NCBI GenBank assembly: GCA_902760755.1
Contig: CACWHK010000015.1
Location: 36,880 to 100,879 of the forward strand
Direction of reading: 5' to 3'
Source: an uncultured Lachnospiraceae bacterium
Lineage (GTDB): Bacteria; Bacillota; Clostridia; Lachnospirales; Lachnospiraceae
Length of the DNA: 64,000 bases
The translations under genes and the position numbers were made by a program. The first letter of the stretch is position 1; every line of letters starts with the position of its first letter. Below, in pieces: positions 1-64,000 of this stretch. A model generated the notes under the pieces. The model did no database searches. It was not told the DNA's origin and saw only the letters and a list, made by a program, of their open reading frames with translations.

Positions 1-51
1 GTCACATAAGGGCAGCAGATGCCCGTAGTACATTACGATAGTAAAGAAAGA

Positions 52-87
52 GGACCGCCTGCATCGAAGGATGCAAGCGGTCCTTTT
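52..87. terminator. Bidirectional intrinsic terminator
   Basis: The arms GGACCGCCTGCATC and GATGCAAGCGGTCC pair with one mismatch around a short loop. A TTTT run follows on the + strand, and a T-rich tract follows on the - strand. It lies downstream of the reverse-strand gene that ends at 170 and probably also ends a + strand transcript coming from outside the window. Confidence 0.7.
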
Positions 88-91
88 CGTA

Positions 92-143
92 TGTCATTCT
101 GAGTGCGAGGCATTCTGTCATTCTGAGTGCGAAGCACGAAAAA
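92..143. repeat. Intergenic hairpin repeat, family 1 (two partial units)
   Basis: Two copies of TGTCATTCTGAGTGCGA lie in tandem. The second continues into a small stem (GTGC-GAA-GCAC) and then CGAAAAA. The same constant arms recur at 4888, 9398, 48238 and 53322. This copy lies just after the stop of the reverse-strand membrane protein. Confidence 0.6.
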
Positions 144-169
144 GCCCGTGACTTCAGACGATAGCAAAA

Positions 170-1303
170 TTAGCTCGGGTTGTAGGAATCCGAATCGTAG
201 GAGCCTGAGGATGCGGAATCCGGTGTCGAATAATCCGCAGTGTAGGTCGGTGCTGCAGGCTGCTCCGCCTGGTACGTGGGCTGCTCTGCCTGGTACGTGG
301 GCTGCTCTGCCTGGTATGTGGGCTGCTCTGCCTGGTATGTGGGCTGCTCTGCCTGATACGTGGGCTGCTCTGCCTGATATGAGGGTGCTGCGGGAGCAGC
401 AGGTTCTGTGGGTACTTCGTAGAATCCGCCGGTCTGTCCCGGAGTCTGGTAAGGATTCTCCGGTGCATTTACATTTGCAGCACCGGCAGCTCCGCCGATG
501 AAGGGCTGCTTCATGGTAGCTGCGTAGGGATTAGCTCCCGTTCCGTCAGGTGTATAGGGATTGGTTGTTGCCCCGCCGTTCAGGAAGGGGTTCAGAGCAG
601 GATCGGATGCATTTTCCCGGGCGATAGCCTGCAGATTCTCGGAGTTCTTCATCTGCTTCCGGCTGCCGAAGCCTGCTGCTACCATGACGGCGATAAAGAG
701 CAGGAAGAGGCCGGTGTAAAGGAACTTGGAGAACCGGGACTCGGTTGCATCCAGTGTGAGATCGTAGATCTCCTTGAAATACTCGGTGGTTGCACCGGCA
801 GAACTAAGCTGCTGGTGGTAGAAGCCCTTGATCTCGGAATCCATGGTGGTAACCTTACCGGTGAGCTCGATATTGGACGGAGTGGCACCTTCCACGCCGG
901 TCAGAATATCCCAGGAGGAATCTACCATAGACTCCAGCTTCTCGATATCACTGCTGCTTTTAACGGTAAGAGACATGATGTACAGGTTTTCATTCTGATC
1001 AAAGAGAACGATTGCATAGTGCTGGTCGGTTCCCACCGGGATGAAGCCGTTGATCTTATGCTTGGTCTCCGCGTAGTTTCCCAGCACGAGATTTACGTTC
1101 AGGGTTACATACTCACCGCTCTCAGGAGAACCGCCGTTGTAGATCTTCTCGTTCAGATTGGTGGTCTTTCCGAGGACCATGTAGTTGAAGTTGATCGCTA
1201 CGTAGATCGCCATGATCACCGTAAGGACGATAGCAACGCCGAAGAAGATACGCATATTTGTGCGGTACTCACTCTTCGTCTTTTTCTTTTTAACCTGTGC
1301 CAT
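170..1303 (-). CDS. Membrane protein with repetitive C-terminal tail, function unknown
   Basis: I do not recognise this 377-residue protein. It has a short Lys-rich cytoplasmic start, a membrane segment near residues 18-38, an outer region of about 150 residues and a second membrane segment near 190-212. A cytoplasmic tail rich in Pro, Tyr, Gln and Ala follows. The tail carries at least six TYQAEQP heptads encoded by 21-base tandem repeats (about 259-380), so its length may vary between strains. The start at 1303 was chosen because AAAGGGGAAG sits just upstream; a longer frame to 1354 would run into the divergent promoter of the next gene. The topology suggests a membrane-anchored protein with a disordered tail, but no catalytic motif is visible. 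Confidence 0.75.
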   Translation of the reverse strand: MAQVKKKKTKSEYRTNMRIFFGVAIVLTVIMAIYVAINFNYMVLGKTTNLNEKIYNGGSPESGEYVTLNVNLVLGNYAETKHKINGFIPVGTDQHYAIVLFDQNENLYIMSLTVKSSSDIEKLESMVDSSWDILTGVEGATPSNIELTGKVTTMDSEIKGFYHQQLSSAGATTEYFKEIYDLTLDATESRFSKFLYTGLFLLFIAVMVAAGFGSRKQMKNSENLQAIARENASDPALNPFLNGGATTNPYTPDGTGANPYAATMKQPFIGGAAGAANVNAPENPYQTPGQTGGFYEVPTEPAAPAAPSYQAEQPTYQAEQPTYQAEQPTYQAEQPTYQAEQPTYQAEQPAAPTYTADYSTPDSASSGSYDSDSYNPS

Positions 1304-1334
1304 AGTTCTTCCCCTTTCTGATTCGAACCGTTGA

Positions 1335-1364
1335 TTGCCCGCGCGGCTTTGCATATGCTATAAT
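1335..1364 (+). promoter_or_regulatory. Promoter of the yaaO-like gene
   Basis: TTGCCC at 1335-1340 and a perfect TATAAT at 1359-1364 are 18 bases apart. Transcription would start near 1371. That excludes the far-upstream start codon at 1335 and supports translation from the ATGs at 1398-1422. Confidence 0.6.
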
Positions 1365-1421
1365 GATACGGGCACACAAAAGGTATTATATATAACCATG
1401 ATGAAAAAGGCAACGAGGAAA

Positions 1422-3008
1422 ATGGAACGCAAGATCAAAGACATGCTGGAATCATATACAGCGCGGGAGCTTTCCCCCTGGCATATGCCGGGACATAAGC
1501 GAAAGAAGGCCCTGGGCGGGATGTGGGATGACATGTTCCGCCTGGATGTGACGGAGGTTCCCGGAACCGATGATCTGCACCATGCAACGGGTGCGATCCT
1601 TCGGTCCGAGCAGGCTGCCGCGGAGGCGGTGGGAGCTTCCTACGCCCATTATCTGGTGGGTGGTTCCACTGCCGGAATCCTTGCTGCCATTGCAGCGACA
1701 ACGAAGCTCTGGAGAGAGCGGATCTCGGGAGCATCCGTTCCGGTCTGGGCTGAAGGGAAGTCCGGTGGAGCGCCCGGTGCGGATGCTGACGGGTACGTGG
1801 AGCTTACGGGAAGTGTGGATTCTGCAGAAAATGTGAATCTTTCTGACGTATCGGAGGAGCATCGACCGGTCTTTCTTGTAGCTGCCAACTGTCATAAGTC
1901 GGTGTGGAACGGGCTTCGGCTGGTGGGTGCGAGGATCCTTACTCTCTCGCCCACGGAGGATCCGGTGTACGGACCGGTGGATTCCGGAGAGGTGCTTCGG
2001 GTTCTTTCCGAAGAGGCGGGAGACAGCGCGGGGATCGCAGGCTGTATCATAACATCTCCGACCTATGGCGGAAGCATTTCTCCCATTGGTGCGATCCATG
2101 CGGTATTGGAAGTATATGGAATCCCGCTGATCGTGGATGAAGCTCACGGAGCACACCTTCCGTTTTCGGAGGAGCTGGCATGGAACAGTGGTGTTTCCGC
2201 AGGTGCGGAATATGTGATTGCCAGTTTACATAAAACCCTTCCTGCGCTGACACAGACAGCGGTTCTTTATGTAGGAACGAAGACTTCCGCGGAGGGTGAT
2301 ACCGCGAAGCGTCTGGAGGGAGCCATAGCAGAACAGCTGGCGGTGTTCCAGTCCAGCTCACCCTCCTACCTGCTGATGCTTTCCGCAGAGGAAGCCATAG
2401 CCTGGGCGGATGAGAACCGGGAGCGGATGGATGCTTATATTGAGAGGATCAAAGCCTTCCGGGAGGAGCTGGAACAGCTGTTATCCAATATGGAGCTTGT
2501 GACACTTCCCGGGACCCAGGACCCGACGCGGCTTCTGCTGCGTGGAAAGGACGGGGTCGAGACCTGCTTTACCGGAACCGATATGGCGGAGTGGCTGGAA
2601 CAGGAAGAGGGCATCGTAGTTGAGCTGGCCGGAAGCCGTGAGATCATCCTCATCTCCACGGTGATGGATGAGGAAGCGGATCTGCAGCGGCTGAAGGAAG
2701 CACTGACAAGGCTGGACGAGGAGATCAGACTGGAGCTGGAGGCTGCAAAAAAGAAGGCCGGGGCACTGCAAAGGAAGAAGGCGAAGGAAACCGTAGCTAA
2801 GACACAGCCGGAGAAGAAGGACGAGGAGCTTAAGATGCGCCGGAGGGAGGAGGAGAAGCTTCCCTCGGTGGGGGACTTCGTGCAGCGGGACATTTACATC
2901 TATCCGCCGGGAGTTCCGATCCTTCGGGCAGGAGAGCATGTGACGGAGGAAGCCCTTTGCAAGCTTCGGGAGATGCAGGCTGCGGGCTGCAGGATCTACG
3001 GCCTGTAA
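1422..3008 (+). CDS. Orn/Lys/Arg decarboxylase-family PLP enzyme (YaaO-like)
   Basis: Fold-type I PLP enzyme of the ornithine/lysine/arginine decarboxylase family. The N-terminus has SPWHMPGHKRKK, followed by EVPGTDDLHHATG. VDEAHGAHLPF supplies the cofactor-binding Asp, and SLHKTLPALTQ holds the Schiff-base Lys (about residue 271). The extreme C-terminus, YIYPPGVPILRAGEHVTEE, is the family's small C-terminal domain. It is reached through an unusually charged Lys/Glu-rich linker of about 70 residues. The start at 1422 follows GAGG; 1398 is also possible. In many Firmicutes a yaaO gene precedes tmk and holB, as here. Substrate (Arg, Lys or Orn) cannot be read from the sequence; a polyamine role is an inference. 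Confidence 0.85.
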   Translation: MERKIKDMLESYTARELSPWHMPGHKRKKALGGMWDDMFRLDVTEVPGTDDLHHATGAILRSEQAAAEAVGASYAHYLVGGSTAGILAAIAATTKLWRERISGASVPVWAEGKSGGAPGADADGYVELTGSVDSAENVNLSDVSEEHRPVFLVAANCHKSVWNGLRLVGARILTLSPTEDPVYGPVDSGEVLRVLSEEAGDSAGIAGCIITSPTYGGSISPIGAIHAVLEVYGIPLIVDEAHGAHLPFSEELAWNSGVSAGAEYVIASLHKTLPALTQTAVLYVGTKTSAEGDTAKRLEGAIAEQLAVFQSSSPSYLLMLSAEEAIAWADENRERMDAYIERIKAFREELEQLLSNMELVTLPGTQDPTRLLLRGKDGVETCFTGTDMAEWLEQEEGIVVELAGSREIILISTVMDEEADLQRLKEALTRLDEEIRLELEAAKKKAGALQRKKAKETVAKTQPEKKDEELKMRRREEEKLPSVGDFVQRDIYIYPPGVPILRAGEHVTEEALCKLREMQAAGCRIYGL

Positions 3009-3034
3009 ACCGTAAGGTTTTTCCTTAATCATCA

Positions 3035-3063
3035 TTGAATCTCGGGATTTTAGTTGTTATAAT
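3035..3063 (+). promoter_or_regulatory. Promoter of the MBL-fold gene
   Basis: TTGAAT at 3035-3040 and TATAAT at 3058-3063 are 17 bases apart, with an extended -10 (TGTTATAAT). It follows directly after the upstream stop codon, so the hydrolase has its own transcription start. Confidence 0.7.
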
Positions 3064-3118
3064 AGCATTTAGAAGGTTTTTTTTACTATAATTATGGGAA
3101 AAGGGGGAAGTTTACAGC

Positions 3119-3760
3119 ATGATAACGAAGGATATTGAGCTTTTCACACAGAATAGTATCAGGATCACGGAAGGTGACCGGAGGATCTATATCGATCCGT
3201 TCCAGATGCGGAGAGAGCCGAACAATGCAGACTTTATCCTGATCACACATAACCATGTGGATCATTTCTCACCGAGGGACATCGAGAAGGTTGCCTGCGA
3301 GCGTACCGTGCTGGTGGTTCCGGAGGCCATGGCTGACAAGGCAGAGGAGGTGTCACATCTGGTGGCGAAGATCTGCACCGTGAAGCCGGGCGAGTATTAT
3401 ACCTTCGACGGCCTGCGTCTGGAGACCGTACCGGCCTACAACATCGGAAAGGATTTCCACCCGAAGTCAGCGGGGTGGGTCGGATATATCGTAATGATCG
3501 CCGGACACCGGATCTATATTGCCGGAGATACGGACGAGACGGCAGAGGCACTGAATGTGATCTGTGATATCGCGCTGGTACCGGTTGGCGGAACCTATAC
3601 CATGGATGCAAGAGAGGCTGCGCGTCTCATTAATATCATTCATCCGAAGATCGCGATCCCCACGCATTACGGAAGTATCGTGGGATCGAAGACAGCGGCC
3701 GAGACCTTCCGGGACTGCGTGGATACGTCCGTGAAGGTAGAGGTTAAAATGTTATACTAA
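3119..3760 (+). CDS. MBL-fold metal-dependent hydrolase
   Basis: Small (213-residue) metallo-beta-lactamase-fold protein of the UPF0173/UlaG-like group. The metal-binding motif HxHxDH is visible as HNHVDH at residues 44-49. AGDTDETAE supplies the bridging Asp, and IPTHYGSIVGS supplies a late metal His. AGGGGGAAG upstream supports the start at 3119. It has its own promoter and a strong terminator, so it appears to be a single-gene transcript. Members act on lactones, nucleic acids or phosphodiesters; the substrate is unknown here. No signal peptide is seen, so it is cytoplasmic. Confidence 0.85.
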   Translation: MITKDIELFTQNSIRITEGDRRIYIDPFQMRREPNNADFILITHNHVDHFSPRDIEKVACERTVLVVPEAMADKAEEVSHLVAKICTVKPGEYYTFDGLRLETVPAYNIGKDFHPKSAGWVGYIVMIAGHRIYIAGDTDETAEALNVICDIALVPVGGTYTMDAREAARLINIIHPKIAIPTHYGSIVGSKTAAETFRDCVDTSVKVEVKMLY

Positions 3761-3790
3761 GCAGCGCGAACCCGGGGTTCGCCCGAAGGC

Positions 3791-3845
3791 AGGACTCTGC
3801 GGATCTCTCCTTATATGGGAAGGATCCGCAGAGTCCTTCTTTTTG
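3791..3845 (+). terminator. Intrinsic terminator after the MBL gene
   Basis: AGGACTCTGCGGATC and GATCCGCAGAGTCCT form a perfect 15-bp stem, followed by TCTTTTT. Confidence 0.9.
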
Positions 3846-3864
3846 GTTTAAGGGGTGTTTTTTC

Positions 3865-3893
3865 TTGCATTTTCATGGAAAAATCGGTAAGAT
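3865..3893 (+). promoter_or_regulatory. Possible promoter of ispE
   Basis: TTGCAT (3865-3870) and TAAGAT (3888-3893) lie 17 bases apart, just after the terminator and about 80 bases before ispE. The match to consensus is moderate. A GTATAC palindrome follows at about 3908. Confidence 0.4.
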
Positions 3894-3972
3894 GGATACA
3901 GGGATACTGTATACAAAATACAGGCATACAAAAAACAAGGTTGATTTCATTCGGAGAAGATAAGGAGAATCC

Positions 3973-4887
3973 ATGGGAGACAGGGTAGAGCGGAAGGCAT
4001 ATGCAAAGGTGAATCTGGGACTGGACATCATCGGACGAAGAGATGACGGGTATCATCTGGTCCGGATGGTGATGCAGCAGGTGGGGCTCTATGATGTGCT
4101 GACCTTCGAGCGGTCGGAGGAGCCGGGAGTACGGCTGCAGCTGGCAGAGGACTGCACGATCCCGGATATCGCGGATATGCCGCTGGATGACCGGAACCTG
4201 ATCGTTCGCGCGGCGAAGGCCGTGCTGGAGAAGCATGGGATCACCGCGGGGCTTACCATCACCCTGGAGAAGCATATCCCCATGGCAGCTGGCATGGCCG
4301 GCGGAAGCACAGACTGTGCAGCGGCCCTGAAGGGGGTTGCGGAGCTCTTTGAAACCGGAAGCACGGAGGAAGAGCTGGCGGAGCTGGGTGTCCGTCTTGG
4401 GGCGGATGTGCCCTACTGCCTCATGGGAGGTACGGCTCTGGCAGAGGGAATCGGTGAGGAGCTGACCCGGCTTCCGGAGCTTCCGGACTGTGAATTCATC
4501 ATCATCAAGCCTTCCTTCGGGGTGTCCACGAAGGAGGTTTATACGGCCTATGACAGCCAGGATCCGGATGCGGTGGAGCATCCGGACATCGACGGCATGG
4601 TTCAGGCGCTGCAGGAGGGTTCCCTGGAGGGCGTTACGTCCCGCCTCGGAAATGTACTGGAACCCGTTACAGTTGCAAACCATCCGGAGATCCGTACCAT
4701 CGAAGCGTGCCTGAAGGAAATTGGAGTTATGTCAACTATAATGACCGGCAGTGGTCCCACGGTGTTCGGAATCCTTCCCGCAGGGACGGAGGATGACAGT
4801 GATGTGGTTCCGGATATTCCGGCGCTGCAGGAGAAGCTGGCGTCGGAAGGAATCCCGGCGATGATCTTTTTGACGACACAGAAATGA
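3973..4887 (+). CDS. ispE: 4-diphosphocytidyl-2-C-methyl-D-erythritol kinase
   Basis: GHMP-family kinase of the MEP isoprenoid pathway. It phosphorylates the 2-hydroxyl of CDP-methylerythritol using ATP. The N-terminal AYAKVNLGLDIIGRRDDGYH is the hallmark of IspE. IPMAAGMAGGSTDCAAAL is the GHMP ATP-binding loop, ADVPYCLMGGTALAEGIGE carries the substrate-binding region and MTGSGPTVFGI is the C-terminal GHMP motif. At 304 residues it is of normal length. AAGGAG sits close upstream of the ATG. It is followed within 100 bases by a repeat element and the GntR gene, so it may head the transcript that runs through tmk. Confidence 0.95.
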   Translation: MGDRVERKAYAKVNLGLDIIGRRDDGYHLVRMVMQQVGLYDVLTFERSEEPGVRLQLAEDCTIPDIADMPLDDRNLIVRAAKAVLEKHGITAGLTITLEKHIPMAAGMAGGSTDCAAALKGVAELFETGSTEEELAELGVRLGADVPYCLMGGTALAEGIGEELTRLPELPDCEFIIIKPSFGVSTKEVYTAYDSQDPDAVEHPDIDGMVQALQEGSLEGVTSRLGNVLEPVTVANHPEIRTIEACLKEIGVMSTIMTGSGPTVFGILPAGTEDDSDVVPDIPALQEKLASEGIPAMIFLTTQK

Positions 4888-4952
4888 GATCCTTCGCCTT
4901 CGGCTCAGGATGACAAACCATGTCATTCTGAGGCACGAAGTGCCGAAGAATC
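4888..4952. repeat. Intergenic hairpin repeat, family 1 (head-to-head pair)
   Basis: Two units face each other: GATCCTTCG-stem-CTCAGGATGACA, a five-base spacer, then TGTCATTCTGAG-stem-CGAAGAATC. The inner stems differ (GCC-TTCG-GC and GGCAC-GAA-GTGCC) but both stay paired. The element starts two bases after the ispE stop codon. Confidence 0.75.
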
Positions 4953-4972
4953 CTGAAAGATGGAGGCTGCGT

Positions 4973-5653
4973 ATGAAGTTAGAGTTTGATCCGGCGGAGT
5001 ATCTGCCGCTACGGGAAGTCGTTTTCAAAACCCTGCGAAATGCCATCATCCGCGGCGAGATGAAGCCCGGGGAACGATTGATGGAGGAGAAGCTGGCCAA
5101 GAGCCTGGAGGTCAGCCGGACACCCGTCCGGGAGGCCATCCGCATGCTGGAGCTGGAGGGCCTGGTGGTGATGCTTCCTAGGAAGGGTGCGGAGGTTGCA
5201 AAGATCACGGTGGAGGATCTGCAGGAGGCTCTGGAGGTCCGCATGGCCGTAGAGGATCTGGCGGTCCGTCTGGCAAGTCTTCGGATCGATGATGAGGGCC
5301 GGGAGAAGCTGCAGAAGGCAGCAGCGGACTTTGACGCAGCCCTTGAGAAGAAGGATGTGGAGCGGATCGTGGAGAAGGATGAGCGGTTCCATGATGTTAT
5401 CTTTGAAGCCACGAAGAACCGCAGGCTGGTGAATCTGGCACACAGCCTCCGGGAGCAGGTCTACCGCTATCGCTACGAATACGTGAAGGATTTCAGCTCT
5501 CATGACAAGCTGTCCCGTGAGCACGCCCGTATCATGGAGGCCATCCTGGAGGGCGACGTCGTAAAGGCACAGCAGGCCATGCGCGGGCATATCTACGATC
5601 AGCTGGAGCGTGTCATCGAGATCATTATGGTGGAGACAGGAGAAACGGTATGA
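4973..5653 (+). CDS. GntR-family transcriptional regulator (FadR/FCD type)
   Basis: A 226-residue DNA-binding regulator. The N-terminal winged HTH includes TLRNAIIRGEMKPGERLMEE and SRTPVREAIRMLELEGLV. The C-terminal all-helical FCD effector domain shows the metal or acid ligand pattern (RMAVEDLAVRLA, DERFHDVIFEAT, SREHARIMEAI). The start at 4973 was chosen because GGAGG sits six bases upstream; an earlier in-frame ATG at 4910 lies inside the repeat element. Its stop codon overlaps the tmk start (ATGA), so the two are translationally coupled. FCD regulators usually sense organic acids; the ligand is unknown. Confidence 0.9.
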   Translation: MKLEFDPAEYLPLREVVFKTLRNAIIRGEMKPGERLMEEKLAKSLEVSRTPVREAIRMLELEGLVVMLPRKGAEVAKITVEDLQEALEVRMAVEDLAVRLASLRIDDEGREKLQKAAADFDAALEKKDVERIVEKDERFHDVIFEATKNRRLVNLAHSLREQVYRYRYEYVKDFSSHDKLSREHARIMEAILEGDVVKAQQAMRGHIYDQLERVIEIIMVETGETV

Positions 5654-6273
5654 GAGGAATATTTATAACCATGGAAGGACCGGACGGAGCCGGAAAGACC
5701 ACACAGATTGAGCGCCTGAAGGCATATCTTACCGAGGCGGGCTATGATGTGCTGCTGACCCGGGAGCCCGGGGGAACCGTGATCAGTGAAGCAGTCCGCG
5801 GCATCCTGCTGGATCCCGCACATAAGGAAATGAAGCCTTCCACGGAGCTTCTTCTCTACGCGGCAGCCCGGGCCCAGCTGGTGGGTGAGGTGATCGGACC
5901 CGCAGTGGAAGCAGGCAAGGCCGTGATCAGTGACCGGTTCGTGGATTCCTCGGTGGTGTACCAGGGGATCGCCCGGGGACTGGGTGTGGAAACCGTGTAC
6001 GAGGTGAACCGTCCGGCCATCGGAGCCTACATGCCGGACGTTACATTTCTGCTGGACCTCCCTGCGGAGGTGGGGATTGCCCGGAAGAAGAACCAGGCAG
6101 AGCTGGACCGGATGGAGCAGGAATCCATAGAGTTTCATAGGAAGGTGGCAGAGGGCTACCGGACGCTGGCAGCGCGGGACCCGGAGCGGATCCTTACCAT
6201 AGATGCCACTTTACCAATCGATAGTATTTGTGATATGATAAAGGGTAAGGTTGACGAACTGTTGAAGAGATAG
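5650..6273 (+). CDS. tmk: Thymidylate kinase
   Basis: Phosphorylates dTMP to dTDP for DNA synthesis. The P-loop is EGPDGAGKTTQ near the N-terminus. The DR(E/Y)-type loop appears as LTREPGGT, and the substrate motif as ISDRFVDSSVVYQG. At 207 residues it has the usual bacterial length. It overlaps the upstream regulator by four bases and is followed 15 bases later by holB, the conserved order in many Firmicutes. Confidence 0.97.
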   Translation: MRGIFITMEGPDGAGKTTQIERLKAYLTEAGYDVLLTREPGGTVISEAVRGILLDPAHKEMKPSTELLLYAAARAQLVGEVIGPAVEAGKAVISDRFVDSSVVYQGIARGLGVETVYEVNRPAIGAYMPDVTFLLDLPAEVGIARKKNQAELDRMEQESIEFHRKVAEGYRTLAARDPERILTIDATLPIDSICDMIKGKVDELLKR

Positions 6274-6288
6274 AAAGGAGGGCCGGGC

Positions 6289-7275
6289 ATGGACTTTCAG
6301 CATATCATCGGACATGAAGATATCATTCGACATTTCAAGAGCAGTATCGAGCAGGACCGGGTAGGTCATGCATATATCATTTGCGGCGAGGATGAGAGCG
6401 GGCGAAGCTCGCTGGCCTTTTCCTTTGCCAAGACCCTGCAGTGTGAGGCCGGTGAGGCGGATCCCTGCAACGAGTGTCCGTCCTGTAAGAAGGCAGATTC
6501 CGGGAATCACCCGGACATCATCATGGTGTCCCACGAGAAGCCGAATCTGATCTCTGTTGAGGAGATCCGTGACCAGGTGGTACAGACCATGGACATCCGC
6601 CCCTACAGCGGAAAGTACAAGATCTATATCATAAATGATGCGCAGCTGATGAATCCGCAGGCGCAGAATGCACTGTTAAAGACCATCGAGGAGCCGCCGA
6701 GCTACGGGATCGTGATCCTGATCACCAATTCCCTGGAGAAGCTGCTTCCCACCATCATTTCCCGGTGCATCACCCTCAGCACCAAGCCGGTGAAGGAACG
6801 GGATGTGGAGGAGTATCTGAAGGAGCACTACGAGATCGATGATGCGAAGGCGCGGTTCTGCGTGGAGTACGCCCAGGGCAACCTCGGCAAGGCCATCCTG
6901 CTTGCTACCAACGAGGAGTACGAGGCGCTGGTGCGCTCCGTGATCCGGCTGGAGAAGCAGATCTACGACATGGACATGGAGGACATCGCGGATGCCATCG
7001 AGTCCTGTGTCAATTATAAGATGAGCATCGGCGAGTACCTGGACCTGATGATGGTATGGTACCGCGATATCCTGATGCTGAAGGTGACCGGCAAGCCGGA
7101 CAAGATCATTTTCAGCGAGGAGTACAGCACCATCCGGGATCAGGCGAAGTACCTGTCCTACAACGAGCTGGAGGATAAGGCGAAGGCCATAGAGAATGCA
7201 AAGCGGCGGATCGCCGCAAATGCAAGGCTGGAGGACGTAATGCGTCTTCTGATCCTGACATTGAAGGAAACGTAA
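6289..7275 (+). CDS. holB: DNA polymerase III delta-prime subunit
   Basis: Clamp-loader subunit of the AAA+ family, 328 residues. The N-terminal module (IIGHEDIIRHFKSSI, GHAYIICGEDESGRSSLA) is followed by the zinc-binding cluster CNECPSCKK. The conserved NALLKTIEEPPSYGIVILIT segment contains the sensor region. The P-loop is degenerate (GEDESGRSS), as in delta-prime subunits that do not hydrolyse ATP. GAAAGGAGG precedes the ATG. It sits between tmk and ricT, the standard Firmicutes context. Confidence 0.95.
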   Translation: MDFQHIIGHEDIIRHFKSSIEQDRVGHAYIICGEDESGRSSLAFSFAKTLQCEAGEADPCNECPSCKKADSGNHPDIIMVSHEKPNLISVEEIRDQVVQTMDIRPYSGKYKIYIINDAQLMNPQAQNALLKTIEEPPSYGIVILITNSLEKLLPTIISRCITLSTKPVKERDVEEYLKEHYEIDDAKARFCVEYAQGNLGKAILLATNEEYEALVRSVIRLEKQIYDMDMEDIADAIESCVNYKMSIGEYLDLMMVWYRDILMLKVTGKPDKIIFSEEYSTIRDQAKYLSYNELEDKAKAIENAKRRIAANARLEDVMRLLILTLKET

Positions 7276-7300
7276 AGAAAAGGTAGGAGTTTAGTTAAGC

Positions 7301-8557
7301 ATGAAGGAAGTGATCGGCGTCCGTTTCCGGACGAACGGACGTGTGTATTTTTTTGATCCGAGAGACAACGAGGTTCCTCTCGGGACCAAGGTGATCGTGG
7401 AGACAACCCGTGGTGTGGAGTACGGCTGGGTGGTCCTCGGACGTCGCGAGGTGGATGAAGAGAAGGTGCAGGGCGGGCTTCGCCCCATCCAGCGCCTGGC
7501 AACCCCCCAGGACGAGGCACGGTACGAGTCCAACAAAGAGAAGTCCCGCAGGGCCTATGAGATCTGCGTACAGAAGATCAAGGACCACGATCTGAAGATG
7601 AAGCTGGTGTCCGCAGAGTACGCATTTGATAACAACAAGATCATGTTCTACTTCACGGCAGACAACCGTGTGGATTTCCGCGAGCTGGTGAAGGACCTGG
7701 CTTCCGTCTTCCGCACCCGGATCGAGCTTCGGCAGATCGGTGTCCGTGATGAGGCGAAAATGTGCGGCGGTATCGGCATATGCGGCCGCGAGTTCTGCTG
7801 TCATGCATATCTGGCAGACTTTGTCCCCGTATCCATCAAGATGGCGAAGGAGCAGAGCCTGTCCCTGAACCCGACTAAGATTTCCGGTGCCTGCGGACGA
7901 CTGATGTGTTGTCTGAAAAATGAGCAGGACACCTATGAATATCTGAACTCCAAGCTGCCGAACGTGGGAGACCGGGTGACGGCCTATGACGGTGTGACCG
8001 GAGATGTGGCATCCCTGAACGTGCTTCGTCAGAAGGTGAAGATCTACGTGACGGATGAAGAAGGCAACAAGGAGCTGGTGGAGTACCGTGTGGAGGAGCT
8101 GGTATCCGGTCCCCGCGGAAGAAAGTTTGATACGGATGAATCCCTGCTGGATCCGGAGCTGACACGTCTTGTGGATAACGGAGAGGCATCGGAAGAGAGT
8201 GCTCCCGAGGGCGGACGCCGGAGGAAGGAGCGCGGTGCGGACGGAGAATCCGGACGCGGCGGAAGAGGCGGTCGTTCCAACCGGGATCATAACGGCGGAA
8301 AGGACCGGAAGGAAGGTGCGCCGAAGGAACGGGGCGACCGGAAGCAGGAGCGGGAAGGTTCCGGCAAGGGTCACCAGGACGGCGAGAAGAAGAACCGCCA
8401 CAGACAGGACGGCGGAAGAAGGGACGGAAACCGGAAGGGTGAGCAGGGTGCAAAGCCCGGAAAGGACCAGGGTGCTCCCCAGGGAGGAAACCAGGCTCCG
8501 AAGTTCCACCGGAGAAGCAACCGCCCGAACCGGAAGCCGGAGGATAAGAAGCAGTAA
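7301..8557 (+). CDS. ricT: PSP1-domain protein RicT/YaaT
   Basis: Homologue of B. subtilis YaaT, a member of the RicAFT complex that directs RNase Y-dependent mRNA processing and carries Fe-S clusters. The first 275 or so residues form the PSP1 domain, with the Cys-rich signatures CGGIGICGREFCCH and CGRLMCCLK. The remaining 140 residues are a low-complexity tail rich in Gly, Arg, Lys and Glu, much longer than in the B. subtilis protein, and look like an RNA-binding disordered extension. The AGGAG site lies about 11 bases before the start, a slightly long spacing. It follows holB as in related genomes. Confidence 0.93.
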   Translation: MKEVIGVRFRTNGRVYFFDPRDNEVPLGTKVIVETTRGVEYGWVVLGRREVDEEKVQGGLRPIQRLATPQDEARYESNKEKSRRAYEICVQKIKDHDLKMKLVSAEYAFDNNKIMFYFTADNRVDFRELVKDLASVFRTRIELRQIGVRDEAKMCGGIGICGREFCCHAYLADFVPVSIKMAKEQSLSLNPTKISGACGRLMCCLKNEQDTYEYLNSKLPNVGDRVTAYDGVTGDVASLNVLRQKVKIYVTDEEGNKELVEYRVEELVSGPRGRKFDTDESLLDPELTRLVDNGEASEESAPEGGRRRKERGADGESGRGGRGGRSNRDHNGGKDRKEGAPKERGDRKQEREGSGKGHQDGEKKNRHRQDGGRRDGNRKGEQGAKPGKDQGAPQGGNQAPKFHRRSNRPNRKPEDKKQ

Positions 8558-8587
8558 GGAAACGCGATCAGGCGGGAAAAAGGCACT

Positions 8588-9397
8588 ATGAACGAAGCAG
8601 AGCTCCTTCGCGAAGGAGAACGAATTGACGACTTAGAGGTACATGGGTTCCGGATCATCCAGAACCCATCCTTTTTCTGTTTCGGAATGGATGCGGTGCT
8701 GCTTTCCGGCTTTGCCCGCACCCGGAAGAAGGACCGGGTGATGGATCTTGGCACCGGCACGGGGATCATCCCCCTGCTTCTTACGGCGAAAGGAAAATGC
8801 AGTGCCTGCGACGGTCTGGAGCTGCAGGAGGCTGTGGCAAAGATGGCCGGTCGGAGTGTGCAGCTGAATCAGATAAGGCTTGCGGAGGAATCAAAGAAGC
8901 CGGTTGCTTCGGAAGAGACGAAGGCCCTTCTGGAGGCTGCATCAAGGCTCCGGATCCTGCAGGGCGATATCCGTGAGGTACCGGACCGCTTTCCGAAGGC
9001 GGAGTATGATGCGGTGACCTGCAATCCTCCGTATATCAAGCAGACGAGCGGTTTACATAATGACGAAACTGCCTACAATCTGGCAAGACATGAGATCGCG
9101 GTTTCCTGGGAGGAGATCGTACGGGCAGCGGCACATCTTCTGAAGCCGGGTGGTACATTTACCATCGTGCATAAGCCCTTCCGTCTGCCGGAGCTTATGC
9201 AGGTTCTGCAGAAGTACCGGCTGGAGCCGAAGCGCATGCAGATGGTGCAGCCCTACGCGGATAAGGAGCCGAACATGGTGCTGCTGGAGGCCGTGCAGGG
9301 CGGCGGACCACAGCTGACGGTGCTTCCGGCACTGGTGGTCTACAATCCTGACGGAAGCTATACAAGACAGGTGCTGGATATATACGGGAAGCCATGA
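8588..9397 (+). CDS. trmN6: tRNA1(Val) (adenine37-N6)-methyltransferase-like protein
   Basis: Class I SAM-dependent methyltransferase of the YfiC/YabB family, 269 residues. The SAM-binding motif is VMDLGTGTGIIPLLL, and the target-base motif NPPY occurs in VTCNPPYIKQ. The N-terminal FRIIQNPSFFCFGMDAVLL segment is typical of this family. It sits between ricT and rsmI, the conserved position of yabB in Firmicutes. A repeat element overlaps its stop region. Confidence 0.9.
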   Translation: MNEAELLREGERIDDLEVHGFRIIQNPSFFCFGMDAVLLSGFARTRKKDRVMDLGTGTGIIPLLLTAKGKCSACDGLELQEAVAKMAGRSVQLNQIRLAEESKKPVASEETKALLEAASRLRILQGDIREVPDRFPKAEYDAVTCNPPYIKQTSGLHNDETAYNLARHEIAVSWEEIVRAAAHLLKPGGTFTIVHKPFRLPELMQVLQKYRLEPKRMQMVQPYADKEPNMVLLEAVQGGGPQLTVLPALVVYNPDGSYTRQVLDIYGKP

Positions 9398-9468
9398 GAT
9401 CCTTCGGCCTGCGGCCTCAGGACGATAACCTGTATCCGTGTCACTTTGAGCCCGCAGGGCGAAGAATC
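9398..9468. repeat. Intergenic hairpin repeat, family 1 (degenerate pair)
   Basis: A head-to-head arrangement like that at 4888: GATCCTTCGGCCTGCGGCCTCAGGA and TGTCACTTTGAG-CCCGCAGGG-CGAAGAATC. The second unit has the same stem as the copy at 48238. It lies between trmN6 and rsmI, starting at the trmN6 stop. Confidence 0.65.
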
Positions 9469-9501
9469 CCGTGGGTTATGGCAGATTGGAGAGGAAGGAT
9501 C

Positions 9502-10368
9502 ATGAGCGGAATACTCTATCTGGTGGCAACACCCATCGGCAATCTGGAGGATATGACCTACCGGGCTGTCCGCATCCTGCAGGAGGCGGACGAGATCGCT
9601 GCGGAGGATACGCGGAACAGCCGGAAGCTGCTCACGCATTTTGAGATCCACACGCCGATGACCAGCTATCATGAATTCAATAAATACGAGAAGGCAGACG
9701 TGCTGATCGGTCAGCTGCTGGAGGGTAAGACCATCGCACTCATCACGGATGCGGGAACCCCGGGGATCTCCGATCCCGGAGAGGTTCTGGTAATGCGCTG
9801 CTACGAGGCCGGTGTTCCGGTGGTACCGGTGCCCGGTGCCTGCGCGGCAGTAAATGCACTGGTGGCCTCCGGACAGGCAACCCGCCGGTTCGCCTTCGAG
9901 GCATTTCTCCCTCAGGAGAAGCAGGATAAGAAGGAACGGCGCAGGATGCTGGAGGAGCTCTCCCGCGAGACGCGGACCATCGTGCTTTATGAGGCACCCC
10001 ACCATTTACTCGGAACCCTGGAGGATCTGGCAAAGACTCTGGGAGACCGGCCCGTCACCCTCTGCAAGGAGCTGACGAAGAAGCATGAGAGCTTCTTAAA
10101 AACCACCCTCTTTGCGGCGGTGGAGCGATTCCGGGAGGAGGAGCCAAGAGGCGAGTATGTGCTGGTGATCGCAGGAAAGCCTGAGGAAGAGGTTCGGGCG
10201 GAGGAAGCCTCCCGGTGGGAGCAGCTGTCCATCGAAGCACACATGAAGCAATTTCTGGGCGAAGGCCTGTCGGAGAAGGAAGCCATGAAGGCTGTGGCTG
10301 CGGAGCGCGGGATTCCGAAGCGGGAAGTGTATCAGGCATGGCTCGAAGTGAAGGGAAATGCGGAGTAG
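9502..10368 (+). CDS. rsmI: 16S rRNA (cytidine1402-2'-O)-methyltransferase
   Basis: RsmI (YabC/YraL family) methylates the ribose of C1402 in the ribosomal decoding centre. The N-terminal LYLVATPIGNLEDMTYRAV and AAEDTRNSRKLL are diagnostic, as are LITDAGTPGISDPG and VPGACAAVNAL of the tetrapyrrole-methylase-like fold. The C-terminal EGLSEKEAMKAVAAERGIPK matches the family's helical tail. The start at 9502 was chosen for its GAGGAAGG site; an earlier ATG lies within the repeat element and would add 36 spurious residues. The mature length is 288 residues. Confidence 0.95.
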   Translation: MSGILYLVATPIGNLEDMTYRAVRILQEADEIAAEDTRNSRKLLTHFEIHTPMTSYHEFNKYEKADVLIGQLLEGKTIALITDAGTPGISDPGEVLVMRCYEAGVPVVPVPGACAAVNALVASGQATRRFAFEAFLPQEKQDKKERRRMLEELSRETRTIVLYEAPHHLLGTLEDLAKTLGDRPVTLCKELTKKHESFLKTTLFAAVERFREEEPRGEYVLVIAGKPEEEVRAEEASRWEQLSIEAHMKQFLGEGLSEKEAMKAVAAERGIPKREVYQAWLEVKGNAE

Positions 10369-10587
10369 TGCTTCTATCATCATAGAAGGATCGCTGTAGA
10401 AAGATTAAATATTCTTAACAAATGACAAAAAACCGTTGATTCTACGGGAAGTTTGACAAAAAAACGGGATAGTCACCTGTTATTTTGCTGGATTTCCGAT
10501 AGTACATGTGATACCATATCTGAGATTGGTGTTATTCTGCCCGATTTTTGGCATAGGAATAACAAAGATCAGCGGAGGTATAAGTTC

Positions 10588-11115
10588 ATGGGAAGAAAGG
10601 CTTCAAAGGCAACCGAGAATATTTATTATATCGCACGGATCCGTGCAGCGGAAAAGAACGGGACCTTTACCAGTCGTGAGAAGGCAGCACTTCAGCTCGG
10701 GATCGAGCGGAGCCGTCTGGCGAGGATCGAGCTGGACAAGATCGAGCCCTACGCCGAAGAAGTACTGATCATGGCCCGCGAGTATAACGCACCCTACCTC
10801 TGCGAGGATTTCTGCAGAAATGTCTGCCCCATCGGCAACGAGAAGGTGCTGGGACATCACAAGAAGGCAGTCCGTGTGGATTCCCTGGAGCGTCTCTCCC
10901 TGCAGTTCCTCAGTAGTGCGCAGTCCATTGACGATATCTCCAAGATCCTGGTGAATATCTCCAAGGACGGAAAGATCACCGAGGAAGAGTATGAGAGCTT
11001 CCACAACGTGCTTCGCGCCATGGATGAGCTCTCCGATAATATCCGCAGCATCAAGGCGTATATTGATGCGAACCCGAATCTCCGCAGCCGGTTTGATGCG
11101 GACCTTCGAATCTGA
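10588..11115 (+). CDS. Small helix-turn-helix (XRE-like) protein
   Basis: A 175-residue cytoplasmic protein. A single HTH of the XRE type covers roughly residues 20-65 (SREKAALQLGIERSRLARIE). It is followed by CEDFCRNVCPIG, a Cys-containing element, and then a long helical C-terminal region with heptad character (DDISKILVNISKDGKITEEEYE). The start at 10588 follows GGAGG; earlier in-frame ATGs lack such a site. A 200-base leader with repeated TTGACAAA motifs precedes it. The regulated genes are unknown. Confidence 0.75.
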   Translation: MGRKASKATENIYYIARIRAAEKNGTFTSREKAALQLGIERSRLARIELDKIEPYAEEVLIMAREYNAPYLCEDFCRNVCPIGNEKVLGHHKKAVRVDSLERLSLQFLSSAQSIDDISKILVNISKDGKITEEEYESFHNVLRAMDELSDNIRSIKAYIDANPNLRSRFDADLRI

Positions 11116-11128
11116 TCAAAGAATCCAT

Positions 11129-11166
11129 GGATCGGGGTACCGGTAAGGTATCCCGGTCTTTTTTTG
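11129..11166 (+). terminator. Intrinsic terminator after the HTH gene
   Basis: An imperfect stem around GGGTACC-GGTAA-GGTATCCCGG is followed by seven T residues. Confidence 0.75.
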
Positions 11167-11228
11167 CCCGCGGGAGGTACATTTTTGCAGGGCGGATTGT
11201 GACAACTTCGTGATTTTCACGATTTTTG

Positions 11229-11257
11229 TTGTGGAAAATGACAAAATGGTGTAAAAT
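11229..11257 (+). promoter_or_regulatory. Promoter of the ferredoxin gene
   Basis: TTGTGG (11229-11234) and TAAAAT (11252-11257) are exactly 17 bases apart, about 50 bases upstream of the ferredoxin start. The preceding segment is AT-rich and carries a small palindrome (CGTGATTTTCACG). Confidence 0.7.
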
Positions 11258-11304
11258 ACACTCACAATCGTTTATCTACATCATTTTAGAAGGAGGGATG
11301 GACT

Positions 11305-11475
11305 ATGGCATATGTAATTGGTGATGCTTGCATCGGATGCGGTGCATGCGCTGGAACCTGCCCGGTAGGTGCAATCTCTGATAACGGCGGACAGTTCGTG
11401 ATCGATGAGAATAGCTGCATCAGCTGTGGTGCCTGCGCAGGTGGCTGCCCGGTTGGAGCAATCTCCGAGGGCTAA
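11305..11475 (+). CDS. 2[4Fe-4S] clostridial-type ferredoxin
   Basis: A 56-residue electron carrier. Two cluster-binding motifs are present: CIGCGACAGTCPVGA and CISCGACAGGCPVGA, each CxxCxxCxxxCP. The two halves are near repeats, as in classical clostridial ferredoxins. AAGGAGGG sits seven bases before the ATG, and a strong promoter and terminator flank it, so it is a single-gene, highly expressed unit. It would carry electrons for fermentation and hydrogenase or butyryl-CoA dehydrogenase reactions, as inferred from the family. Confidence 0.96.
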   Translation: MAYVIGDACIGCGACAGTCPVGAISDNGGQFVIDENSCISCGACAGGCPVGAISEG

Positions 11476-11514
11476 GGATCGAAACAATCCTTTGCAGCCA
11501 GTCTGCCGGAAGGA

Positions 11515-11556
11515 AATGGGACATACTCCACGGAGCATGTCCCATTCTCTCTCTTT
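11515..11556 (+). terminator. Intrinsic terminator after ferredoxin
   Basis: AATGGGACATACTCC and GGAGCATGTCCCATT pair almost perfectly; a CT-rich tract with TTT follows. Confidence 0.8.
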
Positions 11557-11957
11557 GGATTCTCTCTTATGGGAATCAAAGATACGTGATATGCAAAGTA
11601 TCCTGTTTTTACAGGAACAAAACGAAATAACCTCCTTTCTTCCCGTGGCAGCGAAGGTAAGCTCTGTGATAGTTTCCGGATGCCATAGGAGTATTCTAAG
11701 GATCAAAGTCAGTCGGGAATATGCCGAAGCAGGGTCTTCCTGAAACCGCTTCGAAGGAGCGGCGGAATCCCACGGCAGGAACTTTGATGATTGGGTGTTC
11801 TATTCCATGATAGAACGAAGGGACAGGATTTGCAAGAACTATATTGTGCAGGATTCTGGCATGCGCCGGATTCTGTCATCCCATTCATAGACAGATAAAC
11901 GACAGGACCAATCGATGCGCACCGCATGGCGGAGTGCTTCGGAAATGGAGTGAGTAA
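11557..11957. other. Gene-poor stretch before mecA
   Basis: About 400 bases after the ferredoxin terminator in which I recognise no gene. Short open frames on either strand lack ribosome binding sites and resemble nothing known to me. Two GGATTCTG-like segments near 11850-11880 weakly resemble arms of the family 1 repeat. The mecA ribosome binding site (GGAG near 11946) closes the stretch. Confidence 0.5.
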
Positions 11958-12938
11958 ATGAGAACGGAACGAGTAAGTGAGAATAAAGTCCGGTTTATCC
12001 TGGACCAGTCCGATCTGGAGGAGCGGAATCTGCAGCTTTCCGAGCTGGCCTACGGCTCAGAGAAGGCAAAGGAGCTCTTCGATGATCTGATGGAGCTGGC
12101 GCGGGAGGAGCTTGGCGTGGAGGAAGGACCGCAGCCCTTCATGGTGGAAGCAATTCCCATGTCCAAGAACGGTCTGGTGGTCAACATCAGCCGCGTGGAG
12201 AATCCCGATGAACTGGATACGCGGTTCTCACATTTTACAAACGGAATCGAATATGATCATGATCCCTCCGAACCGGGTTCGGAGGAGGACGAGGAGGATG
12301 GTCCCGGACGGGGACCGGGCTTCGAGAGGCCGGATGGTCCCGGCTACGAGGACGCTCCCTACAACGGACCGGACAGCCCCGAGAATGACCCTGACTTAAA
12401 GCAGGGACCGGATGGTGTCCAGATCCAGCAGGGTCCGGAGATCCGGGCGGAGTTCAGTATCCCGAAGTCAGCGGAGATCAATCCGAAGGATATCATGAGT
12501 ATGATCGACAACATCGTGTCCGGTCTGGCCGGCAAGATGGGTGCCGAGGTGCGGAAGCTTTCTACCAATGACGCACCGGGAAGCGGGCCGGGTGCCGGCG
12601 GACCGGACAAGGCAGCGGAGAAGAAGCCGGGAAGCAATGCTCCGGATCCCTTCGCACTGTATGAATTCAAGGATCTGCAGAGCGTGATCCACGCATCGAA
12701 GCTGCTCAGCATGCACTACGACAGTGAGAATATCCTCTACAAGAATCCCATGAACCAGAGATACTATCTCTACTTAGGCCGGGAGAAGAGCTCCGTCGAC
12801 GAGTTCGCGAAGCTTTGCACCACGCTGAATGAGTTCGGCAGCCGGTGCCGCATCTCCTATGCCTCCAGGGAGTACTTTGAAGAGCATATGATCGTCGTCC
12901 TCCGGGACGCACTGATCCAGCTGGAAGAGCTGGCATAA
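11958..12938 (+). CDS. mecA: MecA-type adaptor protein
   Basis: Adaptor that, in the family, feeds substrates to the ClpC/ClpP protease. The N-terminal domain (MRTERVSENKVRFILDQSDL, ELFDDLMELAREELG) binds substrate. The C-terminal domain (YEFKDLQSVIHASKLL, YLYLGREKSSVDEF, VLRDALIQLEEL) binds the Clp ATPase. Between them lies an unusually long acidic, Gly/Pro-rich linker (about residues 100-220) that makes this protein larger (326 residues) than B. subtilis MecA (about 218). The start follows a GGAG site. It converges on tkt, and a bidirectional terminator separates them. Confidence 0.88.
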   Translation: MRTERVSENKVRFILDQSDLEERNLQLSELAYGSEKAKELFDDLMELAREELGVEEGPQPFMVEAIPMSKNGLVVNISRVENPDELDTRFSHFTNGIEYDHDPSEPGSEEDEEDGPGRGPGFERPDGPGYEDAPYNGPDSPENDPDLKQGPDGVQIQQGPEIRAEFSIPKSAEINPKDIMSMIDNIVSGLAGKMGAEVRKLSTNDAPGSGPGAGGPDKAAEKKPGSNAPDPFALYEFKDLQSVIHASKLLSMHYDSENILYKNPMNQRYYLYLGREKSSVDEFAKLCTTLNEFGSRCRISYASREYFEEHMIVVLRDALIQLEELA

Positions 12939-12953
12939 TACATGTAAAACAGA

Positions 12954-13020
12954 GAGCCCGGTGTTCCCCGTAAACGCATGGAAATGGTTTACGGCGGAAC
13001 ACCGGGCTCCTTATTTTTAT
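12954..13020. terminator. Bidirectional terminator between mecA and tkt
   Basis: GAGCCCGGTGTTCCCCGTAAAC pairs with the complementary arm ending at 13009. T-rich tracts follow on the + strand and A-rich sequence precedes it for the - strand. It serves both converging genes. Confidence 0.9.
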
Positions 13021-13033
13021 TTGACTCTTACGC

Positions 13034-15022
13034 TTAGAACTGCGCCTTCACCGCATCGATCACTGCCTCTGTAGTGATTCCGAACTTCGGGAAGAGCAGA
13101 CCTGCCGGTGCGGATGCACCGAAGGTGGTCATGCCGACGATCTTGCCGGTAAGGCCTACGTAGCGCTCCCATCCGAAGGTGGTAAGTGCTTCCACAGCCA
13201 CACGCTTTGTAACGGCTGCCGGAAGTACGGACTCCTTATACTCTGCGGACTGATCATTGAAGAGGTCCATGCAGGGCATGCTGACAACCCGGGCATCGAT
13301 ACCCTCTGCCAGCAGCTTCTGGCGAGCCTCTACGGCCAGCTGCACCTCGGAACCGGTGGCGATGAGGATCGCATCCGGAGTTTCCTTCGTGCTGTCCTCC
13401 AGGATGTAACCGCCCTTCAGAGCCTCCTTGGAGGAGCCTGCAAGCTGCGGCAGATTCTGACGTGTGAGCACGAGAGCGCACGGAGTGGTTTTGCTGGTTA
13501 CTGCATAGTACCATGCAGCAGCAGTCTCGGTTGCATCTGCCGGACGGAATGCGTAGAAGTTCGGCATAGCGCGGAACATAGCCAGCTGCTCGATGGGCTC
13601 ATGGGTCGGACCGTCCTCACCGACACCGATACTGTCATGGGTCAGAACGTAGGTGAGCGGTGCCTGCATCAGAGCGGAAAGTCTTGCCATGGGCTTTACA
13701 TAGTCACTGAATACGAAGAAGGTGGAAACGAAGGGGCGAAGTCCGCCGTGGAGCCAGATACCGTTTCCGATGGCTGCCATGGCCAGCTCACGTACACCGA
13801 AGTGCAGGTTGCTTCCCTCCGGGGTTTCCCTGGAGAAGTCGCCCAGATCCTTCATGTAGGTCTTGGTGGAAGGAGCCAGATCCGCAGCACCGCCGAAGAA
13901 GTTCGGGATCTTATCCTTCATGTAGTTGATCAGCTTGCCGGAAAGATTTCTGGTTGCTTCCGGAGCATCTGCCATGTTCCAGAAAGCCTCGTCATCATAG
14001 AGAACCTTCGCACTGTCCTCGTCATGATACTTTGCCCAGAGCTCTGCCATCTCCGGGAACGCCTTCTTATAATCCTCGAAGAGTGCATTCCATGCATCCT
14101 CAACCTTTGCTTTCTCAGCCACGATCCCTGCGATATGATCGTAGATATCCTGCGGAACCGCGAAAGGAGTGGAGTCCTCCCAGCCCAGATTCTCGCGAAG
14201 GGCAGCCACGTTATCCACGCCCAGAGGCTCGCCGTGAGCGGAAGCCTTGCCTTCCTTTGCCGGGCAGCCTGCACCGATCTTGGTCTTGATCTCGATCATG
14301 GACGGACGGGTCGTGTCAGCCTTTGCCTCTTCGATGGCTGCGAGGATCGCATCCGGATCATTTCCGTCCTCCACACGAAGTGTCTGGAAGCCGAAGGCCT
14401 CGAAACGCTTCTGCACGTTCTCGCGGAACGCGATATTGGTACCGCCCTCGATGGAAATGTCGTTGGAATCGTAAAGCACGATCAGCTTGGAAAGTCCGAG
14501 GGTTCCTGCCAGGGAGAATGCCTCATAGGAGATACCCTCCATCATGCAGCCGTCACCGCCCAGAACGTAGGTGTAGTGATCTACAACAGGATAGTTTTCT
14601 TTATTGAATACGGAGGCCAGATGCTTCTCTGCCATAGCCATGCCCACAGCCATCGCCATACCTGCGCCCAGAGGGCCGGTGGTTGCTTCCACACCCACGG
14701 TGTGACGGTACTCCGGATGTCCCGGGGTGAGGGAGTCCAGCTGACGGAAGTTCGCCAGATCCTCCGTAGTGAGGCCGTAGCCGAAGAGATGAAGCAGGGA
14801 GTACAGCAGCATGGAGCCGTGTCCTCCGGACAGGATGAACCGGTCACGGTTCTCCCACTTCGGATCCTTCGGATTGTGGTTCATCACCTTGCTCCAAAGG
14901 GTATAAGCTGCAGGTGCGGCACCGAGCGGCAGGCCCGGATGACCGGAATTTGCCTTCTGGATCGCATCTGCGGACAGGATTCGAATGGCATTGATGGAAC
15001 GGGTATCGATTGAATTTGACAT
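13034..15022 (-). CDS. tkt: Transketolase
   Basis: Thiamine-diphosphate enzyme of the pentose phosphate pathway, 662 residues, full length. The N-terminal [18 protein letters not shown] contains the transketolase signature. [18 protein letters not shown] is the ThDP/metal-binding motif. [18 protein letters not shown] is the pyrimidine-domain signature, and the C-terminal domain follows. The reverse-strand start at 15022 is preceded by GAAAGGGAC. It is a monocistronic reverse-strand gene between two + strand units and shows no sign of decay. Confidence 0.97.
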
Positions 15023-15149
15023 GGCACAGTCCCTTTCTGAAAATGTGGCACCGCCCCGGTGTTTCCGAAACGTCTGCCCTGATTATGAGAGTCGAGCCCT
15101 CAACTCCACAGTATAGCATATCCGCGAAGGCAAAAAAAGGGGAGGTCTT

Positions 15150-15188
15150 ATGTTTTTTGGTAGTTTTTCGAAGAAAAACGCGATATAA
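15150..15188 (+). CDS. Possible 12-residue leader ORF
   Basis: A short frame (MFFGSFSKKNAI) with a strong AGGGGAGG site four bases upstream. Its stop TAA overlaps the next ATG as TAATG, so it could couple translation to the transglutaminase-like gene, whose own start has no good ribosome binding site. It might equally be chance in an A/T-rich leader. Confidence 0.35.
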   Translation: MFFGSFSKKNAI

Positions 15189-16495
15189 TGGGGAACATGA
15201 AGGCACATAACAGAAAAAACAGAATCTGGTTTTCCATCATCCTTTCCGCGCTCGTGCTCCTTCTTGGGACGGTGATCACGGGAGGGATTTTAATGCTGCG
15301 CTTTGACAGGAGCATCCGAACCGAGGTGTCCATTGAGGCAGGGGAGGCCCTTCCCGGTGTTTCTGCATTTCTGGAAAGTGAGAATAGCTCCGTCCGTGTC
15401 GAAAGCGGCCTTGACTCCATAGATACCAAGGTACCGGGGGTGTACCCGGTAGAGCTTGCCTGGGGCCCCTTCCATAAGACCACCTACCTTACGGTGCGGG
15501 ATACGGTTCCGCCCACGGGAGAGGTGCAGGATCTCCTCAGTGAGACCGGTGTGGAGCACCCGGTGACGGACTTTGTTGTAAACGCGGAGGACATCACGTC
15601 GGTGGTGCCGCATTTTGTAAAGACCCCGGATTATCAGACCGAGGGTGTGCAGGAGATAGAGATCTTCCTGGAGGATGCCGGCGGAAACCGGACCTATCTT
15701 ACGGCAGAGCTGACCCTGTATGATCCGGCGTATGAGCCAAAGATCCGGGGGCTGCGGAACCAGACCGTGTTTGTGGGAGAGAGTATCGCCTACCGTCCCG
15801 GAGTCACCATCGAGGACCCCATGGACCCGGAGGCACAGCTTTCCATCGACAACTCCAAGGTGAATCTGGAGGTGCCGGGGAGCTATCCCGTGGTCTACAC
15901 CGCAAACGATAAGTACGGAAGGACCTGCAGTGAGACCGTCTACGTGAAGGTGGAGGAGCTTCCGGAGAACTACGCGGACCGGCAGCTGCTGGATGAGCTC
16001 TGCACGGAGCTGCTGTCCGAGCTGATCACGGACGGAATGACGGATATCGAGAAGACCTTCGCCATCTTCCGGTGGGTACGTAGAAATGTTCCGTGGAACG
16101 GTACAAGAACCATCCGCGATGAGGTGGCAGAGGCCCTGGAGGGCCTGCAGGGACACTCCGGCGACTGCTTCACCCATATGATCACCTGTAAGGCGCTGCT
16201 GGATAAGGCGGGGATCGAGAATATCCAGATCCAGCGGTATCCGGGGCCCGGAAAGCATTTCTGGCTGATGGTTCATATCGACGGGGAATGGTATCACCTG
16301 GATCCCTCCCCGATCTACATGCATCAGCATGTGGGATTCCTGGAAACCGACGGGGAGCTGGAGATGTTCTCGGCTGCGATCCGTCCGAACTACTATGCCT
16401 ATGATCACAGTGCATATCCCGAGACTCCCCTTACGAGTCCCGCAAAAGCGACCTATAAAAACGGAGATTATTACCTGAAGCTGGAGGAGCAGTAA
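15188..16495 (+). CDS. Transglutaminase-like membrane-anchored protein
   Basis: A 435-residue protein with an N-terminal membrane anchor (residues about 14-38) and an outer region. Two beta-rich Ig/cadherin-like segments cover residues about 45-255 (VPGVYPVELAW, VPGSYPVVYTANDKYG). A C-terminal transglutaminase-like domain carries a plausible Cys-His-Asp triad: Cys327 in GHSGDCFTHM, His357 in GKHFWLMV and Asp372 in WYHLDPSP. Such domains act as wall-associated peptidases or transferases. The start may be 15188 (coupled to a short upstream ORF) or 15197. A 42-base gap separates it from the downstream phosphatase, so the genes are probably cotranscribed. Confidence 0.85.
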   Translation: MGNMKAHNRKNRIWFSIILSALVLLLGTVITGGILMLRFDRSIRTEVSIEAGEALPGVSAFLESENSSVRVESGLDSIDTKVPGVYPVELAWGPFHKTTYLTVRDTVPPTGEVQDLLSETGVEHPVTDFVVNAEDITSVVPHFVKTPDYQTEGVQEIEIFLEDAGGNRTYLTAELTLYDPAYEPKIRGLRNQTVFVGESIAYRPGVTIEDPMDPEAQLSIDNSKVNLEVPGSYPVVYTANDKYGRTCSETVYVKVEELPENYADRQLLDELCTELLSELITDGMTDIEKTFAIFRWVRRNVPWNGTRTIRDEVAEALEGLQGHSGDCFTHMITCKALLDKAGIENIQIQRYPGPGKHFWLMVHIDGEWYHLDPSPIYMHQHVGFLETDGELEMFSAAIRPNYYAYDHSAYPETPLTSPAKATYKNGDYYLKLEEQ

Positions 16496-16537
16496 AGCGG
16501 TTCCTGTGAAAGAAAAACGGATTTAACGAAAGAAACC

Positions 16538-18343
16538 ATGAAAGAAAGAGAAGCGGAAAAACTGAATCCGAAAAAACGCCCGGGAATCTTCCGGATCAGT
16601 CTGCTGAAGCAGGTTGCGTTCTTTTTCGCCCTCGCGGTCCTGATTACGGGGGTGATCTCTTTCTTTACCCTGAAGGCGATCACCGAACGAAGCATCCGGA
16701 AGCAGCGTGAGGAGCTGGCGATCCAGATCGTAAAGAGTCTGGCAGTGGAAATGTACCAGTATGAGACCATGGACTGGCTGCTGGAGTACTGGGCAGAGCA
16801 CGCAGCGGATCTGGACGTTGAGTACGGAACCTATGAAAAGACGCTGAAGAAGGAGGAGGAGTTCGGGAAGAAGCATCCGGAATTTATCCTCGGAGCCCCC
16901 AGCCTGTCGGAGGTTCAGGCTATGTCAGAGGAAGATCAGAAGCTATATGCCGAGATCATGTATTCCTGGATTACGGATGAGTTCAATATGACGAAGATGG
17001 TATACGAGATAAGCTATATCTATATCATCCGTACGGATCCCGAGTATCAGGAGGATATCTACCTGATCAGCGGAGCCGCCTATGATCAGAGTCGTGGCAG
17101 CGGTCCCGAGGATGCATATACCCTGGGGGTTACGGTCGGGAATACGGAGGCTCAGAAGAAGTCGTTGGAGACGGCGGCTTCCCAGGGCACCGGACTTTTC
17201 CAGACGGATGACTATATCGACTATTACTTCTGCATGCTGGATGAGGGAGGCGGAAAGAGCTTTGTGGGAGTTTCCTATGATCTTGGCGCTATGAAGGCCT
17301 CCGCGAAGCAGGATACGCTGCACGGCGTCATCAACTTCGTCGGAATGCAGATCGCGCTTTCGGCCTTCTGCCTGATCCTGCTGTTCTTCTTTACGATCCG
17401 TCCGGTGCGGAGGATCCAGAAGCGTGTCAGAAGCTATAAGGATAACAGGGATCCGGAGGAGATCCTTCGCCGTCTTTCCCATGTACAGTCCCGGAATGAG
17501 ATCGGCGAGCTTCGGGATGATATCTCGGAATGCGTGATCGAGATCGAGGATTATCTGGAAACGATCAGTGAGATCACCTCCGAACAGGAGCGGATCCGGA
17601 CGGAGCTTTCCGTCGCCACGAGGATTCAGGAAGGCCTTGTTCCGAAGACATTTCCGCCCTTCCCGGAACGGAAGGAGTTTGATCTGTATGCCTCCATGAC
17701 TCCCGCGAAGGAGGTGGGGGGTGATTTCTACGATTATTTCCTTGTGGATGAGGACCATCTTGCCATGGTGATCGCGGATGTCTCCGGGAAGGGAGTTCCC
17801 GCAGCCCTCTTCATGGCAACCTCCATGAGCCTGATCCGAAGCCGGACCATGCTGGGGGGCAGTCCGTCGGAGATTCTGGCGGATGTAAATGAGCAGCTTT
17901 GTGAAGGAAACAACTCGGACTTCTTTGTCACCGTCTGGCTTGCGATCCTGCAGATCTCCACGGGAGAAGGCGTTGCCGCAAATGCAGGGCATGAGCATCC
18001 CATGCTCCGGAGGAAGGGAGGAAGCTTCGAGCCCGTAAAGTACCGTCATTCCCCGGCGGTTGCAACCATGAAGGGAATCCCCTTCCGGGAGCACACCTTC
18101 CGGCTGGAACCGGGAGACCGTCTTTTTGTTTTCACCGACGGTGTACCGGAGGCCACGGATGCAAAGGAAGAGCTGTTCGGAGAGGACCGTACCGTGGAGG
18201 CGCTGAACCGGTATGCAGATCAGGAGCTCTCGGGTCTTCTTGAAGGGGTAAAAGAAGAGATTGACCGCTTCACGCTGGGAGCGGAGCAGTTTGATGATAT
18301 AACCATGCTGGCACTGGATTATTTCGGACCGACGCGTCGCTAA
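16538..18343 (+). CDS. Membrane-bound SpoIIE/RsbU-type serine phosphatase 1
   Basis: A 601-residue PP2C-like phosphatase with its own sensor. A membrane segment near residues 24-48, an outer region of about 200 residues and a second membrane segment near 275-295 precede a HAMP-like linker and coiled coil. The catalytic domain starts near residue 365, with EVGGDFYDYF, IADVSGKGVPAALFM, ANAGHEHPML, FTDGVPEATD and FDDITMLAL, which include the metal-binding Asp residues. Relatives dephosphorylate anti-anti-sigma (STAS) proteins; no such partner or anti-sigma kinase is visible here. The last residues are encoded by a short repeat at 18328. The next gene is a close paralogue. Confidence 0.9.
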   Translation: MKEREAEKLNPKKRPGIFRISLLKQVAFFFALAVLITGVISFFTLKAITERSIRKQREELAIQIVKSLAVEMYQYETMDWLLEYWAEHAADLDVEYGTYEKTLKKEEEFGKKHPEFILGAPSLSEVQAMSEEDQKLYAEIMYSWITDEFNMTKMVYEISYIYIIRTDPEYQEDIYLISGAAYDQSRGSGPEDAYTLGVTVGNTEAQKKSLETAASQGTGLFQTDDYIDYYFCMLDEGGGKSFVGVSYDLGAMKASAKQDTLHGVINFVGMQIALSAFCLILLFFFTIRPVRRIQKRVRSYKDNRDPEEILRRLSHVQSRNEIGELRDDISECVIEIEDYLETISEITSEQERIRTELSVATRIQEGLVPKTFPPFPERKEFDLYASMTPAKEVGGDFYDYFLVDEDHLAMVIADVSGKGVPAALFMATSMSLIRSRTMLGGSPSEILADVNEQLCEGNNSDFFVTVWLAILQISTGEGVAANAGHEHPMLRRKGGSFEPVKYRHSPAVATMKGIPFREHTFRLEPGDRLFVFTDGVPEATDAKEELFGEDRTVEALNRYADQELSGLLEGVKEEIDRFTLGAEQFDDITMLALDYFGPTRR

Positions 18344-18360
18344 AGCGAAGCGAGGGGGCA
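18328..18360. repeat. Intergenic hairpin repeat, family 3
   Basis: A 33-base unit: ACCGACGCG, a TCGC-TAAA-GCGA hairpin, then AGCGAGGGGGCA. It matches the unit at 51327 base for base in both arms, while the stem differs but stays paired. It overlaps the stop codon of the first phosphatase gene. Confidence 0.6.
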
Positions 18361-18397
18361 AAACATAACAGGACAGGAAAAGGAAACAAAGCCTCGT

Positions 18398-20230
18398 ATG
18401 GATGAGACCGTAAAAAAGAAAAAAAAGTTCATCGAACGGCTCCCACGGGTCAGTCTGATCTTGGAGGTCGCTATCTTCTTCGTGCTGGGACTTCTCATCA
18501 CGGGGGTGATTTCCTATGCGATCCTGAAGCGTCAGTACAACGAGACCGTCAAAACCGAGAAGGAGCAGTACGCCGGTTACGTGGTAATCGATGTGCTGAA
18601 GAGTATAGCCCGGTATCCGGCGGCGGACTGGCTGCTGGATTACTGGTGGGTCCATGCATCCGAACTGGACCCGGAGTATGTGGGAGCAAGATTTTCGGAT
18701 ACACAGAGCACCATCAACAAAACCCTGGAGCTTCGGAAAAACCACCCGGAGCTTCTGATCGAGCATGCAGAGGTTGAGCAGGTGGAGGCGCTGAGTCCCG
18801 CGGAGCAGAAATCCTACGCGGAGATCATCTACAACCGGGTAAAAACGGATATCGATTATACCATGGCCATCAACGAGTCCAGAGAGATGATGCTCGTGGT
18901 GGTGGATCCGGAACAAAAGGGCGTGCGCGCCATGTTCTGTGGTGCCATGGGATATATGGATGAGGTTGGGGAATACAAGCTCCCCAAATTGTATTTTCTG
19001 GGGGATCCGGTTCCCTTTACGGAGGAGCAGATCGCGGACATGATGAAAACCGCGGAGCTGGAGGAGGGGTATTCCACCACATCCTCAGACGGTATGCTCC
19101 GTTATTATTACTATCTCACCAAGCTGGACACCGGTGAGACGTTGATCTTCTGCGAGTCCTATGATCTGGATGCCTATCTTGCCAGGATCAAGACGGATAC
19201 GAAGGAGGGGACCTTCACCCAGATCCTGTTCCAGCTGCTGTTATCCGTGATCTGTCTTCTGCTCCTTACGATCTTCATCCTCCGGCCCATCCGGAAGACA
19301 AGGAACGGGATCCGGAAGTACACCTCCGATAAGGACTGTGATGCCGTGCTGGAGCAGCTGCGAAAGATCCGGACCCATAACGAGATCGGAGATCTTCGGG
19401 ATGATCTCTCGGACATGATCTATGAGATGGATCAGTACATGAAGGAGATCCGGGAGAAGACGGCGGAGAAGGAGCGGATCGGTACCGAGCTTTCGGTGGC
19501 AAGGAAGATTCAGGCGGACGTGCTCCCGAAGAACTTCCCGGCCTTCCCGGACCGGAAGGAGTTTGATATCCGTGCCACCATGACGCCTGCGAAGGAGGTG
19601 GGGGGAGACTTCTACGACTTCTTCCTGATCGATCCCGACCATCTGGCGCTGGTGATCGCGGACGTCTCCGGCAAGGGCGTTCCCGCAGCCCTCTTCATGA
19701 TGATCTCCAGGACACTGCTCCGGAGCCTTGCCATGAAGGGCGGAACCCCGGCAGAGATCCTGGGAGAGCTGAATCATCAGCTCTGTACGGAGAATGCGGC
19801 AGAGATGTTCGTAACCGTCTGGTTTGCGATCCTGGAGCTATCCACCGGCCGCGGCATGGCCGCAAATGCAGGGCATGAGCACCCGGCCATCCGCAGGAAG
19901 GACGGAAGCTTCGAGCTTGTAAAGTATAAGCATTCACCGGCGGTTGCCACCATGGATGGGATCCCCTTCCGTGAGCACGAATTCCTGCTGGAGCCGGGAG
20001 ACCGCCTCTACGTTTACACGGACGGAGTGACGGAAGCCACGGATCATGAAAAAGAGCTCTTCGGAGATGCGCGTCTTCTTGCGGCACTGAGCGGTGCAAA
20101 GGATGCGGATCTGGAGGGACTGCTGGAGCATGTGAAGGAAGAGATCGACGCCTTCGTCGGTAAGGAGGAACAGTTTGATGACATCACCATGCTGGCGCTG
20201 GACTACTACGGAACGCCTATCGCTCCTTGA
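18398..20230 (+). CDS. Membrane-bound SpoIIE/RsbU-type serine phosphatase 2
   Basis: Paralogue of the preceding gene (610 residues) with the same order: membrane segment near 23-45, outer domain, second membrane segment near 285-303, coiled coil and SpoIIE phosphatase domain. Catalytic motifs EVGGDFYDFF, IADVSGKGVPAALFM, ANAGHEHPAI, YTDGVTEATD and FDDITMLAL are intact. The catalytic halves are far more alike than the outer halves, which suggests duplication followed by divergence of the sensed signal. The ribosome binding site is weak (AGGAAAC at long spacing). The promoter for the next operon overlaps its stop codon. Confidence 0.9.
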   Translation: MDETVKKKKKFIERLPRVSLILEVAIFFVLGLLITGVISYAILKRQYNETVKTEKEQYAGYVVIDVLKSIARYPAADWLLDYWWVHASELDPEYVGARFSDTQSTINKTLELRKNHPELLIEHAEVEQVEALSPAEQKSYAEIIYNRVKTDIDYTMAINESREMMLVVVDPEQKGVRAMFCGAMGYMDEVGEYKLPKLYFLGDPVPFTEEQIADMMKTAELEEGYSTTSSDGMLRYYYYLTKLDTGETLIFCESYDLDAYLARIKTDTKEGTFTQILFQLLLSVICLLLLTIFILRPIRKTRNGIRKYTSDKDCDAVLEQLRKIRTHNEIGDLRDDLSDMIYEMDQYMKEIREKTAEKERIGTELSVARKIQADVLPKNFPAFPDRKEFDIRATMTPAKEVGGDFYDFFLIDPDHLALVIADVSGKGVPAALFMMISRTLLRSLAMKGGTPAEILGELNHQLCTENAAEMFVTVWFAILELSTGRGMAANAGHEHPAIRRKDGSFELVKYKHSPAVATMDGIPFREHEFLLEPGDRLYVYTDGVTEATDHEKELFGDARLLAALSGAKDADLEGLLEHVKEEIDAFVGKEEQFDDITMLALDYYGTPIAP

Positions 20231-20255
20231 CAAGTCCTGCATTTTTGCATAAAAT
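20227..20255 (+). promoter_or_regulatory. Strong promoter of the glycan operon
   Basis: A perfect TTGACA (20227-20232) and TAAAAT (20250-20255) with 17-base spacing. The -35 overlaps the stop codon of the upstream phosphatase gene. Confidence 0.85.
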
Positions 20256-20315
20256 ACAAGGAAGGATTACGTACCGGGGAGTACGGAGAAGCGGATCATT
20301 TCAGGAGGAAATATC

Positions 20316-21191
20316 ATGACAGAATACAAGAAGCCATTTGTCATAGCCGAAGCCGGCTGCAATCATATGGGTCAGATGGAGATCGCAAAGGATCTGATCG
20401 AGACCGCAGCACATTTCTGTAAGGCAGACGCGATCAAGTTTCAGAAGCGTTGTCCGAAGGAGCTTCTGACACCGGAGCAGTACAACGCACCCCATCCGAA
20501 TCCTGCAAACTCCTATGGTGATACCTACGGTGCACACCGTGAATTCCTGGAGTTTGATGTGGACCAGCACGCACAGCTGAAGAAGTGGTGCGAGGATGCC
20601 GGCATAATCTATTCCACCTCCGTGTGGGATCTGACCAGTGCCAAGGAGATCACCTCCCTGCACCCGCGGTTCATCAAGATCCCTTCTGCCTGCAACACGC
20701 ATTTCGAGATGCTGCAGTGGCTTTGCGACAACTATGAGGGAGAGATCCAGCTGTCCTTCGGTATGACCACGAAGGAAGAGGAGGAAGAGGTGGTTCAGCT
20801 CTTTGAGAAGAACCAGAGAGCCAAGGACCTGATCCTTTATAACTGCACCTCCGGTTATCCGGTCCCCTTCAAGGATATCTGCCTTCTGGAGATCAACCGG
20901 ATGAAGGAGCAGTACGGCGGACGCGTAAAGGCTATCGGATTCTCGGGCCATCACCTGGGAATCGCCGTGGACGTTGCAGCCTATACCTTAGGAGCAGAGT
21001 ATATCGAGCGTCACTACACGCTGGACCGCACATGGAAGGGAACCGATCATGCAGCATCCCTGGAGCCGGACGGCATCCGGAAGCTGGTGAGAAACCTGAA
21101 TGCGGTACACGAAGCACTGACCTACAAGTCGGAGGAGATCCTTCCGATCGAGCAGGTACAGAGAGATAAACTGAAGTACAGAAAGCACTAG
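20316..21191 (+). CDS. NeuB-family nonulosonate synthase lacking the SAF domain
   Basis: Sialic-acid-synthase family TIM barrel that condenses PEP with a sugar or sugar phosphate. Visible motifs: FVIAEAGCNHMGQMEIAKDLI at the N-terminus, AIKFQKR, KIPSACNTHFEML, LSFGMTTKEEE and GFSGHHLG. HYTLDRTWKGTDHAASLEP closes the barrel. The protein stops at residue 291, where typical NeuB proteins (about 345) continue into the SAF/antifreeze-like domain, which helps bind the substrate of the partner subunit. Termination is clean and a ribosome binding site (AGGAGG) is present, so this looks like a natural short form. It heads the glycan operon. Confidence 0.85.
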   Translation: MTEYKKPFVIAEAGCNHMGQMEIAKDLIETAAHFCKADAIKFQKRCPKELLTPEQYNAPHPNPANSYGDTYGAHREFLEFDVDQHAQLKKWCEDAGIIYSTSVWDLTSAKEITSLHPRFIKIPSACNTHFEMLQWLCDNYEGEIQLSFGMTTKEEEEEVVQLFEKNQRAKDLILYNCTSGYPVPFKDICLLEINRMKEQYGGRVKAIGFSGHHLGIAVDVAAYTLGAEYIERHYTLDRTWKGTDHAASLEPDGIRKLVRNLNAVHEALTYKSEEILPIEQVQRDKLKYRKH

Positions 21192-21222
21192 GGACTGGAC
21201 TATCCAGCATTTCCCGTAAGAA

Positions 21223-21273
21223 ATGGTGCCGGGAGGTTGCCTTGCACAGGGATCGCCCGGCACCGTTCTTTTA
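21223..21273 (+). terminator. Intrinsic terminator or attenuator after neuB-like gene
   Basis: GGTGCCGGG pairs with CCCGGCACC around a loop of about 27 bases; TTCTTTT follows. The operon continues 20 bases later, so this may only attenuate. Confidence 0.65.
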
Positions 21274-21292
21274 TGGGAAAGGAGACCGATCT

Positions 21293-22789
21293 ATGGGAAA
21301 GATAAAGAAGGCCGTTCGAAGAGTGGAGCGGTCCGTAAAGCGAAGAAGAGAAAACCACCTGATCAGGAAGGAGAAGGGTAGGAAGGCAGAGGTATCCATC
21401 GCGGATCTTCTTTCCTGCAATTCGAAGAATGCCACCTTCCGCTATGATATCGTGGTTCGTTATCTGGCCGTTTCCGAGTTTCATAAGGGCTCGGACCGCG
21501 GCTTTTTACTGTATGAAAAAATGCAGGACCGCCGGATGGGTGACGGCTTCTCGAAGGGTGCAGTGAAGCGCTTCAAGGCGCTGATCCGTTCCTACGACGA
21601 GAAGGGCTATGACCGGGATTCCTATATCCTGGTGGACCGGAATCTGGGGCTGATCGACGGCTCCCACCGCATGGCCATGGCGCTTTACTACGGCTATCAG
21701 AATATCAACGTCCTGATCGTGGATTCGGACCATCCCGTGGAGTATTCCATCGACTGGTTTGTGGAGAACGGCTTTACGACCGAGGAGATCCGGTGGATCG
21801 TGGAAACCGGAGCAGAGCTGCTCCGCAGGGTTCAGGTTCCCTTCTCCTGCGTGATCTGGGCTCCTGCAGCGGATCTGGCAGACCGGATCGTGGAGGACCT
21901 TTCCTTCTTCGGCACCGTGACGAGTGTAAAGCGTTACGACTACGCACCGGGGGAGTATCAAAGTATCGTCCGTGCGGTATATTCCATCGATGATATCGAG
22001 AAGTGGAAGATCGAGAAGAAGCTTTCCTACATGAAGAATTATAAGCCGTCCCTTGTGGCGGTGGATCTTACGATACCGGATCCGGCGTACCGGATCAAGG
22101 CTGCGACGGGCCTTCCGCTTTCCACCGTGGGCGAGCGGATCAAGCGGGCCATCCGTTCGAAGTATAAGAAGGAGATCAAAGAGTATTTCTTTGATATCAT
22201 CCTGCACATCGGAGACAACATGTACCAAAGCGAGTATATGCGGGATGTCTTCGAGAACCGGATCGACTTCCCGAAGGCCGTGGAAATCCTGAATAAATAC
22301 ACCTACGCCTTTGTGAAGACGGACGTTCCCTATATGCCGAAGGACTTCCCGAACCGGATTCCCGTGGGAAAGGATGCAGACATCCTCTGTAAGAAGGAGG
22401 ATGCGGATGCGCTTGTCCGTGAGATGGAGGCCTTCTGCAGACAGTACCGGAATTACAATGTGATCACCATTCCCGAGGCAGCGGGTACGAGAATCCGCAT
22501 GCAGTGGGGCAAGGTTCTGGTCTATCAGGTGGACATCTCCTACGCGGTGTCCGGACTGGCGGACGGCTTTGTGCCGGATGCGCTGGAATCGCGGCAGAGT
22601 AAGAACGGTTACTATATCCTGGATCCGAGGTTTGAGTATATCCTCCGGATGCAGGCCTATCAGAAGAAGAAAACAAAACAGCATCATAAGGTATATCTGA
22701 AGGAGCATATGGCAGAGTATGATGCGGCACTGGCAGGGAAGTATATCAGCTGCACGCCTGAGAGTCTGCTGGAGGACGGAAAGTCCTGA
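21293..22789 (+). CDS. Protein with ParB-like motif, glycan operon, function unknown
   Basis: I do not recognise this 498-residue protein as a whole. A basic N-terminus precedes a ParB/sulfiredoxin-like segment near residues 108-130 (ILVDRNLGLIDGSHRMAMAL), which in other proteins binds nucleotides. The last third carries IPVGKDADILCKKEDADALV, which resembles the metal-binding region of nucleotidyltransferase-fold proteins. No signal peptide or membrane segment is seen. The start at 21293 follows AAAGGAG. Its place between a nonulosonate synthase and a flippase suggests a role in glycan assembly, possibly attaching a phospho-substituent, but this is inference only. Confidence 0.7.
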   Translation: MGKIKKAVRRVERSVKRRRENHLIRKEKGRKAEVSIADLLSCNSKNATFRYDIVVRYLAVSEFHKGSDRGFLLYEKMQDRRMGDGFSKGAVKRFKALIRSYDEKGYDRDSYILVDRNLGLIDGSHRMAMALYYGYQNINVLIVDSDHPVEYSIDWFVENGFTTEEIRWIVETGAELLRRVQVPFSCVIWAPAADLADRIVEDLSFFGTVTSVKRYDYAPGEYQSIVRAVYSIDDIEKWKIEKKLSYMKNYKPSLVAVDLTIPDPAYRIKAATGLPLSTVGERIKRAIRSKYKKEIKEYFFDIILHIGDNMYQSEYMRDVFENRIDFPKAVEILNKYTYAFVKTDVPYMPKDFPNRIPVGKDADILCKKEDADALVREMEAFCRQYRNYNVITIPEAAGTRIRMQWGKVLVYQVDISYAVSGLADGFVPDALESRQSKNGYYILDPRFEYILRMQAYQKKKTKQHHKVYLKEHMAEYDAALAGKYISCTPESLLEDGKS

Positions 22790-22837
22790 CCGGACGAAAG
22801 TTCGTTGAAATGAGAGTACGCAGGAGGAGTAGTTTGC

Positions 22838-24262
22838 GTGGACGATAAGGAAAGGGGAAAATTAGCTGCGAAGGCCGGAAGCTGGTTCGTTGTGTCTTCC
22901 ATCATGGTGAAGCTGGCTGCGCTGATCACAACCCCGATCTTCACGCGAATCCTTACCAAAGCGGAATACGGAAATGTTGCGACCTTCATTTCCTGGTCCT
23001 CGCTTCTTTACGCCTTCTGTATGCTGGATCTTCCATCCAGCACCGGTCGTGCCAAGCTGGACTACCCGGGAAAGCTCCGGGAGTATATCGGATCCGTCCA
23101 GCTGCTGGCAGCCATGATCACGGGAGGAATCCTCGGGGTGTCGGCCATCTTCCTCTCCAAGCTGACCGGCTTTATGGAGCTGGATGTTCCGGAGCTGCTC
23201 CTTCTCGGAGCCTATCTCTTCTTTTCTCCGGCCATCACCTTCCGGCAGTTATCCTACCGCTATCAGTATCAGTATAAGCAGAATATCGCCATCGCATTTT
23301 ATACGACCTTCAGCTCGCTGCTGCTGTCGCTGCTGTTGATCTTCTGTATCCCCGGGAACAACGAACATCTACGGATCATCGGTATCGTGCTTCCCTCGGT
23401 GGTACTGTCCATCGTATTCTGGGTTCAGGATATCCGGAAGGGACACATTAAGATCAATACGGAGTTCTGGAAGTACGGACTTGCGATCTCCGTACCGCTG
23501 GTGCTCCACAAGGTGGCAGCCAGTATCCTTACCCAGTCGGACCGTCTCTTTATCACGAAATACCACGGGTCGGAGAATACCGCTCTTTACACCCTGATCT
23601 ACAGCTATTCCATCCTGATCACAACCATTACTACGGCCATCAACGACGGGTGGCTGCCCTGGTTCCATGATACATTTTTCGAAAAGAAGTATGATCAGAT
23701 CCGTAAAAATGTAAAGCCTCTGATCGTTCTCGGTGCGTATATCGGGCTTGCCTGCGTGGCACTGGCACCGGAGGCCATCCTGGTCCTGGGCGGTAAGGAC
23801 TACATGGATGCCATCGGGTGCGTAACCCCCATCGTGGTGGGCGTTGTGTGCCAGTATATCTATACCCACTACGTAAATATCGAGATCCATCTGAAGAAGA
23901 CCTATTATGTGTCCATCGGAACAACCGTCGCGGCGGTCACAAATATCGTCCTGAACTTTATCTTCGTGCCGCAGTACGGCTTTGTTGCAGCGGCCTATAC
24001 CACCCTGGCCAGCTACTTCGTGCTGATGGTGGTCCATGCGTTCATCACCCGGCGGATCCTTCATGTGAAGCTCTATGATGAGCGGTGGATGTTCGGAACG
24101 GTTGCCGTTGTTGCTGTTGTTGCCTGGGCCCTGCAGTGGACCTATGACCATCCGGTGATCCGCTACGCGGTAACGGCAGTCGGATTCCTGTCCTTCCTGT
24201 TCGTATTCAGGAAGTATATCAGAGGATTTTTGAAGAAAAGAAAGAAGAGGAGCGCATCATGA
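22838..24262 (+). CDS. Polysaccharide flippase (Wzx/MATE-like)
   Basis: Integral membrane protein of the MOP superfamily, 474 residues with about 12-14 hydrophobic segments. The N-terminus reads AAKAGSWFVVSSIMVKLAALITTPIFTR, typical of oligosaccharide-lipid flippases, with TRILTKAEYGNVATF next. It starts with GTG at 22838 after AGGAGGAG. Its stop overlaps the next start (ATGA). It would move undecaprenyl-linked glycan units across the membrane. No polymerase or glycosyltransferase is present in this operon. Confidence 0.88.
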   Translation: MDDKERGKLAAKAGSWFVVSSIMVKLAALITTPIFTRILTKAEYGNVATFISWSSLLYAFCMLDLPSSTGRAKLDYPGKLREYIGSVQLLAAMITGGILGVSAIFLSKLTGFMELDVPELLLLGAYLFFSPAITFRQLSYRYQYQYKQNIAIAFYTTFSSLLLSLLLIFCIPGNNEHLRIIGIVLPSVVLSIVFWVQDIRKGHIKINTEFWKYGLAISVPLVLHKVAASILTQSDRLFITKYHGSENTALYTLIYSYSILITTITTAINDGWLPWFHDTFFEKKYDQIRKNVKPLIVLGAYIGLACVALAPEAILVLGGKDYMDAIGCVTPIVVGVVCQYIYTHYVNIEIHLKKTYYVSIGTTVAAVTNIVLNFIFVPQYGFVAAAYTTLASYFVLMVVHAFITRRILHVKLYDERWMFGTVAVVAVVAWALQWTYDHPVIRYAVTAVGFLSFLFVFRKYIRGFLKKRKKRSAS

Positions 24263-25449
24263 ATGTAGCATTTATTCCGGTAAGAGGCGGGAGCAAATCC
24301 ATCCCGCTGAAGAATATACGCCCCATCAGCGGTCGTCCGCTGGTGTACTGGACCGTTCGGGCAGCCTGCGGCTGCAGCGCCATCGACCGCGTGTATGTGG
24401 CGACCGACAGCGATAAGATCCGTGAAACGGTAGAGTCCTTCCAAAGGGGGGTGGAAGCAAAGCTCTTCTCGAAGGTCGAGGTGATCGGAAGGTCTGCGGA
24501 GTCCGCATCGGACACGGCTTCCACCGAGTCCGCCATGCTGGAGTTCGCGGAGCAGTATGATTTCGACAATATCGTTCTGATCCAGGCAACCTCACCGCTT
24601 CTTACGGCAGAGGATCTGGACCGGGGCTTCGAGGCCTATGCGAAGGAGGGTACGGACAGCGTGCTTTCCGTGGTGCGTCAGAAGCGCTTCCACTGGGCAG
24701 AGGACGCAGAGGGGGTTGCATACCCCACAAACTATGATGTGTATCACCGTCCGCGCAGACAGGAATTCGACGGGTATCTCGTGGAGAACGGAGCATTTTA
24801 TATTTGCTCGAAGGAGGATCTGCTCCGAACGAAGAATCGTGTATCCGGAAGGATCCGTGCCGTGGAAATGAACGAGGATACCTTCTTTGAGATCGATGAG
24901 CCCAGCGACTGGGTGATCATCGAGGCGCTGATGAAGAAGAACGGCATCACCGCACCGGAGGAGCTGCCGGACATCAAAATGTTCCTTACGGATTGCGACG
25001 GGTGCCTTACGGATGGCGGCATGTACTACTCGGAGCACGGCGATGAGTTAAAGAAGTTCAATACCCGCGACGGCATGGGCTTCGGCCTGCTTCGTGCGAA
25101 GGGGATCGTAACCGGTATCGTGACCAGCGAGTCCGTGGATCTGAACCGGAGACGTGCAGAGAAGCTGAAGCTGGATATCCTGGAGGCAGGCTGCAGGGAT
25201 AAGGTGGAAGCCGTGAAGCGGCTTGCAGAGGAGCGGGGGATCCCCATGGAGCAGATCTGCTATATCGGCGATGACATCAATGATGTGGAGGTGTTGAAGC
25301 TGGTGGGTTACGGCTGTGCACCGGCAGATGCGAGACCCGAGGCCATTGAAGCCGCAAGGTACGTAACGAAGGCGAAGGGCGGCGAGGGCGTGATCCGCGA
25401 GGTAGTGGACCGGATCCTGTCAAATAAAGGAGAGAATAAGCATGAGTAA
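24259..25449 (+). CDS. Fused CMP-nonulosonate synthetase / KdsC-like HAD phosphatase
   Basis: Two enzymes in one 396-residue chain. Residues 1-225 form a CMP-sialic-acid synthetase (NeuA type): FIPVRGGSKSIPLKNI, ATDSDKIRE and LIQATSPLLTAEDL. Residues about 237-390 form a YrbI/KdsC-type HAD phosphatase with the nucleophile pair in FLTDCDGCLTDGGMYY, a conserved Lys/Thr region and GDDINDVEVL. The same fusion exists in animal CMAS, where the HAD part is inactive; here the DxD pair is kept. Paired with the upstream synthase this suggests a route through a 9-phosphate intermediate. It overlaps both neighbours by a few bases. Confidence 0.88.
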   Translation: MNVAFIPVRGGSKSIPLKNIRPISGRPLVYWTVRAACGCSAIDRVYVATDSDKIRETVESFQRGVEAKLFSKVEVIGRSAESASDTASTESAMLEFAEQYDFDNIVLIQATSPLLTAEDLDRGFEAYAKEGTDSVLSVVRQKRFHWAEDAEGVAYPTNYDVYHRPRRQEFDGYLVENGAFYICSKEDLLRTKNRVSGRIRAVEMNEDTFFEIDEPSDWVIIEALMKKNGITAPEELPDIKMFLTDCDGCLTDGGMYYSEHGDELKKFNTRDGMGFGLLRAKGIVTGIVTSESVDLNRRRAEKLKLDILEAGCRDKVEAVKRLAEERGIPMEQICYIGDDINDVEVLKLVGYGCAPADARPEAIEAARYVTKAKGGEGVIREVVDRILSNKGENKHE

Positions 25450-26155
25450 CATAGCTCTGATCATAGCAGGCGGTTCGGGAAACCGCATGCATCAGGACAT
25501 TCCGAAGCAGTTTCTGACCGTAAATGAGAAGCCGGTCATCGTCTATACCCTGGAGGCCTTCCAGGAGCATCCCGAGATCGACGCCATCGCGGTGGTCTGC
25601 ATCGACGGATGGGAACAGGTGCTCCGTGCCTATGCAAAGCAGTTTAATATCACAAAGCTGCAGCACGTGATCCCCGGCGGGGAGAACGGGCAGGGCTCGA
25701 TCCGGAACGGCGTGTACGAGCTGGAGAAGCACTATGATGCGAAGGATCTGGTATTGATCCACGACGCCATTCGTCCCATGGTTTCGGCGGAGATCATTTC
25801 CGACAACATCCGCGTTGCTCTGGCACACGGAAATGCCATCACCGTGATCCCCTGTGCGGAGGCCATGCTTCAGACCGAGGACGGACAGGTGTCCGCAGGA
25901 AGCTACCCGAGAGACCGGCTGAAGAGAACTCAGACCCCGCAGGCCTTCCACATAGGAGATATCGCAAACCTGCACAGAGAAGCACTGGAAGCAGGGATCA
26001 CGAACTCCGTGGCATCCTGCACTCTGATGATCGAGATGGGGAAAGAGGTATACTTCTCCGCAGGCTCCGAGAAGAATATCAAATTGACGACGGTAGAGGA
26101 TTTGGATATTTTCAAGGCGCTATTAGCAGCGAAGCGTGCAGACTGGTTGAAGTAA
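25442..26155 (+). CDS. IspD/TarI-family cytidylyltransferase
   Basis: A 237-residue CTP-dependent sugar- or polyol-phosphate cytidylyltransferase. ALIIAGGSGNRM is the CTP-binding loop, with PKQFLTVNEKPVIVYTLEAF next, and LVLIHDAIRPMVS and RTQTPQAFH complete the family pattern. IspD (methylerythritol phosphate) and TarI-like (ribitol phosphate) proteins share these motifs. The glycan operon context and the following SDR gene favour a polyol-phosphate role, but an isoprenoid role cannot be excluded from sequence alone. It overlaps the upstream fused gene by eight bases. Its last codons form the start of a palindromic repeat. Confidence 0.82.
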   Translation: MSNIALIIAGGSGNRMHQDIPKQFLTVNEKPVIVYTLEAFQEHPEIDAIAVVCIDGWEQVLRAYAKQFNITKLQHVIPGGENGQGSIRNGVYELEKHYDAKDLVLIHDAIRPMVSAEIISDNIRVALAHGNAITVIPCAEAMLQTEDGQVSAGSYPRDRLKRTQTPQAFHIGDIANLHREALEAGITNSVASCTLMIEMGKEVYFSAGSEKNIKLTTVEDLDIFKALLAAKRADWLK

Positions 26156-26219
26156 GTGTCGACGATCGCACATCCTCCCGCTTGCGGGAGTGGCAAAGCC
26201 ACGGAGCAATCCGGGCTTC
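26149..26219. repeat. Intergenic hairpin repeat, family 2
   Basis: Begins GAAGTAAGTGTC at the cytidylyltransferase stop codon, contains a CTCCCGC-TT-GCGGGAG hairpin and a GTGGC-AAA-GCCAC hairpin, then CGGAGCAATCCG and GCTTC. The copy at 44189 has the same arms with different but still paired stems. Confidence 0.75.
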
Positions 26220-26246
26220 AACCAATCATATGGAGGAATAATACCC

Positions 26247-27314
26247 ATGATCTATGATAGCAATCGTTGGTTCGAGGATATCGACCACGTAACGGCGGAA
26301 GCCCTTCCGTTCCTCGGAGAGCTGGCAGGGAAGTCGGTGATGATCACCGGTGCCGCAGGCCTGGTGCTCTCCCCGGTGGTGGACATCCTGATCCGATACA
26401 ATGAGACGCACGAAACCCCGATCCGCATCCTGGCTGCCGGACGCTGGCAAAGGGAGATGACGGACCGGTTCGGAGCGTACTGTGAAAAGCCGTACTTTAC
26501 ATTTGTGATCTACGACGCATCCCGCACGGATAACTGCATCACAGAGAAGGCGGACTACATTATTCACGGGGCCAGCAACGCCTCTCCGGATATGATCGTA
26601 AAGGAACCCGTGGAGACCATGATGAGCAACTTCACGGGCATGAAATATCTGCTGGATGTGGCAAAGGAGCTTGGAACAAAGCGGCTGCTTTACATCAGCT
26701 CCAGCGAGGTGTACGGGAAGAAGGAAGGCGACCAGCCGTACCGCGAGGGAGAATACGGCTATATCGACCTTCTGTCCGCACGGAATTCCTACTCGGTCGG
26801 AAAGCGTGCAGCAGAAACCCTCTGCGCATCCTATGCGGATGAGTACGGTGTGGATTCCGTGATCGTACGCCCCGGACATATCTACGGACCGACCGCATCC
26901 CCCATGGACCGGCGTGTAGCCTCTGTCTGGGCTTATGCGGTAGCAAGAGGCGAGGATATCGTGATGAAGAGCGACGGAGCCCAGCTCCGCAGCTACTGTC
27001 ACTGCCTGGACTGCGCTTCGGCGATCCTGACGGTACTTCTTCGCGGAGAGTCCGTGCATGCCTATAACATCTCCAATCCGAATGCTATCGTAAGCATCCG
27101 AGAGATGGCCGAGCTACTGGCCGGATCTGCCGGCGTACAGCTTCGGATGGAGCTTCCGACGGAAGAAGAGAAGAAGGGCTTCAACCCCATGAGTAACTCC
27201 TCCCTGGACAGCGCTGTCCTGGAATCCCTGGGTTGGAAGGGCCTCTTTGATGCCCCGTCCGGATTTGCGGAGACAGTGGAGGTACTGCGGGAGATGTCCC
27301 GCTGTGTTGCCTGA
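26247..27314 (+). CDS. NAD-dependent epimerase/dehydratase (extended SDR)
   Basis: A 355-residue Rossmann-fold sugar-nucleotide enzyme. VMITGAAGLVLSPVVD is the dinucleotide-binding loop, with Leu where the third Gly of GxxGxxG is usual. LLYISSSEVYG holds the Ser region, and YSVGKRAAE is the YxxxK active site. VIVRPGHIYGP matches extended SDRs of the dTDP- or UDP-sugar type. The start at 26247 follows GGAGG; an earlier in-frame ATG lies in the repeat. It is the last gene of the glycan operon, before a strong terminator. The sugar substrate is unknown. Confidence 0.85.
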   Translation: MIYDSNRWFEDIDHVTAEALPFLGELAGKSVMITGAAGLVLSPVVDILIRYNETHETPIRILAAGRWQREMTDRFGAYCEKPYFTFVIYDASRTDNCITEKADYIIHGASNASPDMIVKEPVETMMSNFTGMKYLLDVAKELGTKRLLYISSSEVYGKKEGDQPYREGEYGYIDLLSARNSYSVGKRAAETLCASYADEYGVDSVIVRPGHIYGPTASPMDRRVASVWAYAVARGEDIVMKSDGAQLRSYCHCLDCASAILTVLLRGESVHAYNISNPNAIVSIREMAELLAGSAGVQLRMELPTEEEKKGFNPMSNSSLDSAVLESLGWKGLFDAPSGFAETVEVLREMSRCVA

Positions 27315-27334
27315 AGAACTAAATATAAAAAAGG

Positions 27335-27389
27335 CCGGAGACGGAATGTGGTACATATCAAATGCACCACATTCCGTCTCCGGTTTTTT
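27335..27389 (+). terminator. Terminator of the glycan operon (palindrome A)
   Basis: An 18-bp perfect stem beginning CCGGAGACGGAATGTGGT, with loop ACATATCAAATGC, followed by six T residues. It closely resembles the palindromes at 28881 and 31778. Confidence 0.9.
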
Positions 27390-27437
27390 GATTTTTCATT
27401 GGCGATAAGAACTTTGACAATTTCGCCATATTTCCTA

Positions 27438-27483
27438 TTGTATTTTTGACATTTTGACGTCGTTTTCGGTTGTATTTTTGACA
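27438..27483. promoter_or_regulatory. Direct repeats upstream of the ATPase gene
   Basis: TTGTATTTTTGACA occurs twice (27438-27451 and 27470-27483), 32 bases apart, about three helical turns. The pair lies just upstream of the ATPase start and could be a regulator binding site. A weak promoter (TTGTAT, 17 bases, TAGAAT) overlaps the second copy. Confidence 0.45.
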
Positions 27484-27519
27484 ATAATGATATAGAATCA
27501 GGTTGGAGGTGATATTCTG

Positions 27520-28866
27520 ATGCAACTTGACAGGAAGATTGAGAAAAAAATAGAGAAATGGATAAATGAAAGTGAAAAAGCTTTACTTGTCAGGGGGGCG
27601 AGGCAGGTTGGTAAAACACATATAATCCGTTCAACATTGAAAAGGATGGGATGCAGATATGTGGAGCTTAATCTGATAGAACAACCGTCCGCAGTAGATA
27701 TTCTAAGGGAAAGCCATACGATTAATGAAATTATCATGGGCATTTCAACGTTGACGGATGAACCATTGGTTAAAGGAGAGACGCTTATCTTTATTGACGA
27801 GGTTCAGAAGTATAAAGAAATGGTCTCAAAGATTAAATTTCTTGTTGATGAGGGAAGCTTCCGATACATCCTAAGCGGATCCCTGCTGGGTGTGGAACTG
27901 ACAAATCTCACATCAGCACCGGTTGGATATCTTACGATACTTGATATGTTTCCTTTGGATTTCGATGAGTTCCTCCAGATCACCAATATTACATCAGATG
28001 TAAGGAATCATTTGAAACAATGCTTTAAGGATCGAACCCCGGTAATGAATACGGTAAACGAAAAACTGCTATCATTATTCAGGCAATACCTCGTGGTTGG
28101 AGGTATGCCTGAAGCAGTAAGCAAATTTGCGGAATCCTATAGCCTGCAGGATGTACAGACGATCCACGAGGACATCATGAGATTGTACAAAATGGATTTC
28201 ACACAGTATGAGGCAGAGAACAGGCGTCTGATCCTGGCGCAGATTTACGATTTAATTCCTGCAGAACTGCTGAAACAGAACAAAAGATTCATCGTGACTG
28301 ATTTGAAAAAAGGGCTTCATTTTGAACGTGTAGAGGATTCTTTTTTATGGCTCAGGAACGCCGGCGTGGCTATATCCGTTTTTAATGCGTCTGAAACCAG
28401 GATTCCACTTAAACTCAGCGAAAAACAGAGCCTATTTAAACTTTATATGTCAGATGTCGGTATGCTTACAAGCGTATATGGAATGACAACAAAATCAAGA
28501 ATTCTTACCAGAGACCCAAACCTGAACTGTGGTGGCATCTATGAAAATGTGGTTGCAACCGAACTGGCCAGCAAGGGATATCATGTATATTATTATAATT
28601 CGAAGAAAAAGGGAGAACTTGATTTTGTGTTGGAATATCGAGGACAGATACTCCCTGTTGAAGTGAAAAGCGGAAAGGATTATTCTGTTCATTCAGCGTT
28701 AACGGCTTGTGTTAATAATCCGGAATATGAGATCCCGGAAGCGTTCGTATTTGCAGAGTGCAATATTGAACGGCGGGATAAGGTGACATATCTTCCGGCC
28801 TATATGGTTGGATTTATGGATGATCTGCCGGAGGAAACTATGACGATAGAACCAATCCGGTTTTGA
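27520..28866 (+). CDS. AAA ATPase with DUF4143-type C-terminus
   Basis: A 448-residue ATPase of the AAA/DUF4143 family. The Walker A is VRGARQVGKTHII and the Walker B LIFIDEVQKY. Sensor-like YILSGSLLGVEL follows, and the C-terminal GELDFVLEYRGQILPVEVKSGK resembles a PD-(D/E)xK nuclease fold with Asp, Glu and Lys in place. The family is common, often near mobile or rearranged DNA, and its function is not established. Codon use is AT-rich compared with all neighbours, which suggests recent transfer. GGAGGTGAT precedes the ATG. Related palindromes A and B flank it in the same orientation. Confidence 0.85.
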   Translation: MQLDRKIEKKIEKWINESEKALLVRGARQVGKTHIIRSTLKRMGCRYVELNLIEQPSAVDILRESHTINEIIMGISTLTDEPLVKGETLIFIDEVQKYKEMVSKIKFLVDEGSFRYILSGSLLGVELTNLTSAPVGYLTILDMFPLDFDEFLQITNITSDVRNHLKQCFKDRTPVMNTVNEKLLSLFRQYLVVGGMPEAVSKFAESYSLQDVQTIHEDIMRLYKMDFTQYEAENRRLILAQIYDLIPAELLKQNKRFIVTDLKKGLHFERVEDSFLWLRNAGVAISVFNASETRIPLKLSEKQSLFKLYMSDVGMLTSVYGMTTKSRILTRDPNLNCGGIYENVVATELASKGYHVYYYNSKKKGELDFVLEYRGQILPVEVKSGKDYSVHSALTACVNNPEYEIPEAFVFAECNIERRDKVTYLPAYMVGFMDDLPEETMTIEPIRF

Positions 28867-28878
28867 TCCTATCAGAAA

Positions 28879-28991
28879 GACCGGAGACGGTTTGCGGTAC
28901 ATATCTATTGCACCGCATCCCGTCTCCGGTCTTTCTTTGTTATTTCGAATTTATTCCGGCAGATGGATTTGATTCGCGTACAGCTTCGCAT
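28879..28991 (+). repeat. 113-bp inverted repeat, left copy
   Basis: Matches the reverse complement of 31716-31828 at 112 of 113 positions by eye. It contains palindrome B and the last 13 codons plus stop of the BCCT transporter gene, which lies on the reverse strand. Confidence 0.9.
28881..28935. terminator. Bidirectional terminator (palindrome B)
   Basis: CCGGAGACGG...CCGTCTCCGG with loop ACATATCTATTGC, followed by TCTTTCTTT. It ends the ATPase gene on the + strand and the BCCT gene on the - strand. Confidence 0.8.
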
Positions 28992-30510
28992 CCTTGATGA
29001 AGCTTGCGATGATCAGGATGATCACGAGAGCGATGGGGAAGGCAGCGATGATGCTGACAGACTGCATGTTCGCCATGGTTCCTTCGCTGAAAATGAGGGC
29101 AATCGGAAGCAGGATCAGCAGCAGGGCCCAGAAGAGCCGCGCCTTCTTGCCGGGTTCCTCATCCCCCTGGAACTCCTTGTAGCTGTACTGGGATGCCACG
29201 AGGGTGATGCTGTCGAAGCTGGTGGAGTAGAAAGCGATCATGGAGATGATCAGAACAACTAATACAATCTGCGGGATCGGCAGGGTATGAATGATACCGA
29301 TGACGGTCTGGTACAGGTCACCACAGGCCGTATATAACCCGATGGCGTCGAATTGTCCGGTCAGCTGCTGCCCCATACCGAAGTTTCCGAGTACGATAAA
29401 GGATACCAGCGTACTGCAGAGTCCGAAGATATAGGTTCCCATGATAATCTGCTTTACAGTTCTGCCCTTGCTGATCTGGCCCATGAAGAACGGGGAAGCC
29501 ACACACCAAACCATCCAGTATGCCCAGTAGAAAATGGTCCAGTTTTGCGGGAAGCTGTTTTCCCGAAGGGCATCTGTATAGGTGGATAGGCCGATAAAGT
29601 TCTGGAACATGTTACCGAGAGAAGAAAGCCCTGTCTCAACGATATACCGGGTCTGTCCGCCGAAGAGGAATACATACGCCAGAAGGAAGATGAAGAGATA
29701 CATGCAGATCTGCGCCGACATGGAGATCCCCTTCAGTCCCTTCATGACCGAGAAGGTGTAAAGACAGCAGGTAACAAGAAGGATTGTGATGGTGATGTAC
29801 TTGGAGCTCTCGATCCCGAAAAGGTCTGAAAGTGCCTCGCCGAGAAGCGGTGTGGCTATAGAAAAGGTGGTCGCGGTTCCTGCGATCAGAGCGACCACGG
29901 CCAGAACATCGATGATCTTGCCGGGGGCCTTGTCGGTGTACTTCCCGAGGATCGGACGGCAGGCCTCCGAATATTTCTGCTTCTTCTTGCCACGTACATG
30001 GAGCATGAAGCCAAATGCGGCAGCAAGCACCGCATAGAACGCCCAGGGGATTGGTCCCCAGTGGAACAGCGTGAAGGTCTGTGCCCAATCCTGTGTAGTC
30101 CCGAGGTCCTGCACATGGGATTCCTGAGAGTAGTAGATCCATTCGCAGAAGGAATAGAACAGGATATCGGCAGCCAGACCACAGGTGAACACCATGGCAC
30201 CCCAAGTCCAGAACTTAAACTTCGGCTTCGCATCCTGCCCGCCCAGACGGATCTTTCCGATCCGGGAGAAGGAGATCCAGAGCGATACGATCAGTACTCC
30301 GAGACCGATGATCAGATAGTAGGACCCGAAGGAATCCCCTAAAAATCCCCGGACCTTATCCATGGCCTCCGTAGAGGCCTCCGGCTTCGTCATAAAGAAG
30401 ATGCAGAGTACGGCGATGGCGATCAGCGGAACGATCGTCGTCCAGGGATCGATCCTTCGGAGACCTCCCTGCTTTATACTTGATTCTTTCCCCTTAGTTC
30501 CTTCACTCAT
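28951..30510 (-). CDS. BCCT-family transporter (choline/betaine/carnitine)
   Basis: Secondary transporter of the betaine-choline-carnitine family, 519 residues, about 12 hydrophobic segments. The family hallmark in segment 8 is visible as FYWAYWMVWCVASPFFMGQISKG split over the substrate-binding Trp residues. FHWGPIPWAFYA is another conserved stretch. The start at 30510 follows AAAGGGGA. It lies 47 bases downstream of a choline-kinase-like gene in the same reverse-strand operon, which makes choline the likely substrate. Its last 13 codons are duplicated in inverted orientation at 31716. Confidence 0.9.
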   Translation of the reverse strand: MSEGTKGKESSIKQGGLRRIDPWTTIVPLIAIAVLCIFFMTKPEASTEAMDKVRGFLGDSFGSYYLIIGLGVLIVSLWISFSRIGKIRLGGQDAKPKFKFWTWGAMVFTCGLAADILFYSFCEWIYYSQESHVQDLGTTQDWAQTFTLFHWGPIPWAFYAVLAAAFGFMLHVRGKKKQKYSEACRPILGKYTDKAPGKIIDVLAVVALIAGTATTFSIATPLLGEALSDLFGIESSKYITITILLVTCCLYTFSVMKGLKGISMSAQICMYLFIFLLAYVFLFGGQTRYIVETGLSSLGNMFQNFIGLSTYTDALRENSFPQNWTIFYWAYWMVWCVASPFFMGQISKGRTVKQIIMGTYIFGLCSTLVSFIVLGNFGMGQQLTGQFDAIGLYTACGDLYQTVIGIIHTLPIPQIVLVVLIISMIAFYSTSFDSITLVASQYSYKEFQGDEEPGKKARLFWALLLILLPIALIFSEGTMANMQSVSIIAAFPIALVIILIIASFIKDAKLYANQIHLPE

Positions 30511-30557
30511 GATTATCCCCTTTCCGCTAACGGCCGATCGCCGTACTTTGGTTTTTT

Positions 30558-31451
30558 TCACAGTCTATGCTGTCGTTCCTTCACGTATCCGTAAAAATCC
30601 TTTGCGTACTGATATTGTCGGAGGATATAATCTCCGAAATCCTCACCCACCTGCTGCTTGAACTCGCACCAGTTACTCCAGAGCAGTCCGCAGACGGCCG
30701 TGTAGCAGTAGATTTTGGTACGCACCGTTTCGGGACAGGCCCCTTCGAAGTACAGGTCGATCAGATGATCCACCTCCTCCTTCGAGTAGAGACTGTAGAT
30801 CGCAAACATGGCGATATCCACATGGGGGTCCTGCATCCCGGCATATTCCCAGTCCGTCAGCTGCAGCTTCTCCGTCCCGTCCTGCATATAGAAGAGGAAG
30901 TTGTCCGGTACTGCGTCGATGTGTGTCAGGCTGTAATCCTTTGGCTGTGCATCGATAATACTCTTCAGCTCAAAGACGTGGGCCTTCACCTCTTCATAAT
31001 CCGGGAAGATGGAAGGGGTTCCGCACCGAAGACCTTCGTACAGATTGATCTGACCGAAGAGCGGATACTCATTCCGTACCCGGATCTTCTTTTCATGAAA
31101 CTGCCGAAGCAGCCGCATACACCGTATCAGATCCTCTTCTTTCTTCGGATCGCAGCTCCGCGCTCCCTCCAGAAACCGGGTGATCTTGATGCCTGTTCCC
31201 GGGTCGATATAGTAGGGATCATCGCAGAAGCCGTATCCGCTGATGGCCCGGAAGATCTCTGCTTCCGCCCTCCGGTCGATCAGACGGTCCGTGCCCTCCC
31301 CCGGAATCCGGAGGATATACTTCTCTTCGCGCACACGAAACAGGAAGGAGCGGTTGGTCATGCCCTTCTTCATCACACTGACATTGCTGATCTCAGCTTC
31401 ACTGCAGTGGAATACCTGTGTAATTAACTGAATCGCAAGCGATTTGTTCAT
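30558..31451 (-). CDS. Choline/ethanolamine kinase-like protein (LicA type)
   Basis: A 297-residue APH-fold kinase predicted to phosphorylate choline. The N-terminal MKKGMTNRSFLFRV is the nucleotide-binding loop of the family. The catalytic loop is LTHIDAVPDNFLF (HxD....N), and the metal-binding LTDWEYAGMQDPHVDIA follows. The combination with a BCCT transporter resembles choline uptake and activation systems for phosphocholine-decorated surfaces. No LicC or LicD partner is seen in the window. The promoter at 31488 carries a large palindromic operator. Ethanolamine or another amino-alcohol substrate remains possible. Confidence 0.85.
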   Translation of the reverse strand: MNKSLAIQLITQVFHCSEAEISNVSVMKKGMTNRSFLFRVREEKYILRIPGEGTDRLIDRRAEAEIFRAISGYGFCDDPYYIDPGTGIKITRFLEGARSCDPKKEEDLIRCMRLLRQFHEKKIRVRNEYPLFGQINLYEGLRCGTPSIFPDYEEVKAHVFELKSIIDAQPKDYSLTHIDAVPDNFLFYMQDGTEKLQLTDWEYAGMQDPHVDIAMFAIYSLYSKEEVDHLIDLYFEGACPETVRTKIYCYTAVCGLLWSNWCEFKQQVGEDFGDYILRQYQYAKDFYGYVKERQHRL

Positions 31452-31468
31452 GTGGACGCATTTTCCCT

Positions 31469-31515
31469 TTCTCGTGAACTAATGGTCATTGTAGCAGTGT
31501 TCACGAGAATGTCAA
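31469..31515 (-). promoter_or_regulatory. Promoter and palindromic operator of the choline operon
   Basis: Reverse-strand TTGACA (31515-31510) and TACAAT (31493-31488) are 16 bases apart, with an extended TGC-TACAAT. Perfect 11-base inverted repeats TTCTCGTGAAC (31469-31479) and GTTCACGAGAA (31499-31509) flank the -10, with centres 30 bases apart. Each half is itself near-palindromic (TTC-N4-GAA). This is a good candidate repressor site. Confidence 0.8.
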
Positions 31516-31662
31516 TATTTGATTTTGGTGAACGGCAGAACAAATGTCCACTCATTCAGCCGAAAAACACACAGTAAAACTGCCGAAAAACCAAAACAAA
31601 ACTTGAAAAGCGGTGTAAAATCGGGCAAAAAAGAGTTAGATTATCTATTGGAGGTTTTGCGA

Positions 31663-31737
31663 ATGGAATACGTTACGAGGATTGTCGATAAAGTCCTGGA
31701 TGAAAGGACGAAAGCATGCGAAGCTGTACGCGAATGA
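31663..31737 (+). pseudogene. Truncated start of a second DUF4143-type ATPase gene
   Basis: GGAGG and ATG at 31663 open a frame reading MEYVTRIVDKVLDERTKACE, which resembles the N-terminus of DUF4143 ATPases (relatives continue into a Walker A). The frame runs into the inverted copy of the BCCT gene end at 31716 and stops at 31737. The break point shares a few bases (GCGAAGCTGT) with what such a gene would read next, so the fragment looks like the product of a rearrangement. Confidence 0.5.
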
Positions 31738-31828
31738 AATCCATCTGCCGGAATAAATTCGAAATAACAAAGAAAGACCGGAGACGGGATGCGGTGCAAT
31801 AGATATGTACCGCAAACCGTCTCCGGTC
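31716..31828 (-). repeat. 113-bp inverted repeat, right copy
   Basis: Reverse complement of 28879-28991 with one difference, a C/G change that would alter a Gln codon of the transporter tail to Glu. It contains the transporter's last 13 codons, its stop codon and palindrome C. Segments between the copies (28992-31715) hold the choline operon and its promoter. Confidence 0.9.
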
Positions 31829-32336
31829 GTTTTCACAATTTTCTGATTCAAATCGGAGAAATATGACGGTTTCGATCGGAAGAATGTGAATTACAGGATC
31901 TCCCAATTTGTAGCATCCTCATTATCCTTCAAATAGTCTGAGCTTGCAACTACTTTACCAGATATCCTTCTGCATACAAGTATTTGGAGAAACTTGTATT
32001 AGTTGCATATTCCGGGAAAACAGCATGCCGTTCCTTTGGAACGGTTGTGCTTTTTTCCCGGAATATGCAGTGAAGTTTATCCAATAACAAAACAAAAGCT
32101 GGAGAGTAGTTATGAGCTTACAGGAAGCAAATACTCTCACAGCTTTGAATACGATCCTTCGATCAGGAATATTGTTACTGGCGAAAAAATAAGTGTTCTT
32201 AATTTTGCAAATGGTGTAATAAGTACAGGGAAGTCCCGAATTCTGGCTAACATCAGTATTTATAAGGGATTCCACGATATTAATTTATCGTGAGCATACA
32301 CTATTTATTTGCCAACACTTTGCAGAAACTCTTCTC
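31829..32336. other. Gene-poor AT-rich stretch with remnants
   Basis: About 500 bases without a recognisable complete gene. On the reverse strand 31900-31975 could encode a short C-terminal fragment (SSDYLKDNEDATNWEIL, then stop). The segment 31946-31972 recurs inverted at 33978-34004 with two differences. A long hairpin sits at 32005. A + strand frame to 32293 has no ribosome binding site and no known relatives. It looks like decayed insert DNA. Confidence 0.5.
32005..32068. repeat. Long hairpin in the gene-poor stretch
   Basis: GCATATTCCGGGAAAA and its complement close a 64-base hairpin; an inner arm GCCGTTCC pairs across a TTTG loop with GGAACGG. No T run follows on either strand, so it is not an obvious terminator. 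Confidence 0.7.
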
Positions 32337-33173
32337 TCAGGAGGACTGCTCCTGCCTGCTTACCAAAGCGATCATGGCCTTGATATCATCCATATCCTTC
32401 TGTACCTTTGCCAACTCTCCGTCAAGAGAGACCTCTTTCTTCTTTTTCCGGTAAAAGGCGGCACCTTCACCATCATCCAAAGCCAGGATCAGTTTATTTC
32501 CGTCCAGCTTCGCAGCTGTTCCACGGTGCCTTTCGGACAGGGAGCCCAGCTCCTCCAGAAGCCGTGGCAGGATCCGTTGTGATCTGTCCTGCGGATCCGA
32601 TACGTACAGATCGAAGTCTCGATCATATTCCTCATTTTCAATGAGGAGCTTTCCCTGCTCCTCCTCCGGGCTGAGGGCTCTGTGAGAGAAGGACTTGCTG
32701 AAAATCGTTTCTCCGGTACCGATCTTTTCCGGAAATTCAAGTACTACCATCCTTCCCTTGAAGAATACAGTAGTATTGTTCTTCTTTGCCAGACGAGCAT
32801 AATCCTGTATGGTCACATCCGACAGTTCGACATGAACATCCTTACAGCTGCATTTCCCATATGCTTCCGAGTCAAATTCGTTTCCCATAGGGCATAGTTG
32901 AAAGCCTTCCACCATCTCCTCGGAGAATCCTTCATATGGTTCAAAGGATACATTTTCGAAATTCCCGGTGAGCGGCTCCTTGATAAAAACCTCTCTGTAT
33001 AGTTCATCCATTTCCTGATTGGCTTTCTCTCTCATCCTGATGCCGGCAAATAAAAGGCCAAGACCAACAGGAAGGAGCAGAATGCCTGCATAACCCCAGG
33101 TTTCCAATTCTGCTCCTCGTAACGCTTTTTTTCTCAGCTGCTCCATGCGGAGCAGCGATTCACTTTTATTCAT
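32337..33173 (-). CDS. DUF3137-like membrane protein
   Basis: A 278-residue protein with one membrane segment near residues 24-48 (WGYAGILLLPVGLGLLFAGI) after a helical, charged N-terminus. A long cytoplasmic or outer domain of DUF3137 character follows (FIKEPL, FFKGRMVVLEFPEKIG). The C-terminus is a short coiled coil. A start at 33173 is supported by GGAG; an alternative start overlaps the upstream gene's stop at 33206. It forms a two-gene reverse operon with the next protein. Function unknown. Confidence 0.7.
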   Translation of the reverse strand: MNKSESLLRMEQLRKKALRGAELETWGYAGILLLPVGLGLLFAGIRMREKANQEMDELYREVFIKEPLTGNFENVSFEPYEGFSEEMVEGFQLCPMGNEFDSEAYGKCSCKDVHVELSDVTIQDYARLAKKNNTTVFFKGRMVVLEFPEKIGTGETIFSKSFSHRALSPEEEQGKLLIENEEYDRDFDLYVSDPQDRSQRILPRLLEELGSLSERHRGTAAKLDGNKLILALDDGEGAAFYRKKKKEVSLDGELAKVQKDMDDIKAMIALVSRQEQSS

Positions 33174-33205
33174 AGTCTCCGTTCCATCCCTTTCATAGGG
33201 AATCA

Positions 33206-33838
33206 TCACTCTTTGACAAATACAATGTCCGCGCCATTATTCTGCAGTCTTACGGTGTTACCCGCGATATCTGCCTTTCCTGACATCTGCTTGCTTCCAT
33301 TGGTAATTGTAAACTTATCTCCCTCCATTGTAAAGTCACAATGTCCGGTAAATCCGAAAACCGTAAGGTCCGCTTCATTTCCGTCGATCTTCAGGGACAT
33401 ATTCTTTGTATTGACCCCATAAGCTGCAAGCTGATCGGGTGAAACCTCCTCACCGCGGACATCCACATGGGTAAAACGATAAGAACCATCTACCGAGTTT
33501 GATTTCTTCCGGAAGATCCCCATCATCCAGCAGCTTCCCAGTACAAGGAGAGCCGCAGCCGCAACCACAAGGATCGGATTCAACCGGAATCCCTTCGGGG
33601 TCTCCGGGATCTCCGTGTCTCTTGCCGGTGTTACCGGTACAGACTTCGGTGTCTCCACCAACGGGCAGCCGCCGACCTCCTTCTCAATCTGCATGGAGGA
33701 GGAGAACTGATCCTCTGCCCATTCGGTGCGCTTTTCAACCACCGCATGGTTCGCCGGATCTGCTCCAAAGGGGTTTGAATGCTCTGCATTTCCGCCTACC
33801 AGCTCGTACTTATTCTTCCGGGGTTCTGTTTCGTTCAT
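33206..33838 (-). CDS. Single-pass membrane protein with lipocalin-like outer region
   Basis: A 210-residue protein with a charged cytoplasmic N-terminus of about 95 residues, one membrane segment near residues 98-118 (ILVVAAAALLVLGSCWMMG) and an outer beta-rich segment (DGSYRFTHVDVRGEEVSPDQL, FTMEGDKFTITNGSKQMSGK). Similar outer segments occur in many uncharacterised Lachnospiraceae proteins. The start at 33838 follows AAAGGA. A reverse-strand promoter TTCTGT-17-TATAAC can be read near 33913-33942. It is cotranscribed with the DUF3137-like gene. Confidence 0.7.
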   Translation of the reverse strand: MNETEPRKNKYELVGGNAEHSNPFGADPANHAVVEKRTEWAEDQFSSSMQIEKEVGGCPLVETPKSVPVTPARDTEIPETPKGFRLNPILVVAAAALLVLGSCWMMGIFRKKSNSVDGSYRFTHVDVRGEEVSPDQLAAYGVNTKNMSLKIDGNEADLTVFGFTGHCDFTMEGDKFTITNGSKQMSGKADIAGNTVRLQNNGADIVFVKE

Positions 33839-34031
33839 GATTTTTTCCTTTCTTTCCTGAACAACCGTTTTCATCTGACCGGTGTCCTGAATATAACCTT
33901 TACTTTTCTCTCTTCGCAGGTTATAGTATCAGATCATTTATCACAGAACCGTCACACAACTTTTTATACCTTTGATTCAGAAGGATATCTGGTAGAGTAG
34001 CTGCGAAATTGTATCTACATATGAAATGAGG
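33839..34031. other. Upstream region of the DUF3137 operon
   Basis: No gene recognised. It holds the operon's likely promoter and the 27-base segment (33978-34004) that recurs inverted at 31946-31972. Confidence 0.4.
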
Positions 34032-34079
34032 ATGCTGCAGATTGACAGTGTATTGCTGTGAATCTGCAGCATTCTTTTA
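34032..34079 (+). terminator. Terminator-like hairpin
   Basis: ATGCTGCAGATT and AATCTGCAGCAT form a perfect 12-bp stem, followed by TCTTTTAT on the + strand. No + strand gene is recognised just upstream, so its role is unclear. Confidence 0.6.
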
Positions 34080-34080
34080 T

Positions 34081-34115
34081 CAAAAAATCCGTAGCAATGC
34101 GCGATTGCTACGGAT
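34081..34115 (-). terminator. Terminator of the MATE gene
   Basis: On the reverse strand ATCCGTAGCAAT and ATTGCTACGGAT pair across a 4-5 base loop, followed by TTTTTTG. Confidence 0.9.
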
Positions 34116-34146
34116 GAAAGGGGAATGATATGATGGAAGTTGTAGG

Positions 34147-35559
34147 CTATTTGGTAACAAGAGAGGCTACGCGGCGCCGGCGGATCAGCTTCGGTCGTTC
34201 GTGGGCATTCGTGTAGCGCCGGATGATCCGGAAGTAAGTCACCGTGTTCATCAGCAGGGCAGCGGACCAGGCGGCTACCTCTGCCATGGCGGTTGCCTGG
34301 AAGCCGATGGTCTTCATGAAGAGGGCGATGGTCAGGATCCGCATCACCATCTCCAGGATACCGGAGAACATGGGCATAACCGGGAAGCCCATTCCCTGAA
34401 CCGCACTTCGGAAGACGAAGAGGAAGTCCACGAAGATGAGAGCCAGGCCGGTGATCGGGAGATAATTCTCCACCAGAGCTATGGCTTCTTCTCCGTCCAG
34501 AAGGAAGGTTGCCAGTTGATGCGAGAAGAAGATCATAAGGCTTCCTAACAGGACAAATGAGATCAGCGCAACCCGGAGGCAGACCCGAAGGCCCTCTTTG
34601 ATCCTCGGATAATCCTTCGCACCGAAGTTCTGACTGGTGTAAGCACTCATGGCGTTGCCCACCGTGAAGGCAGGATTCATGAACAGGTTGTTGTACTTAC
34701 TGCAGACGGAGTATGCGCTGGTGTAGACCACGCCGTAGCCGTTTACGAAGAACTGTACCACCATACAGCCGATGGCGGTGATGGAGTTCATGAAGGCCAT
34801 GGGAAGACCATTCTTCAAAAGTCCCAGATACAGGCTTCGTTCGTTATGAAAATCTGTCTTCTTCAGATGAATAAATTCAATCTTGGCAAGCTGCCGGATG
34901 CAGATCAGAGAGGATACAACCTGTGAGATCACGGTCGCCAGAGCAGCACCCTCAACACCGGTATGCAGGATGAAGATAAAGAAGGAATCCAGTCCCAGGT
35001 TCAGAACCGAGGAAACAAGGATCGCCTTCAGCGGAGTCTTGCTGTCTCCCAGCGAACGCAGCATTCCCGAGGAAATGTTGTATGTGATGGCGGAGAAAAG
35101 ACCCGCGAAGATCACCCGACCGTAACGCAGGCTGTCATCCATGATCACCTCATCCGTCCGAAGCAGACGCAGTGCGGACGGAAGCAGAAGCAGGCTGAGA
35201 AGCGTAAGGAACACCGTCAGTGCCAGCGCCAGCTGGATCGTGGCAGCGATATTCCGGCGGAGAAGGTCCATCTTCTTTGCGCCGAAGCTCTGTGCGATCA
35301 TAATGCCGAACCCGTTGGAAAGTCCCAGCGAGAATCCGATGATCAGGAAGAAGAGGGAACCCATATTTCCGACAGCGGCCAGTGCGTTGTCGCCGAGTCC
35401 CTTGCCTACGATCAGTGTATCTACAAAATTATATAACTGCTGAAGCATACTGGTCAGCAGCAACGGCCAGAAGAAGCCGAGGATCAGCCGGGTGGGGCTT
35501 CCTTTCGTGAAGTCAGAAACCAGGCTCTTTTTATTCATTTTAAGTTCGGTCTTTTCCAT
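34147..35559 (-). CDS. MATE-family efflux transporter
   Basis: Multidrug/cation antiporter of the MATE family, about 470 residues and 12 hydrophobic segments in two repeated halves. The N-terminal motif FTKGSPTRLILGFFWPLLLTSM and QQLYNFVDTLIVGKGLGDNALAAVG are typical, as is GFSLGLSNGFGIMIAQSFGA. The second half begins near residue 245 (KNGLPMAFMNSITAIGCM). Starts at 35559 or 35568 are both close to AAAGGA. It is a single-gene reverse transcript. The exported compound is unknown. Confidence 0.92.
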   Translation of the reverse strand: MEKTELKMNKKSLVSDFTKGSPTRLILGFFWPLLLTSMLQQLYNFVDTLIVGKGLGDNALAAVGNMGSLFFLIIGFSLGLSNGFGIMIAQSFGAKKMDLLRRNIAATIQLALALTVFLTLLSLLLLPSALRLLRTDEVIMDDSLRYGRVIFAGLFSAITYNISSGMLRSLGDSKTPLKAILVSSVLNLGLDSFFIFILHTGVEGAALATVISQVVSSLICIRQLAKIEFIHLKKTDFHNERSLYLGLLKNGLPMAFMNSITAIGCMVVQFFVNGYGVVYTSAYSVCSKYNNLFMNPAFTVGNAMSAYTSQNFGAKDYPRIKEGLRVCLRVALISFVLLGSLMIFFSHQLATFLLDGEEAIALVENYLPITGLALIFVDFLFVFRSAVQGMGFPVMPMFSGILEMVMRILTIALFMKTIGFQATAMAEVAAWSAALLMNTVTYFRIIRRYTNAHERPKLIRRRRVASLVTK

Positions 35560-35787
35560 GATGTTCATGTCCTTTCCATGCAGGTCCGTGATCAGTTCAG
35601 TGGTTTCTGTTGTTGTCCGCATTTAAACACTTTTTCTGAGATTTGTTTTATAAATCCTTTATGTTTTTTATAATTTTATGGCATGATATTCTGAAATATG
35701 GTACAATGAAACCGTTGAAACTACGGGGGTTTCAAGGATTTTGTTTTTATTTTGATTTTATGTCATGATCTGTTAGAGAAGGTTAGT

Positions 35788-36454
35788 ATGAATACGAATA
35801 AAGAACTTGATTACAGATTATATCTGCAGAGGGATGAGGAATTCGTCCGGACGGATGTCCGGAAGGAGTTTTCCCGTTACGAAGCGATCGTGAGCGGAGA
35901 TGTGGCGCAGGTGAAGAAGAACTTTGAGGAGGTTCGGAAGGATTTCTTTGCGGGAAAGGGTGTGCTCTCCCAAAACCCTCTGCGCAACAGCATCTACCAT
36001 TTGGTGGTATCCATGGCCGTGATCGCGCGGATGTGTGTGGAAGCAGGCCTTCCGCACTCAGAGGCCTATACCATCAGCGATATCTATATTCAGAGTGCCG
36101 ATGTTTCGAAGTCGGTGGATGAGGTGATCGACCTGATCGGGAAAGCGCAGGTGGACTTCGCGGAGCGCATGCGAAAGCTCCGGAAGACAGCTTGCGAAGG
36201 CAGAGGGACTGAGCCCCGGATACTTCTCCAAGCTGTTTGCGAAGGAGGTCGGGATGACCGTGAAGGCATATATCCTCTCCGTGAAGATCCGGACTGCCGC
36301 GAATATGCTGGAGAATCTGGACTATTCTATCTCGGACATTTCCTACTCTCTGGGCTTCTCCTCCCAGAGTGCCTTTACGACGGCTTTCAAACAGCAGATG
36401 GGTTGCACGCCGGCAGCTTACCGGAGCCGTCAGGACTACATACGGATGCACTGA
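35788..36454 (+). pseudogene. Decayed AraC-family regulator
   Basis: The first 130 codons read as the N-terminal part of an AraC-type regulator (MNTNKELDYRLYLQRDEEFV through VDFAERMRKLRK). Near 36180 the reading frame changes. The C-terminal HTH continues in another frame as QLAKAEGLSPGYFSKLF and SISDISYSLGFSSQSAFTTAF, ending at 36454. About 20 residues that normally join the two parts are missing, so the change looks like a deletion with frameshift and not a single-base error. The fused frame otherwise reads nonsense to 36540. An extended -10 (TGG-TACAAT at 35702) and AAGG site remain. Confidence 0.75.
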
Positions 36455-36578
36455 TTTCGTGTCGGTTGACATCCGCGCATGGAGGGGTTACGATTTCCAT
36501 CAACTGTTACATAGACTTTGATGAATCATCGCAAATATGATATTCCTGTTGGATGTCTGAGAGAGTAGGCATGAATTG

Positions 36579-36608
36579 TTGACATTCGCCGTGCCTATGA
36601 CGTACAAT
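36579..36608 (+). promoter_or_regulatory. Promoter of the 36636 gene
   Basis: A perfect TTGACA (36579-36584) and TACAAT (36603-36608), 18 bases apart, 28 bases before the start codon. Confidence 0.75.
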
Positions 36609-36635
36609 GTATCTCGGGCATTTGGAGGATGATGT

Positions 36636-37040
36636 ATGAAGAATATAGCAGCGGTCGTTGTTATCCTGGCACTCTGTGTTGAGCTGTATCTTTGCACGGC
36701 CGGAAGCCAGCATAAAAAGAAGAAACTGTTGAAGGGCTGGAATAAGACGAAGGGAACCATCCGCAGCATCGACAAGGTGCAGGACAACGTGGGAGCCAGC
36801 CGGAAATCCTATATGGAGCTCACCATAGATGCGGAGAGCGGACAGACCGTCTACGCACGGCTCGGGATGATGTGCATCTACGAGGTCGGTGAGGAAGTGG
36901 AGCTGATGGAGAAGGACGGATATCATCGATTTCTCGGAAATGACCGTGTGAACGCGCGGGCGAAGAAGGAGCTGCTCTGGGGAACGATCCCGATGGTGGT
37001 GCTGATCGCAGCCATTGCGGTGCTGAGTATCGTGTTCTGA
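36636..37040 (+). CDS. Small two-pass membrane protein, function unknown
   Basis: A 134-residue protein with hydrophobic ends (residues 3-20 and 113-133) and a middle beta-rich, charged region (GWNKTKGTIRSIDKV, YMELTIDAESGQTVYARLG, YEVGEEVELME). This layout resembles DUF3592-like membrane proteins. GGAGG lies eight bases upstream of the ATG. It is followed by another small membrane protein and an amino-acid importer, probably in one transcript. Confidence 0.7.
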   Translation: MKNIAAVVVILALCVELYLCTAGSQHKKKKLLKGWNKTKGTIRSIDKVQDNVGASRKSYMELTIDAESGQTVYARLGMMCIYEVGEEVELMEKDGYHRFLGNDRVNARAKKELLWGTIPMVVLIAAIAVLSIVF

Positions 37041-37079
37041 CGGATTAGTCAGTTTTGTGGGTGAATGAAGGAGGAGCGT

Positions 37080-37388
37080 ATGGCTAAGAAGGTAAAGCAG
37101 GAAACGGTTGCTGTGACGGTGCAGCCGGAGGCAGAAGAGAAGGAATCGAAGAAGAATAAGGTGGTTCGCGCAAAGAAGGCGAAGCATACGAAGAAGGTGA
37201 AGACTCCGAAGCCGCCGAAGCAGAAGAAGGAGAAGCGCTCTGCGAAGCGTCAGAGGATCGCATATGAGAAGGCACTGAAGAAGACCAGCGCAGAGAGGAC
37301 CCTCTCGCTGATCGCCATCGCACTTGCGCTCTTTAGTTCCGTGCTTTCCGCCATTATGGAAGGCAAGAATGACGGATCGGATCAGTAG
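37080..37388 (+). CDS. Lys-rich tail-anchored small protein
   Basis: A 102-residue protein. The first 80 residues are extremely Lys/Glu/Pro-rich and likely disordered and basic; the last part has a single hydrophobic segment (LSLIAIALALFSSVLSAIM), as in a tail-anchored protein. The start at 37080 was chosen for AAGGAGGAG six bases upstream. I do not recognise it. It sits 30 bases before the substrate-binding protein gene. Confidence 0.65.
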   Translation: MAKKVKQETVAVTVQPEAEEKESKKNKVVRAKKAKHTKKVKTPKPPKQKKEKRSAKRQRIAYEKALKKTSAERTLSLIAIALALFSSVLSAIMEGKNDGSDQ

Positions 37389-37417
37389 AAAATATATGAA
37401 AAGGATTGGTAAGAAAG

Positions 37418-38209
37418 ATGAAGAGAATGAAGAAACTGGTAGCTGGAATACTTGCGGTTGCGTGTCTGGGAATGGTTATGACCGGATGCGGAAGCAAGGA
37501 TTCGAGGAAGTTCACGGTAGGCTTTGATGCGGAATATCCGCCCTATGGTTACATGGATGAATCCGGCAATTACACGGGCTTCGACCTGGAGCTGGCAGAG
37601 GAGGTCTGCAAGCTGCGCGGATGGGAGCTGGTAAAGCAGCCGATCGTATGGGACAGCAAGGATAATGAGCTGAATTCCGGATCCATCGATTGCATCTGGA
37701 ACGGCTTCACCATCAACGGCCGTGAGAACGATTATGAATGGTCCGTACCGTACGTAGATAACAGTCAGGTGATCGTTGTCAGCACAAAGTCCGGCATCAA
37801 GGACTTTGCAGGTCTGTCCGGCAAGACGGTTGGTGTGCAGGCAGCGTCTGCCGCACTGCAGGTTCTGCAGGATGAAGAGGGCCAGAAGAAGCTGGCAGAT
37901 ACCTTCGGAAAGCTGCAGGAGTTCGGTGATTACAATACCGCATTCGTAGAGCTGGAGGCAGGCTCGATCGATGCGCTGGCCATGGATATCGGTGTGGCTC
38001 AGTATCAGATCAAGAGCCGCGGTGACAGCTTCGTGATCCTGGAGGAGCACCTGAATGCAGAGCAGTACGGTGTCGGCTTCAAGAAGGGGAATACCGAGCT
38101 TCGGGATCAGATCAATGAGTCCCTGAAGGAGCTGAAGAAGAACGGAAAGTTCGACGAGCTGGCGAAGAAGTATGAGCTTTCGGATATGGTATGCCTGAAG
38201 GCTGAGTAA
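37418..38209 (+). CDS. Polar amino-acid ABC transporter, substrate-binding lipoprotein
   Basis: A 263-residue lipoprotein of the SBP_bac_3 family. The signal peptide ends in a lipobox (MVMTGC), so the mature protein begins with Cys at about residue 24. FTVGFDAEYPPYGYMDESGNYTGFD, WDSKDNELNSGSIDCIWNGFT and GKTVGVQAASAALQVL are typical ligand-binding segments. GSIDALAMDIGVAQYQI is a later family motif. It is followed 10 bases later by the permease gene. The ligand is probably a polar amino acid, perhaps cystine or glutamine. Confidence 0.93.
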   Translation: MKRMKKLVAGILAVACLGMVMTGCGSKDSRKFTVGFDAEYPPYGYMDESGNYTGFDLELAEEVCKLRGWELVKQPIVWDSKDNELNSGSIDCIWNGFTINGRENDYEWSVPYVDNSQVIVVSTKSGIKDFAGLSGKTVGVQAASAALQVLQDEEGQKKLADTFGKLQEFGDYNTAFVELEAGSIDALAMDIGVAQYQIKSRGDSFVILEEHLNAEQYGVGFKKGNTELRDQINESLKELKKNGKFDELAKKYELSDMVCLKAE

Positions 38210-38219
38210 GAGGTTTTCT

Positions 38220-38864
38220 ATGGATTTTTGGACTATGCTGGGGCAGCTGGCCGGTGGTATGTGGGAGTCGATCCAGATCTTCTTCCTGACCCTGATCTTT
38301 GCACTGCCCCTCGGCCTTCTGGTCTGTGCGGGACGGATGGCGAAGAATAAGATCGTTTCGGGGATCACATCCTTTCTGATCTCCGTCCTTCGTGGTACAC
38401 CTCTGATGCTGCAGCTTCTGGTGGTGTACTTCTTCCCGTATTATCTGTTTGGGTGGTCCATCGGAGGCTGGCGGTACCCGGCCATCATCGTTGGCTTTGC
38501 CATCAACTATTCCGCGTACTTTGCGGAAATCTACCGGTCCGGGATCCTGGCGGTCCCGAAGGGGCAGTGGGAGGCTGCGGAGATTCTGGGTTACACCAAA
38601 CAGCAGACCTTCTTCCGGATCATCCTTCCGCAGATGATACGCATCATCCTTCCGGCCATGACGAACGAGATCATCACGCTGGTGAAGGATACCTCACTGG
38701 CCTTCTCCCTGTCCTACATGGAGATGTTCACACTGGCCAAGCAGATCGCGGCAAGCAATACCACATTTATGCCCTTCGTTGTCGCAGCGATCTTCTACTA
38801 TGTCTTCAATCTGCTTGTGACCTTCGTCATGGGACGGCTGGAGAAGAAGTTCAAGTTCGCTTAG
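38220..38864 (+). CDS. Polar amino-acid ABC transporter permease
   Basis: Membrane subunit of the HisM/GlnP family, 214 residues with about five hydrophobic segments. The EAA loop that docks with the ATPase is visible in EIYRSGILAVPKGQWEAAEI. The conserved LRGTPLMLQLL lies near the middle. It sits between the binding protein and the ATPase in one operon. A single permease gene implies a homodimer. Confidence 0.94.
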   Translation: MDFWTMLGQLAGGMWESIQIFFLTLIFALPLGLLVCAGRMAKNKIVSGITSFLISVLRGTPLMLQLLVVYFFPYYLFGWSIGGWRYPAIIVGFAINYSAYFAEIYRSGILAVPKGQWEAAEILGYTKQQTFFRIILPQMIRIILPAMTNEIITLVKDTSLAFSLSYMEMFTLAKQIAASNTTFMPFVVAAIFYYVFNLLVTFVMGRLEKKFKFA

Positions 38865-38873
38865 GGAGGTGCC

Positions 38874-39635
38874 ATGGTTTACGTAGAGTTAAATGATGTG
38901 AAAAAGAGCTTCAACGGTGTCGACGTACTGAAGGGGATCTCGCTTTCCGTATCGGAAGGAGAGGTGGTTTCCATCATAGGGCCCTCCGGGTCCGGTAAGT
39001 CCACACTGCTTCGGATCGCAACCTTCCTGGAAACCATGGATGACGGTGCGCTGTCCTACATGGGAGAGTCCGCAGTTGTCTCCGAGAACGGGCATGCGAA
39101 ATATGTACCGCAGAGTGCCCTGAAGGGCTTTCGGGAGAAGTTCGGCCTGGTGTTCCAGAGCTTCAACCTCTTCCCGGCCATGACGGTGCTTCGAAATGTA
39201 ACGGACGCGCTGATCCGCGTGAAGAGGGTTCCGAAGGAGGAGGCACTGGCCAGAGGCCGTGAGGTGCTGGCCCGGATGGGACTGGCGGAGAAGGAGAATA
39301 ACTACCCCTCCCAGCTGTCCGGCGGGCAGCAGCAGCGTGTGGCCATCGCTCGTGCACTGGCGCTTTCGCCCGAAGTGCTCTACTTCGATGAGCCCACCTC
39401 GGCACTGGATCCGGAGCTTACTGCGGAGGTGCTGAAGGTCATAAAGGAACTGGCGGAACAGAAGATGACCATGGTGATCGTAACCCATGAGATGTCCTTT
39501 GCCCGGAAGATCTCCGACCGCGTGGTCTTCATGGACCAGGGTGTGGTTGCAGCCTGCGGAACCCCGGATGAGGTCTTCGATTCCGACAATCCGCGAATGC
39601 GTGAATTCCTCGGAAAGCTGGAGCAGGAAGCATAA
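38874..39635 (+). CDS. Polar amino-acid ABC transporter ATPase (GlnQ type)
   Basis: ATPase of 253 residues that drives the importer. Walker A is IGPSGSGKSTLLR, the signature LSGGQQQRVAIARALA, Walker B VLYFDEPTSALDPEL and the switch His in IVTHEMSFA. AGGGAGGTGCC precedes its ATG. It is the last gene of the operon before a bidirectional terminator. Confidence 0.96.
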   Translation: MVYVELNDVKKSFNGVDVLKGISLSVSEGEVVSIIGPSGSGKSTLLRIATFLETMDDGALSYMGESAVVSENGHAKYVPQSALKGFREKFGLVFQSFNLFPAMTVLRNVTDALIRVKRVPKEEALARGREVLARMGLAEKENNYPSQLSGGQQQRVAIARALALSPEVLYFDEPTSALDPELTAEVLKVIKELAEQKMTMVIVTHEMSFARKISDRVVFMDQGVVAACGTPDEVFDSDNPRMREFLGKLEQEA

Positions 39636-39664
39636 CGGGAACGAATAAAGCAAGAATATAACAA

Positions 39665-39719
39665 GAAGACCGGATGGTACGGCATTTCCATGACGTACCA
39701 TCCGGTCTTCCGGTTTATT
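39665..39719. terminator. Bidirectional terminator between importer and kinase
   Basis: GAAGACCGGATGGTACG and CGTACCATCCGGTCTTC form a perfect 17-bp stem. It serves the + strand importer operon and the reverse-strand kinase. Confidence 0.85.
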
Positions 39720-39753
39720 ATGCTCTGTTTATTCTACCGTCGATTCCGAGGCT

Positions 39754-42700
39754 TTATTCGTAGGAAACTTTTTCCTTCGGCAGGTAGGTTTCCAGAATGT
39801 GCTCCAGCTCCGAGGGATCGATGGGCTTGGAGAGATAATCCCTGAAGCCTGCCTCGATATACATCTCCCGGGCTCCTGAGATCGCATTTGCGGTGAGAGC
39901 GATGACTGCAGTGTCCGCGGGAAGCAGGTTGCTTCTGGTGAGCACGTCCAGCGTCTCCACACCGTCCATCTCCGGCATCATATGGTCCATCAGGATGACA
40001 TCATAGTGCTTCTCCTTTACCATGTCTATACATGCCTGTCCGCCGGAAGCCAGATCCGGGACAACGCAGAGCTTCTTCATCAGGGCCTTGGCCACCTTCA
40101 GGTTCATGGGTGTATCATCTACGATCAGTATGTCTGCATTCTGAATCTTCATATTGCGTTTCTCCTTATGTTCTTCTTCAGGTCTTTGATGCTTCTGATA
40201 TACTCCGATGGGAGCGGCGTTGATCACGCTCTGACGGATCCGGAAGGAGAAGCAGGACCCCTTTCCGTATTCACTTCGTACCTCCAGCCTGCTGTCCATC
40301 AGCTTCAGCAATCCGTCCACGATAGACATGCCGAGGCCGGTTCCCTCGATGGTCCGGTTCCTCTGCTCATCCAGCCGCTGGAAGGATTCGAAGAGCTTCT
40401 GCATATCCTCTTCCTTTATGCCTATACCCGTATCCTTTACCGCAACATACAGGGTACATTCGCTGTCGGAGATATCCTCGCCCCGCATGGTCAGTGTAAC
40501 ACTTCCCCGCTCGGTATACTTGACTGCATTCGTAAGCAGGTTGGTGATCACCTGACGGATGCGGACATCATCGCCGTAGAGCGTCCGCGGAAGCTTCTCA
40601 TCGATCTCCAGGTTCAGTGCCAGGTTCTTCTTCGCTGCCCGGTCGGTGATCATGTTCATCAGGTTGTCGATCATGTCCGTGGTTTCATACTTTGCAGGGA
40701 CGATCTCCATCTTTCCGGTCTCCAGCTTGGAGAAATCCAGGATGCCGTTGATCAGGGAGAGCAGCGTCTTGCCTGCACTCTTGATATCCCGGGCATATTC
40801 CGTGATGGCCGGATCTTTGTTCTCCCGGAGGATCATTTCATCCATACCGATCACGGCGTTGATGGGAGTCCGGATCTCGTGGCTCATCTGCGCCAGGAAG
40901 TCCGACTTGGCCTTGCCTGCAGCGGTTGCCTCGTCAACGGCAGCCGCCAGCTTCTGGTTCATGGCTGCCTGTGACCGGATGACCTTGTTGACCAGCGAGA
41001 TGATGATAATGATGATCACCAGGACGATGGCGCCGAAGATCAGCGCGTAGATCAGCTGTGTGAGATAAACCCGGTCCCAGTCCCATACCAGAACTACGGT
41101 GAAGCCGGTTTCCTGTTCGACGGAGGTGAGGCAGCAGCGCTTCACGCCGTCATAGTCCCGGAAGGGTTCCAGGGCCTTGCTATTGTTGTTATAATACTCC
41201 CTGTAGGGGGTGTTCCGTACATTTTCCTTCGTCTCCGCCGACATCTGGTACGCACTGTTCGGGTGATTGATGATATCCCCGTTGGAGTCGATCAGGAACA
41301 CATATTCAAATGCGCCGTAGCTGTTTCCGAAGATCTCGATGATCTTATCCATGTAGAGGTCGATACCGAAGATGCCCAGAAACTCTCCATTCTTTCCGTA
41401 TACGATCTTGGAAAGGGTGATACAGTAGTTACCGGTCTGTGCATCATAGTAGGGAGCAGAGAAGCTGTAGCCGAGACCGGACTTCTCCGTCTGCCGGTAC
41501 CAGTCGCGGTCCTCTACCTTCCAGTCTGCGTCGGGCTGCCAGCCGTTGTTCATGATGACCGTATGCTCGCGGTAGGGATTTGCCAGATAGCAGACGGAAA
41601 TGCTCGGATAGTTCGATGCGATGCTGTTCATCCAGGCAACGGCATCCTCGTAGTTGTCCATCCGCTCAGGCTCTGCGGCGATCACATCCGTGAACATGCG
41701 GAGTATTGTCATCTGTTCCCGTTCCCAGTCCTTCAGCTGGGACATATAGTTGTTTCGCTCCATGGTCATGTCGGATTCCGCGGACTTTCGTCCGAAGCGG
41801 TAGAACAGAACGGAGCTTAGAACCGTTGTAGCAAGCAGAAGGACCACGATGATATCCCGGAAGATCCGGATCCTTCCGGAGAGGTCCTTTGCAGCTTTTT
41901 TGCTTTCCTTCTTTCGTTGCTCCTTCCCGGAGACGATGGAAGAGTAGGAAGAGAGGTCGTTCATGATCTCTCCCATGCGGATGCCGGAAGCCTTGATGGC
42001 TCCGAAATCCTCCTGCGTATCGGTGCCGGGCTCTCCTCCGTGGGAGCTGGTCCGCATGATATCCGCCAGGGGATCCTTCAGTCGTTCCACGATGCCCTCC
42101 ACGAATACCTCCCGGCTTCGCTGGGCTTCAGCGGAGCGGATCCGGTTTCGGGCGCTGATCAGGAACAGGACGATGATCACGATCAGCATGGTCAGACTGA
42201 TCAGGATATTCACGACCACCTGCCGTGTGGTGGAGCTGTAAAGCTCACTGTTGTTCACGGTGATGATCATATACCAGTTGTTCTTGGTTACGGAATAGAA
42301 GACGGTGCACCGGTTTCCGTCGATTTTGGTCGTAAAGGATTCCTCGATCCGGTTGGACCGGATGTCATTAAAGAGGTCTGCGTACTCCGGCAGTGCCTTC
42401 TTTAATTCCTGTCCCACATAGCTCATGTCGGTATAACCCACGATCATTCCCTCGGCGGTTACGATCAGGGCGGTGCTGTCCGCGTTCTGCGACATTTTCT
42501 TTACGGACTCCTGGATATCGGAGAGGGTGAAGTCCATGCCTACCACGGTTTCCTTATCCTTCAGCATCATGGACAGGGTGTAGCACATGTCTCCGGACAT
42601 GCTGTCGATATAGGGCTCCGTGATGTAAATATCGCCGCTATTCTCGATGGCACCGATATACCAGTTTCGTTCCGACCCGTGATAATCCTCGGGAACATCG

Positions 42701-43056
42701 AAGTCAGGGATGATCTCCCAGCCAACGCCTGCGATATAGACGTTGAAGCTGACACCGTTGGAGGCTTCGAGCTGTTCCTTCTTCTGCGCGACGATATACT
42801 TCTCCAGCGCGGCCCGGTCTCCGCCGGCACCAAGGATCTGCTCGGCTCCGCTGGATACGCGGATCAGGGAGGTTTCGGCATTTGCTATGACATTTTCAAA
42901 ATCCGTACGGATGTTATCAATCTGTGTCTGGCCAACCTGCTGGGTCTGGGTCTTCATGGCGTTGATCAGGGTTATGGTATTCGTGGTGACGATACCGACG
43001 AAGATCAGTGTAATGATCAGAATGGTCAGAAGATCGGATTTTCTTAGCTTCTTCAT
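39754..43056 (-). CDS. Hybrid histidine kinase with two sensor modules
   Basis: A 1100-residue hybrid kinase. A membrane segment (about 9-31), a Cache-like outer domain and another membrane segment (about 290) are followed by an inner region (residues about 310-375) that looks like a decayed dimerisation helix pair without a phospho-His. A second set of two membrane segments with a second Cache-like domain (about 415-675) comes next. Then HisKA has FLAQMSHEIRTPINAV (His726), the HATPase_c has the N box (QVITNLLTNAVKYTE) and DTGIGI and EGTGLGMSIV. The receiver has MDHMMPEMDG (Asp1024). There is no linked response regulator; signal and target are unknown. The two Cache domains suggest two ligands. 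Confidence 0.9.
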   Translation of the reverse strand: MKKLRKSDLLTILIITLIFVGIVTTNTITLINAMKTQTQQVGQTQIDNIRTDFENVIANAETSLIRVSSGAEQILGAGGDRAALEKYIVAQKKEQLEASNGVSFNVYIAGVGWEIIPDFDVPEDYHGSERNWYIGAIENSGDIYITEPYIDSMSGDMCYTLSMMLKDKETVVGMDFTLSDIQESVKKMSQNADSTALIVTAEGMIVGYTDMSYVGQELKKALPEYADLFNDIRSNRIEESFTTKIDGNRCTVFYSVTKNNWYMIITVNNSELYSSTTRQVVVNILISLTMLIVIIVLFLISARNRIRSAEAQRSREVFVEGIVERLKDPLADIMRTSSHGGEPGTDTQEDFGAIKASGIRMGEIMNDLSSYSSIVSGKEQRKKESKKAAKDLSGRIRIFRDIIVVLLLATTVLSSVLFYRFGRKSAESDMTMERNNYMSQLKDWEREQMTILRMFTDVIAAEPERMDNYEDAVAWMNSIASNYPSISVCYLANPYREHTVIMNNGWQPDADWKVEDRDWYRQTEKSGLGYSFSAPYYDAQTGNYCITLSKIVYGKNGEFLGIFGIDLYMDKIIEIFGNSYGAFEYVFLIDSNGDIINHPNSAYQMSAETKENVRNTPYREYYNNNSKALEPFRDYDGVKRCCLTSVEQETGFTVVLVWDWDRVYLTQLIYALIFGAIVLVIIIIIISLVNKVIRSQAAMNQKLAAAVDEATAAGKAKSDFLAQMSHEIRTPINAVIGMDEMILRENKDPAITEYARDIKSAGKTLLSLINGILDFSKLETGKMEIVPAKYETTDMIDNLMNMITDRAAKKNLALNLEIDEKLPRTLYGDDVRIRQVITNLLTNAVKYTERGSVTLTMRGEDISDSECTLYVAVKDTGIGIKEEDMQKLFESFQRLDEQRNRTIEGTGLGMSIVDGLLKLMDSRLEVRSEYGKGSCFSFRIRQSVINAAPIGVYQKHQRPEEEHKEKRNMKIQNADILIVDDTPMNLKVAKALMKKLCVVPDLASGGQACIDMVKEKHYDVILMDHMMPEMDGVETLDVLTRSNLLPADTAVIALTANAISGAREMYIEAGFRDYLSKPIDPSELEHILETYLPKEKVSYE

Positions 43057-43127
43057 GGTTTTGTTGTTTTCCTCGAGTGATTCTTTGCTTCAGGCCGGGC
43101 AGTGCCCGGCATCCTTTACAAAGTTGA

Positions 43128-43156
43128 AGTATAGCACATGACAGGGGAAAAGGCAA
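43128..43156 (-). promoter_or_regulatory. Promoter of the hybrid kinase
   Basis: Reverse-strand TTGCCT (43156-43151) and TATACT (43133-43128) with 17-base spacing and an extended TGC before the -10. Confidence 0.75.
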
Positions 43157-43177
43157 AGGAGTTGGTCTTTGTTTTTC

Positions 43178-43206
43178 TTGCATATAAAGATAGAAAATGC
43201 TAAACT
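43178..43206 (+). promoter_or_regulatory. Promoter of ptb-buk
   Basis: TTGCAT (43178-43183) and TAAACT (43201-43206), 17 bases apart, with an extended TGC. It is about 60 bases before ptb. Confidence 0.75.
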
Positions 43207-43268
43207 ACATGTAACTATGGGCTTCGGACTTATGGGAGCCACATAAGAAGACGAAAGGACAAGAGGAA

Positions 43269-44195
43269 ATGAGCAAGAGTTTTGACGATCTGTTAGCTAT
43301 GGTGAAGCAGTGCCCGAAGAAGAAGGTTTCCGTGGCAGTTGCGCAGGACAATGAGGTGCTTCTGGCCGTAAAGGCTGCAAAGGAGCAGGGAATCGCAGAC
43401 AGTATTCTGGTGGGAGATGCGGATAAGATCGCACCCATCGCTGCAGAGCTTAATATGAATCTGGATGATTATGAGATCATCGATGTGAAGGACCCCATTG
43501 AAGCTGCACGTACCGCAGTTCAGCAGGTGCATGACGGCAGGGCCGATATGTACATGAAGGGCCTGATTGATACGAAGGACTTCCTTCGCAGCGTACTGGA
43601 TAAGGAAGTAGGACTTCGGACCGGACGTCCGCTGTCCCATGTGTGTGTATTCGAGATCGAGGGCGTGGATCATTTGCTCTTCCTGACGGATGTGGCATTC
43701 GTTCCGTATCCGACCCTTGAGGATAAGGCAAATATCATCCGCAACACCGTAGAGATCTGCAATGCCTGCGGTATCGAGAATCCGAAGGTGGCACCTCTTG
43801 CAGCCGTTGAGGTTGTGAATCCGAAGATGCCCGCAACTGTAGAGGCAGATGAGCTGACCAAGATGAATGAGGCCGGTGAGATCACAGGCTGTATCGTGGA
43901 CGGACCGCTGTCCATGGATCTGGCAACCTGCCCGGAGGCAGCGCAGCATAAGGGCGCATCCGGACGTAAGATCGTCGGGGACGCAGATGTACTTCTCTTC
44001 CCGGACATCCACGCAGGAAATATCCTGTACAAGGGACTGGTACATTTCTCAAAGAGCAAGAACGGAAATCTGATCACAGGTACCGCAGCGCCGGTCATCC
44101 TGACCTCCAGATCCGATTCCTTCGAAGTGAAGGTTAATAGTCTGGCTCTTGGTGCACTTGTAGCTGATTCTTTAAAGAAAAACGCAACGAAGTAA
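43269..44195 (+). CDS. ptb: Phosphate butyryltransferase
   Basis: Converts butyryl-CoA and phosphate to butyryl-phosphate, 308 residues of the phosphotransacetylase fold. Visible motifs: [54 protein letters not shown] and the late [21 protein letters not shown]. The start follows GAGGAA. It is directly followed by buk; the pair provides one ATP per butyrate. The stop codon lies in a family 2 repeat that separates the two genes. Confidence 0.95.
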
Positions 44196-44254
44196 GTGTC
44201 ATAGCTCGGCAATGCCCCGCTGGCGGGGCAAATCGCCGGAGCAATCCGTACTTC
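44189..44254. repeat. Intergenic hairpin repeat, family 2
   Basis: GAAGTAAGTGTC at the ptb stop, a GCCCCGC-TG-GCGGGGC hairpin, a GGC-AAAT-CGCC hairpin, CGGAGCAATCCG and TACTTC. The first and last six bases are inverted complements. The copy at 26149 has the same arms with compensated stem changes. Confidence 0.75.
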
Positions 44255-44280
44255 GCAGAATAGTAGGAGGAGAATATACA

Positions 44281-45345
44281 ATGGCAATTAAATCACTCAT
44301 AATCAATCCGGGTTCCACCTCCACCAAGCTTGGTATCTTCGAGGATGAGACCCTGCTGTTTGAAGAAACCCTGCGCCACACCACAGAGGAGATCGCGCAG
44401 TTTGACAAGATCGTAGACCAGAAGGATTTCCGGAAGAAGATGATCCTGGACTTCCTGGCGGCAAAGGATGTGGATGTAAAGAGCTTCGACGTGATCGTAG
44501 GTCGCGGCGGACTTCTGAAGCCGATCCCCAGCGGAACCTACGCGGTTACCGATGAGCTGGTACATGACCTGGAGATCGCACTGGGCGGTGAGCATGCCTC
44601 CAACCTGGGCGGTATCCTGGCCAGAGAGATCGCAGATGAGATCGGTGTTCCGTCCTATATCGTTGACCCGGTTGTGGTTGATGAGCTGATGGATATCGCA
44701 CGGATCTCCGGTGTTCCGGAGCTGCCGCGCGTCAGCATCTTCCATGCGCTGAACCAGAAGGCAGTGGCTAAGCGTTATGCGAAGGAGATCGGCAAGCCCT
44801 ATGAGCTGTTGAACCTGATCGTGGTTCATATGGGCGGCGGTGTATCCGTTGGCGCACATACCGGCGGCAAGGTTGTGGATGTATTCAATGCCCTGTCCGG
44901 TGACGGCGCATTTTCGCCGGAGCGTGCAGGTGCAGTTCCTCCGGGAGCCCTGGTTGACATGTGCTTCTCCGGAAAGTATGAGAAGAAGGATATCATGAAG
45001 ATGCTGATCGGTAACGGCGGCTTCAATGCATATCTTCATACAAATGATGCGCGCGAGGTTGCCAAAATGGCAGAAGAGGATGCATATGCAAAGACCGTGT
45101 TCGATGCATTCATCCTGCAGGTAGCCAAGGATATCGGTTCCATGGGTGCGGTTCTTTCCGGAAATGTGGATCAGATCATCCTGACCGGCGGTATCGCTTA
45201 CGGCAAGTATGTGACAGAGGAGATCGCAAACCGCGTGAAGTTTATCGCGCCGGTAACGATCTATCCGGGTGAGGATGAGCTCCTGGCTCTGGCACAGGGT
45301 GCGCTCCGCGTCATGAACGGCGAAGAGCACGCGATGGTATATTAA
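44281..45345 (+). CDS. buk: Butyrate kinase
   Basis: ASKHA-family kinase that makes ATP from butyryl-phosphate, 354 residues. [18 protein letters not shown] is the N-terminal phosphate loop. [20 protein letters not shown] and [15 protein letters not shown] are the other nucleotide and hinge motifs. TAGGAGGAG lies nine bases upstream of the start at 44281; earlier in-frame codons lie in the repeat. It follows ptb in one operon. Together they mark butyrate formation through butyryl-phosphate, not only through CoA transferase. Confidence 0.96.
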
Positions 45346-45383
45346 TCTACGATCCGAAGGGTCGTTTGGCGTAACTAAAATGA

Positions 45384-45417
45384 GGGGATTGTGTCGGGGA
45401 AAGACGCAGTCCCTTCT
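45384..45417 (+). terminator. Intrinsic terminator after buk
   Basis: GGGGATTGTGTC pairs with GACGCAGTCCC through two G-U wobbles; TTCTT follows. Confidence 0.65.
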
Positions 45418-45451
45418 TGCACACTTGTTATGATGGCAGAGGAGGATGAAG

Positions 45452-47305
45452 ATGGACGAGCAGAACATGAATCCGAATGCACAGAATTCGGGACAGGATC
45501 CGTATGCGGGCGGTGTCCCGACAAATGGAGCTCCCCAGGGAACACCGTTTACACAGGGACAGCAGAACCCTTATGCGAATCCCTATGGCGCACAGGGCAA
45601 CCCGTATGGCGCACGGCCGCAGGGCAACCCTTACGGCGCACAGGGCGGGCCTCAGGGCAACCCCTACGGCGCACAGCCTCAGGGCAACCCGTATGCCGGC
45701 GTAAATCCGTACGCGCAGGCGGGAACGAATCCGTATGCAGCACCCACCACCGGGACCGTTTTAAATGGTAACGCACCGGTAGCTCCGAAGCCGCCGAAGA
45801 AGAAAATGCCCGGTTGGGTGAAGGCTCTGATCTTCGGAGGAGTTGGTGCGGCTGCACTGGCAGTAGGTCTCTACTTCCTGTTCACGCTGGTGATCTTCCC
45901 TGCGAAGAAGACGGTAGACAAGGCACTGGAAAGTTCCTTTACCATGGAAGAGCTGGTGAAGACACCGCTCTGCGGGGAACTGGGTATGGATGCCCTTGCC
46001 GAAACCATCAAGCAGGCCGGCGGTGAAGTCTCCGTCAAGGTGGATATGGATTCCGCTGCGGGTAAGAGCCTGAAGGGTATCACCGTGGAATCGGATCTGG
46101 CCATCGACCGTGGCATGAAGCTGCTTTCCGGAGAAACCGTGATCACAAAGAAGGGTGAAACGGTTCTTGATGCAGAGATATTCGCGGATGAGACGAAGAC
46201 CTATGTTACCATCGAAGATATGATGAACGGATATCTGGCATTAAACAACCAGAACATCATTTCTTCTCTGGCAAAGTCCGGGCTTCTTTCCTCCAAGGAG
46301 GCCGAAGCCCTCGCCATGATGCCTGACATAAGCCTTAACTACTTCGGAGACGGACCGCTGATTTCCGGTCTGACCGAATCCATATTTAACTTCAGTGAGC
46401 TCTGGGATCAGGCAAAGGTAAGCCGTGCAGGCAAAGAATCCCTGATGGTCGACGGTGACAGCATCTCTGCCACCAAGTATGAGGTTACGATCCCGAAGGA
46501 AGCTCTTCAGGATATGCTTGCAAAGGCCATGGAACAGCTGGCGACTACTCTGCAGGGAGATCAGTATGCGGATCTGCTGTCACGTTACGGAATCACAGGC
46601 TCCCAGCTGCAGCAGGCCATCAGTACCTACGGCTCCATGGTCAAGAACATGATCACGGAAGACTTCGTATATTATCTCTATCTTTATGACGATAAGGTGG
46701 TTTCCTTCAAGGCAGAGGGAACCTTAAAGATCTCCGGCATCGGTATCAACTACAATGCGCAGGCGATCATCTACTCCGGTGCGGATAAGACGGTGTATTC
46801 CCTGAACGGATCCCTTGGTGTGATGGGACAGTCCATCGGGCTTAATGCAAGCTTTGTATCCAAGAAGGACGGGGCAAACTACAAAACGAGCATCACCGGA
46901 GATCTGACCATTCCGGGTCAGGACTCGATCGGTCTGGAGTACAGCCACACCTATGATCCTTCCACAAAGAAGATCACGGGAAGCGGTTCTGTTCGTGCAA
47001 AGGGTTCCACCATAGCCACGCTGTCTATCGACGGGCAGGTTTCCGAGCTTACCAGCGGGAAGTCGGTTACCATCGATCTTTCAGATGTCACTGTTCGTGC
47101 AGAGAATCAGGAAGTAAAGTTTGCAATGTCTGCTACCGTCAAGGCTCTGGATGCGGGTGCTACCGTTAAGGAGAAGGACAGCAGCAAGAAGGTTGTAAAT
47201 GTCTTCGAGGCAACAAGGGATGAGATCAAGGCCATAGTTGACCCGGAGAGTGAAGCATATAAGCAGTTTATGGAGCGGCTGAAACTCCTGACGGAGGAGG
47301 ATTAA
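45452..47305 (+). CDS. Membrane protein with repetitive N-terminal head, function unknown
   Basis: A 617-residue protein. The first 110 residues are low-complexity with NPYGAQ-like repeats and are rich in Gly, Gln, Pro, Asn, Tyr; then a Lys/Pro turn (PKPPKKKMPG) and one membrane segment near residues 125-150. The remaining 465 residues form an outer domain with repeated beta-type segments (DLAIDRGMKLLSGETVITKK, GSLGVMGQSIGLNASFVSKK). No enzymatic motif is seen. GAGGAGG sits six bases before the ATG at 45452. The head resembles the disordered tail of the membrane protein at 170. It is probably a surface protein. Confidence 0.75.
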   Translation: MDEQNMNPNAQNSGQDPYAGGVPTNGAPQGTPFTQGQQNPYANPYGAQGNPYGARPQGNPYGAQGGPQGNPYGAQPQGNPYAGVNPYAQAGTNPYAAPTTGTVLNGNAPVAPKPPKKKMPGWVKALIFGGVGAAALAVGLYFLFTLVIFPAKKTVDKALESSFTMEELVKTPLCGELGMDALAETIKQAGGEVSVKVDMDSAAGKSLKGITVESDLAIDRGMKLLSGETVITKKGETVLDAEIFADETKTYVTIEDMMNGYLALNNQNIISSLAKSGLLSSKEAEALAMMPDISLNYFGDGPLISGLTESIFNFSELWDQAKVSRAGKESLMVDGDSISATKYEVTIPKEALQDMLAKAMEQLATTLQGDQYADLLSRYGITGSQLQQAISTYGSMVKNMITEDFVYYLYLYDDKVVSFKAEGTLKISGIGINYNAQAIIYSGADKTVYSLNGSLGVMGQSIGLNASFVSKKDGANYKTSITGDLTIPGQDSIGLEYSHTYDPSTKKITGSGSVRAKGSTIATLSIDGQVSELTSGKSVTIDLSDVTVRAENQEVKFAMSATVKALDAGATVKEKDSSKKVVNVFEATRDEIKAIVDPESEAYKQFMERLKLLTEED

Positions 47306-47358
47306 ACAGCCGGTGAGTCGCCGGAGGGCGACAGGAACCAGTGAAGGCAGGTGATTTT

Positions 47359-48159
47359 ATGGGAGAAATCACGATCCGAGGTATCACATTGGGGGATGGG
47401 GTGCCGAAGATCTGTGTTCCCATCATCGGGAGGACAGATGAAGAGGTGCTCGCGCAGTCCGAAGCGATCGCAAGGGAAGCAGAGCGGCTGGAGGAAGCAG
47501 GGATCCGGAAGGCTCCCTGTGTGGATATCGTGGAGTTCCGGGCGGATTATTATGATAATATCTGCAACCAGACGATCCTGACGGAGCTTCTGCAAAAGCT
47601 TCGGGAGCAGCATCCGGACAGACTCCTGCTCTTTACCTTCCGTACGGAGGAAGAGGGCGGAGAGCTTCGGCATGACCGGGCCGGAAGCATGCTGGAGGAT
47701 ATCTACGCATGGGCTATGGTCAGCGGATATATCGATCTTCTGGATGTGGAGCTGCTTTCCGGAAACTATCGTGTGGTCCGTACGGCCACGAAGGCGAAGG
47801 ACCTGGGGATCGCCGTTGTGGTATCCTATCACAACTTCGAAGAAACACCGCATAACGGGACACTGGAGGAGCTTCTCTGGGATATGGAGCAGCTGGGCGG
47901 TGATATCCTGAAGATTGCGGCCACTCCGAAGAATCAGTTCGATGTGGACCGGGTTCTGGAGCTGACGGAGCAGATCCGGAAGGGTAAGACCCGGCAGGAG
48001 ATCACGAAGCCTGTAGTTCTGATTTCCATGACGAAGCTGGGTGAGCGGAGCCGGACAGAGGGTGCGAAGCTGGGAAGTGCATTTACCTTCGGGTGTGTGG
48101 GGTCATCCTCCGCACCGGGGCAGATCCCGTTGGAGGACCTGGCAAGGGCCTTGGAGTAG
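47359..48159 (+). CDS. aroD: 3-dehydroquinate dehydratase, type I
   Basis: Shikimate-pathway enzyme that dehydrates 3-dehydroquinate through a Schiff base, 266 residues. IVEFRADYYD holds the substrate-binding Glu/Arg, VVSYHNFEETP the catalytic His, and ILKIAATPK the Schiff-base Lys. GSAFTFGCVGSSSAPGQI is the C-terminal substrate loop. The start at 47359 follows AGGTGAT. It is 53 bases after the preceding gene; a small TCGCC-GGAG-GGCGA hairpin lies between them. No other aro genes are nearby. Confidence 0.95.
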   Translation: MGEITIRGITLGDGVPKICVPIIGRTDEEVLAQSEAIAREAERLEEAGIRKAPCVDIVEFRADYYDNICNQTILTELLQKLREQHPDRLLLFTFRTEEEGGELRHDRAGSMLEDIYAWAMVSGYIDLLDVELLSGNYRVVRTATKAKDLGIAVVVSYHNFEETPHNGTLEELLWDMEQLGGDILKIAATPKNQFDVDRVLELTEQIRKGKTRQEITKPVVLISMTKLGERSRTEGAKLGSAFTFGCVGSSSAPGQIPLEDLARALE

Positions 48160-48180
48160 ATTCAGAATTAGAGAACAACA

Positions 48181-48227
48181 AAAGAGCGTATACGATCCCA
48201 CGGAAATGTGATCGTATACGCTCTTTT
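48181..48227. terminator. Bidirectional terminator between aroD and the oxidoreductase
   Basis: AAAGAGCGTATACGATC and its complement form a perfect 17-bp stem; T runs follow on both strands. Confidence 0.9.
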
Positions 48228-48237
48228 CAGGGCATAA

Positions 48238-48266
48238 GATTCTTCGCCCTGCGGGCTCAGAATGAC
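48238..48266. repeat. Intergenic hairpin repeat, family 1 (single unit)
   Basis: GATTCTTCG-CCCTGCGGG-CTCAGAATGACA, the reverse complement of the consensus unit. It lies just downstream of a bidirectional terminator, before the end of the reverse-strand oxidoreductase gene. Confidence 0.75.
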
Positions 48267-48273
48267 ACACGAA

Positions 48274-49317
48274 CTATGACTCCGGCCCGGCGTCCTTCTT
48301 TGCGGGAGCTGCGTTCGTCTCCTCCGGCTTTGGTTCCTCCGGAAGGGGATAGGCGATCTTCCAGGTCTTACGCAGCGTATCCATGAACTGGAGCATGTGC
48401 AGGGTCTCCATATGTGTGATCTCCTCCGGCTCCGGCTTGCCCATGATGATGGCATTTCTGGCTGCCAGGAATTCGTACTCGTAGCCGCTGATCTGGTTCT
48501 CCGGAGGCATGGTCTCCTCCAGGATCTCCCCGTTCTCACCGTAGATCCGCATGCGGGTCGGAAGGTTTGTGCCCTCGATCTCGATCCGTCCGCGGGTTCC
48601 GTAGAAGACGGCACGGTTATCCAGCTCAAACATCATGGAGGTGAAGACGCTTGCCATCTGTCCCGTGGGGAAGTTCATCTGGATGGTGTCGATGGCATCC
48701 ACGTTGCTGGACAGGCGGTTAGTGGAGGATGCGCAGGCTGCGGGAACCTGTCCCATGGCCAGGAAGATCAGGGACAGCGGATAGATGCCCAGATCCAGAA
48801 GGGCACCGCCGGCCAGCTCCGGACGGAGCAGACGCGGCTTATCCGTCAGCTTGTAGCCGAGAGTCGCTGTAGCATAGCGGAGATCTCCGATCACCTTCTT
48901 ATCGATCACTTCCTTGAAATGTCTGGTCAGGGGCATGTAGCGTGTCCAGAGAGCCTCTCCGCAGAAGAGGTTCTGCTGACGCGCGAAGGCCATGACGGTC
49001 TGTGCGGTCTTTGCGTTGTAGGAAAGGGGCTTCTCTACCAGAACCGGCTTCCCTGCCTTCAGGGCCTCGATGGCCATGAAGGGATGTGCCGCATGGACGG
49101 ATGCGATGTATACCAGCTCGATCTCCGGGTCTGCCAGAAGGTCTGCGTAGTGACCGTAGGCCTTTTCGATCCCGTACTTTGCTGCGAACTCATCTGCCCG
49201 TGCCTGGTCTCTGGAACCGACGGCAGCGATCTTGAAGCCGTCCAGCTTCTCTATGGTTTCGGCGATCTTGCCACCGATATGGCCGACGCCGAGGATTCCG
49301 ATCTTAAAATCTTCCAT
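48274..49317 (-). CDS. Gfo/Idh/MocA-family oxidoreductase
   Basis: NAD(P)-dependent sugar or polyol dehydrogenase, 347 residues. KIGILGVGHIGGKIAETI is the Rossmann dinucleotide loop, VLVEKPLSYNAKTA carries the conserved EKP, and the C-terminal alpha/beta domain follows (GDLRYATATLGYKL, GGALLDLGIYPLSL). A short Pro/Glu-rich tail ends the protein. AAGGAG lies seven bases before the start at 49317. It is a single-gene reverse transcript with its own promoter. The substrate is unknown. Confidence 0.9.
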   Translation of the reverse strand: MEDFKIGILGVGHIGGKIAETIEKLDGFKIAAVGSRDQARADEFAAKYGIEKAYGHYADLLADPEIELVYIASVHAAHPFMAIEALKAGKPVLVEKPLSYNAKTAQTVMAFARQQNLFCGEALWTRYMPLTRHFKEVIDKKVIGDLRYATATLGYKLTDKPRLLRPELAGGALLDLGIYPLSLIFLAMGQVPAACASSTNRLSSNVDAIDTIQMNFPTGQMASVFTSMMFELDNRAVFYGTRGRIEIEGTNLPTRMRIYGENGEILEETMPPENQISGYEYEFLAARNAIIMGKPEPEEITHMETLHMLQFMDTLRKTWKIAYPLPEEPKPEETNAAPAKKDAGPES

Positions 49318-49377
49318 TCCGTTTCTCCTTAATTCGTTCATTTGACATACCGAAGCCGGTACATCAGTAATATCTAG

Positions 49378-49406
49378 ATTATACGTGACTTTGCACGGTT
49401 TGTAAA
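49378..49406 (-). promoter_or_regulatory. Promoter of the oxidoreductase gene
   Basis: Reverse-strand TTTACA (49406-49401) and TATAAT (49383-49378), 17 bases apart. Confidence 0.75.
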
Positions 49407-49452
49407 CCCACTTGGCATTTCGTGACCGGTGCGAATATGAACGAAAATTTGC

Positions 49453-49481
49453 TTGCTATCCCCTCCCTTAAAAGGTATGAT
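49453..49481 (+). promoter_or_regulatory. Promoter of the ABC exporter operon
   Basis: TTGCTA (49453-49458) and TATGAT (49476-49481), 17 bases apart, 60 bases before the first exporter gene. Confidence 0.65.
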
Positions 49482-49543
49482 AGAAAGTGGTCTTTTATGC
49501 CCCTGCGGGCTGGACCGACATTTACGGACAAGAGGTTTTTACC

Positions 49544-51301
49544 ATGATCAAGAGACTCTTCAAAGAGGTGGGGGAGTTTAAGAAGGATTCCATCCTTACC
49601 CCCTGCTTTATGATCCTGGAGGTTATCTTCGATGTGCTGATCCCCATGTATATGGGAAAGCTGATCGATCTTTCCGAGGGAGAAGACGTGAATATGGGAC
49701 GGATCCTGCTGTACGGCGGGCTGATGCTGCTGATGGCCGGCGGTGCGCTCTGGGCAGGGATCATGGGAGGCAAGTACGGTGCAAGGGCTTCGGCCGGGTT
49801 TGCCCGCAATCTGCGCCGTTCCATGTACCGGAACGTCCAGAAGTATTCCTTTGCAAATATTGACAAGTTTTCCACATCCAGTCTGGTAACACGTCTTACC
49901 ACGGATGTTACAAATGTACAGAATGCCTATCAGATGCTGCTCCGCATGGCAACCCGTGCGCCGTCGAATCTGATCATCAGTATGACCGTTGCCTTCACCA
50001 TCAGTGCGAAGGTGGCCTTCGTGTATCTTGGGGCCGTGATCTTCCTGATCCTCATGGCATGTCTGATCATCCCGAAGGTAACGAAGATCTTCAGCCAGGC
50101 ATTTCCGAAGTACGACAAGATGAACGAGAGTGTGCAGGAGAATATCACCGGCATCCGCGTGGTGAAGGGCTTTGTACGTGAGGAGCATGAGAAGGAGAAG
50201 TTCAAGACCACCAGCGGCATGATCTACAAGATCTTTGCGAAGGCGGAGAAGCTGATGGCAACCATCGCCCCGCTCATGCAGTCCACGGTGTACTTCTGTA
50301 TCCTGATGGTCAGCTGGGTAGGTGCGAAGATTATCGTAAATACCGGTGAGACAGAGCTTACCACCGGCAATCTGACCCAGCTTCTTACCTACTGCATGCA
50401 GATCCTGATGAGCCTGATGATGCTTTCCATGGTGGTGGTTATGATCACCATGTCCGTACCCAGTGCTAAGCGTATCTACGAGGTTTTGAAGGAGGAGAGC
50501 GCCCTGAAGAATCCGGAGGATCCGCTGATGGAGGTTCCGGACGGAAGCATCCGCTTCGAGGATGTGGATTTTAAGTACAATGACACGGCAGAGGAGCCGG
50601 TACTTAAGGATGTGACTCTGGAGATTCGGTCCGGTGAGACCATCGGGATCATTGGCGGTACCGGAAGCTCCAAGACCAGTCTTGTGAACCTGATCAGCCG
50701 TCTCTATGACGTCAGCCAGGGATCCGTCATCGTGGGCGGAAATGATGTGCGTGCCTACGACCTTACGGTCCTCCGTGACCAGGTGGCAGTGGTGCTGCAG
50801 AAAAATGTTCTTTTCTCCGGAACCATTCTGGAGAATCTTCGCTGGGGCAACCCGAAGGCAACTCTGGAGGAGTGCCGGGAGGCCTGTGCCTTAGCCTGTG
50901 CAGATGAGTTTATCGAGAGCTTCCCTGACAAGTATGATACGAAGCTGGAGCAGGGAGCTTCCAACCTGTCCGGCGGACAGAGACAACGGATCTGTATCGC
51001 CCGGGCTCTCTTAAAGCGCCCGAAGGTACTGATCCTGGATGACAGCACCAGTGCCGTGGATACCACCACGGATGCAAAGATCCGGAAGGGCTTTCGGGAG
51101 TTTATCCCCGAGACCACGAAGCTGATCATAGCCCAGAGAATCTCCAGTGTGATGGATGCGGACCGGATCCTGGTTCTGGAGAACGGACGTGTCAGCGGGT
51201 TCGGAACCCACGCAGAGCTTCTTGAAACGAATGAGATCTATCGCGAGGTTTATGAGTCGCAGCAGGGCGGCAGCAAAGACTTTGACAGGGAGGCGCCATG
51301 A
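49544..51301 (+). CDS. ABC exporter half-transporter 1 (degenerate site)
   Basis: Half-transporter of the type IV exporter fold: six membrane segments in residues 1-320, then an ATPase domain. Walker A reads IGGTGSSKTSLV, with Ser where Gly precedes Lys. The signature is LSGGQRQRICIARALL and Walker B is LILDDSTSAVD, where Asp replaces the catalytic Glu. This subunit therefore carries the degenerate half of an asymmetric heterodimer. The start at 49544 follows GAGGT. A 30-codon frame bridges it to the partner gene. Substrate unknown; relatives export drugs, lipids or peptides. Confidence 0.92.
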   Translation: MIKRLFKEVGEFKKDSILTPCFMILEVIFDVLIPMYMGKLIDLSEGEDVNMGRILLYGGLMLLMAGGALWAGIMGGKYGARASAGFARNLRRSMYRNVQKYSFANIDKFSTSSLVTRLTTDVTNVQNAYQMLLRMATRAPSNLIISMTVAFTISAKVAFVYLGAVIFLILMACLIIPKVTKIFSQAFPKYDKMNESVQENITGIRVVKGFVREEHEKEKFKTTSGMIYKIFAKAEKLMATIAPLMQSTVYFCILMVSWVGAKIIVNTGETELTTGNLTQLLTYCMQILMSLMMLSMVVVMITMSVPSAKRIYEVLKEESALKNPEDPLMEVPDGSIRFEDVDFKYNDTAEEPVLKDVTLEIRSGETIGIIGGTGSSKTSLVNLISRLYDVSQGSVIVGGNDVRAYDLTVLRDQVAVVLQKNVLFSGTILENLRWGNPKATLEECREACALACADEFIESFPDKYDTKLEQGASNLSGGQRQRICIARALLKRPKVLILDDSTSAVDTTTDAKIRKGFREFIPETTKLIIAQRISSVMDADRILVLENGRVSGFGTHAELLETNEIYREVYESQQGGSKDFDREAP

Positions 51302-51390
51302 CGAAGTCATACTATGAATTGCGCCGACCGACGCGCCGCCGAGCGGCAGCGAGGGGGCATTACATTGACCAGGCTGGAGGTGTTGGCTGA
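51298..51390 (+). CDS. Possible 30-residue bridging ORF
   Basis: A frame that overlaps the stop of the first exporter gene (ATGA) and the start of the second (TGATG) reads MTKSYYELRRPTRRRAAARG and on to 30 residues. It contains the family 3 repeat. It could couple translation of the two subunits across the inserted repeat, or be the remainder of an older tail. No known relative. Confidence 0.35.
   Translation: MTKSYYELRRPTRRRAAARGHYIDQAGGVG
51327..51359. repeat. Intergenic hairpin repeat, family 3
   Basis: ACCGACGCG, a CCGC-CGA-GCGG hairpin, then AGCGAGGGGGCA; the same length (33 bases) and arms as the copy at 18328. Confidence 0.6.
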
Positions 51391-53321
51391 TGGCAGGACC
51401 AAACAAGAGAGTACCGCGCGGCATGAAACCCACCGTCAAGAATCCGGGCAAGATCCTGAAGCGACTGATGGGCTATGTCTTCCGCTTTTACAAAGTTCCC
51501 ATGATCACCGTATTCGTCTGCATCATTATCAGTGTGCTGGCGAATCTGCAGGGTACCATGTTCCTGCAGGTGCTGATCGACGATTATATCAAACCCATGC
51601 TGGAAAACAGCAGTACGGACTTTGAGCCCCTCATGTGGGCAATCCTTAGGACTGCCGGCTATTACGCCATCGGTATCGCGGCAACCTATGCCCAGAACCG
51701 GATCATGGTAAATGTTACCCAGGGCACCCTCCGGCGTCTTCGGGATGATATGTTCAACCACATGGAAGCCCTTCCCATCCGGTACTTCGATTCCAACACC
51801 CGCGGGGATATCATGTCCATGTACACAAATGATATCGACACCCTGCGGCAGATGATCAGCCAGAGTATCCCGCAGCTTTTCGATGCGTCCATCACCATCG
51901 TGGGCGTGATCGTCTGCATGATCATCCTGAATATACCGCTGACGGTTGTTACATTTATCATGCTGGCTGTCATGCTCTTTGCCACCAAGGGTATCACAAA
52001 GAAGAGCGGCAGCTACTTCATGGCGCAGCAAAAGGACGTGGGTATCCTGAACGGCTTTATCGAGGAGCGGATGACCGGACAGAAGGTGGTTAAGGTCTTC
52101 AATCATGAGACCGAGTGTATCGAGGAGTTTGACCAGCTGAACGATCAGCTCTTTGACAGTGCCTACAATGCAAATAAATATGCAAATATCCTGATGCCTG
52201 CCATGGCGCAGATCGGGAACTTAAGCTACGTACTCTGTGCGGTGATCGGAGCAGTCCTGATCATGACGGGCTTCGGCATTCAGGGTGCCGCATTTGAGGG
52301 CGTGGCTCCGCTGACCATCGGAGGGCTTTTCTCCTTCCTGCAGCTGAATAAGCGGTTCAACATGCCCATCAATCAGGTGAGCATGCAGCTGAACTCCATC
52401 ATCATGGCCATGGCCGGAGCAGACCGCGTCTTCCGCCTGCTGGATGAGAAGCCGGAGGAGGATAACGGCTATGTTATGCTGGTAAATGCGAAGGAGCAGC
52501 CGGACGGAACCCTTACCGAGAGTGAGGAACGGACGGGTCTTTGGGCATGGAAGCATCAGCATCAGGAGACCGGAGAGATCGAGTACAAGCGTCTGGAGGG
52601 AGCTATCGTTCTGGATGACGTGGACTTCGGTTATGTGCCGGATAAGATGGTGCTTCATAATGTTACCCTGGATGCGAAGCCGGGACAGAAGATCGCCTTC
52701 GTCGGCTCTACCGGAGCAGGCAAGACCACCATCACGAACCTGATCAACCGATTCTACGATATACAGGACGGGAAGATCCGGTTTGACGGAATCAACGTGA
52801 ATAAGATCCGGAAGGGAGATCTCAGGAGATCCCTGGGACTGGTACTGCAGGATACCCACCTCTTCACCGCAACAGTGATGGAGAATATCCGGTACGGACG
52901 TCTGGATGCCACGGACGAAGAGTGTATCGAGGCGGCAAAGCTTGCAAATGCAGATGTCTTCATCCGTCAGCTTCCGGAGGGCTATGATACGGTCCTTACG
53001 GCAGACGGAGGAAATCTATCCCAGGGGCAGCGGCAGCTGCTTGCCATCGCCCGGGCAGCCGTGGCGGATCCGCCGGCACTGATCCTGGATGAGGCAACCT
53101 CCTCCATCGATACCCGTACGGAGAAGATCGTACAGGAGGGCATGGACCGGCTGATGGCAGGACGGACGACATTTGTGATCGCACACCGTCTTTCCACCGT
53201 ACGAAACAGCGACTGTATCCTGGTTCTGGAGAAGGGACGCGTGGTGGAACGAGGAAACCACGAGGAGCTTCTGGCTGAGAAGGGACGGTACTATAACCTG
53301 TACACAGGCATGACGGCGTGA
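51390..53321 (+). CDS. ABC exporter half-transporter 2
   Basis: Partner half-transporter, 643 residues: six membrane segments, then an ATPase domain. Walker A is VGSTGAGKTTITN, signature LSQGQRQLLAIARA and Walker B LILDEATSSIDTRT with the catalytic Glu intact. The LSQGQ signature and intact Glu complement the degenerate site of the partner, as in heterodimeric exporters. Residues about 355-395 form an extra stretch before the ATPase domain. It overlaps the bridging ORF at its ATG. Confidence 0.93.
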   Translation: MAGPNKRVPRGMKPTVKNPGKILKRLMGYVFRFYKVPMITVFVCIIISVLANLQGTMFLQVLIDDYIKPMLENSSTDFEPLMWAILRTAGYYAIGIAATYAQNRIMVNVTQGTLRRLRDDMFNHMEALPIRYFDSNTRGDIMSMYTNDIDTLRQMISQSIPQLFDASITIVGVIVCMIILNIPLTVVTFIMLAVMLFATKGITKKSGSYFMAQQKDVGILNGFIEERMTGQKVVKVFNHETECIEEFDQLNDQLFDSAYNANKYANILMPAMAQIGNLSYVLCAVIGAVLIMTGFGIQGAAFEGVAPLTIGGLFSFLQLNKRFNMPINQVSMQLNSIIMAMAGADRVFRLLDEKPEEDNGYVMLVNAKEQPDGTLTESEERTGLWAWKHQHQETGEIEYKRLEGAIVLDDVDFGYVPDKMVLHNVTLDAKPGQKIAFVGSTGAGKTTITNLINRFYDIQDGKIRFDGINVNKIRKGDLRRSLGLVLQDTHLFTATVMENIRYGRLDATDEECIEAAKLANADVFIRQLPEGYDTVLTADGGNLSQGQRQLLAIARAAVADPPALILDEATSSIDTRTEKIVQEGMDRLMAGRTTFVIAHRLSTVRNSDCILVLEKGRVVERGNHEELLAEKGRYYNLYTGMTA

Positions 53322-53354
53322 TGTCATTCTGAGGAGCGTAAGCGACGAAAAATC
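53322..53354. repeat. Intergenic hairpin repeat, family 1 (single unit)
   Basis: TGTCATTCTGAG, a GAGCG-TAA-GCGAC-like stem, then CGAAAAATC. It follows the exporter stop codon directly. Confidence 0.65.
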
Positions 53355-53389
53355 TTATGGCCGGGAACAGAGAATCACAGGAAAAAAAC

Positions 53390-55183
53390 ATGAAATTCTC
53401 AGAGCAGCTACAATTTTATATGAACGAGCTCGGAGTCAGCAGCCGGGAACTGGCGCGGGAATCCGGGATCTCTGAGAGTGCGCTCAGCCGTTATCGAAGC
53501 GGAGAACGGACGCCCTCTGCGGATGAGAAACGTCTGCACGGACTTGCGGAGGCGCTGGTTCGCGCGTCCACTCTATCCGTGGTACCCTACTCTGCGGAGG
53601 AGATCTACCTCTCCTTCATGGATATCGTCGGCAGCGGGCTTACCATCCCCTATGAGAACTATCTCGAGAATCTGCACCAGCTGATGGAGATCATGGGGAT
53701 CCGGAGCAATGCGCTGGCGAAGGAGCTGGCCTTTGATCCGTCATACATATCCAGGATCCTGTCCGGAAAGCGAAAGCCTGCGGAGATCCGCACATTTAAC
53801 GCGCAGGTTGTTTCGGTGGTTCTGAAGAATGCGGAGGAACGCGAACGGGAGGAAACCCTTGCGACACTGCTTCGGATTCCGGTTGAGGTGATCCGTGACC
53901 CTGAAAAGAAGGAGGAAGCCCTGCTTGCCTGGCTGGGAACCAATACGGAGAAGGTTGCCACCCATCCGGTCCGCCGGTTCCTTCGGGGGGTGGAAGGCTT
54001 TGATATCGAAGAATATTTCAGGACGACGAACATCGAAGAAGTAAAACGGCTGGTTCCTCCGGCGGTCAGCCTTCCGAAACGGAAGGTATATATCGGGATC
54101 ACGTCCATGCTGGAAGCACAGGCGGATTTCATGCGACTGACAGTCCTGAACCGTTCTACGGATACGGTATTCATGTACACGGATTTCTCCTCGGCAGAGG
54201 TGATGCGCAGGCCGGATTTCCTGAAGCGGTATCTGATCGGAATCAATTCCATCATCCGAAGAGGACTGAAGATCAAGATCATTCATAATGTCCACCGTCC
54301 TCTGTCGGAAATGCTGCTGACACTGGAGATGCATGTCCCTCTCTATCTTACGGGACAGGTTGAGCCCTATTATATGAATAAGAGTCAGGGAGACATCTTC
54401 TCCCATCATCTCTGGGTATCCGGCGGTCTGGCACTGTTTGGTGAGGGAGTGATCGGGTATCTGACCGAGGGCATGCATGTCCTGACCAATCATGCGGCGG
54501 AGCTTCGCTATGCAAGAAAGCGGGCAAAGCGTCTGCTGGAGAGCGCATATCCCCTCATGCAGATCTATCGCGGAGAATCCTACGATCAGCTGCGGAAGGA
54601 GAACGGGGAGTTGTTCCAGATCGGAGACCGAAGCCTAAGCTACAGCTATCTGCCCGTATCCTACTTAAGCCCCGAGGAGATCGATGCTTACATGCAGCGG
54701 GCAGGGGTAAAGAGCAGCACGAGGCGCGTGATCCAGATCCGTGCGGAATACCGTCGGCAGTCCATGGCAAACCGCAATAAGGAATCGCATGTCCGGCTTT
54801 ATGTACCGGATATTACGGAGGAAGAGTTTCAGAAGAATCCGATCCTTCTTTCCTTCGCGGAGCTGGGATTGGACCTTACGATCGAGTACAGCTACGAGGA
54901 ATATAGAAAGCACCTGGAGAAGATTCGTCTTGCCGGAGAGCAGAGCGAAAATGTAGAGACCATCTTCGGCCAGGGACATACCCTCCGTGCCGTGAATATC
55001 TACCTGTTCCACGGGAAGGCTGTGGTCATTATGAAGTGTCGTTCACCGCTGTCCTGTATCATCATGCGGCACCCCAGCATGCTGCGCGCATTTGATGAAC
55101 TGATCGGAAGCCTTCGGAAGGATGCAGTGAGCACCGTGTACGGGCAGGAAGGAGAGCAGGATGAGAAAAACGGTGGTATTTGA
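53390..55183 (+). CDS. Double-HTH regulator with large C-terminal domain
   Basis: A 597-residue cytoplasmic protein. Two XRE-type HTH units lie at residues about 6-40 (FYMNELGVSSRELARESGIS) and 95-130 (GIRSNALAKELAFDPSYISR). The remaining 450 or so residues form an unrecognised region with repeated aromatic and basic segments (RRGLKIKIIHNVHRPLSEML, YLTGQVEPYYM). The start at 53390 follows AGGAA. It overlaps the HAD phosphatase gene by 23 bases. It may sense a ligand through the C-terminal part; related long HTH proteins occur in Lachnospiraceae. Confidence 0.8.
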   Translation: MKFSEQLQFYMNELGVSSRELARESGISESALSRYRSGERTPSADEKRLHGLAEALVRASTLSVVPYSAEEIYLSFMDIVGSGLTIPYENYLENLHQLMEIMGIRSNALAKELAFDPSYISRILSGKRKPAEIRTFNAQVVSVVLKNAEEREREETLATLLRIPVEVIRDPEKKEEALLAWLGTNTEKVATHPVRRFLRGVEGFDIEEYFRTTNIEEVKRLVPPAVSLPKRKVYIGITSMLEAQADFMRLTVLNRSTDTVFMYTDFSSAEVMRRPDFLKRYLIGINSIIRRGLKIKIIHNVHRPLSEMLLTLEMHVPLYLTGQVEPYYMNKSQGDIFSHHLWVSGGLALFGEGVIGYLTEGMHVLTNHAAELRYARKRAKRLLESAYPLMQIYRGESYDQLRKENGELFQIGDRSLSYSYLPVSYLSPEEIDAYMQRAGVKSSTRRVIQIRAEYRRQSMANRNKESHVRLYVPDITEEEFQKNPILLSFAELGLDLTIEYSYEEYRKHLEKIRLAGEQSENVETIFGQGHTLRAVNIYLFHGKAVVIMKCRSPLSCIIMRHPSMLRAFDELIGSLRKDAVSTVYGQEGEQDEKNGGI

Positions 55184-55811
55184 TCTGGACGGGACACTCC
55201 TCTATACTCTGGAGGATCTGAAGGATGCGGTCAACTACGCGCTCCGAACGAAGAACCTTGCAGAGCATGACCTTACGGAAATGCGCCGCTTCTTCGGAAA
55301 CGGGATCCGTTACGCCTTCGAGCAGGCAGAGCCCGGTCTTTCGGATGAAGCCTATACGGAGCTGATCCGTCTGTTCAAGGCGTATTATGCGGAGCATTCC
55401 ATGGATAATACAGCACCTTACGCAGGCATCCTTCCGCTGATGCAGACGCTGGCAGAGCGGGGCTACCGGATGTCCATCGTATCGAACAAGGTGGATGAGG
55501 CCGTGAAGTCGCTGACGAAGCATTTCTTCGGAGACTATGTGACGGTGGCCATCGGAAACCGGGAGGATATCCGGAGGAAGCCGGCACCGGATACGGTGAT
55601 CGCGGCGTTAAAGGAGCTTGGCGTTCCGAAGGAGGACGCGGTTTATATCGGAGATTCCGAGGTGGACCTGGCAACGGCCAGAGCCGCAGAGATTCCGTGT
55701 ATCACGGTACTCTGGGGCTTCCGGGAGAAGGACTTCCTCAAGGAACAGGGGGCAGACTGCTTTGCGGAGCGGCCGGAAGAGATCCCCGGAATATTGGAAA
55801 CCATAGATTAA
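55161..55811 (+). CDS. HAD-family hydrolase (phosphoglycolate phosphatase-like)
   Basis: A 216-residue cytoplasmic phosphatase with motif I VVFDLDGTLLYT, motif II SIVSNK, motif III Lys in RRKPAPDTV and motif IV IGDSEVDLATA. The helical cap lies between motifs I and II. It overlaps the upstream regulator gene by 23 bases, and 46 bases separate it from trxA. The substrate is probably a small phosphate ester. Confidence 0.92.
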   Translation: MRKTVVFDLDGTLLYTLEDLKDAVNYALRTKNLAEHDLTEMRRFFGNGIRYAFEQAEPGLSDEAYTELIRLFKAYYAEHSMDNTAPYAGILPLMQTLAERGYRMSIVSNKVDEAVKSLTKHFFGDYVTVAIGNREDIRRKPAPDTVIAALKELGVPKEDAVYIGDSEVDLATARAAEIPCITVLWGFREKDFLKEQGADCFAERPEEIPGILETID

Positions 55812-55857
55812 GTGTAACTGAGTAAATCCCCATGTAAGAAGTAAAGGAGGAAGTATC

Positions 55858-56166
55858 ATGGCAGTATTGCAGATCAAGGAAGATCAGTTTGAAGCAGAAG
55901 TAGAGAAGGCATCCGGAAAGGTGCTTGTGGATTTTTGGGCAGGCTGGTGCGGTCCCTGCCGCATGCTCTCCCCGGTGGTGGAGCAGCTGTCGGAGGAGAC
56001 TCCGGACGTGAAGTTCGTGGGCGTGGATGTGGACGCAGCAGAGCGTCTGGCCGTAAAGTACGGTATCAGTTCGATCCCGTGCCTCATCCTCTTCAAGGAC
56101 GGAGAGGTTGTGGATCGTTCCGTCGGCTTCAAGCCGAAGAGCGCACTGGTTGAGTTTATTAAGTAA
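55858..56166 (+). CDS. trxA: Thioredoxin
   Basis: A 102-residue thiol-disulfide oxidoreductase. The active site is WAGWCGPCRML (WCGPC). The conserved cis-Pro is in YGISSIPCLILFK, with an unusual Cys after the Pro. AAGGAGGAAG precedes the ATG. Next to trxB in one operon, it forms the standard thioredoxin system. Confidence 0.97.
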   Translation: MAVLQIKEDQFEAEVEKASGKVLVDFWAGWCGPCRMLSPVVEQLSEETPDVKFVGVDVDAAERLAVKYGISSIPCLILFKDGEVVDRSVGFKPKSALVEFIK

Positions 56167-56177
56167 GGAGAACCGGA

Positions 56178-57197
56178 ATGGCAGATGTTATCATCATTGG
56201 CGCGGGACCGGCGGGGCTTTCGGCTGCGATCTATGTGCAGCGGGCAGGGAAGCAGGCGCTGGTCCTGGAAGCCATGACCTTTGGCGGACAGATCGTCAAC
56301 ACGCCGGAGGTTCAGAACTATCCCGGGATCAAGAGTATCTCCGGCTTCGATTTCGCCATGGCCCTCTACGAGCAGGCATCAGCGCTGGGCGCGGAGATCG
56401 TCTTTGAGAAGGCTGTACGGATCGAGGATGCGGTAGAGGATACCGCCTTCGCAGCATCGGATACGGAGGAAGCTCCGGCAGCGGGCAGTACCCTGAAGAA
56501 GGTGGTTACGGCCGGTGGTGCTTCTTATGTGGCACCGGCAGTGATCCTTGCCACCGGAGCCCGGAACCGGAGACTCGGGATCGAGAAGGAGCTGGAGCTG
56601 ACAGGCTCGGGTGTGTCCTACTGTGCGACCTGTGACGGCGCATTTTTCAAGGGAAAGGATGTGGCAGTGAACGGCGGCGGCAATACGGCGCTGGAGGATG
56701 CCATGTTCCTTTCAAACTACTGCAGCAAGGTCTATGTGGTCCACCGGCGGGAGGGCTTCCGCGGAGAGCCGCAGACCCTGGAGGCACTGCGTGCGAAGGA
56801 AAATGTGGAGTTCGTCCTGAACGCTACGGTAACCGGCCTCATCAGCCGGATCGGTTCATCGGAGGATTCGGAGGAGGTACCCGGCGGAATCCGGAAGGAT
56901 AAGCTGTCAGGGATCGAGGTAACGGATACCCGGACCGGAGAAACCCGGGAGATCCCCGTGAAGGGACTCTTTATCGCCATAGGACAGGAGCCGGAGAATC
57001 AGGGCTTTGCGGATGTGGTGACGCTGGACAAGGCGGGGTATATCACGGCCGGCGAGGACTGTCTCACAGGAACTCCCGGCATCTTCACGGCGGGAGACTG
57101 CCGGACGAAGCAGGTACGGCAGCTTACCACGGCGGCTTCGGATGGAGCCGTTGCGGCACTTGCAGCCTGCAGCTATATCGATTATAATGCACAGTAG
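56178..57197 (+). CDS. trxB: Thioredoxin reductase
   Basis: A 339-residue FAD/NADPH enzyme that reduces thioredoxin. FAD loop IIIGAGPAGLSAAIY, NADPH loop VNGGGNTALEDAM (GGGNxA in place of GxGxxA) and redox-active CATC (SYCATCDGAFF). FTAGDCRTKQVRQL is the C-terminal FAD motif. Compared with standard proteins (about 315) it has extra stretches near residues 90-115 and 220-235 rich in Glu/Ser. It follows trxA by 11 bases. Confidence 0.95.
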   Translation: MADVIIIGAGPAGLSAAIYVQRAGKQALVLEAMTFGGQIVNTPEVQNYPGIKSISGFDFAMALYEQASALGAEIVFEKAVRIEDAVEDTAFAASDTEEAPAAGSTLKKVVTAGGASYVAPAVILATGARNRRLGIEKELELTGSGVSYCATCDGAFFKGKDVAVNGGGNTALEDAMFLSNYCSKVYVVHRREGFRGEPQTLEALRAKENVEFVLNATVTGLISRIGSSEDSEEVPGGIRKDKLSGIEVTDTRTGETREIPVKGLFIAIGQEPENQGFADVVTLDKAGYITAGEDCLTGTPGIFTAGDCRTKQVRQLTTAASDGAVAALAACSYIDYNAQ

Positions 57198-57276
57198 TCG
57201 GTTGACGTTTACGAACATTTAAGAACGGCCGGGGAAGAAGCCGGTACGTGATACATTTAGGAAAAGAGGACTTAAG

Positions 57277-58464
57277 ATGGAGCGACGTTTTTTTACATCG
57301 GAATCGGTAACGGAAGGACATCCGGATAAGATCTGCGATCAGATCTCGGATGCCATCCTTGATGAGCTGATCCGCCAGGATCCCAACAGCCGCGTGGCCT
57401 GCGAGACCTGTGCGACAACCGGACTGGTTCTGGTTATGGGCGAGATCACCACCCGGGCTTACGTGGATATTCAGAAGATCGCGCGGGAGACCATCCGCGA
57501 AATCGGCTATGACCGGGCAAAGTACGGCTTTGACTGTGATACCTGCGGGATCATCGTATCGATCGACGAGCAGTCCGCGGATATCGCCATGGGCGTGGAC
57601 AAGGCTTTGGAAGCCAAGGAAAATCAGATGACGGATGAGGAGCTGGAGGCCATCGGTGCCGGAGACCAGGGACTCATGTTCGGCTATGCCACCACGGAGA
57701 CACCGGAGTTTATGCCGTACCCGATCTCCATGGCACATAAGCTGGCGCTGCAGCTGACGAAGGTGCGTAAGGACGGAACTCTTCCTTACCTTCGTCCGGA
57801 CGGAAAGACGCAGGTGACGGTGGAGTATGATGAGGAAGGTCATCCCTTCCGGATCGATGCAGTGGTTCTTTCCACACAGCATGGGGAGGAAGTGACTCAG
57901 GAGCAGATCCACGAGGATATTAAGCGGCTTGTGTTTGATCCGATCCTTCCGAAGGAGATGCTGGACGAGAATACAAAGTACTATATCAACCCCACCGGTC
58001 GTTTCGTGATCGGCGGACCGCAGGGTGACTCCGGCCTCACCGGACGGAAGATCATCGTGGATACCTACGGCGGATATGCACGTCACGGCGGTGGAGCATT
58101 TTCCGGAAAGGATCCGACGAAGGTGGACCGTTCCGCCTGCTATGCGGCACGCTACGTGGCAAAGAACATCGTGGCGGCAGGACTGGCTGAGAAATGTGAG
58201 ATCCAGCTGTCCTATGCCATCGGTGTGGCACAGCCCACTTCGGTAATGGTGGATACCTTCGGCACAGGCAGACTGTCAGACCAGAGGCTGACGGAGATCG
58301 TTCGGGAGAACTTCGATCTGCGTCCGGCGGGAATCATCAAGATGCTGGACCTCAGGCGCCCGATCTACAGGCAGACCGCGGCCTACGGACATTTCGGACG
58401 GACCGACATCGATGTACCCTGGGAGAAGACGGATATGGCGGAGAAGCTGAAGAGCTATCTGTAA
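57277..58464 (+). CDS. metK: S-adenosylmethionine synthetase
   Basis: Makes SAM from methionine and ATP, 395 residues. N-terminal [20 protein letters not shown], the [16 protein letters not shown] hexapeptide region and [17 protein letters not shown]-loop-like motif are all intact. GAGG precedes the ATG. The 79-base upstream region shows no SAM riboswitch. A strong terminator follows. Confidence 0.97.
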
Positions 58465-58470
58465 GTTTGG

Positions 58471-58504
58471 AAGAAGGGGACGGCTTCAGCCGTCCCCTTC
58501 TTTC
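58471..58504 (+). terminator. Intrinsic terminator after metK
   Basis: GAAGGGGACGGC-TTCA-GCCGTCCCCTTC, a perfect 12-bp stem with TTT. Confidence 0.9.
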
Positions 58505-58526
58505 CAACTAACAGGAGGTGACGAAC

Positions 58527-60114
58527 ATGCGAAATACAAAGCGCAAACTGGATAGAGTATCAAAGAAGGCGGTAAGTCTGCTCCTGGCAGGACTCATGGC
58601 TGCAACCCTTCCCGCATGCGGTAAGGATGCGGCAGACACGGCGGAGCCGACCACGAGCCGTGCACCCATCGATCAGTCGAAGACGGTACGGAATCTGGTA
58701 AAACAGGCAGAGCAGGGAGCTGTTTCGAGTGAAAGCAGTGGAGAGCCGGAGCCGGCGAAGCTCGGAGATTACACCACCGACGGTGCGAAGGCAGAGGAGG
58801 GAAAGGCTTCCGATCTGAAGGAGATCGACCGGTTCAAAACCGCCTTTGAAAGCGATAATAAACTGATGAAGGTGGACGTGGACGCGCCGGTGCTGGTGGC
58901 GGAATGTGATGCATATCCGATCCTGTCCGTAACGAGGGGGACCATTGATGATACACTTCTGAAGAAGGCCAAGGAAGCCCTTCTGGGGGATAAACAGCTG
59001 TACGATGGGACAAGGCTTTATGATCCCTGGGAAGAGGATTGCATAGCCAGGGGAGATGAGCCGGATCCGGCGTGGGATTTACAGGGAAAGGTTCCCTTGT
59101 CAGAGATCAGTCAGTATCCGGTAGATACAAAACTGGAATCGGTGAAGACGAAGCTCCCTGAAATTCTGGAAGAGTCAGGATTACCCGGTTCAGTCCGGCC
59201 TGGTGCTGCCGGGGGTTAATATCTACAGCTGGCCGGTGGAGAAGGGCGAGGATTACGTGTTCAACAATGAGAAGAATCCGAGCCCTCCGATAGGAATGCC
59301 GTCGAAGATGACACCGGTGACTCTGGAGGACGGGGAGATCCAGTGGCAGGGAGACGGAAGCACGGATCCGGATTTCAAAGGCTGCACGGTACGGATCAGC
59401 ACGAAGGAGACGAATCAGGTGTCCAAAGAGGATGCGACCCGTCAGGCGGAGGAACTGCTGAAGACGCTTGGCCTGACCGGGGAGTACGCGCCGACGGTGG
59501 TGCAGGAAGAATACATCACCGATCTGGAACATTTGAATGACGGCAGGGATGCGGACGGCAAGTACGGCTATGAATTCCTGCTGGGAAAGGCCTGGCATAT
59601 CATATTTGAACGCTCCGTAAACGGAAATGTGCTTCAGGATTTCGGTGAGAAGTATACGTATCGCGGCGGCAAGCGCGTCTGGTTCGGTGAAGTGGTCGAG
59701 GTATATGTAAATGATAACGGCATCATCGGCCTGGCGGTCAGTGATCCGCTGAAGGTGGAAGAAACCGTGGTAGAGAACGGAAAGCTTCTGGACTTTGATG
59801 AGATCAGGAGTATCTACGAGAAGAACCAGTTGGAAGCGCTGAATGGCAGTACCATGTTTGATTCGCTTCTGACACTGTCCGAGGAGGAGGCAGAGAAGAC
59901 CCAGGGAGTGCACTACAGCTTCAAGATCGATGAGATCAGCCTTCGGTATGCGCGGATCACGGAGCAAAATGAATTTGAGAAGGCGCTGCTGGTGCCGGTA
60001 TGGAGCTTCTGCGGATCCTGCTATGATGAGAACGGAAAGCTAGCAACAGAGGGCAGCTTCCTGGAGATCAACGCAGTGGACGGGACTGTTTACAATGCGC
60101 AGATCGGGTATTGA
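58527..60114 (+). pseudogene. Frameshifted lipoprotein gene
   Basis: A lipoprotein gene split by a frameshift. The first part (58527-59219) begins after AGGAGGTG with a signal peptide and a lipobox (TLPAC), then a Thr/Ser/Glu-rich linker and an acidic domain ending ILEESG. Near 59175-59180 the sense frame changes: DYPVQSGLVLPGVNIYSW continues in the second frame to 60114. A full protein would be about 525 residues. Codon use is uniform across the break, so it may be recent, a sequencing error, or programmed. No domain is recognised. Without function assignment, surface lipoprotein is the safe call. Confidence 0.75.
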
Positions 60115-60140
60115 CTATAAGAAAATAGAATAGTTAACAG

Positions 60141-60181
60141 ACGGGAGCTGTGACATATGCCGCACAGCTTCCGTTATTTTG
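60141..60181 (+). terminator. Intrinsic terminator after the lipoprotein gene
   Basis: ACGGGAGCTGTG pairs with CACAGCTTCCGT around a ten-base loop; TATTTT follows. It closely resembles the terminator at 63055. Confidence 0.8.
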
Positions 60182-60238
60182 TCATCTTGAATTATGAAGG
60201 ATAATATTTGTTTAATAATTTTTAAGTGTTTTTGAAGA

Positions 60239-60251
60239 TATAATGCGTCTA
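60239..60251 (+). promoter_or_regulatory. Promoter region of the sigma factor gene
   Basis: A perfect TATAAT (60239-60244) with only weak -35 candidates, and CGTCTA at 60246-60251, a common -10 element of ECF promoters. Autoregulation is possible but unproven; no clear ECF -35 is seen. Confidence 0.4.
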
Positions 60252-60290
60252 AAAGGTAGATTGAATTAACCGAAGCGAAAGGAGTCATCA

Positions 60291-60845
60291 ATGGATAACG
60301 GTGCAAGTAGCTACCGCCGTTTTCTGGATGGTGATGATCAGGGGATGGAGGAACTGATCCGTGACTATAAAGACGGACTGCTTCTCTATCTGAATAAATA
60401 TATCCGGAGTATTAGTTGTGCGGAGGATTGTGTTCAGGAGACGTTTATTCGCCTGGCGATTAAGAAACCAAAGTTTCGTGGACATAGCTCCTTCAAAACC
60501 TGGTTATATGCCATCGGTAGAAACGAAGCAATATCATTCCTGCGAAAGGATAAGTCGCGGAGCATCGTCAGTTTGGAGGATGCGGAGGAGATCAGCTCGA
60601 AAACGGATCTGGAACGTGACTATCTGAAGGATGAACAAAAGATCCAGTTGCATCAGGCCATCGGACAGTTGAAACCAGAGTATCAGCAGGTGCTCTGGCT
60701 CACGGTTTTCGAAGGCTTCCGGAATGAAGAGGCAGCAAAGATCATGCGAAAGTCAAAGAAACAGATTGAGAATCTTCTCTATAACGCAAAGAAAGCATTG
60801 CGTACCGAGATGGAAAGCGAGGGGTATCAGTATGAAGGATTATAA
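60291..60845 (+). CDS. ECF-type RNA polymerase sigma factor
   Basis: A 184-residue extracytoplasmic-function sigma factor. Region 2 reads MEELIRDYKDGLLLYLNKYI and CAEDCVQETFIRLAI, and the segment KTWLYAIGRNEAISFLRK continues it. Region 4 reads QLKPEYQQVLWLTVFEGFRN and EEAAKIMRKSKKQIENLLYN, the HTH. AAAGGAG is near the ATG. Its end overlaps the start of a membrane protein that looks like its anti-sigma partner. The local DNA is more AT-rich than the first half of the window. Confidence 0.92.
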   Translation: MDNGASSYRRFLDGDDQGMEELIRDYKDGLLLYLNKYIRSISCAEDCVQETFIRLAIKKPKFRGHSSFKTWLYAIGRNEAISFLRKDKSRSIVSLEDAEEISSKTDLERDYLKDEQKIQLHQAIGQLKPEYQQVLWLTVFEGFRNEEAAKIMRKSKKQIENLLYNAKKALRTEMESEGYQYEGL

Positions 60846-62043
60846 GGAAATGACGAAATGTGTCCTTGAGGCACGTGACGCACATGAAGCGAAAAAAGGG
60901 AAAAAACTATCAAAAGCTTCGGGTGCCAATACAGCTTCAACGGGTGAGGTATACTCCGTAAAGAAAACCGATAAAAAGAAGGTTATGCTTGGCATTGCTC
61001 CGGTCCTTGGAGGCGTGTTGGTGGCTGCATTGATTGGAATCATTGTATCAGATTATTCCGTGGATCGAACGGAAGATAAAATGACCGAAACCGTTACCGA
61101 AGCAACAGAAGTGGAAACAACAGAGGAGCCGTTTCTGATAACCGAAGCAACGGAAATTCGGACAACCGAAAAAGTGATTCAGGAAGAGGCGACTTTAACT
61201 ACGAAGGAGATTATTAATGAGCCGAGCCCGGAGAAAACGAAAGATTCAAACCCCGGAGATCAAGGGAAAGAAGGTACGAAAACAGGGATAAAATCCGGGA
61301 CTAAAGAAACGATGACATATGGGGATGTTGACCCCGAAATAGAGAAAGAGGATCCTAAGCCAAGCGAAGATGGACCGACCGCTGATCCGGAGGAAACCGT
61401 TACCAAGGAACCCACAGGTGAAGATCATGAACCAGCAGGGTATCCTGATCCGGAAACCTACGGAAAGTATTTTCGATGGAACGAAGTCATTAAGGGAGAA
61501 GGGGATATTACATATGTATTGGTTCCTGATTCTCCCAGACTAAGTGGTGGTGATACAAATTATTATGAAATCCGTTATAAAGGGATGAGAACCGTTAATA
61601 CTGTTCGGATTAGCCGAGATGGAACTATCAGTTCAGAATCGTTCGCTGGATCAACCATTAGGCCGGACCAGGCTATTGCAGCCGAAATCACATTAGAGAT
61701 GCTTCAGTCAACGGATTTCAGCAACGCAGAGAAAAATCTTAAATCATTGGATGCTAAAATGGCCGAAGAGGGCTATTCCAGAAGTTGGTATGCACCGAAT
61801 ATTCGCATGGAGCCTAGCATCGAAATCCGTAAAACGGGCAACGGTACCTCACTGGTTTATGTTGTGAGCTATTCAAATGACGACGATCCGAGATATAATG
61901 AAACATATGGATTTTCAGATTCATACAAAACAGGGATTACCTTAGACTATGATCTGATAACCGGAAATATACTATATGAACACCTGTCACAAGTAGATGA
62001 AGAAGGGAAGGGTGTTGGAGAACCGGTGATAATAGTGCATTAA
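60832..62043 (+). CDS. Probable membrane-bound anti-sigma partner
   Basis: A 403-residue single-pass protein. A short cytoplasmic N-terminus (MKDYKEMTKCVLEARDAHEA) could bind the sigma factor; a membrane segment lies near residues 47-70. A long Thr/Glu/Pro-rich stalk spans about 80-215. The outer domain (from about residue 220) has YYEIRYKGMRTVNTVRISRDG and FSNAEKNLKSLDAKMAEEGY. The same pattern occurs in the next protein. It overlaps the sigma gene by 14 bases; the start follows GAGGGG. No known anti-sigma domain motif is visible, so the role is inferred from position and layout. Confidence 0.7.
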   Translation: MKDYKEMTKCVLEARDAHEAKKGKKLSKASGANTASTGEVYSVKKTDKKKVMLGIAPVLGGVLVAALIGIIVSDYSVDRTEDKMTETVTEATEVETTEEPFLITEATEIRTTEKVIQEEATLTTKEIINEPSPEKTKDSNPGDQGKEGTKTGIKSGTKETMTYGDVDPEIEKEDPKPSEDGPTADPEETVTKEPTGEDHEPAGYPDPETYGKYFRWNEVIKGEGDITYVLVPDSPRLSGGDTNYYEIRYKGMRTVNTVRISRDGTISSESFAGSTIRPDQAIAAEITLEMLQSTDFSNAEKNLKSLDAKMAEEGYSRSWYAPNIRMEPSIEIRKTGNGTSLVYVVSYSNDDDPRYNETYGFSDSYKTGITLDYDLITGNILYEHLSQVDEEGKGVGEPVIIVH

Positions 62044-62046
62044 GGG

Positions 62047-62142
62047 ATGCAGCTTACGCTGAAGGAGGCGCAGTACCAGAAGCTGAAGGATCATATCCGG
62101 AATTCCTACGAGAACGGGACGTATACCTATCTGGATTATTAA
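62047..62142 (+). CDS. Possible small ORF or gene remnant
   Basis: Reads MQLTLKEAQYQKLKDHIRNS and ends ENGTYTYLDY at a TAA, 31 residues. It uses GC-rich codons unlike the neighbouring genes and lacks a clear ribosome binding site. It could be the tail of a lost gene. Confidence 0.35.
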   Translation: MQLTLKEAQYQKLKDHIRNSYENGTYTYLDY

Positions 62143-62157
62143 GAGGAGGGATTGGCT

Positions 62158-63039
62158 ATGTCAACAAAAAGAAACTATAAGCTGCATATCATTATCGTCC
62201 TGATCGGCCTTATGTTTGCGGTTGTGGCAACCTCTTACAGTATGGCCGCTACAGATCCGGAAGGAGGATGGGTTCATTCAAAAAACGGCAAATGGTGGTA
62301 CCGTTATTCAGACGGAACCTACCCGGTCAGCGACTGGGCAAAAATAGACGGAAAGTGGTACCATTTTGATTCGAAGGGCTGGATGCAGACCGGGTGGATC
62401 AGGGATAACAACAATTGGTATTATCTGAATAAGAACGGCACCATGAAGACCGGTTGGGTGAAATACAGGAATCAGTGGTATTACCTGAAAACCGACGGGA
62501 CCATGAGGACCGGCTGGCAGAAGTATAAGGATAACTGGTATTTCTTCAACAAAGACGGAGTGATGCAGACCGGACGTGTCCTTGTACGGGGCGAAGAGTT
62601 CTTCATGGACAGTGACGGGGCCTGCATTAATACGGATGAAGATATTACATTTATAAAAACAGATACGGGTGCATACAGAAAGTACTATAAAGGGATTAGG
62701 ACATCCGATTTTATGAGCTTTCATTCAAATGGAAGTTTCTACATTCAAAATGAACTGACCGCGGATGCGCTTCATTCGCTGAAGCTGGATAACGCTGAGA
62801 AGTATCTGGATGCGCTGGATCAGGCAAATGCGAAGGAAGGGTTTGAACGGACGACGGATCCGCATATCTTTAATTATATTTTCTCAGAACGATTCCCTGT
62901 AATATATGGAGTGGTTTATCAAAAGAATGTACCGGATGAATCCGGGATCGGAGGAAAGGCGTATATCAGAGTTTATCGCCTGGACACAGGAGAATTGTAC
63001 AAAGAATACAAAGACCTTCTTCTAAAGCATAACGAATAA
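62158..63039 (+). CDS. Secreted wall-binding protein with choline-binding-type repeats
   Basis: A 293-residue secreted protein. A signal peptide covers residues 1-31 (LHIIIVLIGLMFAVVATSYSMAA). About five Trp/Tyr-rich repeats of the CW_binding_1/choline-binding type cover residues 37-140 (GKWWYRYSDGTY, GKWYHFDSKGWMQTGW, NNWYYLNKNGTMKTGW, NQWYYLKTDGTMRTGW, DNWYFFNKDGVMQTG). The C-terminal domain (YRKYYKGIRTSDFMSFHSNG, DNAEKYLDALDQANAKEGF) matches the outer domain of the preceding membrane protein. GAGGAGGG precedes the start at 62158. It likely attaches to choline-carrying or other wall polymers and belongs to the sigma factor module. Confidence 0.82.
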   Translation: MSTKRNYKLHIIIVLIGLMFAVVATSYSMAATDPEGGWVHSKNGKWWYRYSDGTYPVSDWAKIDGKWYHFDSKGWMQTGWIRDNNNWYYLNKNGTMKTGWVKYRNQWYYLKTDGTMRTGWQKYKDNWYFFNKDGVMQTGRVLVRGEEFFMDSDGACINTDEDITFIKTDTGAYRKYYKGIRTSDFMSFHSNGSFYIQNELTADALHSLKLDNAEKYLDALDQANAKEGFERTTDPHIFNYIFSERFPVIYGVVYQKNVPDESGIGGKAYIRVYRLDTGELYKEYKDLLLKHNE

Positions 63040-63054
63040 CAGGATAGACAGGGG

Positions 63055-63094
63055 CGGGAGCTGTACCATTTCACTGGCACAGCTCCCGTCTTTT
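63055..63094 (+). terminator. Intrinsic terminator after the wall-binding gene
   Basis: CGGGAGCTGT and ACAGCTCCCG pair around a 14-base loop; TCTTTTGG follows. Confidence 0.85.
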
Positions 63095-63110
63095 GGTTTT
63101 AACTATCATC

Positions 63111-63168
63111 TTGTTATAACTTGTTATAATTTTTTCGCGTTGTTATAACTTGTTATAATTTGTTATAT
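63111..63168. repeat. TTGTTATAA(C/T) array
   Basis: Five near-identical ten-base units: TTGTTATAAC, TTGTTATAAT, then after nine bases TTGTTATAAC, TTGTTATAAT, TTGTTATATT. Each pair is phased by one helical turn; the two pairs are 29 bases apart. GTTATAAC is a perfect palindrome. The array sits between the 3' ends of two converging genes. Confidence 0.8.
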
Positions 63169-63226
63169 TTGAAGGGTATCAACTGATATCTGCATGTGTC
63201 AACAGGAAAGATGTTAAACCGTCCTT

Positions 63227-63670
63227 TTACTGCAGTGCGTCCTTCAGCAGCCTGCAGGTTTCTGCCTGTTCCTCGTCGCTGGGTTTGCCCGGCTTCCAGA
63301 GGAGGCTGATGCCATCCTTCTTGAATCGTGGGATTACATGGACATGGAAATGGAACACCGACTGACCGGCGGCGGCCTCGTTGTTTTGCTGTACATTTAC
63401 GCCGTCGCAGTGGAAGACCTCCTTCATGGCGTTGGCGATCTTCTTTGCCACAGGGAGAACCTTCGCTGCGGTTTCATCCGGCAGCTCGTACAGGTTGTCC
63501 GAATGCTGCTTCGGAAGGATCAGCGAATGCTGCTTCGGAAGGATCAGAGCGTGTCCCTTTGCAGCTGGAGCCGCATCCAGGATCACCGTGAAATCCTCGT
63601 CTTCATAGATCACATTTGTGGGGAAGACCCCATTTGCAAGTTTACAGAAGATGCAATCGTCCTTGATCAT
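63227..63670 (-). CDS. HIT-family nucleotide hydrolase/transferase
   Basis: A 147-residue histidine-triad protein. DDCIFCKLANGVFPTNVIYED is the N-terminal zinc-type motif, and HFHVHVIPRF is the active-site triad. Residues about 47-63 read ALILPKQHSLILPKQHSDN: an eight-residue in-frame duplication of LILPKQHS caused by a 24-base tandem repeat. Active-site motifs are intact, so the protein may still work. The start at 63670 follows GGAGG. It has its own promoter. Confidence 0.9.
   Translation of the reverse strand: MIKDDCIFCKLANGVFPTNVIYEDEDFTVILDAAPAAKGHALILPKQHSLILPKQHSDNLYELPDETAAKVLPVAKKIANAMKEVFHCDGVNVQQNNEAAAGQSVFHFHVHVIPRFKKDGISLLWKPGKPSDEEQAETCRLLKDALQ
63501..63548. repeat. 24-base tandem duplication inside the HIT gene
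   Basis: GAATGCTGCTTCGGAAGGAT starts two adjacent 24-base units (63501-63524 and 63525-63548) that differ only in the last base. The duplication keeps the reading frame. Confidence 0.9.
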
Positions 63671-63759
63671 ACTATAACCTCCATCCATTCAATCTCATGG
63701 AATCCCCGCACACGAATATGCCGGAAAGGCACGCTGCCGGGGATTCTTCGCATGTCAGT

Positions 63760-63788
63760 ATCATACCGCATTCTTGTCCGTTTTTCAA
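63760..63788 (-). promoter_or_regulatory. Promoter of the HIT gene
   Basis: Reverse-strand TTGAAA (63788-63783) and TATGAT (63765-63760), 17 bases apart. Confidence 0.7.
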
Positions 63789-63808
63789 TGGATACGCTGT
63801 TTGTTCGC

Positions 63809-63837
63809 TTGTTTTTACCATCTGAATATGCTAAACT
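63809..63837 (+). promoter_or_regulatory. Promoter of the edge gene
   Basis: TTGTTT (63809-63814) and TAAACT (63832-63837), 17 bases apart, with an extended TGC before the -10. Confidence 0.7.
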
Positions 63838-63903
63838 AATCTATTAGTGAAGGGCGGTCAGCCCTGACGTAAAACGGTACAGAACGTATCGGGAGGACAG
63901 AAG

Positions 63904-64000
63904 AATGAAAAGGATCAAATACCTCTTCCGCGTCATCATGGGCGGAAGCTTTAAAAGATTTAAGGATGTCGTGAACCGGACCCATGCGAAATGCGGCAAG
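63904..64000 (+). CDS. Partial gene at window edge, possibly sugar-transfer ATP-grasp
   Basis: Only the first 32 codons are present: MKRIKYLFRVIMGGSFKRF and then KDVVNRTHAKCGK. GGAGG and a promoter precede it, so it is a real gene start. The basic N-terminus resembles the start of ATP-grasp proteins associated with sugar transfer in capsule loci, but this is a weak impression from a short fragment. The gene continues beyond 64000. Confidence 0.5.

Follow-up and report, generated by a model that had tools for sequence, protein, structure and literature searches.

We found that a probable choline operon in this DNA lies inverted between its flanking genes when compared with the order in related genomes. 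The window is the whole stretch that was analysed, 64,000 nt from an uncultured Lachnospiraceae bacterium. The two inverted copies of a short sequence at the ends of the operon look like the scar of a rearrangement, and an active switch is unlikely. We favour, with no better than even confidence, the reading that an inverted copy of the operon took over and that one of the two end copies is what remains of the original operon end. The direct repeats upstream of the ATPase genes at the two junctions are a stronger lead than the inverted cassette itself. The cassette and its arms comprise the following features.

28876..28995, minus strand: left arm, the 3′ end of the BCCT gene with stop codon and hairpin (repeat search and base-by-base alignment)
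31712..31831, plus strand: right arm, a second BCCT 3′ end with hairpin, without the remaining gene; place and orientation as for the BCCT end in relatives
28951..30561, minus strand: BCCT-family transporter (PF02028, E 2.4e-127; TIGR00842 above cut-off)
30558..31451, minus strand: choline-kinase-like gene, LicA half (PF01633, E 1.4e-13)
31488..31515, minus strand: promoter-like site of the cassette, TTGACA-16-TACAAT (11/12), overlapped by GTTCACGA half-sites

The repeat search gave the two arms, 28876-28995 and 31712-31831, as 120-nt inverted copies, 98% complementary and 2716 nt apart, and a match of such quality is not one that chance would give. In the left arm, the 113-nt core comprises the palindrome and the final 12 complete codons and stop of the BCCT gene; the right arm carries this piece in plus orientation. 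Base by base, the arms mismatch at 3 of 120 positions and at only one of the 113 core positions, which is a Gln codon in the left arm and a Glu codon in the right. The Glu codon is shared by all ten of the best-ranked BCCT loci that form our comparison set (L073-L082). An earlier note on this DNA had described near-identical inverted copies with a Gln/Glu difference, enclosing a BCCT transporter, a choline kinase and a promoter. The copies agree at 112 of 113 core and 117 of 120 extended positions, the Gln/Glu difference is the single core mismatch, the Pfam matches bear out both genes, and a promoter-like site inside the cassette reads into the enclosed genes; the 13 terminal codons that the note assigned to both copies come down to 12 complete codons and a stop in the left-arm core.

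A second copy of the BCCT end (160 nt) was not found in the examined stretches of the ten closest BCCT loci, inverted G017 included, with flanks of at most 10 kb and with the L079 stretch stopping 10 nt past the BCCT stop match. Besides chance-like matches of 25 nt or less, those ten stretches contain only a 55-nt hairpin copy, in L073. This absence applies to the surroundings of the BCCT gene, not to the whole genomes of the relatives.

Judging from family membership, the cassette is probably a self-contained operon that imports and phosphorylates choline, the transporter substrate probably being choline or betaine. The kinase gene here is missing the LicC half that is found in several relatives. 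In L194, which lies on the same contig as L082 and has the order ispD, epimerase, licCA, licC, BCCT, MATE, o262, and o134, a 614-aa LicC-LicA fusion carries the kinase as its second half, and another LicC-like gene and then BCCT come after it (names by similarity, by eye). The source genome and G017 keep only the kinase half, immediately after the operon promoter; the source genome also has a LicC-LicA-like frame of 607 aa elsewhere, on contig C21. Since the promoter scan overall gave 9 sites against 7.7 in shuffles, support for the TTGACA-16-TACAAT site comes from its conservation: the same layout with GTTCACGA half-sites occurs upstream of licCA in L194 and L080, which suggests that the promoter moved together with the cassette genes.

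Three genes served as anchors for comparing the orientation of the cassette among relatives.

26190..27314, plus strand: epimerase/dehydratase gene, upstream of licCA-BCCT in relatives
34147..35622, minus strand: MATE transporter gene, directly after BCCT in L082/L194; marks the ancestral order
36636..37040, plus strand: conserved 134-aa gene (o134), downstream of BCCT in relatives

The kinase and BCCT genes are on the strand of the anchor genes in seven of the ten loci, with anchors on both sides in four (L075, L078, L080, and L082), downstream anchors only in two (L076 and L081), and downstream anchors plus a weak wzx match upstream in L077. The cassette is inverted in one locus, L073 (the G017 locus), as it is in the source genome, and the remaining two (L074 and L079) are uninformative, with no useful anchors. 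The cassette thus has opposite orientations between the same flanking genes, which is what a past inversion should leave. The tail of the L194 BCCT gene (10249-10293) matches window positions 31712-31756, and the L194 MATE frame starts 151 nt past the BCCT stop. The right arm would therefore mark the ancestral place and direction of the BCCT end, from which ∼2.3 kb of other sequence separates the MATE gene in the source genome. The earlier note had proposed that recombination between the arms inverts the cassette; the relatives do show it inverted with respect to its neighbours, and the arms could recombine, but ongoing flipping is unsupported. The note expected its idea to fail if close relatives had neither the second copy nor any trace of a rearrangement: the copy was not found near the ten closest loci, but the trace is present.

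Both junctions of the cassette carry AAA_14-DUF4143 ATPase genes, one intact and one cut.

27520..28866, plus strand: intact AAA_14-DUF4143 ATPase at the left junction; PADLOC candidate defence PDC-S01 (best E 1e-180)
31559..31715, plus strand: 5′ end of a second DUF4143-type ATPase gene, with two 23-nt repeats, a ribosome-binding site, and ∼18 codons; cut by the right arm
31916..31967, minus strand: remnant similar to a choline-binding-repeat gene at its 3′ end (gene assigned by eye)

The region of the right junction reads as a patchwork. The second ATPase gene has its ATG at 31663 and is truncated at about codon 18, and the rest of this gene was not found. Its 23-nt repeats (31559-31603; Tandem Repeats Finder, period 23) recur upstream of intact ATPase genes in L198, L199, L202, and L204 and of a truncated one in L200; in L201, in L203, and at a further site in L199 they precede other sequences. 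Sequence like the remnant at 31916-31967 adjoins the cassette of G017, in the other orientation. The junction ATPases are candidate phage-defence genes: the PADLOC PDC-S01 scan, which covered the window ATPase and L072 among the repeat-survey loci, also matched L072, an intact relative of the cut gene (E 9e-57). No solved structure matches the window ATPase by sequence at E 0.01.

Each arm includes a strong hairpin, which recurs in part a short distance away.

28874..28936, no strand assigned: palindrome between the convergent AAA (plus) and BCCT (minus) genes, probably a terminator for both
27324..27388, no strand assigned: related palindrome 3′ of the epimerase gene, a recurrence of part of the arm hairpin

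The left-arm palindrome has a fold energy of -45.6 kcal/mol on the plus strand and -50.6 on the minus strand, and the right-arm palindrome -44 and -39.2 kcal/mol, respectively; none of 200 shuffles matched the energy of either palindrome on either strand. The arm hairpins are probably terminators. The terminator pattern scan listed neither of them and listed the epimerase palindrome on the minus strand, with a total (six) no higher than in shuffles (5.4), and Rfam at gathering scores gave no match in 22000-40000. Elsewhere in the source genome, contigs C21, C26, and C12 carry more diverged relatives of the arm hairpin, and at E 0.01 the hairpin is found in three of 61 genomes of the genus: the source genome, G017, and G046 (a 24-nt match). 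An origin from REP/RAYT elements was rejected, there being no match to a Y1 transposase in the source genome (88% complete), and we leave the hairpins as what appears to be a small local family. In G017, the epimerase and BCCT palindromes that flank the ATPase share an identical 55-nt stretch, whereas the same two differ at seven of 47 positions in the source genome, a sign that such hairpins exchange sequence.

Divergence from G017, which shares the inversion, bears on the age of the right arm. The stretch 26182-31533 is 96% identical to G017 and the preceding 6.6 kb only 80%, a step that suggests exchange of 26182-31533 between species, although identity along the stretch is patchy. Over the 113-nt core, the left arm differs from the right arm at one position and from G017 at nine, and the right arm differs from G017 at eight. 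The contrast between 1/113 (left against right) and 9/113 (left against G017) is significant (P = 0.019, Fisher's test; P = 0.0145 by a rough Poisson estimate from BCCT third-position divergence, 59/537), and the right arm therefore looks younger than the split from G017. Of the nine sites at which the left arm and G017 differ, four belong to the first arm and the loop of the hairpin; there the G017 sequence is that of the epimerase palindrome, which looks like conversion. The right arm would be either young or homogenised with the left arm, and both fit the data. At the G017 locus we found neither the right arm nor the ATPase fragment.

If the right arm is what remains of the original operon end, the ancestral order would have been ispD, epimerase, promoter, choline kinase (licCA), BCCT, terminator, and then MATE/o134. 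In the lineage leading to the source genome, the piece comprising promoter, kinase, and BCCT would have become inverted between the same neighbours, most likely through an inverted copy beside the original or an inversion made with duplication at its end, and the right arm would be the BCCT end with its hairpin, still in its original place and orientation. The original would then have been lost down to its last 120 bases, via a junction inside the second ATPase gene, and the arms would be alike either because this loss is recent or because the copies exchanged sequence. The orientation of the cassette should make little difference to its expression. Against this reading, no intermediate with two cassettes is present among the loci examined, and the 1/113 against 9/113 differences imply that a leftover of an old inversion needs a later exchange between the arms, or else that the right arm is a separate later copy.

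Such a later copy is the chief competing explanation, though one we consider less likely than not. A break in the second ATPase gene would have been repaired with loss of the gene body and with 120 bases copied from the left arm, 2.7 kb off, making the right arm unrelated to the older inversion. This would account for the closeness of the arms to each other relative to G017, for a G017 locus with neither right arm nor ATPase fragment, and for the end of the copied stretch at the hairpin base. It needs, however, a coincidental landing on the MATE side in the ancestral orientation, and four of the nine differences that speak for it stem from the apparent conversion in G017. Two further routes were considered and set aside. 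A one-step inversion by staggered breaks is not favoured, as the body of the second ATPase would be expected at the left junction, where an intact, different ATPase is found instead. A native remnant combined with transfer from G017 should have left a remnant that differs from the left arm as other species do; it does not, unless converted.

We consider it unlikely that the cassette is actively invertible, with homologous recombination between the arms flipping the operon within the population. Two near-identical inverted arms of 113-120 nt and the apparent exchange of sequence between neighbouring hairpins in G017 are what such a system could use, but a Pfam search of 27 window sequences gave no recombinase family (28 with the one from L072; one of the 27 is a 25-aa out-of-frame stretch), recombinase presence in the remaining window ORFs being judged by eye, and each relative shows one state (with one assembly per species). 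Since the promoter is enclosed by the cassette and strong hairpins stand at its left end and in the right copy, flipping would have no evident output. The one-time event that the earlier note named as its alternative fits better than ongoing flipping, with one orientation per genome and no evident output. Short inverted chimeras are a known assembly artefact, and a chimeric join in this metagenome bin (78 contigs, 88% complete) is very improbable as a source of the right arm, which differs from the left arm, bears the residue of all ten relatives, and adjoins a fragment of a distinct gene that has upstream repeats of its own.

The ATPase genes at the junctions have direct repeats upstream, and the array of the intact gene is the starting point for a wider pattern.

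27406..27485, plus strand: direct repeats at a pitch of 32 bp, upstream of the intact ATPase (27520-28866)

TTGTATTTTTGACA occurs at 27438-27451 and 27470-27483, preceded by a degenerate copy at 27406-27419 (this first copy by eye). Both upstream arrays are independently supported by Tandem Repeats Finder, which reports period 32 here (27413-27485, 2.3 copies) and period 23 at the cut gene. Of 24 genus loci with homologues of the intact gene, 22 have a best upstream direct repeat with a pitch of 32 or 33 bp, and the repeat sequence differs between genes; this is the set in which the pattern was first seen, and it includes near-duplicates (L154/L155, L163/L164, and L168/L169/L171/L172). An order-wide set was chosen before its upstream regions (310 nt each) were inspected: of the 82 non-own matches listed, 69 were taken and L296 was dropped (N). 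Exact repeats of at least 9 nt at 32-33 bp are present in 28 of these 68 loci and absent from 40, compared with 17 of 904 upstream regions of other long ORFs, a control of unfiltered ORFs of at least 300 aa (260 nt upstream) that may include some ATPase genes. A smaller control of nine regions was contaminated by other ATPase genes and was left out. By spacing, the order-wide counts are eight at 32, 21 at 33, five at 34, and 14 at 66, against a background mean of 0.56, computed with spacings 31-34 left out but the peak at 66 included. In a phylum-wide draw of DUF4143 genes, only two of 23 loci have a repeat that beats shuffles, at 23 and 39 bp, so the 32-33 bp pattern is a trait of a subfamily.

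Array and gene may travel together. A 1507-bp unit of array and gene is 99.2% identical between two species (L163/L164), and their flanks when compared gave no match; between the window and L156, sharing is confined to 27439-28864, which runs from the first complete repeat through the gene end. We tentatively suggest, as a proposal more apt to fail than to hold, that AAA_14-DUF4143 genes of this PDC-S01-like subfamily are minimal mobile units, each a gene with a private array of two to three repeats at a fixed pitch of 32-33 bp (about three helical turns), in which protein and array change together. Their arrival at both ends of the cassette would have accompanied the breakage that led to the inversion. 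That the ATPase might bind its own array, as an autoregulator or sensor, is a guess. Among open-licence papers we found none that links DUF4143 or solitary ATPases with upstream direct repeats, a weak sign of novelty. A fixed-pitch array with a gene-specific sequence would offer a direct handle on the control of PDC-S01 ATPases.

According to PMC12988326, in the parts of the article available, PDC-S01 joins an ATPase to a PD-(D/E)XK-type domain and ranks fourth in frequency among defences across prokaryotes, and most candidates of its kind still await experimental validation; PMC13356809, likewise in part, reports that no other individual locus is as frequent in bovine rumen genomes. The window ATPase (27520-28866) resembles this system in matching its PADLOC models. 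Its fixed-pitch, sequence-variable upstream repeats have no counterpart in the available portions of PMC12988326 and PMC13356809, and the words promoter, operator, and direct repeat are absent from the main text of the former.

As in the invertons, the phase-variable invertible DNA of gut bacteria (PMC11892184, available sections), a segment lies between inverted repeats near surface-modification genes. Unlike invertons as those sections present them, the putative promoter of the cassette is enclosed rather than aimed outward, no invertase gene was found nearby, and one state is seen. Also comparable are inversions of Drosophila and other eukaryotes with inverted duplications at their breakpoints, which are described as likewise leaving short inverted copies at the ends, one of them at the former end of the segment; the present case differs in that one end is duplicated, the organism is a bacterium, and a cut gene lies alongside.

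In lic1 choline operons, licA encodes a choline kinase and licB a permease. The cassette resembles lic1 in having choline uptake and kinase genes in one operon, with a choline-binding-repeat protein encoded in the same window (62152-63039). It differs in its BCCT carrier, in the missing LicC half, and in the absence of short tandem repeats from its kinase gene: of the three arrays that Tandem Repeats Finder reported for 26000-34500, none falls within 30558-31451. Set beside these systems, the cassette is a tidy example of an operon that appears to have been turned round with a scar left behind, and a warning that long inverted repeats around an operon need not mean a switch.

The window and G017, a related genome in which the choline cassette is inverted as it is here, have in common a stretch of 5.35 kb with 96% identity, whereas the sequence preceding it is only 80% identical. 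This stretch has sharp edges (26157/26182 and 31533), and the comparison of sequences suggests that species have recombined in this surface-polysaccharide region.

A relative of the window's sigma-factor operon, which has a PF04542 match, adjoins the inverted cassette in G017. The two operons are 92% alike at the start and 67% at the end, and the site of the window's operon is occupied in G017 by a LicC-LicA fusion. The loci compared for the operon and the fusion are as follows:

Window, 60225-62043
L029, locus from a relative, 12247-14046
L191, locus from a relative, 9242-11416

The debris rightward of the right arm holds a further strong palindrome at 32004-32069 (22-nt arms, 95%), and the sequence from 32059 to 32250 matches part of another relative's genome, G064, at 96% identity.

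A second DUF4143 subfamily has upstream repeats with a 23-bp pitch, in the window (31559-31603) and at the relatives' loci L198, L199, L202, and L204:

L204, 2917-3092, eight copies at 23-bp pitch, upstream of the DUF4143 gene

Two phylum-level loci whose N-terminus resembles this subfamily by eye have upstream repeats with pitches of 23 bp (L215) and, weakly, 46 bp (L216).

Two species share a 1507-bp unit of repeat array plus ATPase gene (L163 and L164, both 1360-2866) at 99.2% identity; the flanking stretches compared show no match, and no target duplication is seen by eye at the unit. Genes for AAA_14-DUF4143 ATPases like the PADLOC candidate defence PDC-S01 are preceded by direct repeats with a pitch of 32-33 bp (window 27406-27485; genus set L154-L178; order set L237-L305), each gene having its own, differing repeat sequence.
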